From Artocarpus heterophyllus (taxonomy: Eukaryota; Streptophyta; Magnoliopsida; Rosales; Moraceae): a stretch of 64,000 nt of DNA. Location: contig CM046327.1 of assembly GCA_025403435.1 (NCBI GenBank), positions 12,826,218 to 12,890,217 of the forward strand. The letters run 5' to 3'. The translations under genes were made by a program, and so were the position numbers. Within the stretch, counting starts at the first letter, position 1. Each line of letters begins with the position of its first letter. Positions 1-64,000 of this stretch are shown here, piece by piece. The notes below the pieces were generated by a model that did not search any database, was not told the DNA's origin, and was given only the letters and a program-made list of their open reading frames with translations.

Positions 1-1077
1 TAATAAAATAAATTATGATTGTCTAATTTTGTGATGGCATTCTAAAGTATTTTAAAATTATTTAAAAATATTTAAATAAAAAATTGAGAATTTTATATTT
101 ATTAAAGATTTGTAACTTTTGCATAAATACTTAAAATATTTATATTATGGAACAATAGGTAAATTAAGAATAACATTTTATAATCAAGATTAATTTAGTA
201 AATTTAAACTATGACATAAACATCTGTTGTGAAGAAGCGTCCCCTGATCTACTTCTCGGATTCTATTGTAGTTTTTAGAAGTTGTGGGAAAAAACATGGT
301 TTACCAAACACTTGACTTGTTGCAGGTTGTTATAAAAGCTAGCTAAAAACTGTCCTTAAAAATAATACCAAACAGACTTTGGGTTACTTTGATATTTACT
401 TTTAAACGGTGCTTTTAGCTTTTACAACCACTTTTAATCGCCTGCAGGTAATTAGAGTTTTGGTAAACCTCATTTTTACGAAATAGTTTGTAAAAACTGT
501 TGCACAAGCAGACTTTTATAAGCGGATCATGGATTTCTATTCTACAACAACTTCTGTTATTATTATTTAAATTTATTAGATTAACCTTAATAATAATACT
601 TAAGCGATCTATACATTTTTGCTATAACAAATTAATATATATATATATATATATGTATTTTAAATATTTGTTTAACTGTTTCAAATTTCTAAATATAAAA
701 TTCTAAATTTCATTCAAACATATCTAATAATTTTTGATTGCTTTAGAATGACAACAACAGATCGTAAATTTAGATTTTATTTTATTATTATAATTTTTCT
801 ATTTTAAGCATTTTATTACACAATTAACGGTGTTGAGTAATTTCTCTTAGACAGGGATGTGGGTTTCATCTTGTGGTGGAGTGTAGAATTACAATTCCGT
901 CATGTCTATAACCACACAATTATTTTTTAGTATTTTAATGTAAAAATATAACAAACGTGGGCTTTAAAATTAAAATTGAAAACTAGAACTATGAATATGT
1001 GTAGTAAGGTGTCTTCATTCTTATCATTATACATCTTTACATTAATTTTATATATGATTTACAAAACACTTAGAGGA
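1..1077. other. AT-rich intergenic DNA
   Basis: No coding region is supported here. The stretch is AT-rich with scattered homopolymers and a short (TA)n run near 639-653. A small reading frame around 500-706 has the low-complexity hydrophobic composition expected from AT-rich noise and is not called as a gene. Confidence 0.6.
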
Positions 1078-1250
1078 TGTTTGAAAGGGTGATAAAAATT
1101 ATTGGTTAAAATCATTTTTATTGTAGCATATAAAAATTTTACACTATAACAATTTTTTTTTATTACTGTAATATATAAAAAATTTATATTATTTATAATT
1201 AAATTTATAATAAAAACTATGGTTCATACCATTTAACCCAACAACCACTT
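1078..1250. repeat. MITE-like repeat, family 1, copy 1
   Basis: This block starts with a gtttgaaag-type end and closes with a partly complementary end near 1230-1250. It contains the phrases 'gtagcatataaaaattttacac' (split here for description) and 'ttattactgtaatatataa'. Recognisably related blocks occur at about 9786-9950, 10190-10340 and 57205-57378. A dispersed short AT-rich repeat with inverted ends and no coding capacity fits a hAT-type MITE. The superfamily is inferred from end sequence alone, and target duplications were not confirmed. Confidence 0.45.
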
Positions 1251-1948
1251 AGAATTTTAGTTCTTATGTTCACAGCAACTAAAAAAATGTTACCGTACAC
1301 TGACCTCCTTACAACAGACAGTGCTAAACTGATAAATACGCCAAACTTCCGTCCTTTTGTTTTTTGACCCTTTTTTTAAAGGAGAATTAAGAAAAGTGTT
1401 TTGTAAATAGACCATCCTTTTTCATATCTTATTAAACAAATTTCGTTTAAAAATCTAGACGCCCATAATTTGTCCTTCTTCATGTGCCCTTGTTAGTTTT
1501 TTTTTTTTTTTAATTTCTTATTTGACCTTTTTCTGTGTAAAGGGGAACATAAACTTAAAGCCTAGGCAAAAGCCAAAACCTAACCGACATGAGGAAATTC
1601 TTGTGAACAGTGTTGTCAAGAGACATTGAATCAATCCTTTCAAAAAGAAAAAAAAAAAAATCAGTGAATCATTGGAGGGTAGGTCCCACCACATCGATGA
1701 CGCTGATCCTGTTCGTCGATTAGACATCCTCCACGTGCACGTGATATCGCACTGCTCCCCACAATAGCTGTCGACCCCACCTGCCGCACGCAATCCCATC
1801 CCATACTCAATTTCATTTGGGGTTTAATTCCTAGTCCCTAAACTTTATTCTAGTTTCACTGTGATTCCTGTCTTTTAAAATGTTTAATTCTAATCAATTT
1901 CTTATTTTATTTCAATTTGATTCCTTCATTAAAAAAATATTAAATATT
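1251..1948. other. intergenic DNA with a GC-richer patch and overlapping G-boxes
   Basis: No gene is supported. The interval around 1680-1800 is clearly richer in G+C than its surroundings and contains CACGTGCACGTG at 1732-1743, two overlapping G-box cores. A minus-strand frame at 1518-1799 lacks any recognisable domain and contains a homopolymer Phe run, so it is not called. Confidence 0.5.
1732..1743. promoter_or_regulatory. double G-box CACGTGCACGTG
   Basis: Two overlapping CACGTG hexamers form a 12-bp G-box pair. In plants this core binds bZIP and bHLH factors. No adjacent gene could be identified, so a regulatory role is only possible. Confidence 0.3.
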
Positions 1949-2424
1949 AGGTTATTTATCTTTTTATATTTTATATTTTAGGTTTATTCAAATTATATGT
2001 TAGGTTTTTTATTTTATTAAATATATACCTTTAAATTATATTTAATATAAAAATTTATACTTATTCTATTCAATCGTCAATTTTAACTTAAAAATTGTCC
2101 AAAATATCCTCAAATTGAAATATAAGAAAACTTAAAAAACTTAAAAAAAATTTAGACTAAGAGTTGTGACTTATGTAAAATACCCTCAAAATAGATGTAT
2201 TATGAATTTTTCTTTTTGTTTTGTTTTTTTTTTATGTTGTAACTTTTCTCTTTTATTTAAAGTAATTTAGTTATTTTAAAGACCAAAATCAATTTTAGCT
2301 AAGTTAAGATATAGATTTATGCATTAAATCTAATCCAAAGGTATCCATTTGTTGAAATAAAAACCAAATATATTATAGTTTTTAAATAAAGATAAAACAA
2401 AAGGTATAAAAAGGTAAATATCCC
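1949..2424. mobile_element. MULE-type MITE with 9-bp target duplication
   Basis: The element is 476 bp long with imperfect terminal inverted repeats of roughly 150 bp. The left end reads AGGTTATTTATCTTTTTATA and the right end, reverse-complemented, GGGATATTTACCTTTTTATA. It is flanked by direct copies of TTAAATATT at 1940-1948 and 2425-2433. Nine-bp duplications are typical of Mutator-like elements. It has no coding capacity. A related copy enlarged by other inserts lies at about 25886-26710. Confidence 0.55.
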
Positions 2425-2433
2425 TTAAATATT

Positions 2434-3108
2434 TGGTTGGATCTTACACGTGCTATCCATGTGACAACGTTAATGACAGACCAAAACCATATTTGTTTAT
2501 AATTTGTTATTATTTTCTCAGGCTTACAATCTAGACCATGATAGTATCAACAAAGAGCTGATTTTGATTTTCCTGCACACACACATATATCTGTACATAT
2601 AATTTTTACCTTTTTATTTAAACTACACAATTGTCAATTACAAAGTTTTTAGTTATATGCATATATTAGTTTCTCATTTTATATTTTTTTTCAATTTTAA
2701 TCCCTAATAATAACACCCATTTAATAGATAAATCAAAATTGAAATAAAATAATAGATTAGAGATCAAGACAAGATCAAAGTAAGACATTTTAAAAATTTT
2801 TAGTCAAATATTTTACATCTAGCTTAAGAAGAGATGAGGACCAAAGTATGATGTTTCAAAAATTAGAAATCAAAATAAAATAATTTTTTTGAATACAAAT
2901 AAAATAAATATTTAGATCAACCTTTCATTTAACAAGCAATTGAAAAATCTCTTTCATCTCAATAGGATTATAACCTCGTTACTCATAAAACTATAGGCTG
3001 GTATATAGTATACTTTTTAGACTAAGTCTTACTGTTTTGTTAGTAACAAGTTATAACTTATAAGATTAAATAAGATTGCTGTAAATAATTTATTTACTCA
3101 TTAGAGTG
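2434..3108. other. AT-rich intergenic DNA
   Basis: No gene, RNA gene or convincing repeat boundary is seen. The stretch contains a short CA-rich run near 2576-2584 and scattered poly-A or poly-T tracts. Confidence 0.5.
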
Positions 3109-4335
3109 ATTTGCATCGATGGTCATTCAACTCTTTAATAGGTGATACTTTAGTCATTCTTTTTCTAATTTTAACAAATCAGTCCCTCAACTCTGAAACT
3201 CTTGGCCATTAATGGACTTCTATCAAAATCCGTTAAAAACTTCACAGAAAAATACATATGGGCGCCACGTGAGGATAATAAGATTGAAATTACTAAGTTG
3301 TCCCCGTTCATCCTTTACAGCCATAATTTTCAAGTTTCAACAAAAAAAGAGAAATAACCTTTGATAGTCAATCCAGAAGCTCTAATGGCCAGTCAAAGTT
3401 CAGTTAAACAAAATGTGATTGATTGCTAGTGAATGAAAGAAAGAAAGAAAGAAAGATACTGACAATTACAACCAGACCAAACGACACATTGTTGCTCATT
3501 TAATTTACAAGCTCAAGTTCAAGAACAAATTTTTAAACTTTTTTTTAAAGAGAGAAAAAAGGAGAGAGAATTAAAGATCCTAAATCAACATTGATAATAG
3601 AAGATCTAAAATTGATTAGAGAAAGAAATTCAAAAAAAGAGTACCAAAAGTGAAGATTCCAATAGGACAATTGTCAAGCATATTAAGCTAAGTTTTAATT
3701 CGTCCCATGAAATCCATGACTTCTTGAATGGGCCTTGTTAGCTCGAGCTCTTCGCCGCACTGATCGAGCCCCTCGCTACCTCTGTCCTAGACCCACTCCC
3801 CTGACCAAACACAGCCGCAGATCGTCACTGCCCAACCCTACCCCAAATCTCCCTCCCGGTCTGGTCCTCTCTCTATATCCCCACTGGCTTAAATTGAATA
3901 TTATCCCCACTAGCCTAATTTTTTTTTTCATTTTTTGAGGAATTAACATGTAAGATTTTGTGGCTGTGGACAAAAAAAGATGGACTTGAGTGTAGTCACA
4001 TACAAGCACCATCATTAGTGAAGAAGGTGAGGAAGGAAGAGAGGAAGATTGGGATATTGCCTTTTTTTTTTTTTGGATGTATTAAGAGGAAGAGATAGTT
4101 TTTCTCAAGAAAAAAAGGAAAAAAAAAAAAGATAGTGAGAATACCATTATACCCTTTAAAAATTGGTCACATGATGCATACATGCATGATTCCAGCGTGA
4201 TTCCATGAGTTTTTAGCGAATTTTTATAGAAATCTATTAATTGTCAATGGTTTAAAAGTCGAGGGATTAATTTATTAAAATTAAAAAAAGATTAAAATAT
4301 ACCTATTAAAAAATTGAGAGACCATTGATACAAAT
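3109..4335. mobile_element. TIR transposon, possible Pack-type element with GC-rich insert
   Basis: The ends form long imperfect terminal inverted repeats. Left 3109-3245 begins ATTTGCATCGATGGTCA and right 4211-4335, reverse-complemented, begins ATTTGTATCAATGGTC; both continue in register for more than 100 bp through matching phrases. No clear target duplication was found, so the superfamily is uncertain (long TIRs suggest a Mutator-like element). The interior at about 3735-3900 is much richer in G+C than the element arms, as expected for a captured host segment. The small frames there show no recognisable domain. A (GAAA)n run lies at 3434-3455. Confidence 0.5.
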
Positions 4336-6470
4336 GTCTCGTTATTTACAGAAAAGTAAGCGCAATTCCACGTGCGTCAAAACCAAAGGGAAGACTTTTT
4401 TGTCCTACGTGGCTCGAGACCACGTGGTATTCTTTTCAAGTGCACCGCCGCCCAATAAAAAAAATAAAAAAGGCTTGCGACCACCCACGAACCGGGCACG
4501 CCCTCTCGTAACCGCTTACTTGGTTCCCACGACTTCCTCTCTTTCGCTGATCTCTAATAGGCATCCTAACCGTCGCTTCTGTTGACAATCATTCAACTTC
4601 TTCTAAAAATTAATCCAACCGACATCCGTTTCAGCGTGTGTGTGCACGTGTGAAACTCTTGTGTGCCGTCACTGGGCAAAAAAAAACAAAAAGTGTAGCT
4701 CTTGTGGGGATTTGCTGTTAGGCTTTGGCTGTCACTTAAATTTCCTCACGGCCGGGCTTTTATGATAGTTGAAACTAAACGAGGACACTTGTTTACAAAT
4801 CCTATGTGATGTTTTTCGCCGTCACCTAATTTTCTGTTTCAGATAGAGACAGATATAAGAAGAGATTCCACCACTGGTAGGGTCATAATTAGACTAGTAA
4901 CATTGCATGTGTTTGATTATGTAGGTATACGTATACATCTAACCAGGCTTAGATTAATATTGGTTGAAAATGACGATATGAGTTACGAAACAACATGAAC
5001 TTAATTCAAACCAATGACATGATTGACAGAAAATTTACTCAATTTATTAAATTTTTTAAAAAATACAGAAAATCTACGACAAATAATTTTTTGAAAAAAA
5101 TAATTCTAACAAATTTACTTTAAAAAAAATAAAAAATATCATAAATTAGAGTATAGAATAGTAGATTAAGTAAATAAAGTAATGTATATGTTGCTTAAAT
5201 AAAAATTGTGACAATATGGATCTCAGTGACCCTTTTATTGAATAATATACTATTACAAAAATAATTTTATTAATTTATTAGTGATCCTAATATGTTAGTC
5301 GGTGAATATTTTTCAATCTGTAAATATTTTTTAGCGTGGCACAATTTATTGAGATAATAAAAGATGTGGCGAAATTTTCACAATAAGAGCCGCGAAAAAG
5401 AACTCAATTTCTCAAAATATTAAATTATATATAAACATAAAAGAGTCTAAAATCTAGCTAAATATATATATTCAAAGCATTCCTTCCCAATAATAAAAAA
5501 AAAATCAAAGTGTTTAAAACAAGCATAAGACAAGATTCTCCAATACATGCATAAAAAGGGTTTACCTCATTTAACCTTTGACTATTAAGTAGTTGAGAAC
5601 TTAGTCTCGAAACTTTTTTCTTTTCTAAATAAATAGTTCCTTGAACTCTTATCCTCTACTTGATATGAAAGAAAATTGGATGGAAGGAAAATGCTGAAGG
5701 GATTTTGGAATAGGAAATTGATAGATGAGGGTGTTTGGTAGTAGGGAAGTTTGGATGGAAAGGAAAACGAGATTAGAAAAACTACCAAGTAAGTTCTATT
5801 ATATTTTCTCCTCTCAAAATTGGATGGATTATTAGATGAAAAAGATTATCAATTATATAAACGAGACAAAATTACAAAATTATCCATAAAAATTATATAA
5901 AAAAAATCTGGAAAATACTTTCTCTCCCATACTTTACAAATCTTCAGCACATTTCATGTTTTATTTCTTGACTGGTTCTCTCTCTTACAAACCTTCACTA
6001 ATCACTATACCTCACATCTCCATCATAAATTTCTTATCCTTTTGCAGAAAAGCTTATTTTACAATTTCTATTGTTGAAGATTGATAAAGGAATGTAGTCC
6101 AAATTTATTTAACTTATTGTTAATTTGTGGTTGAATCTCTCTTCTTTTGATTTTATGTTTTGTTGTCTTCTTGAATTAAGGAGAATGTTGAATTTTTCTT
6201 TTCTTTTTTTATGAAAATTGAAAGTTTTACAAAAACCCAAGCACCTTTGTAAAAACAACCAAACTTGTTGTTCATTTTCCAATCCAGTCATCATTCCTAG
6301 GTCAGTCTCCTTCTTTTTCTCAATTCATTTAATCTTTCTTTCGTTTTCGACAATATTTATACTATTTTTACCTGATGTTTCTAATCAGATTTTTTTACAT
6401 GTAATTGACCACTTTTTTGCCCTAGGAAATTTAATTTCACTTTGAATTTTTCTTGCTTCAAGTAATTGTT
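4336..6470. other. intergenic DNA, G-box-rich at its left end
   Basis: No gene is supported. The first 350 bp are GC-richer and contain several ACGT-core motifs. A frame at 4325-4585 is uninterrupted but has no recognised domain and could be promoter or leader DNA of an unannotated gene. From 4900 onward the DNA is AT-rich. A block at 5690-5790 (gtttggtagtagggaag) and one near 6750-6890 (cttccttcctaccaaaag) look partly complementary, which suggests a decayed inverted-repeat element between them. Confidence 0.45.
4369..4650. promoter_or_regulatory. cluster of G-box/ACGT elements
   Basis: CACGTG occurs at 4369-4374, 4421-4426 (inside the palindrome ACCACGTGGT) and 4645-4650, with a TACGTGG at about 4406. 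Three full G-boxes in 280 bp of a GC-richer island is a typical plant promoter pattern for light or abscisic-acid response. No downstream gene could be established. Confidence 0.3.
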
Positions 6471-6472
6471 TT

Positions 6473-6660
6473 TCTTTTTTTCTTTTTTGGAAGCAAGATC
6501 TCAGCACAAACACAGTAATAAGCTCAAAAAAAAAAAAAAAAAAACAAAGAAGCAAAATCTTCATCTACATAAACATTTCCTTTAGCATCTTCAAAAATGC
6601 GATTGTTTCTTTGAAGCCAAATAGCCCAAGTAACCGCGAACCATCTCCTTTACAAGTGAA
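6473..6660 (-). pseudogene. LINE ORF2 C-terminal fragment
   Basis: Read on the minus strand from about 6655 downward, the sequence encodes a segment containing WAIWLQRNNRIFED. This is the signature found near the zf-RVT C-terminal region of plant non-LTR retrotransposon ORF2 proteins. The frame continues through an A/T homopolymer (a Phe run) to about 6473. Only this small C-terminal scrap is present, with no reverse transcriptase core. It is a dead LINE remnant. Confidence 0.5.
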
Positions 6661-7316
6661 GAATTGTATTGGTTGTATTGGGTAAAAAAGTAATTATATT
6701 GATTATAATTTTTTCATCCTTTAGGTTTTACTTTCTATACCAGACACATAGAAGTAAATTCATTTTCTTTCCTTCCTGTCATACTAAACAACTGAAAAGA
6801 AAACTAAAATCCTTTTTTTCCTTTTAGTTTTCTATTCTTTATAATTTTCCTTTCCCTCTCATTTTCTTTCCTTCCTACCAAAAGAAGTTTTAAAAGAACT
6901 AACTTTTGTAACATCCATTAAGTTTTCGATGGAAAACATGAGTCCTAATTTTTTTACTAAATGTACTAACCTAATCTTAACAAAAATAAATGAAAAAACT
7001 TAAAAAAAAAACTGCTTAGAACAAAACCCTCACTCCTAAACAGATATACTAAACGCCCCTTCACCCCTTCTTTCATTGCACGCCCAACTATGTTGTTGCC
7101 CACCCTTCAATCCAACACTCAACTTGTTGCTTCGCTTTGGTGGCATACTCTTAAGCATCACTTGATCACGATTTCAAAGCGTTGATCAAGTGTGAAAAGA
7201 ATCCCTACCATATGATTGTCACCTTCTAGCAAGAGATTGATCAAGGAGACTATGGTGTTTATCGGGGCAATGAGTACCTCGAGACTATTAGAGGCTTCAA
7301 GGATAGCAAAACCCTA
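6661..7316. other. intergenic DNA left of the CACTA element
   Basis: No gene is supported. A segment around 7080-7300 is slightly GC-richer and may be a degraded coding fragment, but no family was recognised. The last three bases (CTA, 7314-7316) are the target duplication of the next element. Confidence 0.45.
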
Positions 7317-9311
7317 CATTAGTAGAAATTATAGATTACACGACGGTTTAAAACCGTCGTGATATATTTTCATGATGGTTTAAAAACTGTTGTGTAATTG
7401 TCCGTTGTTATACCAACGAGACTTTTTATGACGGTTTTTTACCTTCGTGGATTTCTTATTTTGGTAGGGTTATGGGATCTTAGGACGAGGTTACCACGAC
7501 AGTTTTCACTAAAAACCATCGTGAAACTCTAAGCTTACACGACGATTTTTAGGAAAACCGTTGTATAAGCTATGCCTTACACGACGGTTTTTATAAAAAC
7601 TGTCATGTAAGGCTCTTATTTCACGACCGTTTTCACTAAAAATCGTCGTGAAAAATTGGTCTGAAGCTAAAAAAATAAAACCAGAATTTTTGGTTCCCAC
7701 GGGATGAATGGTCCCTTGTTTTCACCATTAATACAATGACTTAATTTTATAATCACATAATTATATTGAACTATAAATTTTTACAAAATCATATATATTT
7801 ACATTGTAAAGTCATATACTCTTTTCATGCTTGCACAACAGTTGATGGATTTTTGGTGTCTAAGTCCATGCATGCTATCATGTGTGAGATAAAGAAAGAA
7901 AAACAAAAATAAATATAATTAACAAAAATAATGAAAATAAAATTAATTAACTAAAACACAAACACATAGTCATAGAAGCTTTTCATCAAATATGTGATGG
8001 GCATCACAATAATAGTTAGCATCACAAACACATAAAACGTAACTTATTCTCATACCAAAATGCTAAATGTTGTTCAAAGTTCTTTCAAACACCAAATACA
8101 AGTAACACATACTAAATGGCAAATAACAAATTAATATAACTAATATTAAAACTAAAACTAAAGCTAAATAACACTAAAATAACCAAATAATACTAAGTTT
8201 AGAACTAATAATAACGCTAAAACAAAAAGTAATAGTTTGAAATTTACCAACGGCAGTGGAGTCGGTAGAACGGCAAAGGACGAGTCGAACGATGGTGGAG
8301 TCTGTAGAATGTCAAGGGTAAGGATGAACGGTGGTGAATGGCTTCGGGTTTGTTAGGTGGGTTGTGGAGAGAGTTACAGAGGAATGTCAAAGTTGGTGGA
8401 ATGCCGTGGGGGTTGGGTTCGTCGGTGGCTAGGTCGTGGGGGGAGGAGTTAGAGAAAGAAAGGGGTTTGAGAGTTAGTGGGTTTGAGTTAGAGAAATTTT
8501 GAATAAATAGGGAAGGCCATGTCGTTGGCACGGTATTAAATTTCGACAGGATATTAAAAATTTTGAACATGCGAAACATTTCACGATGGTTTTTATTAAA
8601 AACCGTCGTGAAAGGTTATTTCCTTCTATGACAGTTTTTTATAAAAACCGTTGTGAAAGGGCTTTAACAACGGTTTTTATAAAAACCGTCGTGAAAGGTC
8701 CCGAGGCTTCCACGACGGTTTTTGTAAAAACCGTTGTGGAAGGGCTTCCACGGCGGTTTTTTTAAAAACTGTTGTGGAAGCCTTTCACGACGGTTTTTAC
8801 AAAAACCGTCGTGTAAGCCCTTTCACGATGATTTTTACAAAAACTGTCATGGAAGATTCTCATGTTTGAAATTTTTAGTTTCCTATCCAAATTTAACCTT
8901 CGTGAAAGATTAAATTTTGACGAGCTACTAAAAATTTTAAACATGCAGAACCTTCCACGACGGTTTTTACAAGACGATTTTTATAAAAACCGTCGTGAAA
9001 TGTTAAATTAGGCAGGACACTAAAAATTTTAAACATCAAAACCTTATACGACGGTTTTTATAAAAACCATCGTGAAAGATTAAATTTTCTAAAGATTTTA
9101 AAATCTTCCACGACAGCTTTTATAAAAACCATCGTGAAAGGATTAATCTTCCACAACGGTTTTTTAAAAAATCGTCGTGATAGCTCCTGCCAATATCACG
9201 ACGGTTTTTGTTTTTGCGGACGTAACTCGTCGCTTTTTTTTTCCTTGTTACGATGGTTTTTGAGAAACGGTCGTTAAATAAAAGTCGTATAATCTTGAAT
9301 TTATTGTAGTG
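7317..9311. mobile_element. non-autonomous CACTA (En/Spm-like) transposon
   Basis: The right end, reverse-complemented, reads CACTACAATAAATTCAAG. The left end reads CATTAGTAGAAATTATAG (one change from the canonical CACTA). The element is flanked by the 3-bp duplication CTA at 7314-7316 and 9312-9314, which is diagnostic for the superfamily. Both subterminal regions, especially 8580-9300, are filled with copies of an ACGACGGTTTTT...AAAAACCGTCGT palindrome, the expected binding array for the TNPA-type accessory transposase. Length is about 2.0 kb. No transposase coding was found, so it would depend on an autonomous relative. The minus-strand frame at 8244-8579 is Pro/Ser/Leu-rich and unrecognised. 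Confidence 0.85.
8580..9240. repeat. CACTA subterminal palindrome array
   Basis: About a dozen variants of the unit ACGACGGTTTTT(n)AAAAACCGTCGTG are repeated here at irregular spacing, each close to a perfect inverted repeat and therefore a small hairpin. More copies lie at 7335-7650 near the other end. In CACTA elements such subterminal repeats are bound by the element-encoded DNA-binding protein. Confidence 0.75.
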
Positions 9312-9785
9312 CTAGCCATGTAGAGCAAAACCCTAAGTTCCTCCATTTTTATCATCTTAATTGTGCGCTCCTAGTCCATGACATCAATGCCTTTTAGTTT
9401 CCTCACCATGATTGTAAATACTGAGTTGAGTTGAATTGAGGATAAGGAAAATAAGAAGACGAAGAGGAATCACAAACAAGTTGAGTTGTGTATGGGAGAT
9501 AAGTGCTAGATTAATTCTCTACGACAATGACCACATATTATTCTAGAACAAATTCTCTCCTTTATTTGAGGTTCCTTATCATTTAAATTTATATTATTTA
9601 TATATTCATATCCAATATTGTGATTTTTCTTAATTATTCCTGAATAATGATAAATGCATGTCACATCGATGCTTTTCTGTCAAAAGTTAAGCAATTGTTT
9701 TCAATTTTATTCCTTTAGCCACTTTTTTAACATTCGGGAGCTTTTATCACACACTCATAGATTGAAAACCAAGTTTGTCACTTAA

Positions 9786-9950
9786 ACGTGTGTTTGGTTA
9801 AATATGATTTATACTATTAATTTAATTATAAATAGTATAAAATTTTTATATATTATAGTTAAAAAAATTATTATAATATAAAATTTTTATATATTATAAT
9901 AAAAATAGTTTTAATCAACAGTTTTTATCACCATATTAAAATACTCTTTT
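9786..9950. repeat. MITE-like repeat, family 1, copy 2
   Basis: An AT-rich block from gtttggttaaatatga to cagtttttatcacc, resembling the block at 1078-1250 in composition and partly in inverted orientation. Internal tandem phrases (aaaatttttatatattata) occur twice. It is more degraded than the other copies. Confidence 0.35.
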
Positions 9951-10189
9951 AATGGTGAAAGAAAAAAAAAACCTCCAACGCTAATGATAGTTGGCCATTG
10001 TAGAAATTCTGTATCCTCCCTCCATTCGCGCCTCACTCTTCGCATTTGCTTTACCCTCAATCCGTATGGACTGAAATGATTGTTCATAACATTAAATTAT
10101 TTTTAAATATAAATAATAGGGTTAACAACTTTTAGCTCGTGGACTCCTAGCATATATAGTGATGTTTTAGTCCTAAACTTTTACAGGGT

Positions 10190-10340
10190 ATTTGGGAGAG
10201 TTGCTTAACCTATTGGTTTGAGTTCGTAAACCATAGCATATAAGAGTTTTATACTGTAATTTTTTACTGTAGCATATAAGAACTTTACATTATTTACAAT
10301 TCAAATTATTGGTTTAAACTACTCTTTCAAACACAATTTT
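10190..10340. repeat. MITE-like repeat, family 1, copy 3
   Basis: A 150-bp block with complementary ends and the internal phrases agcatataagagttttata and actgtagcatataagaac, shared with the copies near 1078, 9786 and 57205. No coding capacity. It is classed as a MITE by size and inverted ends. Confidence 0.45.
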
Positions 10341-10920
10341 AACAAATTAGTCTTAAAATTTTTTTTGACAGTTTAGGTCACCAACTATAAAATTGACGAT
10401 GAATGTTTACAATTTAATGAAGATAAATATGTTTGCTTCAAATATTAACGTAAAATTTATGGACATAGTTAAAAAAAACATTCTCTTCACAAATGTTACA
10501 ATCTATTATACACTACAACGCTTTACATTTATGAAAGCTTCATGTGAAGTTTTTCTTTATTATGTGGTAAGAATGTTATTAAATTTTAGAATTGGTTCCT
10601 CAATTGTTCTTCCCTTCCTTTTTTATTCTTGTCCTTTTCCCCCAAAGTTTTTTTTCCTATTTTATATTTGACCCTCATAAATATTTTTTTTCCTCAAATC
10701 GTCCCGCTGAAATCATTTCGTTTCTCATAATTGTCCCTAAACCTTTTTTTTTTTTTTGAAACTCTATCAAATGTATTCTTTTTACGTGCCCAACGGGTAA
10801 TCGTAACATATACATAATAGACAATCCGTCTTTTCATGGATCTCTTCAAAGATGAGACGATTGGTCCCTCGGGTTTCTTTCTTGACTCTTTACTTCTTGC
10901 TTTAGTTTTTAGTCTTTCTA

Positions 10921-10952
<32 letters not shown>

Positions 10953-11192
10953 TTTGCATTGTTTGATCCTCCGTTTTTTCCCCTCACTTTTATAATTCTT
11001 CTTATTTGCTTTCGTCCTAATATCTTTTCTATTTTTATATCCATTTTATTAAATCGTTTTTGACACTTAATTTGTCTCTGTTGAAATAATTTTCTTATAT
11101 ATAAATCCTTTGAAGCATTTTTCTAAAGATTATTGCTTATCAAAAGTTATCTACACATGAAAAAATTGTAACATATTACGCACACAAGTTCG

Positions 11193-11352
11193 CACGTGTA
11201 TCAAGTAACCTTTGAATAATAATCACAAGTAGTGCTTGTTACCAAATAGAAAATCAAACGAGCCCGTGACGTTAGCTTAACCCCCATAAGTACAAAATAA
11301 CCTTCGTGGAACCAGGTTCCCCGGCCGTGACGACACTCATCTTCTATATATA
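11193..11352 (+). promoter_or_regulatory. promoter region of the 11489 gene (G-box, TATA box)
   Basis: A G-box CACGTG at 11193-11198, a TGACG motif near 11267, and a clear TATA element (tatatata, 11345-11352) lie 137-296 bp upstream of the ATG at 11489. With a transcription start about 30 bp past the TATA box, the 5' leader would be roughly 110 nt. Spacing fits a plant pol II promoter. The regulatory inputs are inferred from motif cores only. Confidence 0.5.
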
Positions 11353-11488
11353 CAAGCCAAAATCATCTATATGCTACGCAAACAAAAGAGTGATAAAACA
11401 AGAAAAAGTTCGCCAAATTTTAGCGACAAAATTCTCGTCCAAAAAAACAGCACATAGATAGAGATTGAAATACAGAATCAATTCCGAC

Positions 11489-11992
11489 ATGGGTTGGTCA
11501 GAATCAGTCCAAAAATGCAAGATTCACCCTACCCTGAATCAGTCACCGGGCGTCTGTTCTTCATGTCTCAGAGAAAGGCTCTCTCAGCTCTCCGATTCCT
11601 CCAACAAGGGAAAAACGACAACAATCCGCATCGGCGGCTCTTATTATAATCATAATAATAATGACCATTACTACTCCTTCTCTCCTTCTCATTCCTCCTC
11701 AGATGGGGGAGCGTCGCCGGCGCGTAGGCTCCACCGGAACGCGTCCGAGGCCATGGCTTTCCTGTTCAGAGTCGGCGGCGGCGGAGGATTGAAGAAGAGC
11801 AGGTCGATTGCGGTTGTGCAAAGGAGTGCAAGTCTTCGGTTTGGGGAGGTTGTGAATAATAAAAGTATTAATATTAATAATGGGAAAAAGAAAGGCGGGT
11901 TTTGGTCAAAGTTGATTAGTGGGGCCACAGGGAAGAGGAAGGGCAAAGAGGTTGTGAAGCCTTCCAAGCAGACTTCGGAGTCTAGAGTTTGA
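11489..11992 (+). CDS. small OCTOPUS/DUF740-like N-terminal Cys-motif protein
   Basis: A single-exon gene for 167 aa. The start is the ATG at 11489, which gives MGWSESVQKC; the frame runs a few codons further upstream but has no earlier ATG. Residues 9-32 contain C-x-HP-x6-GVC-x2-CL-x-ERL, the N-terminal motif of the plant OCTOPUS/DUF740 (UPF0503) family of plasma-membrane-associated phloem regulators. Family members are usually several hundred residues long, so this is a short relative without the rest of the domain. A His/Asn/Ser-rich linker follows, then a conserved-looking patch (ARRLHRNASEAMAFLF, a Gly run, KKSRS) and a Lys-rich tail containing GGFWSKLIS and ending in RV. Codons are much richer in G+C than the flanks. 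A TATA box and G-box lie upstream. That this is a real gene is likely; its role is unknown. Confidence 0.85.
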   Translation: MGWSESVQKCKIHPTLNQSPGVCSSCLRERLSQLSDSSNKGKTTTIRIGGSYYNHNNNDHYYSFSPSHSSSDGGASPARRLHRNASEAMAFLFRVGGGGGLKKSRSIAVVQRSASLRFGEVVNNKSININNGKKKGGFWSKLISGATGKRKGKEVVKPSKQTSESRV

Positions 11993-13484
11993 AGGGTTTT
12001 CTTCTCTTTTCTTTTTTTCCTTCCTCTTGGTGTTAATAATTATTATAAGGTTTTCTTTGTTATAATTACTGTATATTTTCCTTAATTAGCAGAAACAATA
12101 TGAAATTTTGAATGGAAAGATTGGACTGTGATTTTGGACCTTTTTGTTTTGCAAATAACCGGTGTCAATGGCATTATTTATCCTTTTTGAACGATCAAGT
12201 TTTCGTTAAATTTTGTTAGATCTTTATGCTCGTAGCTTGTAATTATGAGAGTAACTTGTAAGGGTGAAAAGGGGGAAAAAAAAAGTGTTAGCCCTTGAGG
12301 CGAGGTAGAGTTGTGGTTGGACTACAAAACATTTGCTTTCAAAGGCCTGGAGTCGCTGCATTTCCAACAAAACGTTGCGTAATTAGTAAGGAAATTAGGT
12401 GCGCGGTTGACTTGGAAAGAGTCGTGTTTCTCTTGGTCACGCAAGATATTTTTCTGTTGTATTTTTTTTTTCAAGAAAAACGTTTCTTTGTTTCAAGGCA
12501 ATTTTTATCGGGTTTTTAGGGTAATTTTAGTTGCCGGGGTTTGCCTACCAATTTTTTTTTAACAATCCTATTTAATTTTATAAAATTATAATTTTTACTA
12601 ATAAAATAATAAGATTTAACTAAAAAATAATATATATTAAATTAAGATCTATATTTTTATAGGTGGTGAGGTTATAATTTATAAGATAAAAATGATTTTT
12701 TTTTATTTTATTGTTGCAGTTCTCTCTTTTGCCCTTTCCCTAGACTGTAAGAAAACCGTTTCTTTTAAGGGTTTAGTGTTGTTCATCATGCCACGTATCT
12801 TGGAAAGATATTTCTCAATAATTTGACCAAGAAATATGTAGTGACACATTTTTTTAAGAGGGTATAATGCTCCAAATTAAGGAAGTACAAATATCAATTC
12901 TGACACGCAGGTGTAAACTCAAGAAAATCAACAATCGAAATCTACTAGTAAATTCAAAGGAAATGTTTAAAGAAAAAAGACATGTCTCAAAATCCGAAAT
13001 CAAACACCTAATAACGTATGCCAATAATTAAACACATATATAACTCTTTTAATAAATCCTCGACGATTGATGAAAGTATCCAATTGTTGTGATACGAAAG
13101 CCTATAGCACAAAGGTCACGCAAACGCTACAAAGACGCAAATTTTGAGGATGATCTAACATGAGAAAACAAAATAAAGACACCAAAAAAGTGGGATAACA
13201 ACCACTGTTCTTACAGTAAAAAATACACAAAGGTAAGAAAAGATCCCAAATACCTCTGTCAAAAGACTCCGACGAGGAGACATCTAGTGAACTGACAACT
13301 AGGAAAGACGAAAGACTTTGAGAAACCAACAACAAAGACAAAACAACCACCTACCACAAGAAGCCCTTTGCCACATGAAACAAAACGCCATGGAAGTAGG
13401 ACCGGCAAATGAGGGGCGAACTAGAACCAATGCCCAAAAGAGAAGCCACCCACTTCTATTCCCATTTTGTTCTACCCTAATAAA
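11993..13484. other. 3' flank of the 11489 gene and intergenic DNA
   Basis: The first about 200 bp are T-rich and probably hold the 3' UTR. Around 12250-12530 there is a moderately GC-richer block with an unrecognised frame. From 12900 to 13480 the DNA is closer to even composition with several overlapping small frames on both strands; none shows a known domain. It may be an old transposon interior or degraded gene. Confidence 0.4.
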
Positions 13485-14020
13485 CACTACAACAAACAGG
13501 GTCTTTTGTGACGACAAAATTTACGACGACTTTTGTCGTCGCTAATAAGTGATATTTACGACGATACTACTAGCGATGACTTTTCGCAAAACATAACAGT
13601 GATGATGTGTCATCGCATATAGTCACATATTAGTGATAACAAGTCATAAAAAAATTAGAAAATATCCTTAAATATTTGCAACGATATGTCGTCGCCAATG
13701 ATTAAGGCGCCTAAAGGTACCCTAATGCGGTAGATTTTGCACCAATTAAATGGTATTTGTGACGACATGTCGTTACAAATGTTGGTAGAGTACAGATAAC
13801 TGAGTCAAAGGTACATTTATCAATAAGTATTTGCAACGACAATAGTTGAATTTTCAACATTTTTGTGAAAATTTTGTTAGTGGATTTGGCGGTTTTCAAA
13901 AATTATTTTACAGTGACATTTAAAAAAGTCATAGCAAAAAGTGGTTCTAGAATCTCTCCCCTCGTTTTCTTAATTTTTTTTGCAGATTAAGTTAAACGGC
14001 GTCGTTTTGGGCTATTATTT

Positions 14021-14407
14021 ATGATGAATTTATTGTCATTTGCAACAAATGTGTCGTCGCAAAAAGCTTTGTGTATTTCCAGATCACAAATCCTTTCTTC
14101 CCCCTTTTCCCAAGTTCCTTTCGCCCCTCTCTGTGATTGTCTCATTCTTTCCAGTAGAAATCCATCCCAAACCCCACAAAATCTTTTTTCTCTGCCATTG
14201 TCTCATCTATTTTGTATTAAAACTCTTAAATCTCTAAAGAACTTCGAAAAAATCCCCCAAAAACACAAAAAAATCCTAAATATCAAGCTTCCTCCTCCAT
14301 TTCCACTGCTGCCTCTGGCTGTCGCTGTTCTTCCTCATCATTCGTCGTTGGTTGCTGCCACTCATAGTTTTCCAACCCCTGGTTTTAGTGGATTTTGGAT
14401 TGAGTAA
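14021..14407 (+). other. leader-like frame at the left end of the CACTA element
   Basis: A 128-codon frame, Ser/Pro/Leu/Phe-rich, with no recognised domain. It lies between the CACTA subterminal repeats and a duplicated AT-rich block. The pyrimidine-rich stretch at 14090-14230 followed by GTAAGT at 14404 looks like a 5' leader exon ending in a splice donor (gagTAAGTTT context). A role as the first exon of the element transcript is inferred. Confidence 0.3.
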
Positions 14408-14454
14408 GTTTTTAATTTTTTAAATGGTTTTATTTATAGATTTTGGTTACGTAA

Positions 14455-15640
14455 ATGTTTATGTGATTTGAATTAAGTTATGTAATTATGTATAAATGTT
14501 GATAAATTTATAAAAATGTTGAAAATTTTGAGTAATATGGAATGTGGTTGTATTTGGATTGGTTTATGTTTTTTGTTGGTATTGGACTTGTTGTGTTTTT
14601 TTGTTGTTATGATGGTAAAAATGTTGAATTAGATGTTGTTGTGAAGGTTTTAATTAAATTGGATGTTTTTTATATTGTTGTAATTGTTGTTGTTATGGTA
14701 AAAATGTAGAATTGTAATGTTGGTGAATTTTTTTTTACTTATATAAGTTAGTTAGAATTGTAACTTTTATTATTGTAATGTTGTTAGTTGATTAAATTGT
14801 TTTACTTCATAAGGTAGTTGTTGTTCTTAGTTAGTTTATAAGGTGTTTATAAGTTGGTCAAATTTCAAATTAAGTTAGGTCTTATAATCTTTAAATTATT
14901 AAAAAATAATTTAATTCCTAAAAAAATTTAAGTTATAACAATATGTTATATGATTTAAGAAGATTAAAATTAAGAATTAATTAATTAATTAAAGTATTTA
15001 TATGATTCAAAATAAAAAATAGGGATATTATTTGATTAAAATAATATGGAATGTTTATGTGGTTTGAATTAGTTATGTGATTATGTATAAATGTTGAAAA
15101 ATTTTGTAAAAATGTTGAAAAATTTGAGTAATATGGAATGTGATTATATTTGGATTGGTTTATGTTTTTTGTTGGGCATTGGATTGATTATTTTTTTGTT
15201 GTTGTGATAGTAAAAACATTAAATTAGATGTTGTTGTGATGGTTATAATTGAATTGGATGTTTTTTAATGTTGTTGTCATGGTAAAAATGTAGAATTGTA
15301 ATGTTGGCGAATTTTTTTTACTTATATAACTTAGTTAGAATTGTAATTTCTATTATTGTAATCTTGTTAGTTGATTAAATTGTTTCACTTTATAAGTTAG
15401 TTGTTGTTCTTAGTTAGTTTATAAGTTATTTATAAGTTGGTCAAATTTTAAATTAAGTTAGTTCTTATAATATTTAAATTATAAAAAAATAATTTGATTC
15501 CTCAAAAAGTAATTTAATTTATAACAATATGTTATATGATTTAAAAAGATTAAAATTAAGAATTAATTAATTAATTAAATTATTTTACCTGATTTAAAAT
15601 AAAAATATGGATATTATTTGACTAAAAAATATTAAAATAA
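14455..15640. repeat. tandem duplication, two units of about 596 bp
   Basis: A unit beginning atgtttatgt recurs after 596 bp: 14455-15050 and 15051 to about 15640. Both copies share long colinear phrases, for example 'gagtaatatggaatgtg', 'ttggattggtttatg' and 'gttatatgatttaa', with small indels and substitutions. The duplication lies inside the presumed intron or spacer of the CACTA element and is AT-rich and non-coding. Confidence 0.8.
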
Positions 15641-16618
15641 TAATATTAAAAATAGGAAAAAAGAAAATAATATAAGTAATGTAATATTTACAAACAGAAA
15701 AGAAGAAAAATTCCCCTTAAAAATCATTGAAGAATAATTTTTTTAAAAAATTAATTAACAAATATAAATATATTCTTTACAAATAAAAGAGAAACTAAAA
15801 AAGAAAAGAAATAAAATTTCTTTAGAATTAATTAGCAACTCTAAAATAAAATTATACAATCTATTATTTTAATTAACAAGTAATTGACATGAAAAATAAA
15901 TTTAAATTTAAATTAAATGAAAAATTAAACATAAGATTATCATAAAATTTAATAAGATTTCATAAATTTAATAAAAAAAGTTATGTCTTATTTCTAATAG
16001 TGGTTTAATATGTGACTGACTAGATAGTCACAAGAATAACGTACGTGTGTACGCGTTTATGTTTTTGTTTTACATGTGCATACATGGATCAACCGTAGGC
16101 CCATTCAATGATCAGTATATAGTAACCAATGCTTAAATTGTGCCATCTTAGACAGTTTGGTATTGTGTGTTAGTCATTCAATTTCACTCGTGCCTTTTGG
16201 TAGAGGTTTTGGTATATTCTCCTTTATTCTCCGAGTGTGCGTCTAATAACACACTTGGAAGAATTAAAAGGAGATGCTATCGAAATTTCCACAAAAAAGT
16301 AGCGTTGGGGAATGAGTGAAATAATACGTAAATTACAATACTAAATGAGATAGGGCCATACCCTATAGGTCTTGAGTAAATGCGGTGCACAGAATTGCAT
16401 ACAAACATACATTAACATGATTGATTTTAATGAATGTGTCTGTTATTACTTGTAGTTGAAATGTCAATTGACAAGAGTTAGATATATCTGACAAACTGAT
16501 TGTCAGATCAGTATTAGAAAGAGGTCCGCTTTTATTGAGGTTGCAAATTGAAAAGTTGTTGAACACTTTGAACATCGACATATATGGGATTTTCCAAAAG
16601 CAGATGTGGATGACATGG

Positions 16619-16881
16619 CGGTAGTTCAAGATACAGAGTCTACAAATGCTAAATTAGTAGTGAAACTATCAAGGATTAACACCTTGACGTAGAATCGCCC
16701 TAACGTATCATCTAATGTTGTCATATTTGATGTTAATGCAATCTTGAAAGACAAGTCTCCCATAGAAGATGATGGTTTTGATTTGCAAAAAGAGGAGGAT
16801 GAAACTTTAGATGAGTACATTGATAAGGAAGATGATGACATTAATGACAGTGGCGACATTCAAGGCATTAGCAATGATTAA
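16619..16881 (+). pseudogene. CACTA TNPD-type transposase, C-terminal fragment
   Basis: The plus-strand reading encodes VVQDTESTNAKLVVK and ends in a strongly acidic tail (DEYIDKEDDDINDSG...) before a TAA at 16879-16881. An acidic tail rich in Asp/Glu with a DDxIND motif is the characteristic C-terminus of plant CACTA TNPD proteins. There is an in-frame TAG near 16690, and the catalytic part upstream is not recognisable, so it is a relic. Position just before the second transposase-type ORF matches the normal CACTA gene order. Confidence 0.55.
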
Positions 16882-17204
16882 GAATAGAAATTATGTATAG
16901 CGGCCCTTGTTTTTTTTTATGCACATGTCATTTTAATGTCATAGTTAAACATGTGTTTATAATATTGATATAATAAATACCAAATATGATATTAAACATC
17001 TTTTTAATCAACAAGCGAACATGTTTGGACTAGTTGCCATATGTACCTACTCGTAGGTGGAGCATAGCCTCCACACGACTCGTATAGACTTCTATCACAC
17101 TATCAGTCGTGTAAGTTACAACTCAATTGCAAATTTCTCAAGTTTATTCAATCAATATTAAATAAATAGTAAATATGATTGTTAACTAATTTTAATCTAA
17201 AATG

Positions 17205-17693
17205 TTGATTGATGTTCACAGCACTAGATGCTGCACCTCGCTGCTGTTCTAGTCGATGGAAGGCAAAGGGTCATGAGATTGCTGCATATATGGAGAAGCA
17301 TGAAAACATTTTGATCAAATTTGATGAGGCCGGTGGTACCTTAAGGGCACTTGGCCGGTTTAGCTCGTGGTTTGAAAGTTTCGTTGGCATTTACACTCGG
17401 TATGTATGTGAGTCGTTCCATGATGCTTGAGAGATGTAAATGCCCATCATAAGAGTCAAATTCAACAGCGTATGCTTGTATTCATTAAACTTCATTCCTA
17501 TAGAACATAATTCTTATAGAACATAATAAAACTGCTTAGCATATTGTTGAATGTGTTACAGGATTGGTTTGTTCTTGATTACAAGTACCCGGACGATATC
17601 CTCCATGGTGTAGTTTATAGAGAGGCATCCAAGTGCTACAAGGACTGGAAGAGCGACCTCTTTGAACACTTCAAAGTACTTGGGGGATCAGCA
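17205..17693 (+). pseudogene. En/Spm-type plant transposase ORF, 5' exons
   Basis: Two coding blocks. The first, 17209-17430, contains WKAKGHEIAAYMEKH. The second, 17544-17693, contains LQDWFVLDYKYPDD and YREASKCYKDWKSDLFEHF. The FxLDY and YKxWKxxLxxHF pattern is typical of the second ORF (Ptta/En-Spm family) of plant CACTA elements. The second block is cut exactly at 17693 by the solo LTR, and the reading resumes in the DNA after 21515. Stop codons and a frame change mark it as non-functional. Confidence 0.65.
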
Positions 17694-20600
17694 TGTGACG
17701 ACCCGCCTTTTCGGGCAGTCACTTTACTTACTTAAACATCGTTTCATAAACAGTAATCTTACTTACTTAGTAAGAAAAATACTGAAATAATTTTTTTTCT
17801 TTAAACATTCTTTAAAACTGATGCAACCTCTGTCGCCATTCAAGTTGAAACATCGCTCAACACTTGTCCTTAAAATCATTTCAAATCGTTTCTTAAAACT
17901 TAATAAGAAACCATTATTAAATCATAGCTTAAAACTTTACTTTATAATTACATAAAATAGTTCGTAAACTGTATCTTAAAACTTTGAATACAATTCTTAA
18001 AACTCTGATTTTCTTAAAACTTCGCAAACACAACATTAAACAATGAAAAACCTTTTCTTTACATAGCGGAAGCAAACAGTGATGGCATCCATACCCAAAT
18101 CTTCGCATCTGTCCTCCGCAACATCCAGCTCTTCTAACGGGTCCCATTGGTCACCCATAAATTACCTACAGCATGAAAAACTTTTAATGAGCTTTCGCTC
18201 AGTAAGTTCAAACATAAACTCACAAAGCATTTAATCATGCTTTAAAACTTTTCTCATGAAAACCTTTCTCTTGAAACATTCTTCATGAACGTTTTCCATA
18301 AACATTTCTGAAAACGTTTTTCATAAACGTTTTTCATAAAACATTTCTGAAACGTTTTGCATAAATGTTTTTCGTAAAACATTTCTTGAACGTTTTTCTT
18401 AAAACGTCGTTCATAAACCGTTTCTTGAAAACATGAAAACGTTCTTCATAAACATTTATCGTAAACATTTTTCAGAATGTTTTCCATAAACATTTAACGT
18501 AAATACTTTATAATAAGGAATACAAGCAAATTCATAATGCATTATTTCAATTATGCTCAATTATGAACTTTAATTATGAGCATTTTATGAACATTCTATA
18601 AACTTAAATATTCCTTTCTTTCTCAACTTTTATTCTTGTTCCTTAACTTTCTTTATCTTATAACCTTCTTTTTCCTTACTTTACTTTAGTGTTCATACCA
18701 ACTCATTAATCATGAGATCATAAACATGATGCTTCCCTTGTGGAAGACTTGAGACCATCAAACATTGAGGTCTTGTACCTCACCTTTAGGAGGTCAAACT
18801 TTAATTTTACTTCATTACCTCATAACAAAGAGGCTGGTACGACACTTTCTTTTTATCTTTACGTTACCTTCTTATTAACTTTAGTGAGCATTCAAATGCA
18901 ATCACATCATATGCAATACACTTGCAATCCATAGCTTGTATTATAAAACCTATTGCATAATAAATGCAACTCATGGCATAACAAATGCAACATAAAATGC
19001 AAACACATTTTGCTAATCATAATTTGTATTCTGAAATTTATTGCATCACAAATGCAACTTATTGTATCACAAACACATAATATAACGCAATCACATTTTG
19101 CAAATTATAACTTTTATTTTAAAACTTATTGCACAATAAATGCAACTTATTGCATAGCAAATGCATCATGAAACTTATAACTTAAACTATAAAACATTAT
19201 GCATTGTCATAATGCAAAACACACTTTCAATACTTTGAAAATCATAACTTAAACTTTTAAAAAACGTTATGCATATCAATATGCAAATAAACCTTTAACA
19301 TAACGATTGCAAATTCATTGCAAATCTTTTTCTTGAACTTTAAAACTTTTTGCATAAATAATGCAAACATACTTTAAAAGAAACTTGCATAATAATTGCA
19401 AACTCATTTGCAAATTATATAAATAAGCATTTAAAAATCATTTATATCATGCTGTAGGTGAGATTTGAAACTTACCGAACTATGCTCTAGCGTTCTCTAT
19501 TCCATTCCTTTTCCTTCCATTAGTCGGCCTCTATGTCCTGATCAAACGACAACCAACTTATTAATTAACTTTCTTTATTATCAATCCACTCGATTGATAA
19601 TAAAACGTAAACATTAACAATTCTTTCCTTTTAACTTAACTAGTACACTTTCGTTTACCGTTGTCTTTACTTAACCTTATAAACCATCGGTTTACCTCTC
19701 GTTTACTTAAGCATCCCTTGTTAAATCTTTGATCTCACATGACCGTTACGTTACTTAACATATTACGAAATATTTTCCTTCTAATAATGTTATGCTAAAT
19801 CGGAGTGTTCGACTCCGTTCTAGCCGTTTCCTTGATAATGACGATTTTACCCTTAACGGGTTTTTCGTCAACCTTGTAACGTTATAAAACTCATTCTCAC
19901 ATAAAACAATGTAACCATAATTGATCATGCATTTCATAAATTTCTATGAAAGCATCTAAAATAATTTATTTCAAAACAGTTCATACTGTAGGCGAGATTC
20001 CTACTTACTTGAACTCCAAGCTAAGCAGATCTAGTTGTATCTCGCTGCATCTACAGTATGTGAAGCATCCTCTGCAGTGCTCCTCGAGTCACCACAAATA
20101 GCTAGGAATGCTTCCTGGAGATCATACATTCTTGAAACGGTCATTCTGGACTCTGATACTGCTGTTTGAATCGCATCGATCCGCGTGCATTCGGTACCAG
20201 ATGATTTTCACCGAAGTGGAATTAGCTTGAACAAAGGTCACCATTGCGTTCAAAGCATCGAAACGAGTCGGGAGGAGGTCTCGAATCTTCGATCGGAGGT
20301 CCGGATCACAAAATCCTAAATTGGCGTTGACCGGCCGTTATCGACAATTGACCGCCGTTGACCGGCGGCGGTTGGCTCCGTTGAGGGCTGAGCTCGAGCC
20401 TACCCCCCTAATTCGACCCTCCTGAGTCCATTGGTGGGGTCAATTTCATCCAATTTGGCCTCCATCTATGCTAATTGAAGATGGAATTCTCGGCTAACAC
20501 CGGCGGCTCCGATCTCCTATCTCCGACGGAGATACCGTGAAATTGACTTGGGCGTTTCCTTCCTCGTGGCCCTCTGAGTATATCCCCTATGGTGGGGCAG

Positions 20601-21515
20601 CTCAACATGCCGTGGAACGGCGACTCCACCTAGCCCTACGGCGGTGCACGATGGAGATACCGTTCTCCGGCGACCGGCCATCATTTCGTGCAATTGAGGG
20701 TTGTTTCATGCTCTTCTTGAGCCTCTGAAAGTATGTGTGCCTTCAATTTGACACAAAACAGCCTAAAACAGCCAACCCGATCTCACCCACGGCGACGGTG
20801 GCGGGCATCCACGATCTCCGGCGAGGGGCGGCGGAACGGAGCAATTGACCGAGGGGTCTTGCTCGTCGTCGCCCTTTAATCATTTTGGCACCGACGGTGG
20901 GTCCGGCGGTGGCTCCATGGCGGCGACGGAGCTCCTCCGGCGAGGATTTTTCAGCCAAAATTGAGCTGAAAAAATGGTACCATCTTGCTCCTCTCCTCAC
21001 GCTGAGTCCATAGACACCAAGATCACATCGATTGGTGGTCGGACGACGGAGAAATGACGTCGGAAAGAAATGGGTTTCACCGCCACTTTGGGCGGCGCGT
21101 GAGCCTTCCTCCGGTGGCCTTTTGGGTGGCACGACGCCTCGTTGGACTCAGCTCGTCGAGAGCTTCCCATTGGTGCGGGAGGTGTCGAAAAAGGACGCCG
21201 AAATCTCAAACGAGATTTGAGGAGAGAGAGAGAATTCTAGAGAGAGAAAGTAGAGAGAGAAAGAGCCGAGTCATGAGAGATTTTTCTGATTTTTTTCCTT
21301 TTTTTTTCTCTTCTTTTCTTATAAAACAAAATTATGGTCCACACAGTCTAATTCTGTACTGCATGACCTTAAACAGTCTAATTTCTATACTGTTTTGCTC
21401 TAATACTGTATAATTTCTTATAATATTATACAATATTTTTCTTTAATTGTACTTTGTCTTAATATAATCCTTAACTTAATGCATTTTTAATGCATTAAAA
21501 ATCTCGGGTGTTACA
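17694..21515 (+). mobile_element. 3.8-kb solo LTR, family A
   Basis: It begins TGTGACGACCCGCC and ends CTCGGGTGTTACA, with TG...CA termini. It is flanked by the 5-bp direct duplication CAGCA at 17689-17693 and 21516-21520. There is no internal coding region, primer-binding site or second LTR, so this is a solo LTR (or LARD-like unit) of 3822 bp, unusually long. The left part is AT-rich with dense short repeats. The right part (20050-21230) is GC-rich with many fortuitous frames on both strands, followed by a GA-rich segment and a TATA-like tataaaac near 21320. Related sequence occurs at 27639-29534 (minus), 34003-34340 and 36901-41625. Its insertion disrupted the CACTA transposase ORF. Confidence 0.85.
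18240..19440. repeat. short-motif repeat fields inside the solo LTR
   Basis: Two adjacent fields occur. At 18240-18500 the phrase CATAAACGTTTTTC and variants recur about a dozen times. At 18890-19440 the hexamer ATGCAA (or its complement) recurs more than twenty times in variants such as aaatgcaacttattgcat. Both are degenerate rather than perfect tandem arrays. The reverse-oriented relative at 28200-29000 shows similar fields. Confidence 0.6.
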
Positions 21516-21647
21516 CAGCAAACAAGGCACCTGTCAAAGCGAACCCCCCAAGAACCTCAGGAATCAAAAACATTGTGGTCGTTGTTGCAATAGGTTCATG
21601 TCTGAGAAGTTTTAGGTAATTGTATATCTATTAAGTTGGTTATTTAT

Positions 21648-21680
<33 letters not shown>

Positions 21681-22510
21681 ATTTCAATGTTGCTAATGCT
21701 AAATATTATTATAATCTTTTAAAAATTGACTACAAATAAAAACAATCGTGGCAACTAGAAATGGCCAAGTTTACATGGTTAGATATCCCTTTTCTAGCAT
21801 CGTGACAACAAGGTTGGTAAGTTTTTTTAATTACAATTAATTATAAAAATTATCAAAGAATATACTATTCTAACACATTCAAATCGTTTGACAGGCCGAT
21901 ACGATAACCTAGCAGCTGATGTCTGCCATAGATAGCTGGGTGGACATGCATCATCATGGTGAGACAGATTAGCCCCAAAGTATAACAGACTTTTATAACT
22001 ATTTTAATTTTTAATATTATCTTTTCTTATTCAAATTAGTCTATGTATATATAACATGTATATGCTATTATTTGTGTAGAATATGACGGAGCAGGAGAGA
22101 CAAACCCAGATGACACAATCTGCTTCCTCTTCAGCCGCACCTGTAGTTAACAAGGAGGGAATTTTAAAGCAGGTTCTAGGTAGACGTAGAGGACATAGGA
22201 CTGGAGTAGGCCCCACACTCCTAGAAAGGATTTACTTTGGCGTTGGTTCATCCTTTAGCTCTCTGTCTGACAGAGTATCTTCGATGCCTGTTGACCCACA
22301 TGTGGAATATTTTATGCGAAAATCTTCTGAATACAATATGAATATGTACGAAAACCAAAGGACATTGATGGAGTTGGTGGGCCGGTTGCTCCTTGGCGTC
22401 CAACTCCCACCCCTGATGACTCTTCTAACTTTTATTCATCCAAGTCTTCCGCTTCCTTCAGACGTTGCTGACGACAACGATGATGGCATCGACGATGTTG
22501 CAAATTTAGG
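21516..22510 (+). pseudogene. En/Spm-type plant transposase ORF, 3' exons
   Basis: Downstream of the solo LTR the second CACTA ORF resumes. A block at 21516-21620 includes the residues CCNRFMSEKF. A larger block from ATG 22083 encodes EQERQTQMTQSASSS, ILKQVLGRRRGHRTGVGP, and VDPHVEYFMRKSSEYNMNMY. This is the C-terminal part of plant En/Spm transposases (LGxRxGxxxGxGP motif followed by a helical segment). Frame shifts between blocks, and a run into AT-rich DNA after about 22500, show decay. It matches the order expected for a plus-strand CACTA element. Confidence 0.65.
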
Positions 22511-23076
22511 GGATTATTGTATTTTCTTTTTTGTTCAATATTTGGGCACATTATGTTTGGTTTTCATTTTATTATTGAAATAATGTATTATCAATTGTTT
22601 TTTAATATTAATTTTTATTTTCATTATTATAATTTGATTATTTCTCTTTAAATTTTTAATTTAAAATTAATAAAAATTGTTAAACAATAATACAAAATTT
22701 AATAAAAATTATTTAAAAAATTTGTTAAAAAATAAAGAATAAAAAATATTTGAGACAACATTTTTACAAAAGTCGTCGTAAATAAGGATGTCACGTCAGC
22801 CTCAGAACACAAAATTACGACGACATTTTTTGAAATTGTTGTAACTAAAACTATTGGCCACGTCACACCAACAAAGATCTCAACGACACAATTACGGTGA
22901 CGTATTTTTGCGATGACTGTTGTCGCTAACATAGTTGCGATGACTCATGTCATGGCAAATAAATTATTTGCGACTAGTTTTTTACAACGACATATTGGCA
23001 ATGAAATGTCGGAAAAATTATTTGCAATGACTTTCCTCCTTAAAAGTCGTCGCAAAAAACCCTGTTTGATATAGCC

Positions 23077-24453
23077 ACACCACACAACCACCATTACACA
23101 GAAGCCCATGATTAGACGAGCAAGAGGACCAAATTTTAACACCAAGAGCCCAGCAACATGCCCAGAGACAAAGCCAGAGCTCCAGCCAACACTTGCACCA
23201 TCAAACTCTCTCCTTTTACCTCTATCAGACTCTTCAACTTCTCACGCGTGTCAATATTCTAAGGATTTTCTTTTTAAGGGAATTATTTATTATACATACA
23301 TAGTATGATGCTCTTTTAATTTATTTATACTTTTCTTGGACAGAATGGTGATTACTATTACGATTACTATTACTAGTGAGAAAGGGAATGGTAATTAACC
23401 GTGCTTGTGACATTGGGGATGTATTTTAGAAGCCTAAAAGTAACGTTAACAAAAGAAAAAAATGTCTTTCGGCCATTTTGTACTTATATTGCTATCTTAT
23501 TCATCAATGAACTTTGCACATGACTTCTTGAGGTGTTTTTAATGAAAAACGATTCTCCAAATTCAACGTTAATCTTCATCAAGCGTCGTTTTCTTTAGGA
23601 TTTCTTCTGTCTCCAAGCGTCGTTTTTTATCTTGACTACAGAGGACGAAAAATCCTTGGCACCTTTGCGCTAGCGACCAGATTTCTGGCCCTAGTAGACA
23701 GACCTGTCCAGGGTGGTTTTCTTTATGCGGGCAGCAGTGGACGCGTCCATTGGGGGCTTGGTTTCGTCGAATGCAGGAGAGTGGGCGGCTGCTATTTCCT
23801 TTGTTGCTTCAGAGGCTTCGAGGCTCATGCGTCTCCGGGTGGCGTTCGAAAACAAAGGCACGTCTCTCCCTGGTGTCAAAACAATGACGGCTCACTTTTC
23901 TGCACCTTTATTGTGGTGCTCACTGTGATCCATTCAATCACTCCGTGGTGGAGCCGCGTTAGGTGCAGTGGGGCACCCGCCCCTGGCCGTGTTTATGATA
24001 CAAGTAAAATATTAATTCTTTTACACTTTTTTGTTTTACACTCACTGAAACTTTTTCTTTATATCTTTTAAAAAAAGTTTTAACTACGCCTATCACTTTT
24101 ATCTTTTGAATTTTTAAAGTGTTTAAAAACTTTGATTGCAAACATTAGTTTGGATCTAAAATACTGTAATAGTTAGTAATTTAAAGAAGAAACAATAACT
24201 TTGGTTTGAAAAAAAATATATAGTTTAAACCAAGATTTTCAAACAGCATATTATATTTCCATTTTAAAATACTCAATTAACTACAACTCAACCACAATAT
24301 TATATGGATTCATAACTTTGTAAAACATAAATTATTAAAAATGAATTGATATATTATATGGATTCATAACTTTGTAAAACATAAATTATTAAAAATGAAT
24401 TGAACTCTATTAAAAGAGTAATATTGTGTTTAAGTTAATAATTTTAGTTTCAT
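23077..24453. other. intergenic DNA with a GC-rich fragment and a 54-bp tandem duplication
   Basis: The interval 23690-24000 is GC-rich with overlapping open frames on both strands but no domain I can name. It may be a degraded exon. The rest is AT-rich. Confidence 0.4.
24301..24403. repeat. perfect 54-bp tandem duplication
   Basis: The unit beginning tatatggattcataactttg at 24301 repeats without visible change from 24355, period 54 bp. It is AT-rich and non-coding, and lies just downstream of the 3' end of the minus-strand small secreted protein gene. Confidence 0.85.
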
Positions 24454-24878
24454 TCACGCTTCCATTGGAAAAATTTTCTGGGTCTGCCACTTATGGACAC
24501 TGAAGCTGGCAGTGTCATAAGAGGATTCTCCATTTTTGTTCAATATCTTGTCTTTGGTTTTAGTCATTATTTTGTTTCCCATAAAGGTGCCATTTGTGTC
24601 TTGTGTATTATATCTATGTTTTTATTCTAGATACTTTAGACTAAATTATATGCACAACTTAAAGCATATAAAACACAAAGCGGAAATGAGGACCGTTACA
24701 TACCTCCACCGTTGAAACTCACTGTGCAAACCATAAGCTCCCCGCCATCCTTGCTGCCTTCCCTCCGATTGAAGCTCGTCGCTCTTACTGCCTTGGGAGC
24801 TTCCAGCTCTTGCTCCAACTCAAAAATGATGGGTATCAAGAATAGAGCAGAAAGAGCTAGGAATCCAAGTTTTATCAC
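24454..24878 (-). CDS. two-exon gene for a small secreted protein (106 aa)
   Basis: Exon 1 is 24878-24704 and exon 2 is 24599-24454, both minus strand. They are joined by a 104-nt AT-rich intron with donor GAG|GTATGT and acceptor CACAAG|AC, phase 1 on both sides, so the frame continues through to TGA at 24456-24454. The predicted protein has 106 residues. Residues 1-19 (MIKLGFLALSALFLIPIIF) form a strong signal peptide. An acidic then mixed region follows (ELEQELEAP, RREGSKDGGE), and exon 2 is Lys/Asn-rich, ending in HKWQTQKIFPMEA. Only one Cys is seen, so this is not a cysteine-rich peptide. Size and layout resemble precursors of plant secreted signalling peptides, but no known mature motif (CLE, PSK, RGF, CIF, IDA or PIP type) is recognised. 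The splice model is my inference from sequence. Confidence 0.5.
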
Positions 24879-25730
24879 TTAATAAAACTGTCCATCACAC
24901 AGTGTTTTTGACAAATTATTACCGGCCAAAATGAAGGAATTATGGGCCACTCACTAAACTTAGTGCACAAAGCATTGGTAGAAAATTGAGAATTTTCTAA
25001 TATAACTGCATATGGCACTAATAAGTGCACGGGCCACTTACAGGTGTGTAATAACAGAGGTGGATCTCCTCACTTCTCAATTTTGGCAGTGCCTTTTATC
25101 TCCTAAATTTGTTTCGGTGTAGTTGATTGATGGAAAGCTTCTATCTATTGTATAGGTGCTATTTCAGGAGCCATTTATGTACTTGAAATTTGATGTGTCT
25201 TTTTCGGCTCTTATTGCTGGAATTTAATATGCGTCTCTTCTATTTAAGATTTTTCATTCGAAATTACAGGTGAATCTAGTATTTATTCAGGATCAAGTCT
25301 CCTTATATCTCGGGTCATGAACGCCAACATAACTGTTTGCAATTCAACCACCCAAAAAAAAAAAAAAAAGACGACGACTTTCATTACTACTGAAGTTTAG
25401 TGAACTATTTAAAAAAGTCACTCTTGAGCCTCCGTTTCGCATTCATTGTCAGGAAGTAGCGATAGTGCCCTTCTATGTGCCTAACTTCTTGTCCTTATTT
25501 TATTCCTCTTGTATTGATTGATTTGATGACAACGACCACTATCTATGGTAACTTACAAAATGGTCCAAATTTGAGAATGAAATCTATTCTGACAAGAACA
25601 TTATCCTTAAAAAAAGGTTTCCAAGAAAGCATGAGGTACTATAGAACGCAAACCTTAATGAAGTTAATAAACTCAAGGTCAAGTTCATAATCTTGTTGAA
25701 GGAAGGAAACGGTGTTATTAAAAGTCTAGC

Positions 25731-25761
<31 letters not shown>

Positions 25762-25885
25762 GTTATTATTATTATTATGTAGTTTTGGTCCTTAATTTTT
25801 AATATAACAACAATTAATTTTAATCATTAAGAGGAGTTAAATTTTAAGTGAAATCCTTACCGAATAAAAAAGATGAAATTATAAT
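24879..25885. other. intergenic DNA with a TTA microsatellite
   Basis: The left part is the presumed promoter side of the minus-strand gene; no clear TATA box could be chosen. A frame at 25475-25690 lacks a recognised domain. A (TTA)n microsatellite lies at 25731-25778 with one interruption. Confidence 0.45.
25731..25778. repeat. (TTA)n microsatellite
   Basis: About sixteen TTA units with one TTG interruption. A simple-sequence repeat that is likely to vary in length between individuals. Confidence 0.85.
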
Positions 25886-26029
25886 TTTTTAGTGGAGATA
25901 TTTACCTTTTTATACTTCTGTTTTAGGTTTTTTCAAAAAACTATATATAGGTTTTTGATCTCATCGAATATATACTCTAGGATTCGAACCTTTGACCACT
26001 TGTGTAAGAGGACGTTAAGTCTATCTTCA

Positions 26030-26405
26030 GGCCTCTCCGGCAATACGTTCGAGGGACCCGTCAAGCTTCGGTCGGGGACCAAAAAACCCTCAATATAGAA
26101 ATGCACGTGCGTCCCCTAGGATTCGAACCTTTGATCTACTCGTATAAGATGGCTTTGAATTTATCCCAGGTACCAATCCTTTGATCTACTCGTATAAGAG
26201 GGCTTTAAGTCTATCCCAGGTACCAATCCAACTGGCCACCTGGGATAGACTTAAAGCCCTCTTATACGAGTAGATCAAAGGTTCGAATTCCAGGGGATGC
26301 GCTCCCCCCAGGAGGCAAATCTAAGCAGGGGCCCCCCGGGCCTCTCCCGTCATACGTTTGAGGGACCCGCCAGACTCCGGCTGGGGACCAAAAAACCCTC
26401 AATAT
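26030..26405. repeat. direct repeats of about 67 bp flanking a hairpin
   Basis: A segment starting ggcctctcc and ending ggggaccaaaaaaccctcaa is present at about 26030-26097 and again at 26339-26405 in the same orientation with a handful of substitutions. The SINE-like hairpin lies between. The arrangement could be the terminal repeats of a very small retroelement, or two tails of adjacent SINE copies. Confidence 0.5.
26118..26290. repeat. tRNA-derived SINE-like sequences in a perfect 43-bp inverted repeat
   Basis: Arms 26178-26220 and 26239-26281 are exact reverse complements with an 18-nt loop (26221-26238). Reading the minus strand, GGTTCGAATCC at 26129-26119 is a perfect pol III B box. 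The segment TGGCCAGTTGG near 26237-26227 resembles an A box. The same B-box-like motif (GGTTCGAATTC) closes the plus-strand arm at 26280-26290. Two partial copies therefore sit head to head, with a third partial copy at 26118-26178. These are SINE remnants, not a functional tRNA gene: no cloverleaf could be drawn. Confidence 0.45.
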
Positions 26406-26710
26406 TGACCTTTATAATGACCAAATTATCTTTATATAAGAAAGAAATATAACTAAAACTTAAAAAATCCATTTTTGAGGGTGTTCTTGACAATTTTTAG
26501 ATCAAAAGCCTTAGTTCAAAGTGTTTTTAAATTTTTAAAATTCTCTTGTTTTTATTTAAGGGTATATTGGGTAATTTTTTAGGTTAAAATCAAAAGTTAA
26601 CTAGGAAAAGGTATAATTTTATGTATTAAATATAATTGGAAGGTATATATTTGATGAGATCAAAACCTGAATGCATATTATTTGAATAAACCTAAAGTAC
26701 AAGGTATAAA

Positions 26711-27060
26711 AACATACACAAATCCTTTAAGTAATATGTCCCTTGACCTTGAATTGGCGCTTTCTTCTTTTTCTTTTTCCTTTTTTACAATTTAATCCTT
26801 AAAGTAGTCATTTTCAAAATTTTTTAAATTGGGGTTGATTGTGGTTGTTTTGGAATATTCAAACTAAAAATTGTCAAGACAAAAAGTTCAATATGATGAT
26901 ATCAAGTCACTCTTTCTCAAGCAAGAATGAAAAAGAAAAAGAAAAAGGTTTATAATGGCAGTTCAAATTAAAGTAGAGAAAATAGTCCCTTTATGAGTTT
27001 AAAATTATGTGTGACAAATCTAAAACAATATATATCAAGTAGACAAATAAATCAGTTAAT
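26711..27060. other. intergenic DNA
   Basis: AT-rich, with a CT-rich run at 26758-26785 and GA-rich run near 26925-26945. No gene or repeat boundary is supported. The last bases adjoin the exon-like ORF described at 33134-33317. Confidence 0.45.
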
Positions 27061-27064
27061 ATGC

Positions 27065-27635
27065 TGTGATGACCCGCCTACGTGGTCATTACTTAACTTA
27101 AACATAATCGTAATTTAACATACTTTAATATAAAGTACTGAAATTACGGAATAAATTTTTCCCTCAAATGGATTCTTAACATATAACCTTAAAGGAATAA
27201 AAATCTTTTATCAAAACTTAATTCCATAAAGGAAATAATGACTATTTCCCTAAACTTACTTTCGAAAAACCCAATATAATAACATTAATTTCGTAAAGTG
27301 GTAACAACGTAATTGTAATCATTATGATTTTGTAACAACATAATTGTAATCATTATGATTAAACAAAATCATAATGCTTACAATTACGTTGTTACCACTT
27401 TACGAAATTAATGTTATTATATCGGGTTTTCCAAAAGTAAGTTTGGGGAAATAGTCATTATTTCCTTTATGGAATTAAGTTTTGATAAAAGATTTTTATT
27501 CCTTTAAAGGTTATATCTTAAGAATCCATTTGAGAGAAATATTTTATTCCGTAATGTTTAGCACTTTATATTAAAGTATGTTAACATTACGATTATGTGT
27601 AAGTTAAGTAACGGCCACATAGGCAGGTCGTCACA
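27065..27635. repeat. long palindrome, two arms of about 270 bp
   Basis: Arms at 27065-27330 and about 27365-27635 are nearly perfect reverse complements with a few substitutions. The short apex contains a 30-bp partial duplication (gtaacaac...cattatgatt twice). Each arm is the first about 270 bp of a family-B LTR. Transcription across it would give a long hairpin RNA suited to Dicer processing; this is inferred. Confidence 0.85.
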
Positions 27636-29534
27636 TAACCGCCGGTCAATGTCGGTCAACGACCGATCAACGTTAGTCAACAGTGACTTTGGAATTTTGT
27701 GATCCAGACCTTCGATCGATGATCTGATACTGCCCTCTGACTCATTTCGATGCTTTGAACGCTATGGTGCCCTCCGTCCGAGCTAATTCCACTCTGATAA
27801 AAATCATCTAATATCAACTGCACGTGGATCAAGGTGATTCAAACTACAATAACAGAGTCCAGAATGACATTTTCAATAATGTATGATCTCCATGAAGCAT
27901 TCCTAGCCATTCATGGTCGCTCGAGGAGCACTGTAGAGGATGTTTCGTATACTGTAAATATAGCGAGGTACAACTAGACCCGATTAGCTCGGTGTCCAAG
28001 TAAGTAGGAATCTCGCCTACAGTATGATTAGTTTTAAATAAAATGTTTTAAATGTGTTCATAAAAAGTTATGAAAATGTATGAACGGTGAGTTGTTACAC
28101 TGTGTATGTTATGATGTGTTGTTATGTTATGATAATTTGAATTATTATGTCATGATGTGTCATGTCATGTGTTGGTATGGTCATGTAAAGTGATGAACAC
28201 AGTATGAATATACAATATATTTGCAATAATAATGTTTAAAGTATGTTTGCATTTTATTAATACATAAAGTTTTACGGATTAAGTTATAGGTTCAAAATTG
28301 CATTTGTTATGCAATAAGTTTTAGAGTACAAGTTATGATTTGCAATTGAGTTTGCATATAATGTGATAGCATTTAATATGCTTACTAAAACTAAAAAGAA
28401 GGTAAAACAAATATAAAAAGAAAGTGTCATATCAGCCTCCTTGTTGTGAGGTACTTAAAGTAAAGATAAAGTTATGACCTCGGTGTTCGATGGTCTCAAG
28501 TCTTCCACAAGGGAAGCATCTTAAGTCTTTCACAAGGGAAGCATCATGTTTATGATCTTATGATTAATGATGTTGGTACAAACACTAGAGTAAGATAAGG
28601 AAAGTTAAGGAACAAAGATAAAAGTTAAAGTAAGAAATGAATGTTCGTAAGATACTCATAAATGAATAATCATAAATGGAATCATGCATATTGATTATGC
28701 TTGTATTGCTTGTCACGAAATCTTTATGTGTTATATTTATGAAAAGCATTTTGAGGACTGTTTTATGTTAAATGTTTATGAAAACATTTTTTACGTTTTT
28801 AAGAAAAGGTTTTCGAAGGACGTTTTATGAAAAAAACTTAAGAAATGTTTTATGAAAAATGTTTTAAAAGAAAGGTTTTTATGAGAAAAGTTTGAAAAAC
28901 GTTTATGGAATACATTTTAAGGAAAAGGGTTTTTATGAGAAAACTTTGAAAAACATTTATGGAATACATTTTAAGGAAAAAGGTTTTTATGAGAAAAGTT
29001 TTAAAGCATGTTTAAATGATTTGTGAGACTAAGTTTGAACTTACTGAGCAAAAGCTTATTTAAAGTTCCTTCATGTTGCAGGTAGTCCTACGGGCAACCA
29101 GTAGGGCATGTTTGAAGAGCTTGATGCTACGGAGGGTAAGTGTAAAGATTTGGGTATGGATACCACTATAATATGTTTTTGCTGCTATTCAAAGAAAAGG
29201 TTCTCTCACTATTTGATTTAAAGTTTTCAAAGTTTTAAGAAAATCAAAGTTTTAAGAAATGTTTTCAAAATTTTAAGAAATATTTTATCTAATTACAAAG
29301 TTAATGTTTCTTATTAAGTTTTAAGAAACAATTTGAAATGGTTTTAAAGTCAATTGTTGAGCAATGTCTCAACTTAGATTACGACAGAAGTCGCAACAGT
29401 TTTTAAGAATGTTTTAAAAGATGTGAAAGGAAAAAAAATTATACAGTACTTTTCTTACTAAGTAAGTAAGATTAATGTTTAAGAAACGATGTTTAAGAAA
29501 AAAAAGTGACTACCCAAAAAGACGAGTCGTCACA
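27065..29534 (-). mobile_element. chimeric insertion with two inverted LTR 5' ends, TSD TATGC
   Basis: The left end reads TGTGATGACCCGCC. The right end, reverse-complemented, reads TGTGACGACTCGTC. Both are the 5' start of the solo-LTR family seen at 17694 and 36901, in opposite orientations. The unit is flanked by the 5-bp direct duplication TATGC at 27060-27064 and 29535-29539, so it entered as one integrase event. It consists of a 571-bp palindrome made of two family-B LTR starts (27065-27635), then about 1.9 kb of a family-A LTR in minus orientation (27636-29534) running from LTR start to the GC-rich gttgacc region. No LTR 3' terminus is present. This is not a normal solo LTR. Confidence 0.7.
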
Positions 29535-30142
29535 TATGCATTGTCTTTCGGATACTTATTGTAACGCCCGTTGTTTTCTTCGATGGACACTAATGTTAAT
29601 TTAACGTTAGAATGTGATATTTTAGTACTATTATTATTTAGGTTAAGTAAATTAACTTTTTATTTAATAATGTCACAAGTGACGACCCCAAAATTAACTT
29701 TTGAGTTGTTTATGTCAAAAGTGATGATATGCTTAAAAGTATTTATTGTTTTTTTAAGAGTTTCAACTTGCTTTAAATTCATAATCTTTATAATGCTCTA
29801 GGGTTATGTATGCTTATAGTTATATTCTTGATGATGACATGAATTTTATTGCATATTTTCTTATTTTTATAACATTTATTATGCCATGATAATTACATGT
29901 TTAGCATTTTTTATTATGGTGTTAAGAAGTTAGATAATATAAAATGTCCAAGAGAATAATATGAAAATTAATATTTTTGGGGTTATAAAGTAAATATTAT
30001 TGTTGTATATAGTAATTATGTATTATAATTATTTTATAATATAATATATTATAATATATTTATATTACATCATTATATTATATTATATATGTATAACGTA
30101 AAGAACGGAAAAGAATAGAGAAAAGCGGCAAAGTTGCCATGC

Positions 30143-30203
30143 AAAAAAAAAAAAAAAAAAAAAAAAGTGGGGGTTGGGGGGGGGGGGGGGGGGGGGGGGG
30201 GGG
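30143..30203. repeat. poly(A)24 followed by poly(G)28
   Basis: A run of 24 A (30143-30166), a short GT/G spacer, then 28 consecutive G (30176-30203). Such a G run can fold into stacked G-quadruplexes and is also a region where sequencing length is unreliable. It sits upstream of the presumed LTR TATA box. Confidence 0.8.
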
Positions 30204-32920
30204 AATTGAATTAGATTAGAATTAGGTTTTTTTATATTTTTCTAATCTCTTCTCTCTCATAAACCTATAAATATGCCTCTAAGCCACCAAAGTCTTCATT
30301 CTCTAATTTCTAGCCAAAGAAAATTCTCTCTCTCTCTAAAATTTTCATAGACACTCTCTCTTTCTTCTCCACATTTTCTTCCCTTCTCTCTCATATTTTT
30401 CCACAAACAATTGAATGAATTATTGGGTTTTCACTTAGATAAATTCAAGAGAATTGAGAAGAATCATTTTGGAGGTAAGAAACTCATTCTAGATTATTGT
30501 TGAAATTTTGTTTCCTTTGTAATCCGACACCCATAACTTTGTCTATGAATTTTCGTTTGCTCTAAAATTTTAGTATGATGTTTATGTATGTGTTATGTGA
30601 TATTCCTCAAAATTTCATGTTATTTGGAACTTTCTATGCTAAGATATTAAATTTTCATTCTCTGCCACTCATGACCAAATTGTTGCTGATTGGTATTTTG
30701 CACAAAAGTATAGTCTATGTTTAAGGGGCAAACGACCTTTGATTTGAACAAAATTTTATAGAGATATTCATGCATATGTTAAGTTATAATCTGAAAAATT
30801 TTGTGATTACTTGATGAATATTTTATGAGTTCTTGAATTTTGTTTAAGATAGATTTTTATGGCTGTCTATTTGGTGAAATTCGGGACTTCTTGTTTATGT
30901 GACCTATTTGTATGGCTAAACAAATTTATTTGCTAATGAGACTTTTTGTGGTACTATATATATATGTTATTAGGTTGTCATAAAAATTTTAGGGTTAAAG
31001 TAATTTTATTTTAATTATTGAAATTTTGTGATCATGTGTTGTTTACTGCTTTAGGTAATTAGAGTTTGTTTGGTCTCTGAATTCTAATGCATGTTTTGAA
31101 TTGTTGAAAATTTATTTAAAGCTAGTTTTTAGATACGTTATAGTTTTGGTGTATTATGTTAGTATTGTAATTATTATTATCACCACAAAAATTCTTTTAT
31201 TGTATGTATTTTATATCAAACGGTGATTGCAAAGAGTTGATGATTTACTTATTTTGATTAACCTTTCGTTAAACCCTAGATTAGAGATATTATAGATTTT
31301 TATATTTTTTTTATGTAGATCTTTATGGGTATATTTTATTATTAATTAGTATCATGTTAATTATGTGTTTTCAATTTTAATTGAGGTTTTATTGGCTTAT
31401 TAATTGGTATTGAGTTTTTTTAATGCCTTATGCCTACTTTTCTTACAAACACCTAACAGCTACCGTGTTTCAATAATTTTTGATCTTGTATTGCTCTGTT
31501 TATATTTTTCTTATATTTTTTTCCAAAATACTAGACATCTTAGCTTTCGTTTGGCTTTTGAATCACTTGAATTAGAGTTTTCATTAAATAGTTATGATTT
31601 TTCAAAGTTGACCTTGAAAGCTGTACAGTTTTACACATACCTAAAATTTAGATTGAATTTCAAGTACTTTTTCTTCATGCAAATTATTGTCAAAATATGT
31701 GTATAATATATCAAATTCTTTCTTTGAGTCTAGTTTCTAATGCCACTAGTTTTGACTGATTTGGAGTTAAGATGAAATTATTATAAATTTTTAAATGAAT
31801 AAAGGTCATTTTGCCTACTTTTGGGAATTATGTCCTAGGTTCATAAATTGTGATTTTGTGCTTCTTGATATTATTACATGATAAGGTGATGTTTAATAAT
31901 AGTATGAGATGTTTATATATTGCTAATAGTATTGCTAGCGACTTATGGTCAACATGAATGTTTGACATAAACACTCCAAAAGACGAGTACACCAAGAATC
32001 GCAGCAACGTCACCAAGTTAAGGTTTAATAAGCAAGCAAGACAAGTAAGTACATTCTTACCTGCAACATGATAAAATTTATGAAAAAGTTTTAAGGACAT
32101 GTTTTATTATAATTTTAAAAGTTTGTTTTCACATGTTGTTTTCTCATGAAAACTCTTGTTGCAACAAGAAAGTTTAACGAATGTTTTAATGATGAGGTAT
32201 ATTAAAGTATATCTATATATGTATCACTTAATTAAGTGTTGCACACCCTATGTTTATGATGTCTCAAAGGTTAGACTTATCATGTTTGGTTTGAGATTAG
32301 CTACCTCTCTCCTCTCATGACGGCGCACCTACGATGATGATATTTATGGTGCAACACTTGGGCCCCCAAAGATAAAATAAATGAAGTTTTTAATATGGAT
32401 AATGATAATAAAATATATGTTCTATGTGAAACTGTGCCAAGTGCACTATTATGTTAATGATGATTATGATTATGATGTTTCATAAAGGTGTTCATAAAAT
32501 GTTTTATGTTGTGAGATAGGAAAGTGTACTTACTAAGCTTTTGTTTACTTGGTTTATAATCATGTTGCAGATAAAGGTAAGATGACCATGGAATAAGTGG
32601 AGGGTGAAGATGGGTGTATGAACTATGAACGATGGATTGGAAACGGAAGAACACTAAGAAATAATAATTTTTTTATGAACTATGTTTTTATTTCTTTGAA
32701 TGCTTAAATTTCTTCACTATTAAGTAAAAAGACTTGTTTGCATTTATTTTGATTTTGCAGAAGTTCGGTCTACCAAACTGTTTAAAAAGATTTTAAAGTT
32801 TGTTTTGAAATTTTATTTGAATTATGGTTTTGTTAATTTGGCATTGATAAACTATAAAAAAAAAGGATTTGAAATATTTGGAATATTTTTAAAAAAGAAA
32901 AAAATTGTATGCATGGATCC

Positions 32921-33130
32921 TGGGATATGTTTATCAAATTGTGTTTAAATTTAAATGGTTTATTTTATAAATAGTGATAACAAAGATGAATATAACGACA
33001 TCTGTGACGTCCGTAAGGGGGATCTTGGGATATTTTTATCAAATTGTGTTTAAATTTAAATGGTTTACCTTATAAATAGTGATAACAATGATGAACGTAA
33101 CGACATCTGTGACGTCCGTAAGGGGGCATT
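32921..33130. repeat. 105-bp tandem duplication at the 3' end of solo LTR C
   Basis: A unit beginning tgggatat and ending with gacgtccgtaagggggat is present twice, 32921-33025 and 33026-33130, with about half a dozen differences. The second copy ends in the LTR terminus cattaca. It may duplicate the LTR end region, including its termination-like phrase taaatttaaatgg. Confidence 0.75.
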
Positions 33131-33133
33131 ACA

Positions 33134-33317
33134 CTTATAGTGTTGAGCTTTTTCCCTCTTGGCAAGAGGAGACAGATAAATGTAAGATCGACACCTGTTA
33201 TTGGTGGGGGAGTGCCCAAGGCATAAGGCCTCAATACATGACAGCTTATGTGCGGGATTCGATTGTGAATGATATTCGTGAGCATGAAATGGGATACATG
33301 CACATGAGAGTGCATAA
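33134..33317 (+). pseudogene. exon-like reading frame split by two retroelement insertions
   Basis: The frame encodes YSVELFPSWQEETD, CYWWGSAQGIRPQYM and IREHEMGYMHMRVHN, with ordinary globular composition and codon use unlike the surrounding AT-rich repeats. If the 27065-29534 and 29560-33133 insertions are mentally removed with one copy of each target duplication, the short host pieces 27061-27064 and 29540-29559 join this block in one uninterrupted frame starting with ATG. A possible splice acceptor (aatcag) lies at 27053-27058. On the right it stops at the Gypsy LTR at 33318. I do not recognise the family. It could be an exon of a disrupted host gene or of an older transposon. Confidence 0.45.
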
Positions 33318-34002
33318 TGTCATGGCTTTACTTTTTCTACAACACGACCTGCGTCCTTAGCAATCTCAGTGCTAAGTCAGCCTTGAATTCTCCCAAACTT
33401 ACAAGACAAGACAAGAATGATGAAAGTTAAGTAAAAATAACAAGAGAAAACTAAGGATAGGAAATACAAAGTAGGTTTCCATTAGAATGTGGAAGCATTA
33501 CAAGTTTTTGGGGGATTAATTCCAAATTAGGGGGTTTTTCCCTATTTATAGGCCATTGGCCTTCTAAGGAATGTTCTAGGTCTTTATGAAACATAACTTG
33601 TCCTAGAACATTCTAGCATCTTTCTTGCTACATATTCATGATCTAAAAGTTTCTAGAATCTTCTACAACACACTAGTATGTTACATATATCTCAAATGTT
33701 CTAAAAAGTTCTAAAGTTCTCCAAGGTCGTCCAAAGAGTTCTAGATATTTTTAGACCTTTCTTGAGTATTTTGACTTGTATAACCTTTTACAATATTTCA
33801 GAACCTTCTAAAATGTCATGGAAGCTTTTAGAATATTCTGAAATATTCTAGAAACTCCATGACTCTACCAAGTTGTCTTGACTTTTCTATGATGTTTTAG
33901 AGTATTCTAATTTATAATTTATTCCAACATTTAGAGAATACTCTAGAGAATCCTAGAGTCTTTATGAGCCTCCAAGTGTTAGGATGGGGCAAAAATTTTT
34001 TG
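33318..34002 (-). mobile_element. Gypsy LTR, left copy, truncated
   Basis: It begins TGTCATGGCTTTAC and runs colinearly with the LTR at 54351-55042, through matching phrases such as ttagcaatc, gtgctaagtcag, cttgaattctcccaaact and ccctatttatagg. It breaks off at about 34002, where the family-A LTR fragment begins, so the terminal gtgaca is missing. The two LTRs differ at many positions (roughly one in seven in the first 60 bases), so the element is old or the two LTRs belong to different insertions. Repeated gttctagaa-type phrases fill 33570-33960, many of them near-palindromic. Confidence 0.65.
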
Positions 34003-34340
34003 ACGACCCACCTTTTCGGGCAGTCACTTAACTTACTTACTCATCATTACTTAAAATTAATCTCACTTATTTAGTAAGAAAAATACTGAATAATTTTTTT
34101 TCTTTTCCTTTCCTTTTAACATACTTTGAAAATAACTTAAAAGTAGTTAAAACTTCTGTTGCAACTTGAGTTGTGACATTGCTCAACACTTGACTTTAAA
34201 ACCATTTCAAATCGTTTCTTAAAACTAATAAGAAACATTTACTGAATCATAGCTTAAAACTCAACTTTATAATTATATAAAACATTTCATAAAGTATATC
34301 TTAAAACTTTAAAAACATTTCTTAAAACTTTGTAAACATT
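34003..34340 (+). mobile_element. family-A LTR 5' fragment
   Basis: It begins GACGACCCACCTTTTCGGGCAG, lacking only the first bases of the family-A LTR start, and follows the order seen at 17694-18010: actgaataatttttttt, then agttgtgacattgctcaacac, aaatcgtttcttaaaact. It stops at about 34340, where Copia reverse transcriptase sequence begins. It is only the first about 340 bp of the LTR, joined to other elements on both sides without target duplications. Confidence 0.7.
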
Positions 34341-35292
34341 TCAAAAGGTGGTTTTTCTACTACTCTATGTAGATAACATTCTGCTCATTGGCAATGACGT
34401 TGGGGCATTGTCATCAGTCAAATTATGGTTGACCAAGTAGTTTAACATGAAGGACTTGGGTGAGGCTAATTTTGTTCTCGGTATCCAAATCTTTCGGGAT
34501 AGGAAGAACAAAATGATGGCTTTGTCACAGGCTGGCTGCATAGATAAAATTCTTATGAGGTTTGCAATGCCGGATTCTAAGAAAGGTGGGCAACCATCTA
34601 GGTGTGGAATTACTCTTTCTAAGAAAGACTCTCCAAAGTCTTATGAAGAAAGAGAATACATGAAGAAGGTGCCTTATGCTTCAGCAATGGGTAGTCTTAT
34701 GTATGCCATGCTTTGCACATGACTGGATATTAGTTATGCGGTCGGGATTGTAAGTCAGTTTCAGGCGGATCTAGGACCGAACCATTGGGTTGCGGTAAAG
34801 TATATTTTTAAGTACCTGAGAAGGACTCGATGGCATATGCTTATGTATTCGGGTGAGGACTTGACTCCTCTAGGATACACTGACTCAGATTTTCAATCAT
34901 GTCTGGATTCTAGAAAGTCAACTTCAGGTTTTGTGTTTACTCTTGGCGGCGATGACATCAGTTGGAGAAGTGTGAAGCAAGATTGCACTTTGGATTCAAT
35001 GATAGAGGCCGAGTATGTGGCAGCTAGTGATGCTTCGAAAGAAGCAGTATGGCTTCGTAAGTTCCTTAGGGATCTTAAGATAGTTTCTGGTATGGATAAG
35101 GAGGTATTATTGTACTGTGATAACAGTGCGGTGGTAGCTAATGCTAAGGAACCAAGATTTCACAAGAAGAGTAAGCATGTTGATCATAAGTATCATGTGA
35201 TAAAGGACTTCGTTGAGGGTAGGCATGTCATGGTGATCCATTTACGAAGACACTTACTGGGAGAGTCTTTGAAAGGCATGTGGAAGCTATAG
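34341..35292 (+). pseudogene. Ty1/Copia pol fragment: RT C-terminal part and RNase H
   Basis: It starts inside the reverse transcriptase at the catalytic strand, read as LLLYVDNILLIGND; the family YVDD is changed to YVDN here, so a catalytic Asp is lost. It continues with FNMKDLGEANFVLGIQI and SAMGSLMYAM. The RNase H part at 34837-35292 reads YTDSDFQSCLDSRKSTSGF, EAEYVAASDASKEAVWL and LYCDNSAVVANAKEPRFH. Stop codons at 34438 and 34723 and a frameshift before the C-terminus show decay. Gag, protease, integrase and the 5' LTR are missing; the 5' end is joined to a foreign LTR fragment. The 3' LTR follows directly. Confidence 0.85.
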
Positions 35293-36900
35293 GGATGCGA
35301 GATTTGTCATATTTACTCACTTAGTGTAAGTGAGAGATTGTTAGACATGTATACCCTAAGGAGTAAAAATGTAATATGTTTTTGGAGACATTTTTATCAA
35401 TAAAGAATTTATTCATTATTTATATATCAAATCTTGTCCTCTTTACGTTCATATTTGTTGAATGTATGCTAAGCAAACAATAGTCTGATACTGTCAGTCT
35501 AAACCTTTAAGAATTAGGCATATGATACATAAATTATGTGGAAGACACGATTCTTAAGATAGCGGTCTAAATCATAAGATCTACAATCGAAGGAATAAAG
35601 TTAGGTGCTTCATTTATGTAAAGATTGTTATGTTGTCTATATCCTTTTTGGGAGATGGTTTGTCTTGACCATCGGAGGTAGACTTCTTGAATAGAAACAT
35701 TGGCACGTTGTCATAGGTGACAATGTGTTGTATCGGGACATAAAGTGAATTGATTTAGATTAATAATTCTGTCTTGATAAATCGATTCACTTTAGACAAT
35801 CATTTGTGTTGTATCTTAATCTTGAGATGAATAGTGGGCATGTTGTCTTGACTTGTGTCTTTTGATGTGCTAAAGAGTGACACCCACATCTTAATAGTGG
35901 TATGCATACCGGTATGTTGGAGGCATGACTCTTGATAGTGTAGACTTGTTATTCATAGATATGGAATCCATAGCTCCTCTTTAGGAGTAGTGATATCCTC
36001 TTATATGCGTTATCTTGTAATTGGAAAACTAGAGCGCTCAACCATTTGGATACATAGATGTAACCGAATGGTATACTGTCCTTGGATGGTAAGTTTTTCG
36101 ATGGTGACATAATGGATCGTAAGATAAGAATAATCGAAAAGGTGAGACAGAACTTGTCCCGGTTATGGATAATTCTATGGGGATATGATACACTATGATA
36201 TGTCATGGAGACTTAGCTATACGGGCTTCGTAATTCTATATAGTTCGAGAGTGTAGCTCCAAGCTTTTAGTGGAGTAGCATTGGAGTTGATAATTATGAA
36301 ATGTATATCTAGGATATTGGGTTTTGTAATTATCGGGAGCTTGAACTATATAGGACCATTTGATCCCTTTGCTAGCTCACAACATCCTGTAGCGATACGA
36401 CGTGCTTTTTCAATAATTGATGACTTATGTCAGATTTATCAGATTGGTTTAAAATTTAGAAGAATAAGATAATTCATGTCTGTTTGTCGGCTGAATTAAT
36501 TTTGTGATAAAATTAATTCAAGATAAACTTGTTGAATTATAAGGATCGGATAATTCTTGTTTGTTTATCGGTTGATTTAATTTTGGATAAATTAGATCAA
36601 GATAAACTTTTAGAATTATTGAAAATTGATTTATTTTCCTATAGATTATCTAGATAAAGTTGTTTTGATCAGACAACTTCTCTATTGGGTTATTTGAATT
36701 AAAACTGAGACTTTATCCTATAGAATTACGAGTGGAAAATAAAAGATTTGTGAGATTTTTAATCGGCAGTTCGGCCTGCTGATCCACATGTTCGGCCTAC
36801 CGATGGGGCCTGTTCGGCCTACCAATTAAATCGTTCGACCTGCCGATGAGCGAAGGATAAGATTACGCATTTCCACGCAGATCTTATCAGATATTGATCC

Positions 36901-39900
36901 TGTAACGACCCACCCTTACGTGGCCGTTACTTAACTTAAACATGCTCATAAACTTAAACTTACTTACAAATAAGGTAGATAAATTTGGGATAATTTTTTT
37001 TTCCAACATATATATGGATTCTTACTGAGGAATCCTTAACATGAAACCTTAAAGGAAGTAATAACTATTTTTCAAATCTTACTAACAAACGAATTCTTAT
37101 TGATAAAGAATTCTTAACATATAACCTTAAAAGATATAATAATCATTTCTCAAAACTTCATTGCATAAACCTAACGTAATATATAAAATTCTCAAACGTG
37201 ATAATAACGTAATAATAAGAATTACGTCTTAACATAGTTATAATTTCTAAAAGTATGATCCTTGACATAATTCATAACATTAATCTCTTGAAACATAACC
37301 GTAGTAATTTTCTTGAATTTTTCCTTTTTAACATAAGAGTAATTATTTAGCAACTATTACTTTAAAGACATTTCTCAATTTAAATACAACTATTCTCAAG
37401 GTAATTTTAAATTAAATAATAAATAAAATCTCATTTAAATGCTCTTTAAAACTTTATTAGCAATTATTTATATATTTTACTTATAATTTTAACATCTTAA
37501 AAATAACATTGTATTCTCTTAAAAGTTAACCTTTTTAAACTTAAAAAAACATAATTTCTTACAACTTAAACTTTTAAGCTTAAGTTACTAATTTCTTAAA
37601 GCTTTTCTTTAAGACTTTCATAATAACTTCATAAAAACATATCCATAACTTCATTTCTTAACTTAATGTAAAACTCCAATAATCCTTTGCAATTCCAGAT
37701 AAACTTATAATTTTCTTTCCTATAAATTTCGTGCATTTGTTGCATCGTTTATTGCAACATCTTTAAACTTTGAAATCCTCTGAACCAAGGTTGCGTAATC
37801 ACAAGCTCGGTTTTTAAAACATAATTATGTAAATTATTTACTTATTCATATGCACATAATTTTCGTAAAGTGTAAGCATACGAAATTTCGTAAAATAAAA
37901 CATGCATAAATTCGTAAAATGATAATGCAGAAATATTACATTGCGTGAGCGGTATCCATTCCCATCTTCACCATTCGTCCGCCGCTCACCACTGCCCATC
38001 AAGTGTCGTTGACAGGTTTTTCTTACCTACAGCATGAACATACTTAAATGATCTTTCGCTCAGCAAGTAGGAAATTAACCTAGCAAAACATAATTAAAAA
38101 TCATTTTAATAAAAATATGCATGAGCATTTTATGCTTGCTTATCAACTTGATTTATGCTTAATTATTTAAGCTGTAACTTATCTTCTTACTTTGGGCCCG
38201 AGTGATTGTACCGGTTGCGCGCGAGTCTTGGGAAGTTAGGGTTTGCGAGGTCCCAACGACACCAAGATCATTCATTACTTTAACATGGAGCCTCCCCGTG
38301 GGTCGGGAGGTTGGTACGACACCCTTAACTTGTCTTATAAGTTTCACTTGTCTTATTGTGTGTATGCAGTATGACTTATCACTACATAACATCACAATTT
38401 CGTAATTCATGAATCGTAAATCATAATCATACATGAATCATAAATCATTTTCATACTTGACTTGAAGGTGATTAAACAATATAATTTAAATATTGCATAC
38501 ATCACATATTAATCATATCATCATCATCATCATAGCATTTCACATCATTTCATAACATAGCATATCACATCATAACTTATAACAGTGTAATAAATCACTG
38601 ATCATGTATTTTCATAAATTTTATGAAAATATTTAAAATTAATCTATTTTTAAAACTATTCATACTGTAGGCGAGATTCCTACTTACCTGGACTCTAAGC
38701 TGTGCGGGTCCAATTGCATCTCGTTGCATCCACAGTCTACGCTGCATCCTCAGCAGTGCTCCTCGGACCACTATGGATGGCTAGGAATGATCCATAGAGA
38801 TTTATTATTATTGAAAACATCATTCTGGACTCCGATACTGCAGTCTGAGTCGCCTCGATCTGCGTGCAGTTGGTACCAAATGATTTTCATCGGAGTGGAA
38901 TTAGCTCGAACGGAGATCACCATCGCGTTCAGAGCATCGAAACGAGTCGGGAGGCGGTCTCAGATCATCGATCGGAGGTCCGGATCACAAAAACCCAAAG
39001 TGGTGTTGACCGGCGGTTGACCGACGGCGATTGGCTCCGTTGGGGGCTGAGCTCGAGCCTACCCCCCCTAAGTCGACCCTTTTGAGTCCAATGGTGGTGT
39101 CAATTTCACCCAATTCGGCCTCTAACCATGCGGATCGAAGCCTGACGACGGCGGAAAAAATCGAGGCTCCGATCTTATATCTCCGGCGGTGGTAGCTCCA
39201 AATTAGCTTGGGGGTTTTGTTCCCCATGGTGGTCTGAGCATGTTGGTGGCGGTGGTGCACCACACCATTGCGTAGAACGGTGGCCCGAAGCTCCTCACAG
39301 CGGCGCACAAAGGCGGAGGCCGATCGTGGTCCTCCGGTGAAGTTACCCTGAAATTGGTTAGGGGATTAGCTTATACGTGATCCTCTGAGTCTTTTCCCTC
39401 AATCAATTTGGGGCCATGGGGCCAGGAACGGTGGCAACGGTGGTTGTTGCGGCGGTGGACGGCGTCGGTCTTCAAACTCCGGCAGGCGGCGGCTGTGGCG
39501 TGAAATTGGAAGGTGCTTCTCACTCCTCGTCGCCGTCTGAGTCGAACGGTGGCGGCGGTGTCGATCACCGTCACCGGAGGCGGCGGGATCGAGGGTGGTG
39601 CAATGGCGGCAAGAAGCGACTCCGACGAGGCTTCTTCGGCCAAAATCGAGGGGCATCACCTGCTGCATTTTGTTCTACTCATTGAGCTGAGTCTATAGAC
39701 ACCAAGATCGTGTCGATCGGTGCTCGGACGGCGAAGAAATCACGTCAAAAAAGTACTGTGTTTTCGCGGCTTCAACCGGCGCGTGTGGCCTCCTCCGGCA
39801 GTGTTTTGGGCTGCTCGGCACACCGTTGGACTCAGCTCGACGAGAGCTTCCCATTGGTGTGGGAGGTGTCGAAAATGGAGGCCGGATTCTTGGACTGAGT

Positions 39901-41625
39901 TTGAGGAGAGAGTAGAGAGAGAGTGGCTAGAAATTTTTTTTTTTTTTTTTTTTTGTATCATGTATTGATAGGCCCTCATGTGGTCCACACAGTCTAAATC
40001 GTGCAGTACAGGGTAGATCAAATTTTGATCCGTAACTTTAAATTTTTGTGAACATAATTGTACCCTTAAAAACTGTAACTTATTTGCACTCTACTCTCTC
40101 TCTTAAACTGTAACTTATTTGCACTCTACCCTTAAATTTCTTGGACTGAGTTTGAGGAGAGAGAGAGAGAAAGTAGAGAGAAAGAGTGGCTGGAATTTTT
40201 TTTTTATTGTATCATGTATTTATAGGCCCTCATGTGGTCCACACAGTCTAAATCGTGCAGTACCGGGTAGATCAAATTTTGATCCGTAACTTTAAATTTC
40301 TGTGAACATAATTGTACCCTTAAAAACTGTAACTTATTTGCACTCTAAAGATAATCACATAAATTTCTAATTTTCTTGTCGTATTATTGTGTTACTAAAA
40401 TATTCATGCTGATATAAAAATCATTTTCATAAATTTATCCACACTATATGGATTTTGTGATTTAATTTTGAAATCGTAAACTTTGAAACATTTGTATTCA
40501 AGACCGATGATTAACTAATTTTTGTAACTGTACACACATATATATGTATATATATGTGTATATGAATTCTAAGAAAGACATTATGTATTTAAAACTTTGC
40601 TCAATATAAATATTTTTATTATATTTAACTTTTAAAAACTTTAAAATGTAATAACATATATTTCTCATTAGAGATTTTCATGTTGTAAACTTCAAATTTT
40701 ATTATGAAAACAATAGTTGTAATTTTGTAAAAGTTTTGTAAATTAAATTGACTATCTAAAAGTCAATTTAATTTAAAATTCCCAACTTAGCACAATTTCG
40801 TGCTTTACGGATATAACCTGAACTATTTCTCGTAAAGAGCTATTTATAGTTTCACAACTTAGCAAAAGATTAACATTTGTGGACCCTATCAATGTCATTT
40901 TTCTTCTTTACTATTACTATGACAATTGTTATTATTATTATTATTGTTTTTACAATAATAATAATAAACTTTACGTAATTATTAATGTGTATAATAATTA
41001 ACCATACACATTCAAAATATTGGAATTCTTGAATTTCCAATGATTCATATAACTTGCTTAAAATTCTTATCTTACTTTATGATCTCTATAAATTTCGAGA
41101 TCAATCTTAGTAAAACATGTCATAAATCTTGCATACTTGAACTTGGTGCTCACCATTTTCAATTTATGGTATGGAGCTCATGATCACTTTTGATCTGGGT
41201 TTCTTTTACTGAACTGACATCATATAGGAATTTTCCACATCATCATAGTAAGTTGGAAATTCCACTTTTTGTCAAGTAATCCCAATTTAAACATTCTGAT
41301 TGAGATTCTTATAAAAATCATTTCTTTGGCTCGTACATGAAATCAATAAATCATAAACTTTTAATTTAGCACATTAAATAATTATTTTTAATTATTTTAA
41401 TGTACTATCATATCATTACATTGTTACATGTTTCATAAATAAAGCACATAAATTTATGCATTCACAACATTATTTATTTTTAAGGTCTTATAGCCATTAA
41501 GACCTTCAAATTTGAGTGTAAATAAACTCAAATCTTGTCCTTTCTTAAGTACTTAGCTGAGTAATTATGGACAAATCCTTAATTAATCATACTTATTAAT
41601 TTTTTAGATTTTTTCGGTCATTACA
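36901..41625 (+). mobile_element. 4.7-kb solo LTR, family B
   Basis: It begins TGTAACGACCCACCCTTACG and ends TTTTTCGGTCATTACA, flanked by the 5-bp duplication GATCC at 36896-36900 and 41626-41630. At 4725 bp it is among the longest plant LTRs one would expect. It shares its start and its GC-rich block (38640-39900) with family A, including the actgtaggcgagattcctac phrase and the gttgaccggcggttgacc segment, but has a longer AT-rich tail. The GC block contains many spurious frames on both strands; none is called. A 251-bp tandem duplication lies at 39890-40350. Confidence 0.85.
39890..40350. repeat. 251-bp tandem duplication of the LTR promoter region
   Basis: The unit beginning ttggactgagtttgaggaga at 39890 recurs at 40141. 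Each copy contains a GA-rich run, a T-run, a TATA-like segment (tgtattgatagg in the first, tgtatttatagg in the second), ccctcatgtggtccacac and a tail ending aacttatttgcactcta. The T-run is expanded in the first copy (about 20 T at 39936-39955). It probably duplicates the core promoter of the LTR. Confidence 0.75.
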
Positions 41626-42094
41626 GATCCAAACTTGATTCTGTTTTGAGTTTTTGAGATCTAATCTAATAAGAACTGACCCTAGGCCCAACCTCTATAT
41701 AAAGGGAGTAAGTCTTAAGAGTTACTCAGATTAGTTGAGAGATTAAGAATGATACTCTACTGGTGAGCATATGAAAAACTCCCTAAGAGCTCTTGTTCAC
41801 AAATCACAAACACTTGCTTTGGGTTCTCTCGATTGGTTGGAAAGAGAGTCACCTAGTGGAAGAGTTGTACGTGTGAGCCCACACTCACTTTGATTGTGGA
41901 GAGAGAATAGCAAAGAAGACCAGTTGGTTAAGGCTCTTCTAGAACGTTACTTCTCTTCACAGATTTCGAGAGTTCTTTAGCATACAAAGGTTAGTAAGAT
42001 CATGTTAATTTATGCATAGAGCATGTCAAACTTATGTTTTAAAAATACTCTAACGTAAAATTTTTAAAATTTTGTTGCGCACTCTTTTCCAACA

Positions 42095-44766
42095 CCTTGT
42101 TCAAGTAGGCTCAAGCCAATTCAGCTTGCTCATGCCATGACTTTGCAAACTTGAATGCAGCTTGACTCTTGCCTTCATAGCTTGTGACAAGTGCAAGAGG
42201 CATCGTTGGTTGTTGCCCCATGATCACCTCAAAGGGACTCTTGTTTGTTGCCTCACTCTGTTGAAGATTGTAAGAGAATTGGGCCACATCAAGCAACTTT
42301 TCCCAATCTCATTGTTTAGCACTCATATAGTGCCTCAAGTATAACTCAAGGAGTGCATTAATGCACTCTGTTTGGCGTTTACTTTGGGGGAAGATTGTAG
42401 AAAAGTTTAAGTCTGAACCAAGTAGCTTGAAATGCTATGTCCAAAACCTTATGTGAAGCGAGGATCCCAATAGCTCATAATGTTTAAAGGCACTCCCCAA
42501 AGCTTCACCACATGGCATAGGAACAACCGTGCTGTTTTTCAACAGTATAATCAGCTGGTGTGGGAATGAAGGTAGCATACTTGCTAAACCGATCAACTAT
42601 CACAATAATGTTTCCATACCCTTCTGACTTAGGCAAGGAAGTGATGAAGTCCATGGAAACACTTTCCCCTGGCCTTTCTATGATTGTCAAGGGTTCAAGC
42701 AACCCACCTAGTGCTTGTTGTTCAATCTTGTCTTATTGGCATGCAAGACAGGTCCTTACATAGGTCTCCACTTCATTCCACATTTGTGGCCAATGGTAAG
42801 TTGTCTTCAAAATAGCAAGAATGTGCTTCATACCTAGGTGACTTGCCCACTTTGAATCATGACACTCCTTTATCAGCTCCCTCTAAAGATTTCCTCACTT
42901 TGGTACATTAAGTCGGTGTCCTTTTGTATAGAGCAAGTCATGTGCTAGCCAGAAACATCTCATCTTACCCTCTTCTACAAGGGTAGTAATGTTTCTTGTA
43001 AGGGGATCTTGTTGTAGTCCTTCCTTGATATGATTAAACAAGGGGCTATCAAAACGGTTGATAGATGCCAACTCTACTTTGCAGCATAGAACATCTACCA
43101 TATCATTTGCTTTTCTCAGCCTATAATCTATGCTCTAATCAAATTCCATAAGAAAGTCTTGCCACCAAGCTTGCTTTGGACTCAATTTTTTTTTGATTTG
43201 AAAGTAGCTAGTAGCAACATTATCAGTCATATGACAAACTTGGAGCCCAATAGGTAGTGTTGCCAAACCCTTAAATAATGGATGATTGTTGTCATCTCTT
43301 TCTCTTAGAGGTATAGCATCGTTCTGTGTTGTTAAGATTTTGGCTCTCATAAGCAATAGGATGACCATCTTGCATAAGCACACCACTAATAGAGAAGTCA
43401 AGACATCGGTGTGGACTTTATGAGGCATAGAGTGGTCGGGCAGGCTAAGAACTAGCTCCTCGTAAATAGCCTTCCTTAAGTCTTCAAGGGCATGTTGGGA
43501 TTCTGTACTCCACTCCTAAGTCCAGTTCTTCTTAAAGAGATATGTCAAAGGAACCACTCTTGCTGAGTAGTCCTTGATGAAGCGACAATAGTAGTTCACA
43601 AGTCCAAGAAAGGACCTTAACTCACACACTTTTATGGGTGGTTTCCAATCTTGTATATCTTGCACCTTTCTAACTTCCATCATGAGCTTTCCATCCTTTA
43701 TCTTATGCCCTAAGAACATCACTTCTTCTTGGGCAAAGGAGCATTTTTCCTTCTTAATATATAGCTCATTTTCTTTTAGGACTTAGAACACTTTTCTCAA
43801 GTGTTGCAAATGTTCATCCAAAGTTTGGCTATATATCACAATATCATCCAAATTTACTACTATAAATTGATCAAGATAAGGATGGAAAAGCTTATTCATC
43901 AAGCCGCAAAAGGTTGTCGGTGCATTGGTAAGTCTGAAAGACATGACCAAGAATTTTTAAGAGCCATACCTTATGACGCACGTCATCTTGGGCTCATCAC
44001 CTTCAATGATTCGCACCTGATAGTACCCAAAACGAAGATCCAACTTGGAGAAGTACCAAGCATGGCCAAATTGATCAAAGAGATCTGCTATTAAGGGAAT
44101 AGGATATTCGTTCTCTAAGGTGACTTTGTTAAGAGCCCTATTATTAATGCGCATGCAAATAGAATTATCTTTCTGTTTCTGAAAAAGGACTGGTGCACCA
44201 TAAGGGACTTTGGAAGGTTGAATGAACTTAGCATCTATCAAATCCTTTAGTTGCTTCCTTAGCTCTGCCAATTCCAGTGGTGCCATCCTATATGGGCTCA
44301 TGGTTGGTGGCTTTGTTCTCAGCTCCAACTTAATTTGATGATCCACCTCTCGCCTTGGTGGCAATTGTTTAGGCAACTCCTTGGGCATGACATCCTTGAA
44401 CTCATCAAGAACATCTCGTACCTCCTTCGGCATGGTGCATTGAGGAGATGATTCTTCATCGTTGTACTCCTTGAGAATAGTTAAGTAGCTATCTTCCTCC
44501 TTCCTCAAGCCCTTCTTGAATTGGATAGCAGATAACATCTTAGACTTAGTCTTGGTAAACTTAACAGTAGGTGCCATGCAAGTCTTTTCATCGTCCAATA
44601 TACACATGGTGTTGACAAATGGAACTGGGAAGGCCTTCACTTGGTCAAGAAACTCTACACCAAGGACAACTTTGAAGTCATGCATGGGTACCACAGATAA
44701 ATCTAAATGACCTACCCATGCCCCAAAGGTGGTCTTTACGCCCCAGGCTATGCCTTGAATAGGCTT
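42095..44766 (-). pseudogene. Ty3/Gypsy pol: protease end, RT, RNase H, integrase (broken)
   Basis: On the minus strand, from 44766 downward, lie the protease-to-RT linker (VVLGVEFLDQVKAF), the RT with KFIQPSKVPYGAPVLF, NNRALNKVTLENEYPIP and FSKLDLRFGYYQVRI, a catalytic LDDIVIY near 43842-43862 (family YLDD read here as NLDD), and [14 protein letters not shown]. An RNase H region follows, then an integrase core with SMDFITSLPKSEGYGN and VDRFSKYATFIPTP, and FSYNLQQSEATNKSPFE at 42100-42290. Frameshifts and stops separate the blocks. The C-terminal part past 42095 is lost at the Copia LTR junction. This is a decayed Gypsy element, probably chromovirus-like. Confidence 0.85.
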
Positions 44767-46744
44767 TGTGACACCCGTTATTCTCCTAACGGGTATTGAG
44801 GTAATTAAATTAATTTTTAATGTATAAAAAAAAAAAATTGCTTCATTTAAATTTATTTTATAATATTTATTTTTATCTATTTTTAAATTTTCTAAAATTC
44901 TCCTATATTTATTTAGTATGATTACTAAAAAGCCTTAGAACTTCTAATAAATCTCAAAAATGTCATATTGGCATTATGTGTGTTAAAGTCTTTAGATGAG
45001 ACATAAGGATATCTTTTCCAACTACTCTTGACCCTCATTTTCTTTATTTCCTCCGTGACATGCTTCAACATGTCTCCTCTATAATTGTTTCTATCACTTC
45101 TCTTCAAAGATTTCATCTTTTCTTCCTTTCTCTTCCACGGTTCCCACACTCTTCTTCTCATTTCTTTGCTGAAGCAAAATACTTAGAGAACTTCTTCAAG
45201 GCAGCCATAAAAATCAGCCACCATCACCTCCATTTGAGCAAGAATTTCAGTCATACCGAAGTAAAGGAACCTGTTTTGAAGCCATTTCAAGCTTCCAACT
45301 AACCATAATCCGAGGTTAGAATCTTATGAACAAATTTAGTCTTTCATTTATAAATTTTCTTTTATACTAAAGGATTATTCAAATTTGCGTTCTTAAACCT
45401 AAGTATATGTTTGTTGCTATTTTGGAGCATATGTATGAAGTCTAAGTGTATATGCCCTAGACAGAAAATTTATATTGTTAAACTTTATAATACCTCTATG
45501 GGCAGTGGTTATTTCTTGAAATTCTAAGATTAAATTAAAATAAATTTTATGAATGTAGTTGTATGTTGTGCTTTAGTTTTAATTGTCCTTATGCACGCCT
45601 TAGGATCAAGGGAGTATGGAGCTAACGTTAATTGATTCCAGGATTAAGAGACTGTTGATAAGCTTAAAAGGTAGGGATTCTATTACTCATCTTTTGTGAG
45701 GTTTTTATAGAATTAAAATTGATTGTTTTGCCGCAATATATATATATCTATGTTGAACTGATATTATATGTGTATCACATATGAAACTATGACATGGACT
45801 CGTCTTGTATTGTACGGCGAGGAACATAATGAATTGACACATGTTATAAATTGAGAAGCATGGTTAGGAAAATTAACTCTATTAATAATGATTTAATATA
45901 GAGAAATTGTGAGACATGAAAAGGGCGACGGTTACGTCCTTGGGCATGAATACCCTAAAAGGTAAAGTAGGGGGAAGGCGATGACGCTTCCTTGGGTTGA
46001 AAGTCCCAGAACACACTGTACAGGAATCGATTTGGTGAGGACTCGGGGCTTGATGTCCCCTCACCGGAACACCCTTGGAATGTTTATAGGGTGATCAAGT
46101 GCGCCCATTTGGGTTTCGATGAGTTGAGTGATACTCAATTTAACATGGATACCTAGGAACAATGATGATTTGTAATATTTGTATAAATGTGTAATTATGA
46201 CACTTGGTAACGATTAACTACGGTATCCATAAGATGTGATCATAATAAACCTCATAATCTGGAATGTGATGTAACTTACTAACCATGCAGGTTTTAATGT
46301 GGTAATGATAAAAACCTAAAGGTGAGTAATGGCTTTCTCTACTGAGCATAGTGTTGCTCATACCCTTATGTTTATATCTTTTCAGGACTCACTAAGTGTA
46401 AGGTGGCTACGAGAAATATAGTTGAGGAAGTGATGTAGCTATATTACATTGGGACTGCTTCAATCGTTGAGAATGTTCTTCATGATAATGTAAGCATCAA
46501 TTGTTACTTTCTGTGACTGTATTACAATGTGTTGAGGGTTAAAATGATGATGACAACAGTTTATATTATTAAATTTAAGGTGCTACATTAAAACTGTGGT
46601 TTATTTGTCGTTTATATTTTTATTTTTGAGTTGAGAGTTTTCATTTAAGTCCCGGGCAAATTTTAATCTTTAAGGTTTTACTTTTATTATTTATTTTTAT
46701 TTTATCTCATTAAAAACTGTTAACCCCCATATAGGGGCGTTACA
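44767..46744 (+). repeat. left LTR of the cargo retrotransposon
   Basis: TGTGACACCCGTTATTCTCC to TATAGGGGCGTTACA, 1978 bp. It is identical in length to the right LTR and matches it throughout as far as I could compare by eye. One difference was noticed: C here at about 46021 against T at about 52158. The frames at 44925-45302 and 45882-46064 recur in the right LTR because the LTRs are copies; they are not called as genes. Confidence 0.9.
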
Positions 46745-46770
46745 GAATTTTTGGTATCAGAGCCTAGGTT
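46745..46770 (+). other. primer-binding site, initiator Met-tRNA type
   Basis: TGGTATCAGAGCC at about 46752-46764, eight bases after the left LTR end, is complementary to the 3' end of plant initiator methionine tRNA. It is the usual primer site for minus-strand synthesis in plant Gypsy and Copia elements. The match is full, so the element could still be primed. Confidence 0.85.
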
Positions 46771-48132
46771 CGGTTAACCTAGGGAGTGTAGCACCACTTT
46801 AAAAAATATATTTTTGAGATGGTTTTGAAGCTGAATTTTCATTGTCATCATCAAAATGAACCTTCACATTGATTTATACAGTCTAGAAGGATGTAACATG
46901 GAAAGGCCATAGAATGAAAATACTTATGGTTATATGAGTACAATAATTATATAGAAGGAAAGTATTAATAGTTATGAGGGAATGATAATTATATGGAATG
47001 AGTTTATAAGTAGAATGCTTATGAGAGATTCGTATAATATTAGGATCTATAAGCATATTTAATTCGTATAAACGATGAGAAATTCGTATAGATACGAGGA
47101 TTTAAGAGCCTTTTATCTCGTGAAAAACAATAAGAAATATAAGGCTTGATTTATTGATTTTAAAGTTTGACATAGATATGCCAAATTTTTCGTAATTGAT
47201 TCAAACCTAAGTAATGATTATGTGTGGATTCGATGGAGCACATAAGTGTCAATGTCTTTTCTTAAAAGTTCTATATATTTGAGGAATATGATATAAGTTG
47301 GGAATCATGGTATTGAATCTTGAGAGAGATAAATGTTAGATTTTTGGTCTGTTGAGACTGTGTAAAGTCTAGAATGCATGAATCTCAAAATTGGAATATT
47401 TCGTTACGTACATTGTATTTAAGTGTATCAGTGAATCTTTTGGTGACCTAAGGTTTTGTTATATGAGGAAATTATATATTGTATGAGTAGAATTGTGGGG
47501 ATTGTAGATGTTCTTAAATAGTAACATCAAGTGTCTTTGTTCGTTGATATGGTCTACGTTGAAAGACGTAAATCGTATTGATTTCAAGGTTAGTCACATT
47601 CTAAACCCTTGGTAGCAATGATGATGAATCCATTGATAGATGTTAAGTATTATGAATAACATATGGGTGTATGCATTGTTCAATAAGGTTTTGATTAAAA
47701 CAAAATTATTTGAGTTGCTGGATCATTCAGGAAGATCCTTGTTGTCGTTAAATTAGATTTGTTGTTTATAGTTAACTTTATCTATAGTGGGCTTTGAATT
47801 GGGTTTAAGATTCATACGAATTGGTTTTCAATTTTATGTTTGTTATTTAACTCGTTCCAGATGTGTTAAGGCCCAAAACAACCTGACCATTTTCAACTAA
47901 GAACATTTGGGCCTAGTTCAAATCTTAAATCAGTTTGATTCATACTGTCTCTCCCACGTGGTCTCTATACGTGTCATATACAGTGGTTTAATCATTGTTT
48001 ACAAATACGTTTACTGTGCATAGGAGCTTATTTCTCCGAGTTTACTTTTCCTCCAAAAGAAGAAGGAATTCTAGGATTCTGCAATTTACTATCTTAATTT
48101 TTCCTTTCTATTTACTCTTCTTTCATCTCATC
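46765..48132 (+). other. long untranslated leader of the cargo retrotransposon
   Basis: 1.37 kb between the primer site and the first ORF with no frame that resembles gag. It is AT-rich with several gtataa/atgag-type phrases. Chromovirus gag would normally start here, so the region is either a remnant leader with packaging signals or unrelated filler. No domain was recognised. Confidence 0.5.
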
Positions 48133-48654
48133 ATGGACCCAAAGTACCAACACTTGAGAAAGTATTTCCCATCACTCTCCCAAAAGATTCTCAGAAAGAA
48201 ATACAAGGCTAGAATTACTCGGTTGTGGATTCTTATGCGTTTTGGTATCCCTTGTGATGTGAGAATGTTAATAGAGGGGAAGATCCGTCCGAGTGACTTT
48301 AGTCAAGATGTCGGTTTACCAGGAACAGGTACCAGTCGTAGTGCAATGAAAAGAAGAGCTCGTGCCATCGTGGTCACTTGTAACAAATGTGGAAGACAAA
48401 ATTGTAACGGTAAATGTACTTCACCTGGTTATATGTCTACGAATAGAGAGGATAAAATAAGGTTTTGTAGGGATGGACTTTCAAAGGAGAACTTGGATAG
48501 CATCCATCCTCCTCTCCACGGTCACCCTAGTGGATATGTTCAAGGAGCTATTTTTAAACTCTGGCCTAAATTTTATACAGAAAGACAACGCCTCAGGAAT
48601 ATGGTATTTCTAGATCCTGTTTGCCAAGCCATAAGAAAACTGGATGGGGAATAA
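48133..48654 (+). CDS. cysteine-rich basic protein, resembles carla-like virus nucleic-acid-binding proteins
   Basis: An intact 173-aa ORF. The start chosen is ATG 48133 because it has A at -3 and G at +4; the frame is open further upstream without an earlier ATG. The N-terminus is basic (RKKYKARITRLW), followed by a hydrophobic stretch (WILMRFGIPCDVRML). Then comes an Arg/Lys cluster KRRARA (residues 73-78), and immediately after it C83-x2-C86-x4-C91-x3-C95 followed by SPGY (97-100). A basic cluster, a four-Cys finger and then a PG dipeptide is the layout of the small cysteine-rich nucleic-acid-binding proteins of carlaviruses and relatives (Viral_NABP family). In those viruses the proteins bind nucleic acid and modulate host silencing or transcription. 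The similarity is by motif and order only. It is also unlike the CCHC knuckle of retroviral Gag. Origin from an RNA virus is inferred, and it could alternatively be an unrelated plant zinc-binding protein. Confidence 0.7.
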   Translation: MDPKYQHLRKYFPSLSQKILRKKYKARITRLWILMRFGIPCDVRMLIEGKIRPSDFSQDVGLPGTGTSRSAMKRRARAIVVTCNKCGRQNCNGKCTSPGYMSTNREDKIRFCRDGLSKENLDSIHPPLHGHPSGYVQGAIFKLWPKFYTERQRLRNMVFLDPVCQAIRKLDGE

Positions 48655-49297
48655 GTCATCGCTCTATAAAGGTTATTTAGTCTTTACTTATTTGAAGCAG
48701 TTTTAGCTGATGTTCAACAGTTTGTGTTTTTCTTTTACTCAGAATATTTGCTTTTGTGTTTGAAATAATTGTGATTATTAGATTGATACAGTAAGTGTTA
48801 ATATCTTATTTAATTTATGATTTTCTTAAATATATATATAATAAAATATATTATCTTATCAGACACGTTACATACGGTACAGTAATATGTTTGAATTTTG
48901 AAAAGCTTATCCAGATATTTCAAGATTTGTGTCTCAAATTTCAAAAGTTCTACAGTATTTGTCGTTTATATTAAATTTCTAGACTTGGTGTATATTTGTC
49001 AAAAAGTCTACAGTTGTGTCATGAGGGTCTTCTGTCGAATTGTTCTCAATTGTCAAAAGTTATACAATTAGAGTCTAATCTTTTTCAAAAAGTGAATCAG
49101 ATTTTCTGTAAACTATCAATCACCTTATCTTACTTTCTTATCCGCACAAGATTTTGTTTAAATCTTTGGATTACTTTTTCATTACCTACTCGTCTATCTC
49201 TTTAGCCCTTTTTGTATATTTCTCATCTTTAAAATCTCATGTAGAACCCGAAGTCTAAGTGGAGCAGACATTAAGCAACCACTTCTATAAACCAAAT
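48655..49297 (+). other. spacer between the two cargo ORFs
   Basis: 643 bp of AT-rich DNA with no long frame that starts with ATG and shows a domain. A second ORF this far downstream would need splicing, a separate promoter or reinitiation for translation; no clear TATA box or splice pair could be fixed by eye. Confidence 0.5.
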
Positions 49298-49948
49298 ATG
49301 TCTACCTCCCAGTCCACGAAGAAAATAAAGAATGTCTGTGTCTTTTGTGGTTCCAGCCTTGGAAAAGATAAAGCTTATTTAGAAGCTGCAAATCACTTAG
49401 GGCAAGTCCTAGCACGCAAGAAGATTAACATAATCTATGGGGGTGGTAGTATAAAAATGATGGTAAATATGGCACTAGCAGCTAGGTCTAGCGACGCTAC
49501 TGATGTAAGAATTTGGCCTCATATTCCAGTTGAAGGAAACCTTTGTAAGGAAGCCATAGGTAAGGGAGAAGGAGTCAGGAGTATCCCTAATAATTTTAAA
49601 GACATAATCTATAATTCTGATGCTTTTATAGCATTACCTGGTGGTCTAGGTACTCTTGAGGAAATATTTATAGTTGCTTGTGGGCAATTGTTGGGCTTTT
49701 ATTCCAAACCTTTGGGACTGCTGAACGTAAAGGGTTTTTATGACGGTCTTTTGAAATTTCTAGATTACGCTGTGGAAGAAAACATCACTACAGAATCGGA
49801 GAGACAAATCTTTGTCACTGCTTCAACAGCTGAGGAATTGATAGATAAAATGCAAATCATACATCCAGAATCCGACACTGCAACATCCAAGCTTGAATGG
49901 GAAAGGGAAAGCCGGGAGCGGCCAATTGATTTGAATCTCCATCTGTAA
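49298..49948 (+). CDS. LOG-like protein (cytokinin riboside 5'-monophosphate phosphoribohydrolase family)
   Basis: An intact, intronless 216-aa ORF starting at ATG 49298 (A at -3); length matches ordinary LOG proteins. The Rossmann-like fold is recognisable: VCVFCGSS (13-20), YGGGS (47-51), DAFIALPGGLGTLEE (108-122), KPLGLLNVKGFYDGLL (137-152) and IFVTASTAEEL (171-181). LOG enzymes hydrolyse cytokinin nucleotides to free bases, and the PGGxGTxxE loop with Glu122 binds substrate. The spacing from GGGS to PGG equals the family spacing, but the segment that should read MHERKAEM is IPNNFKDI (96-103), so the catalytic Arg is Asn99. The GLMG after GGGS is also altered (KMMV). Activity is therefore doubtful. 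Plant LOG genes usually have several introns; their absence fits capture through RNA. The symbol is withheld because function is uncertain. Confidence 0.85.
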   Translation: MSTSQSTKKIKNVCVFCGSSLGKDKAYLEAANHLGQVLARKKINIIYGGGSIKMMVNMALAARSSDATDVRIWPHIPVEGNLCKEAIGKGEGVRSIPNNFKDIIYNSDAFIALPGGLGTLEEIFIVACGQLLGFYSKPLGLLNVKGFYDGLLKFLDYAVEENITTESERQIFVTASTAEELIDKMQIIHPESDTATSKLEWERESRERPIDLNLHL

Positions 49949-50087
49949 TCTTTTTGTTTTATCTTTGGCATGTAGGCATGTGTGTCCGTATTTCGTGTGT
50001 TACGAATAACCGTTTGCCTTGTATTCTGTGTTTCTTGTGGTACGTTGTTGTTCAATCTTTTAGATTCATTGAGCCTAATGCCGGGAT

Positions 50088-50230
50088 GGCTGGATACGGA
50101 GTACTTGATGCTCTCGAAACGCATCCTTCTTAAGGTCCGATCTTTTGTTTATCGATGTTTTTGTATCCTCTAAGCATGCATGATATGGATAGCTGGTATA
50201 CGGAGTGCCTTGTACTCTCGAAACGTATCC
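50088..50230 (+). repeat. duplicated 39-nt stem-loop downstream of the LOG-like ORF
   Basis: Two copies 104 bp apart: 50088-50126 (ggctggatacggagt...ctctcgaaacgcatcc) and 50192-50230 (gctggtatacggagt...actctcgaaacgtatcc). In each, the left part (ATACG-GAGT) can pair with the right part (ACTC-tcgaaa-CGTAT), giving a stem with an internal asymmetric tcgaaa bulge. The pairing is better in the second copy, and differences in the first weaken only the outer stem. They lie 140-280 nt after the LOG stop codon, probably in the transcript 3' region. Confidence 0.6.
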
Positions 50231-50903
50231 GTATCATGTTTGTAATGTGTAATATTCTGTTAATATTATGTGGAAGTACCAGAGTCAGTTACGGGGATAT
50301 TCCATATGAAATATGAATATATTATTTGGGTTGAATGTTTGTGTCATGAGGATAGCTGTTTAATGAAAAATATGTCGGGTTTGTCTGCAACTCTGAGATT
50401 CCGTTTAATATCTCTATGAATAAGTTTAATGTATGGTTTTGAATATAAGTGTTTGTGATATATGTTTTATGATTATGTTTTAGTTTATTAGTTGAGGTAT
50501 GAAATCAAATATATTTGACTTTTCCTTACTCAAAAAGGAAAAGGAACCTAAAGATGAAGTATATAAAATTTCTCTGACAATCTCCTTAAATGTGATTGTA
50601 AATCACAGTCCATGGACAATGAAGGACCGGAATCATGATATGGTCAATATGTATGCCTGATCAGATTCTTAGACTATTATACGGTGTTATAAGTTGAAAC
50701 TTGTCAGAAATACTCTTATTGAGGGATTTAGGAGTAAGATTTATTATGCAAGTAAATAAGTGGAAATACGATAACTTAAATTTGGAGGACAAACAACATT
50801 AACGGTTTAGACTCAGAATTGGAATCATAGTGGAATCATAATTTTTACTAGTATTGCTAGAATTGAAATTTCGAGGACGAAATTTCTTTAAGGGGGGTAG
50901 AGC
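50231..50903 (+). other. 3' internal region and polypurine tract of the cargo retrotransposon
   Basis: No coding seen. The last 45 bases read aaatttcgaggacgaaattt then ctttaaggggggtaga, directly before the right LTR at 50904. This pattern, with the G-rich polypurine tract at about 50890-50898, is the conserved 3' end of plant Tekay/Del chromoviruses and primes plus-strand synthesis. Confidence 0.75.
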
Positions 50904-52881
50904 TGTGACACCCGTTATTCTCCTAACGGGTATTGAGGTAATTAAATTAATTTTTAATGTATAAAAAAAAAAAATTGCTTCATTTAAATTTATTTTATAA
51001 TATTTATTTTTATCTATTTTTAAATTTTCTAAAATTCTCCTATATTTATTTAGTATGATTACTAAAAAGCCTTAGAACTTCTAATAAATCTCAAAAATGT
51101 CATATTGGCATTATGTGTGTTAAAGTCTTTAGATGAGACATAAGGATATCTTTTCCAACTACTCTTGACCCTCATTTTCTTTATTTCCTCCGTGACATGC
51201 TTCAACATGTCTCCTCTATAATTGTTTCTATCACTTCTCTTCAAAGATTTCATCTTTTCTTCCTTTCTCTTCCACGGTTCCCACACTCTTCTTCTCATTT
51301 CTTTGCTGAAGCAAAATACTTAGAGAACTTCTTCAAGGCAGCCATAAAAATCAGCCACCATCACCTCCATTTGAGCAAGAATTTCAGTCATACCGAAGTA
51401 AAGGAACCTGTTTTGAAGCCATTTCAAGCTTCCAACTAACCATAATCCGAGGTTAGAATCTTATGAACAAATTTAGTCTTTCATTTATAAATTTTCTTTT
51501 ATACTAAAGGATTATTCAAATTTGCGTTCTTAAACCTAAGTATATGTTTGTTGCTATTTTGGAGCATATGTATGAAGTCTAAGTGTATATGCCCTAGACA
51601 GAAAATTTATATTGTTAAACTTTATAATACCTCTATGGGCAGTGGTTATTTCTTGAAATTCTAAGATTAAATTAAAATAAATTTTATGAATGTAGTTGTA
51701 TGTTGTGCTTTAGTTTTAATTGTCCTTATGCACGCCTTAGGATCAAGGGAGTATGGAGCTAACGTTAATTGATTCCAGGATTAAGAGACTGTTGATAAGC
51801 TTAAAAGGTAGGGATTCTATTACTCATCTTTTGTGAGGTTTTTATAGAATTAAAATTGATTGTTTTGCCGCAATATATATATATCTATGTTGAACTGATA
51901 TTATATGTGTATCACATATGAAACTATGACATGGACTCGTCTTGTATTGTACGGCGAGGAACATAATGAATTGACACATGTTATAAATTGAGAAGCATGG
52001 TTAGGAAAATTAACTCTATTAATAATGATTTAATATAGAGAAATTGTGAGACATGAAAAGGGCGACGGTTACGTCCTTGGGCATGAATACCCTAAAAGGT
52101 AAAGTAGGGGGAAGGCGATGACGCTTCCTTGGGTTGAAAGTCCCAGAACACACTGTATAGGAATCGATTTGGTGAGGACTCGGGGCTTGATGTCCCCTCA
52201 CCGGAACACCCTTGGAATGTTTATAGGGTGATCAAGTGCGCCCATTTGGGTTTCGATGAGTTGAGTGATACTCAATTTAACATGGATACCTAGGAACAAT
52301 GATGATTTGTAATATTTGTATAAATGTGTAATTATGACACTTGGTAACGATTAACTACGGTATCCATAAGATGTGATCATAATAAACCTCATAATCTGGA
52401 ATGTGATGTAACTTACTAACCATGCAGGTTTTAATGTGGTAATGATAAAAACCTAAAGGTGAGTAATGGCTTTCTCTACTGAGCATAGTGTTGCTCATAC
52501 CCTTATGTTTATATCTTTTCAGGACTCACTAAGTGTAAGGTGGCTACGAGAAATATAGTTGAGGAAGTGATGTAGCTATATTACATTGGGACTGCTTCAA
52601 TCGTTGAGAATGTTCTTCATGATAATGTAAGCATCAATTGTTACTTTCTGTGACTGTATTACAATGTGTTGAGGGTTAAAATGATGATGACAACAGTTTA
52701 TATTATTAAATTTAAGGTGCTACATTAAAACTGTGGTTTATTTGTCGTTTATATTTTTATTTTTGAGTTGAGAGTTTTCATTTAAGTCCCGGGCAAATTT
52801 TAATCTTTAAGGTTTTACTTTTATTATTTATTTTTATTTTATCTCATTAAAAACTGTTAACCCCCATATAGGGGCGTTACA
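50904..52881 (+). repeat. right LTR of the cargo retrotransposon
   Basis: 1978 bp, TGTGACACCC to GGGGCGTTACA, matching the left LTR without any length difference. It is followed by the target duplication GGCTT, after which the old Gypsy protease sequence resumes. Confidence 0.9.
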
Positions 52882-54335
52882 GGCTTGGTCAATGAGTTGA
52901 CGACTTTGATGGAGCCCCCTCCTCTAACTACCTTAAGGGTTAACATTAGGGCTTCTTCAATAGAGATAAAGTTACAGGATGCACCTGTGTCGATCAAGGC
53001 CTTAGTGTCCTTCCCGTTGATGTTAGCATCCACGAATAACAATCCCTTGGCTTGACTCTTTGGACTACTTTAAATAATGTTCAAGAGTTGTATGGAGCTG
53101 AATGAGCACGCTCCTTATTACCTTTCGTCCCTTGCTCTTCAAAGAATGCAGTCATAACATTAAGGGCCTTTCTCTGAAGACAATAATGAATCCAATGAGG
53201 CTCGTCACATAAGAAGCAATTGTTTTTGGGTCTAGAATTGTCTTTACCTTTATTCTACTTCCTTTTATCCTTTTGCTTGGATGAGGCATGGTCCTTGACT
53301 CCCTCCTTGTGATGGTTCATCGAGTGGTCTCCCCCAACGTTGTCGGTGTTGCCTTTTTTCTCTTTGGACTTTGACTCCTTTTGGCTTAAGTAGTCGATCA
53401 AGCTTTCAACAACCGCAATAGCTATAGTGACGTCTTACACACCACGATGCCTAAGCTCTGTCTTTACCCATGGTTGTAGCCCATCCATAAAGAAGAAAAG
53501 GGAGTCCTTGTTGGACATATTCGGAATCTCTAGTATGAGATCTGTGAAATCCTTCACATAGTCTTGGATACTGCCTGATTGTTTAAGTCTTCGCAAGTGA
53601 CCACCTACCTCTTCCTCGGCATTCTCCGGATAGAATTGCCTTTTAAGTTCATTTTAAAAGCATCAAGGGAGGTGATGGTGCATGTACCTCTCCTGATGTC
53701 CTCTTGCCTTCTTTGCCACCATAACATGGTGGTGTCTGTGAGGTATAAAGTAGCAGATTGGATCTTGGCAGCATCCTCTACAATGCTTGTAAGAAAATTG
53801 TCTACCTCGTAAGCATTACATGTGCCCACAAAGCTCTAGGGTTTTGGCACATCAATCTTGTGTGCCTTTATGGTTGGTGTGGTTGGACCAAATGTAACCA
53901 CCCTCTTGCACAATGCAAGGTTGGCACATGTTTTTTCCAACTAGGCAAGCATACTATTAATCTCCCTTTGGTACATGTCTCAAACATGAGCCACCTCTGC
54001 CTAGAGCTTTTCCTAAAGCTCCCACATGTCCTTTCTTAAGGACTCTTTTAGCCTGCCAAGGGACTTACACACGGCCTAATGGAGTTCGGCATCCTCCACC
54101 TATAGACTGTCTAACCATTGGTCTATGTCCTCCATCTGTGTATCCCATGCACTCACGCTATCCTCCACCCGAGTTGAACGTGCATCAAAGCTAGAAATCA
54201 TGCCCTTGGACTTCCCCCGTGGCTTTGGTGTTGTGGGATCGAGTTGTAATTCACGAACTTGCTCTTGTTCCAATGTCTCCACATTTGTAGTGTTTGATCC
54301 TACACTTGCTCTTGTTTTTGTCATAGCTGAACCAA
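52882..54335 (-). pseudogene. Ty3/Gypsy gag and protease start (broken)
   Basis: Read on the minus strand from 54324, the gag start is MTKTRASVGSNTTNVETLEQ, eleven bases after the primer site. Downstream are a capsid-like segment at about 53829-53605 (DTTMLWWQRRQEDIRRGTC) and a zinc knuckle near 53234-53196, C-F-L-C-x3-H-x4-C, of the shortened CX2CX3HX4C kind used by some plant Gypsy elements. The protease block, 53042-52882, has the active-site sequence KALIDTGASCNFIS. Stops and frameshifts separate the blocks. The protease frame continues beyond the cargo-element insertion at 44766, and removing that insertion and one GGCTT restores a continuous alignment. Confidence 0.8.
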
Positions 54336-54348
54336 GGCTCTGATACCA
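54336..54348 (-). other. primer-binding site of the old Gypsy element
   Basis: On the minus strand, TGGTATCAGAGCC, complementary to initiator Met-tRNA, two bases from the LTR boundary. It fixes the element orientation as minus and the inner boundary of the right LTR at 54351. Confidence 0.8.
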
Positions 54349-54350
54349 GA

Positions 54351-55042
54351 TGTCACGGCCTTACTTTTTCCACAATGCGACCATGCGGCCTTAGCAATCC
54401 TGATGCTAAGTCAGTCTTGAATTCTCCCAAACTCACAAAATAAGGTAAGAATGATGGAAGTTAAGTAAGAACACTAAGAGAAAAATAAGAATAGGAAATA
54501 CAAAGTAGGCTTCTATTAGAATGTGGAAGCATTACAAATTTTTAGGGGACTGATTCCAAATGAGGTGGTCTTCCCCTATTTATAGGGCATTGGTCTTCTA
54601 AAGAATGTTTTAGGTCTTTATGGAACATAACTTACCCTACAACATTCTAACATCTTTCCTACTACACATTCATGGCCTAGAAGTTTCTAGAGTCTTCTAT
54701 AATAAATTAGTATGTTACATATATCTCAAATATTCTAGAAAGTTTCAAAGATTCTAGAATATTCTAAAGAGTTTTATATATTTCTAGATCTTTCTTGAGT
54801 ATTCTAGACTCGTGTAGAACATTTTAAAATATTGTGGAACCTTCTAGAATCTCATAGAAGCTTTTAGAATATTATAGAACATTCTAAAAACTTCATGATT
54901 CTACCAAGTTGTCTTAATTTTTCTAGGAAGTTTTAGAGTATTCTAATTGATTCCAACATTTAGAGAATACTCTAAAGAATCCTAAAGCCTTTATGAGCCT
55001 CCAAAAGTTAAGATAAGACAAAAATTATACAGCTTGTGACAA
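54351..55042 (-). mobile_element. Gypsy LTR, right copy (5' LTR of the minus-strand element)
   Basis: 692 bp, TGTCACGGCC to CTTGTGACA, with perfectly complementary termini. It is a relative of the truncated LTR at 33318-34002. The flanking bases (AAAAG after it and CATAA before the left LTR) do not match, so the element ends were rearranged or the two LTRs come from different insertions. The interior is full of ttctaga-type phrases like the left copy. Confidence 0.75.
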
Positions 55043-58000
55043 AAAGCCTTCTTGAAGGCTTAATTTTATAGAGGACTAGCCTTGACTTGAGGAGTCTTGG
55101 CACCACATGGTCGATAGCACAGTTGATAACTACTGGCAGGGAACAGTTTTTACCTCGTATACTTTCACCGAGTTATGTTAAAACTTATACTTTTCTCGAG
55201 CTATTTGACAATTAAAACCACAACAAAAGAGTCCCTAAAAACAAATTCTGCAGCAAATAATATTATTGTTAAATACTAAAGAAGAGGCAAAAACATTATA
55301 GTTTGTACATTTTTTGTCCATTTTATCCTTACTGGATCCCTTTTTTCCCCTGATTGTGGTTTTTGGTAATTTTTGATCCTGCTATGTAATTTTACGCTGC
55401 CACTCTTGGTTCACTCTTCTTTGTTCTCCTCTTTGTTCAGGGTCCTTTGTTATTTCCTTTTATATAGAAGTCCTGATCACTTCTTTTCCCTGCTAGCGCC
55501 GTTTCCTCTCCAAAAACGTCACCCTCTTCTTCCTTAAAAAAAAAAAAAAAATAAAATAAAAAAAAAACGTTTTCCTCTCAAGTTTTTTTCACGCCCGAAT
55601 TCTCTCTGGCCTACGCCTTAGCCTCTCCACCCCTCTCACCGTCGCCCTTTACTCCTCTCATCGTCGTTGGTCAGGTTTGTCGATTCAGTCGTCAGTGTCT
55701 TCCTCTTTCTCTCAACTGCAATGGTAGGTTTGTTTTCTTCTTTTTTCCTTCCATCGCAGATAGACTAGGAAGCAAATCGCCATTAAAGCTTCTCTGAAGC
55801 TCACCACGGCTCTGTCCACTTCTTTTTGTTGGCATTACCTGATGTGGGTCTGAGTAGTGGTGGTGGTTGAAGGCTTGAATGGCCATAAACTTAATTACTT
55901 ATTGGTGAGTGCAATTCCCGGTTGTGCATTGGCCACACCAACACACGAAATATATGTCTCCTACTTTTTTCCCTTAAAAGAGTAAGATTTCGTATAATTG
56001 ATAATATATAGGCAAAGTAGTTCCTACACAAAAACGGATATTGAAACAACACGAATACTAATAATGTATTTTTTAGGTCAGTGATTTGCTTTCTAAAGTT
56101 AATAATGTATGCTGTTCTTTACAGATTTATTTAATAACTTACTCATATTGCTTTTTCTTATGCATTTGTTGAAAAAAAAAAAGAGGGGAAAAAGTTTAAT
56201 TTGTTTGGGTTTATGATTTATTTGTTTACAGTGATGAGCTGTTATATCTTTTGCAAATTTTCCGTTATTGATGGATCGGGGAAATTTAATATTTCTTTTA
56301 CTCTCTCTTTTTCTTCTTTTTTGTGTTTGTAAAATCACCATTGAGGCTTCTCTAGAACTCACCGTGACTTCACTTTGCTGTTGTAACTCGGTTTAGTATG
56401 TACATCTTAGTCTTTGTATCTCTTTTTGTTTCGCAATTTTTCTTCATTATTATTGAAATGTAAGCTTCGTTTGGATTTCTCTCTATAGGAATTTCGGATG
56501 TTTTCTGTTTCATTTGGCCGTGTGCTTTCATAAGAATCAAACACTTTTATATCTTTTGCAGTGATGATCCGTTCTTTTTTTTTTTTTTTCTTTGCTTTTG
56601 ATGCAGTGGAAAGATTTCGAGAGATTTCAATTGAAACATTAAATTAATTTAAATGCTAAAAAGTTGACCTGGCCCTATCTTTTCTTTCTTTTTCATTAAT
56701 CCAATGACTTTTTGTTAAAAAAAACTTGACTTTCTGACAACTCCTATTTATTTATTTGTTTCTTGTTAAATTTCATATACTATTTGTGATTTTATGTTTT
56801 CTTTATTGTTTCTTTGTTTCTTCCTGCAACGGCACGCTTTTGTGCACAATTTTTGACAATGTTGAAATCTATCTGCTTCCAATATTATCTTTTAGACGTA
56901 GGTTAGGTAAATTTAAATCATTTTTCCCTTTCTTCTTGGGGATCCAAGGTTTTGATTTTTAACATACCTATTATTGTATTAATATATTATTGTATATATT
57001 AAATTTATATTAAATTTGATGCTAAAATAATAGCCAAAAAAACTATTCCAACTTCAAATGTCCTCACACGTAACTAAAAACTTAATCATTTGACCTTATT
57101 ATCATTATCATATTTTTTAATTCTGTTTTTTTGTCTATAAATATTGCTGCCACAAATCATTTTCCTTTGTATATTCTTTCTTTTTCCCTTGTACTTTCTC
57201 GGTGTTTGAAATGGATGATAGAAACCGTTTGTTAGAACTACATTTATTGTAACATGTAAGAGTTTTACATTGTAGCAATTTTTTTATTATTACTATAGTA
57301 TATGAGAGCTTTACACTGTTCATAACTGAGTTTATTGGGGGAACCATATAGTGAGAAACCATTGCCAAACACTCAGTTAGTTTGCTTACTCTTCTCAGTT
57401 TATTCACTTTCTTCCCTTCTACACTGTCTTTGTTATACTTTCTGCTTTGTCATTTTTGTTGCCAATACTTTGCTGTTTAAGGCAGTTTTGAACTAAGTTT
57501 ATCTATCAAATATTATTACTTTGAATTGAATATTCTTATATTGCTTTTGTCTCCTGCTTTGTATTAAAAAATGGTTGAATATCATATATTGTGTATTTTT
57601 AAGCACATCGAGTTTTATATAGTTTGATCAAATATTGCTGTGATTATTGCTGTAAAAATTTATGTCTGTTACTGTCTACAGGTAGTTAAATTTATCTATA
57701 ATCTATTTTAATATTTTACATATATTGATTTACCATTTCTATTCGAGTCTCTTGATTTTATTCATTTGTCGTTGACTCATTCTTTTTTTTCTTGCCTTTT
57801 CTTTAGGGATATTATGTATAGTCTTTTGAAGTTTTTTGTTCATTTTGTCCTTTTCAGATTCTTTTCTTTTGTTTCTGAAGGTGTTTTTTAGTTCATTTTC
57901 GCCCAACTTTTATGGTTTTATGCTACTGCCCTTTACTTATTCTTTTTTCCTCCATTCTTTCTTCAGAGGTGTTTTGTCATTTTGTTTTGTATAAAAACCT

Positions 58001-58500
58001 TATGCAGCTCTTTCCCTTGCCAGTGCCGTTTCTTTCCAAACAATGTATCCTGACTTCCGTTTTCTTCCCTGTTCTTTCTAGAAAGCATTATTCACTTGGT
58101 AGTTTTTGGGCAAATTAATAGTTTACTCCAGGCCATTCATTTCTCTTATGTACATATTATAATATATGTGACAAATATTGTTTCTTATAACATTTTATAC
58201 TTTTTTTTGGTTGCCAACAGTGTTTTTGTCTTTGTAGAAATATTTTTTAGGTAGCTACAACAATTTTACATAAGTAAACTTATTTGTCATATATTGCTAA
58301 TGCTATTCAATACCTGAGCCACAACTTTTATATTAAAATATTATTTTATTAATGTTTGTTTTATTTGTATTTTTACTTTTTTTCTTGGTTCTATTATTCT
58401 TTAGTCTACACATTGGATTTTTTCTTTTGTAAAACTTAATATTATTTTTTATAATTGAAAATCATAATTTCTATATTTATTGGGTATAGTTTCTCCCATC
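55043..58500. other. T-rich intergenic DNA with internal repeats and promoter-like segments
   Basis: No coding gene is supported. A promoter/leader-like block at 55310-55535 (TATA-like ttatatagaagtcctg, then tgctagcgccgtttcctctccaaa) recurs in diverged form at 57830-58085 (gtataaaaaccttatgcag, then tgccagtgccgtttctttccaaa). A second pair, 55779-55815 and 56331-56372 (ccattaaagcttctctgaagctcacc and a variant), suggests further internal duplication. A pyrimidine-rich leader ending in ATG|gtaggt at about 55723 could be a first exon. A family-1 MITE lies at 57205-57378. The stretch may be the 5' part of the Helitron or of a gene it captured. Confidence 0.4.
57205..57378. repeat. MITE-like repeat, family 1, copy 4
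   Basis: A block from gtttgaaatggatgat to atggtttctcactatatgg-type ends with internal gtaacatgtaagagttttac and atagtatatgagagctttac, the same phrase pair as the copies near 1078 and 10190. No coding capacity. Confidence 0.45.
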
Positions 58501-58519
58501 AAACATAAATATTCTATAT

Positions 58520-60110
58520 TTATTAAAGAAAATGGATTTTTTCAATTACAAACACATAAATACAAATTTTTATGTAGAAAAAGAAGGCATCAAATTAGAC
58601 AACAGATTTGTAGTCCCTGTACAACAAAGACCTAATGTTTAAAATTTCATGCTCATATCAATGTTGAAGTTTTTCTCTCAATCTATGCTTATAAAATATT
58701 TATTCAAATATTTAACAAAAGGACCAAATAGAATCAGAGTAGTAATAGAAGATACTATATGTATAGATCAATTTACACAAACTATTTATCAAGAAGTAGA
58801 TGAAATTAAAAATTATATTAATTGTCATTATATAAGACCATATGAGGCTATGTGGAGGTTATGTAAATACCCAATACATCATAGAAATCTAGTTGTTCAA
58901 CGACTATCAATTCACTTATCACGTATGCAAAATATAACATTTCACTCAAATCAACAGCTTACTTATATAATAAAACAGCCAGGATTTCATAAAATAACTC
59001 TAACTAAATGGATGGAAACCAACAAGTTAAATATTGAAGCTAGAGAACTTACTTACATTGAACTTTCAACCAAATATGTTTGGAATAACAAATACAATAT
59101 TGGACTATTAGACAAACAGGACATACAATTAGACGAACTTTTTATATGCATCCCAGTTCTGGAGATCTATATTTCCTAAATTATTACTAAACTATCGAAA
59201 AGGTATAACAAGTTATGAATCCCTTGAAACGATTGATAATATAACATATTCAACAAATCAAGAAGCGTGTTTCGCATTAGGCTTATTAGGAAATGATAAA
59301 GAATAGGATGAATAAATATTAGAAGCTTCAGTTTGGTCAACATAAAGTCAGTTATGACAATTATTCATTATAATCTTATTATTTTGCAATGTCAATAATC
59401 CAATAAAATTATTCGAAAAACATTGAAAACTTATGATAGATGATATTTTTCACAAAATTAAAACTTTATTCAACAAACTAAATTTTCAAATACCTGAAAT
59501 GAAATTATATAATTATGTATTATACAAATTAGAAAAATTATTAAATCTAAATTCATCAAGTTTAACAAATTTTAATTTACCCCTTTCCATTAGATCATTA
59601 ATAAATGATCTAATAATAAACTTTTAAGAGAAGAACTTAATTACAATATAAATAAATTAAAAGACTAAAATACTATATTAGTACAAAATTTAAACACTAA
59701 ACAACAATATACTTATCAGCAAATTTTAAAATGGCATAATCATGAAAAAGACAATCTTTTTTTATTTATAGTCATGGAGGAATTGGGAAAACATATTTAT
59801 AAAATGCAATCATTACTAAAATAAGATCAAATAATGAAATTATTTTAGCTGTTGCATCTTCCAGAATAGCATCATTATTATTACCAAAACGTAGAAATGC
59901 ACATTCTTGATTTCAAATACCATTATCAATAGATAAATTTTCTACCTGTCATATTTAAAAAAGAACTCAATTAGCAAAATTAATAGAAAAAAAATCACTT
60001 ATATTATTGAATAAAGCACCTATGAATAATAAACATTGTTTTGAAGTAGTAGACAAAGCACTTCGAGATTTAAAAATAATTTAGAACAACTATTTGAAAG
60101 AATGATTGTT
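58520..60110 (+). pseudogene. Helitron Rep-helicase protein, 5'-truncated and broken
   Basis: Plus-strand readings match the region of Helitron transposases after the Rep domain: LDNRFVVPV near 58600, IKYLFKYLTKGPNR (58690-58735), YIRPYEAMWRL, IHHRNLVVQRLSIHL and ARELTYIELSTKYVW, then LLLNYRKGITSYESL and EACFALGLLGND around 59170-59300. The PIF1-type helicase starts after 59690 with Walker A HGGIGKTYL at 59773-59799. The Walker B equivalent reads LLNKAPMNNKHCFE, where the usual DE pair is NK. Frameshifts (for example after AHINVE near 58660) and stops are frequent. The HUH nuclease part that should precede was not found, so it cannot act. Confidence 0.8.
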
Positions 60111-61075
60111 GTCTTAGGAGGTGATTTTTGACAAATTTTGCCTGTTATTCCTACAGGAACCAAAGAACACACAATAAATGCAAGCATAAACAATTCCTAT
60201 TTATGGCTACATTTTAGAATCTTAACATTAACAACAAATTTGAGATTAAAAGACAATAACATTACAGAATAAGAAAAGTCAAAAATTATGGAGTTTTCAA
60301 ACTAGATACTAAGCATAGGAAATGGCATTGCTGAGGGAATAAAATATAGAAAATGAAGATGCTACATAGATTAAAATACCAAAAATGCATAATACATTAT
60401 GAATCAAATCCAATTAAAAAGATTTCAACAATAATATATGACAATTTCAATAATTATTTTAACAATATAGAATATTTAAAACAATGAGCAATAACTCCAG
60501 AGAATAAAACAACTAATCATATTAACAACTATATGTTATCTTCATCAGAAAATATAGATGAACTTAATCTTTTATATCCTTAAGTTTTTTGCACACCCTA
60601 AATTTTAATGGTGTACCACCACATGAATTATACCTTAAGTTGGAATTCCTATTATGTCATTAAGAAATTTAAACCAATCAATGGGATTATGTAACAAAAC
60701 AAGACTTATCATTACACAATTAACAAATAAAATTATAGAAGGACAAATCACAAGTTCAAATAATATTAATGAAAAAGTTTATATTCTAAAAATAGAAATA
60801 ATTGTATATGAATCTAAATAGCCTTTTACACTAAAAAGATGACAATTTCCTATAAAAATTTGTTATACCATGACAATAAATAAAAGCCAAGGACAATCGC
60901 TAAATAAAATTTGTCTCTATTTAGAAAATGAAATTTTTATACATGAACAATTATATGTTGCTTTATCAAGAGTAACAGCACCAAAAGGATTACATATATT
61001 AATTCATAATTCTATTAGTACATATTCAAATCATATAAAAAGCATTGTATAAAAAGAAATTGCACACAATATTAC
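60111..61075 (+). pseudogene. Helitron PIF1 helicase, C-terminal half
   Basis: It continues the helicase: VLGGDF-QILPVIP at about 60112-60150 (a stop replaces the residue before QIL), LRLKDNNIT, then after a degraded 600-bp stretch the final motif MTINKSQGQSLNKICLYLE and HEQLYVALSRVTAPKGLHIL (60870-61005). These are PIF1/RRM3 motifs V-VI. The order and spacing are those of plant Helitrons, and the gene is interrupted by several stops. Confidence 0.75.
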
Positions 61076-61205
61076 ATAAAATACATATAATAATATTGTT
61101 TCATATTAAAATAATATATTATCAATAATTTAGATATGTATTCAATCATACTATTTATTCATTAATGACTAAAAAATTATTTCTTATTTTTCACAATCAG
61201 ACAAG

Positions 61206-63190
61206 ATGATGACACCTATTCGTGCACTAAAACCAAATGAAGTATATGAAACTATCATAACAAGAATTTTTAGATTATGGACAAACAACGACTTCACAGG
61301 AGGACGTCTAATCAATCTTGATTGCCTTCTAGTTGATGAAGAGGTAATAACTTCAATAAACATTATATTACATTATCTTTTACTTGACATTAAATTTTAA
61401 CAAGCAACTAAAAATTTTATCTCTTTAATTTACAACATGAAGCAATTCAAGGATCAATACAAGCCCGTGATTCTGAAACCATTTCTAAAAAATCCAACTG
61501 GGCATAATTTATGACATCAAAAATTTTTTTGTGAATCAAAATAAGACAAAATGCAAAGTAGTTCCCTACAATGGCATGCCGCAATTTGCAAGTCTAACAT
61601 CTTTCGTTCCAATTACAATGGAGTTGCCGCATATCCTATTTCACAAATTCAATTTTATTGAATTTGATCAAGTACAACAAAGAGTTGACACTACTAAACT
61701 TCTAAGTGGTAATATTCTTTACTAACTTCAATAGTCTAAAATCATTTAATTTATAAACATATGTTTATAATAATTTGAATTTATTTGTCATTAGATGTTA
61801 TCGATGTCTTAATAGGTGTTCAATCAACAAAAAAATATCATCAACAGAACAACTCCAAGACGCACCATTATCATACAAACATAAGGTAATTAATTTTTTA
61901 TTTATTTTACTATAATTATATTGAAACTTATTTTAACAACAACTAAGTATTTTTATATTATCTAATTCTTTATTTTAAATTTTTTCATTTTATGTTTTTT
62001 AATAGAAATGAACCAATGCACGTAACACTTTGGGGGAACAAAGTAGCAAAATTTGATGAAAACATTTTGAAATTAATAGACAGACCAATTGTAGCAATTT
62101 TGTGGCAATGACAATAAAACAATATCTAGGTAATTTCACAAAATTTTATTCCATAAATTACATATTTAAACATAATTAATATAATCTAATACTAATCATC
62201 TCAACGTTAATAATATAGGGAATCCATATGTTTCAGGCATCGCAACAATTATTTATTACATTGATCTAGATATTTTGGAAACCAAAACATTAAAGACACG
62301 ATAAAAATAAGACTGTATTATTTTGGAAAAAATATTTCCTTCATAATGATTTTTTTAATCTTTTATTTTATTTTATTTTATTACTTTTGAATATACAAGT
62401 TCTCCCATCAAAGTCAAAAAATTGATTTCATATTAGCATTAGCAACACTGATGAAATCAATTGAAGAACAAAAATTAGCCAACAGAATAACAATCAAAAA
62501 GTTAAAAGCATTAGATCCAGAAAACAATTAGGTTAATATTAATTAAACTAAATTTAATAATTATTTTGCTGAAACTAATCACTTTTCTTTATTTATACAG
62601 TGTATTAAATTTACAATAAATGCTACAATAAGTCAATTTTTCACATATGAAGACTGGCACTACAACTCATGCCCCATATGTTACAACTAAAACAATCAGG
62701 AACTGGATGGTGGTGTGATAATTATGGCAATATAAACACCACCTATGCCATGGTAATAAACAATACTTAGAAATTGGTATTAAAATTTATTTATTCTTAT
62801 TAATTGTAATAAATACATTACTATATTAATTATTTACTATAACATTTATAACATACATAAATTAAATACACAAATCAGAGACAATACAGCAAATATGATG
62901 TGTGTCATATTTAGACGAGTTGCGCAAACACTTATAAAAAACCATGTTCAACGTTAACAATTGATGAAGGCTTCACTAATCTGTCCATAATCCCACCAAT
63001 CATCAAGCAACTTAGAGGACAACAAAAGATATTTCAAGTTTATTTTCAAACAAGAGGAGCATTAAGCGATATAGTTGTTTCAAAAATTTTTGAAGATATC
63101 CAACCTTCAATGCCACCTCTGCAACTACAGGCCTCCCCAACAATCAATCCAAAAACACCCAATCCAAAAAAATTAACTATGAGGTAAAAT
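61206..63190 (+). pseudogene. RPA1-like gene of the Helitron, multi-exon remnant
   Basis: Several short blocks separated by AT-rich intron-like gaps resemble replication protein A large-subunit OB folds. Block 61206-61400 (MTPIRALKPNEVYETIITRIFRLW, LINLDCLLVDEE) is a first OB fold. Block 61531-61725 includes ITMELPHILFHKFNFIEFDQV. The phrase PMHVTLWGNKVAKF near 62013-62055 is a second OB fold. A zinc-ribbon half-site (DWHYNSCPIC) lies near 62653-62685, and ANMMCVIFRRVAQ near 62890-62930 is the third. Plant Helitrons often carry such RPA-like genes after the helicase. Stops show decay. Exon limits are approximate. Confidence 0.6.
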
Positions 63191-64000
63191 GTTTTTACTA
63201 ATTTATATTAAACCTTTTAAAACTTCAATATTAATTTCATTAAATATATGTTTTAATAATATTTTATAATTTCAGCTCTGAAACAAAAACAATAGAACTG
63301 TCAAAAATGTCCAAGAATTAGGTAATATAACTACTTTGTAATAATCTAATTTATAATATATATACCTCAACATTACCAACTTTTTTTCCACCAATTTCTG
63401 TTTTGCAGTGAAGAAGAAACAAGCAAAATTGGAAGAGGAAAAAAAAAATAGTAACAAACTTTTGATTACAATATTAATTAACATATGTATATATGTGTGT
63501 GTATATAAATATATATAAACTAATTTTCATACTGCAACAATCATTACTTTCTCAACTGTAACGCATAAGTTTTTCTAAGGCTATATATATATTTAATATG
63601 TTTTACGACATTAAAATCTATATAAGTTGTTTAAATATTTCTACGAATATTTTTATCTTCTTTAAACTTGAACTTTGCCTAATGTTTGTTATTACATAAA
63701 CCCATCTTCATTATTTCAGCATGAAATTAATACTCAATTTAATATAAACAATCATATATTACTGTAATAATCAATATAATAAAAGCCAAAATCTTAGATG
63801 TCAAGGAAAAATAATAAAAAAAGCTTTAAATTTAGCTACTTGTGGAAAATTATATTGGAACTAAATGAATTTTAACATTTTTAAAAATAGTATACAAAAG
63901 ATTTTATTTTAACAGCAAGGAAGAAAAAACAACATATAAAATAATCTTTTTTTATATCCAATTTCTTCCGTGTTTATTTATGATGAAAAATTGCATTAAC
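63191..64000. other. AT-rich DNA right of the Helitron remnant
   Basis: No gene is supported. A (TATG/TA)n-like stretch occurs at 63484-63520. I looked for a Helitron 3' terminus (short hairpin followed by CTAG or CTRR and T) and saw none that is convincing, so the Helitron boundary may lie beyond the window. Confidence 0.45.

Follow-up and report, generated by a model that had tools for sequence, protein, structure and literature searches.

A high-copy, non-autonomous LTR retrotransposon family of Artocarpus heterophyllus pairing a gene of carlavirus-related family with a LOG-derived gene

The window, a stretch of 64,000 nucleotides of the Artocarpus heterophyllus genome (contig CM046327.1, positions 12,826,218 to 12,890,217), contains a confirmed young, non-autonomous LTR retrotransposon with two intact ORFs. 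The first (ORF1) belongs, by its sequence, to a plant protein family related to the carlavirus nucleic-acid-binding proteins, and the second (ORF2) is a LOG-family protein. The pair occurs throughout a large family as well as in diverged subfamilies, and is not the outcome of a recent swap with gag-pol in this one element, as the original prediction had supposed. Plant elements must escape small-RNA silencing; to our knowledge, few of them have a gene that can be recognised as counter-defence. If true, a suppressor-like gene common to LTR elements and carlaviruses would provide a concrete example of exchange linking retroelements with RNA viruses, and the LOG partner with its recurrent LxLxL tail raises the question of why a hormone-enzyme fold is kept after the loss of active-site motifs. 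The family lends itself to testing because its copy number is high and its frames are intact.

Structure of the element

The features of the element and its left neighbor are as follows:
43957..44694, minus strand, reverse-transcriptase-like ORF fragment, left neighbor of the insertion (weak RVT_1 match)
44762..44766, no strand, target-site duplication (TSD) GGCTT, left copy, seen in the sequence
44767..46744, plus strand, 5' LTR, 1978 bp, from the LTR comparison
46752..46764, plus strand, primer binding site (PBS) TGGTATCAGAGCC, read after the 5' LTR
48133..48654, plus strand, ORF1, 173 aa, homologue of the carlavirus nucleic-acid-binding/cysteine-rich protein (NABP) family
48379..48417, plus strand, ORF1 cysteine cluster CxxCxxxxCxxxC, by sequence pattern
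49298..49948, plus strand, ORF2, 216 aa, LOG-family protein without the GGGxxGLMG loop and the M-x-x-R arginine
49928..49945, plus strand, ORF2 C-terminal DLNLHL, an EAR-like LxLxL end
50890..50897, plus strand, polypurine tract (PPT) AAGGGGGG, before the 3' LTR
50904..52881, plus strand, 3' LTR, 1978 bp
52882..52886, no strand, target-site duplication GGCTT, right copy, seen in the sequence

The intact LTRs, TSD, primer site, and PPT of the original prediction were recovered at exact coordinates, and the two LTRs of 1978 bp each differ at a single site (46021). The 4.16 kb interior encodes two ATG-initiated ORFs of 173 and 216 aa; in 2000 single-base shuffles (plus strand), the longest ATG ORFs reached at most 146 aa and averaged 61. 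The GC content of the ORFs (41% and 40%) stands against 28–34% in the remaining interior parts. Among the 25 stop-to-stop interior frames of at least 45 aa, no gag or pol was recognised by eye, in agreement with the predicted 4.2-kb interior devoid of retroviral coding; the Pfam scan of the interior covered ORF1 and ORF2. The element thus combines paired LTRs, TSD, PBS, and PPT with no recognised gag-pol, as in a non-autonomous LTR retrotransposon.

The Athila lineage of Ty3/gypsy has a tRNA-Asp-type primer site, and Steinbauerova et al. in 2011 are said to have described Athila-like elements with a LOGL4-like ORF. The window element has no tRNA-Asp-type site, its PBS being TGGTATCAGAGCC, which we take to be of the initiator-Met type, and no Athila gag-pol was recognised in its frames when read by eye; two of its relatives (L001 and L076, below) look Athila-like by motifs, as we read them. 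The neighboring reverse-transcriptase-like fragment, presumably gypsy-type, matches RVT_1 with E 0.018 in the Pfam scan, under the curated cut-off.

Copies in the genome and recurrence of the gene pair

The 5' LTR has 40 scored genome matches at 99–100%: the window's own two, 32 in 16 fetched pairs, and 6 without a listed partner, which were left out. The search for LTR copies carrying both ORFs that the original prediction had suggested was positive throughout: the 16 further copies picked by LTR pair have TSDs (16/16), intact ORF1 (16/16), and intact ORF2 (15/16), i.e., both ORFs are carried by all of them with the LOG broken in one. Their interiors, at 3.6–4.3 kb, are similar to that of the window element and therefore leave no room for gag-pol, so that neither gag-pol in sister copies nor ORFs broken everywhere else, the two contrary outcomes named in that prediction, was encountered. 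The LTR pairs within these copies differ at 0–6 sites. An identical ORF1 protein is encoded in 150 of 150 scored genome matches (window included), a count that covers the best matches only and is biased to them. A one-off gene capture is ruled out by these 150 matches together with the 16 LTR-picked copies, all carrying ORF1.

Three diverged subfamilies of this genome also have ORF1 and LOG as a pair, in unchanged order. When 150 listed ORF1 places of subfamily C were set beside 150 listed LOG places, 78 pairs emerged in which the LOG follows ORF1 at less than 4 kb on the same strand, and none in any other arrangement, with 0.05 expected by chance; likewise, an ORF1 match lies upstream of the LOG in 10/10 fetched LOG loci. 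At L076, in one of the diverged subfamilies, both ORFs lie behind a protease ORF, and at L001, on a foreign contig, ORF1 lies behind an integrase; a LOG search found none in the genome carrying L001. The synonymous distances from the window copy to subfamily A' are unequal (0.06–0.23 for ORF1, 0.35–0.44 for LOG), so the two genes must at times have moved separately. Several A' loci have stops or frameshifts. The ORF1 of another family (P0008) has 150 listed places in this genome at 51–54% identity, the best being the subfamily-B locus L066. Two further observations, as weak evidence, concern matching lengths: the longest contig is 8723 for both an ORF1 protein (P0149) and a LOG protein (P0067), and the record length is 21,981,555 for both the Xanthoceras ORF1 (P0147) and LOG without the tail (P0017).

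The plant family of ORF1 matches carlavirus nucleic-acid-binding proteins

In a profile scan, 82/86 ORF1 family members match Carla_C4 and 79/86 match Viral_NABP at E<=0.1. The window ORF1 itself scores under the Pfam cut-offs for PF01623 and PF05515; a curated cut-off is passed by 7/10 scanned ORF1 relatives (48–60% identity) and by the L001 protein. In carlavirus nucleic-acid-binding proteins, a cysteine cluster comes after a basic region, and the ORF1 family shares this order, with the CxxCxxxxCxxxC pattern present in 102/124 NABP homologues (alignment A2 took 85 of 125 collected ORF1 homologues). Pfam homology links the ORF1 family to proteins such as p12 of chrysanthemum virus B, from which it differs in that its members, of 173–186 aa, reside in plant chromosomes and LTR elements. 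In a viral structure library, the best of 8 ORF1 matches was a carlavirus silencing suppressor, a weak match (E 0.73) from a poor ORF1 model (pTM 0.33). The predicted cysteine-rich ORF was present and intact, a description that was incomplete in leaving out its carlavirus relatives. No ORF1 relatives were found in the viral contigs searched or, with P0008 as query, in plasmids; the LOG matches in viral contigs (17) are distant, at 25–59% identity over pieces. A virus or plasmid in the DNA collections as the present host of the pair was rejected on these grounds.

Selection on the two ORFs

Among the copies, pN/pS is 0.16 for ORF1 (17 copies) and 0.29 for LOG (16 copies), a comparison that the original prediction had recommended. 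Variants were counted in full-length ORFs only, which for LOG are 16/17 in the LTR-picked set, window included, and 28/30 in the ORF1-picked set. Between the window copy and 10 relatives, dN/dS is 0.10–0.26 for ORF1, where synonymous distances span 0.06 to 2.5, and 0.26–0.54 for LOG. These ratios show ORF1 to be under purifying selection at the protein level, and the constraint on LOG, by the same measure, is weaker.

It could be that the ORFs are passengers, inherited by a successful deletion derivative, intact by the youth of the copies and of no present use. We regard this as unlikely, if a serious contender. The few differences between paired LTRs are in its favor, as are the stops in ORF1 of many copies of the older subfamily C, the loss of the LOG active-site motifs, and the 34 amino-acid changes of the LOG in the window lineage versus 12 in the sister subfamily (17 more were not placed). 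The LOG variants also come near the neutral proportion: 28 intact LOGs of ORF1-picked copies have 16 synonymous versus 28 other variants, with p 0.02–0.22 depending on the assumed neutral fraction. Within subfamily A', both constraints look weak in two comparisons (dN/dS of 0.36 and 0.49 for ORF1, 0.64 and 0.53 for LOG). Against this reading, however, the low ORF1 dN/dS persists across the whole range of synonymous distances, synonymous variants are in excess among ORF1 copies (17/30, p 4e-5 to 2e-3), and the ORF1 protein is identical in the best matches, with the bias given above.

ORF2 is a LOG-derived protein

The sequence and the structure model (uncertain at residues 81–95) concur in the LOG fold and the PGGxGTxxE motif of the window ORF2, bearing out the prediction of two uninterrupted ORFs, one of them LOG-related. 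Populus LOG proteins are among the matches of the protein search with ORF2. The M-x-x-R arginine, an active-site residue of LOG, is seen in the aligned homologue rows shown (alignment A3 took 46 of 120 LOG homologues; the LOG tree has 36 hand-picked rows, i.e., the window and 35 of the 120). As judged from the listed differences, the loop and the arginine are present in 0/15 intact LTR-picked LOG copies, and the LOG of the window subfamily is probably a pseudo-enzyme. Because it is without these motifs, the predicted spread of an active cytokinin-metabolism enzyme with each copy appears unlikely.

That the cargo is an active LOG, which raises local cytokinin and, via cell division, element replication, is accordingly a reading to which we give little weight. 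Relatives would be compatible with it: the exact GGGxxGLMG loop is found in 87/120 database LOG homologues and in 5/8 related loci whose printed frame covers the loop (L066, L067, L068, L070, and L072), with L073, L074, and L075 each one place off, and LOG dN/dS between subfamilies is 0.15–0.21 once the window copy is excluded. The window subfamily argues against it: given the missing loop and arginine in the window LOG and in all 15 intact copies, an active cytokinin enzyme was rejected there as unlikely. It is highly improbable that the LOG and ORF1 sequences act as siRNA sources against host LOG genes rather than as proteins: the high copy number would suit such a role, but the protein is conserved beyond the DNA, with the ORF1 region ~66% alike in DNA between the window and subfamily C. 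An assembly join or contamination has a negligible chance and is refuted by the independent copies, the same structure being flanked by 17 different 5-bp TSDs at 17/17 sites (window and 16 copies).

An LxLxL C-terminal end is found in 88/120 LOG homologues, at a shuffle rate of 0.0018. The A' tail, where printed (L070, L071, and L074), is DLNLSM and not a strict LxLxL.

A proposed role for the gene pair

We put at about even the chance that this is a high-copy, non-autonomous family in which a silencing suppressor (ORF1) and a LOG-derived accessory protein keep the element expressed. The family, recently active, would obtain gag and pol from another gypsy element, and the LTR transcript would encode ORF1 and ORF2 as accessory proteins. 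Given that ORF1 lies behind an integrase at L001 and both ORFs behind a protease ORF at L076, we propose that the two genes derive jointly from gypsy elements that had replication genes of their own and bore the pair behind pol. According to PMC7588395, carlavirus p12 activates transcription in the nucleus and suppresses silencing in the cytoplasm; by analogy, ORF1 would most likely lower small-RNA silencing of the LTR transcripts and perhaps have a nuclear role too. ORF2, which keeps its catalytic motifs in some relatives, would in the window subfamily retain a function through the LOG fold and the C-terminal LxLxL tail, which might plausibly dock TOPLESS-type co-repressors. Jointly, the two proteins would maintain element expression in dividing or meristem cells.

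More tentatively, plant gypsy elements may possess a mobile cassette for anti-silencing and host reprogramming, comprised of a carlavirus-type suppressor and a LOG with a docking tail, which would have crossed lineages with different primer sites and share ancestry with plant RNA virus suppressors. A review (PMC7264820) states that antisense extra ORFs lack any similarity to viruses.

Comparison with known elements

The original prediction knew of no complete LOG-family ORF as LTR cargo; LOG cargo in gypsy elements is, however, already published and not new. PMC9289625 reports that gypsy consensus sequences from two Citrus species contain a YgdH/LOG domain, as do those of Populus trichocarpa under a looser filter, and credits Steinbauerova et al. 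2011. These elements likewise have a LOG-family ORF inside an LTR retrotransposon, but their description there mentions no ORF1/NABP partner, no LxLxL tail, no high-copy gag-pol-less form, and no active-site loss. Our literature searches found nothing on the ORF1/NABP partner, the gene pair, or the LxLxL tail.

Maize Bs1 and other gene-transducing elements are also non-autonomous LTR elements with host-like coding sequence; unlike a freshly captured fragment of a host gene, the pair in the window family is common to diverged subfamilies. LARDs are large LTR elements without gag-pol, presumably mobilised in trans, and are defined as non-coding; the window element resembles them in size and in the missing gag-pol, but its interior holds two conserved ORFs. 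The Phalaenopsis gypsy elements that carry an AlkB RNA demethylase, as described in PMC9289625, resemble the window family in an RNA-related extra ORF, also found in plant RNA viruses, that is kept in a gypsy lineage; unlike the window element, they have gag-pol and a different enzyme.

A recurrent two-gene cassette in a non-autonomous LTR retrotransposon family

The element at 44767-52881 is bounded by LTRs of 1978 bp each that differ by a single mismatch, and is flanked by the target-site duplication (TSD) GGCTT, with a primer site and a polypurine tract also present, as the original prediction had described. Its interior contains two uninterrupted ATG-initiated ORFs of 173 and 216 aa, again as foreseen, both exceeding the longest ORF (146 aa) in 2000 single-base shuffles; the predicted absence of retroviral coding likewise held, in that none of the interior's 25 open frames, judged by eye, was recognised as gag or pol.

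43957-44694 (-), reverse-transcriptase-like fragment of an older gypsy-type element, left of the insertion
44767-46744 and 50904-52881, LTRs
48133-48654 (+), ORF1, cysteine-rich
49298-49948 (+), ORF2, LOG-family
54337-54348 (-), primer-site sequence, same as that of the element, right of the insertion

The element sits in or beside the copy of that older, minus-strand gypsy-type element.

An LTR search of the 985-Mb assembly containing the window (best 40 of 2250 candidates scored, all 99-100%) recovered the window's two LTRs, 16 pairs and 6 singles. The 16 pairs, chosen without regard to ORF state, all have 5-bp TSDs, enclose interiors of 3.6-4.3 kb, and show 0 to 6 LTR-to-LTR differences (zero in 9). 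ORF1 is intact in all 16 and LOG in 15, so this check of copies by LTR, suggested earlier, came out positive; the supposed swapping of gag-pol for these genes as an event of one element did not survive it, the ORF pair being common to all 16 copies (LOG broken in one). The window element is thus a member of a family rather than a single event, and the amplification of this family is recent. The 150 best-scored of 5822 candidate ORF1 places, window included, all encode an identical 173-aa protein without stops, a count that is both a lower bound and biased by the scoring of only those 150. LOG sequence is present in all 30 loci fetched from this ORF1-picked list, its frame open over the full length in 28. 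The original observation stands, and its interpretation gives way to that of a young non-autonomous family, present in many copies, that carries a recurrent two-gene cassette.

Relative to the window, the 16 LTR-picked copies diverge by 2-3% in the interior leader and tail, by 0.5-0.7% in the LTR, spacer and LOG, and by 1.0% on average in ORF1; they look like mosaic copies, as from template switching.

The gene pair in diverged subfamilies

In a genome search with a relative's LOG protein (P0069; best 150 of 5853 candidates scored), each of the 10 best LOG loci fetched (L066-L075) is preceded, on its own strand, by an ORF1 match, which at some loci is interrupted by stops or frameshifts. By similarity to the window they fall into three subfamilies.

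Identity of the subfamilies to the window
A', 5 loci: ORF1 92-96% (four with one long alignment), LOG 67-69%
B, 4 loci: ORF1 68-75% (three with one alignment), LOG 61-63%
C, 1 locus: ORF1 55%, LOG 51%

The A' LTRs are alignable in part with those of the window (74-90%). The best 150 places for the subfamily-C ORF1 and the best 150 for LOG yield 78 pairs in which LOG follows ORF1 in the same orientation at under 4 kb (within 1.3 kb in 76), against 0.05 expected, and no other arrangement of the two. Many subfamily-C ORF1 copies contain stops, so this subfamily is older. The same gene pair occurs in at least three diverged subfamilies of one genome.

ORF1 and LOG as proteins

By sequence, the cassette appears to combine a gene related to carlavirus suppressors with a LOG derivative; any molecular role would be hypothetical. 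Protein search recovered 15 ORF1 relatives and a profile search 856 matches at E<=1, the named ones among the 120 listed coming from Populus, Xanthoceras, Hibiscus, Acer, Rhamnella and Orobanche. Scanned singly, 82 of 86 family members match Carla_C4 (best E 4e-8) and 79 match Viral_NABP (best 1e-8) at E<=0.1; the curated Pfam cut-off is passed by 7 of 10 scanned relatives, the window protein falling below it. A CxxCxxxxCxxxC pattern is found in 102 of 124 homologues. The predicted structure is poor (pTM 0.33), and its top match in a viral structure library, the Helleborus mosaic virus silencing suppressor (E 0.73, 26% identity), is only a hint of a link to such suppressors. The family's p12 protein from the carlavirus chrysanthemum virus B is a transcription activator in the nucleus and a silencing suppressor in the cytoplasm (PMC7588395).

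ORF2 matches Lysine_decarbox (E 1e-21) and At2g37210 (PDB 2a33; E 3e-43 by sequence), and 2a33 is also the best structural match of its model. It retains PGGxGTxxE and lacks both the GGGxxGLMG loop and, in the M-x-x-R motif after it, the arginine. From listed differences relative to the window, both are absent from all 15 intact LTR-picked copies, one of which (L054) has a change inside the loop, while the residue adjoining the arginine's place differs in all 15. The exact loop is kept in five of the eight related loci (among L066-L075) with a printed frame over that part. The window-family LOG is probably catalytically dead. In a 36-row tree it groups with the homologue P0016 on a long branch. 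LxLxL forms the C-terminal end of 88 of 120 LOG homologues (20 of 29 after thinning, counted from the printed list), versus a rate of 0.0018 in shuffles, and is directly preceded by a basic pair in 83 of 120; it is missing from three named Musa LOGs. LxLxL is the pattern of the EAR motif, which recruits TOPLESS, and this tail may be such a motif.

LOG is no new kind of LTR-element cargo: gypsy elements with LOG domains have already been described from Citrus and Populus (PMC9289625). Among the papers listed in searches of mostly open-access literature, none reports the ORF1 partner, the ORF1-LOG pair or the LxLxL tail.

Selection and divergence

The suggested comparison among copies gave pN/pS of 0.16 for ORF1 (17 copies; 17 synonymous variants versus 13 others; p between 4e-5 and 2e-3, depending on the assumed neutral fraction) and 0.29 for LOG (16 copies; 12 versus 11; p 0.001-0.02). 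The corresponding LOG value for the ORF1-picked loci, from the 28 of 30 with an intact LOG, is 0.41 (16 versus 28; p 0.02-0.22). Against the 10 related loci, dN/dS is 0.10-0.26 for the window ORF1 and 0.26-0.54 for its LOG; between subfamilies excluding the window, LOG gives 0.15-0.21. Inside A', the two comparisons made gave larger values, 0.36 and 0.49 for ORF1 and 0.64 and 0.53 for LOG. With subfamily B as outgroup, 34 LOG residue changes fall on the window branch and 12 on the A' branch (17 not assignable), versus none on either branch for ORF1 (one not assignable). These ratios, variant counts and branch changes together point to an ORF1 that has been kept and a LOG kept open but changing fast where the window subfamily arose. 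Synonymous distances to A' are 0.06-0.23 for ORF1 and 0.35-0.44 for LOG, an inequality that suggests exchange or conversion between copies.

Element lineages bearing ORF1 or the pair

L076, a 9-kb stretch around a subfamily-C copy, has the order protease-bearing ORF (Asp_protease_2, E 2e-6; presumably gag-protease), ORF1 and LOG, with no pol ORF between them and no LTR pair found within the stretch; we infer that the three belong to one element. On L001, a 3330-base contig, ORF1 lies about 0.2 kb downstream of an integrase ORF (rve, Integrase_H2C2), with no LOG-sized ORF between ORF1 and a purine-rich motif some 250 bases further. By their motifs both L076 and L001 look Athila-like. The window family has an initiator-Met-type primer site, unlike that lineage, and a polypurine context that we regard as of chromovirus type; given these differences, the pair may have moved between element lineages. 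L001 is filed under a Nomurabacteria MAG yet bears a gypsy integrase and a plant-type ORF1, and is most likely plant contamination in the public genome set.

Other features in the window

27065-27635, self-complementary stretch, 0.57 kb
19922-20462, 27639-28083 and 38599-39122, dispersed repeat of ~0.5 kb, three copies at ~80% identity
14454-15047 and 15050-15632, tandem duplication of ~0.6 kb, 89% identical

ORFs at 58649-59179 and 34837-35292, neither with a Pfam match at E<=0.01, look like Helitron and copia fragments. The self-complementary stretch and the dispersed repeat are, we assume, MITE-like.
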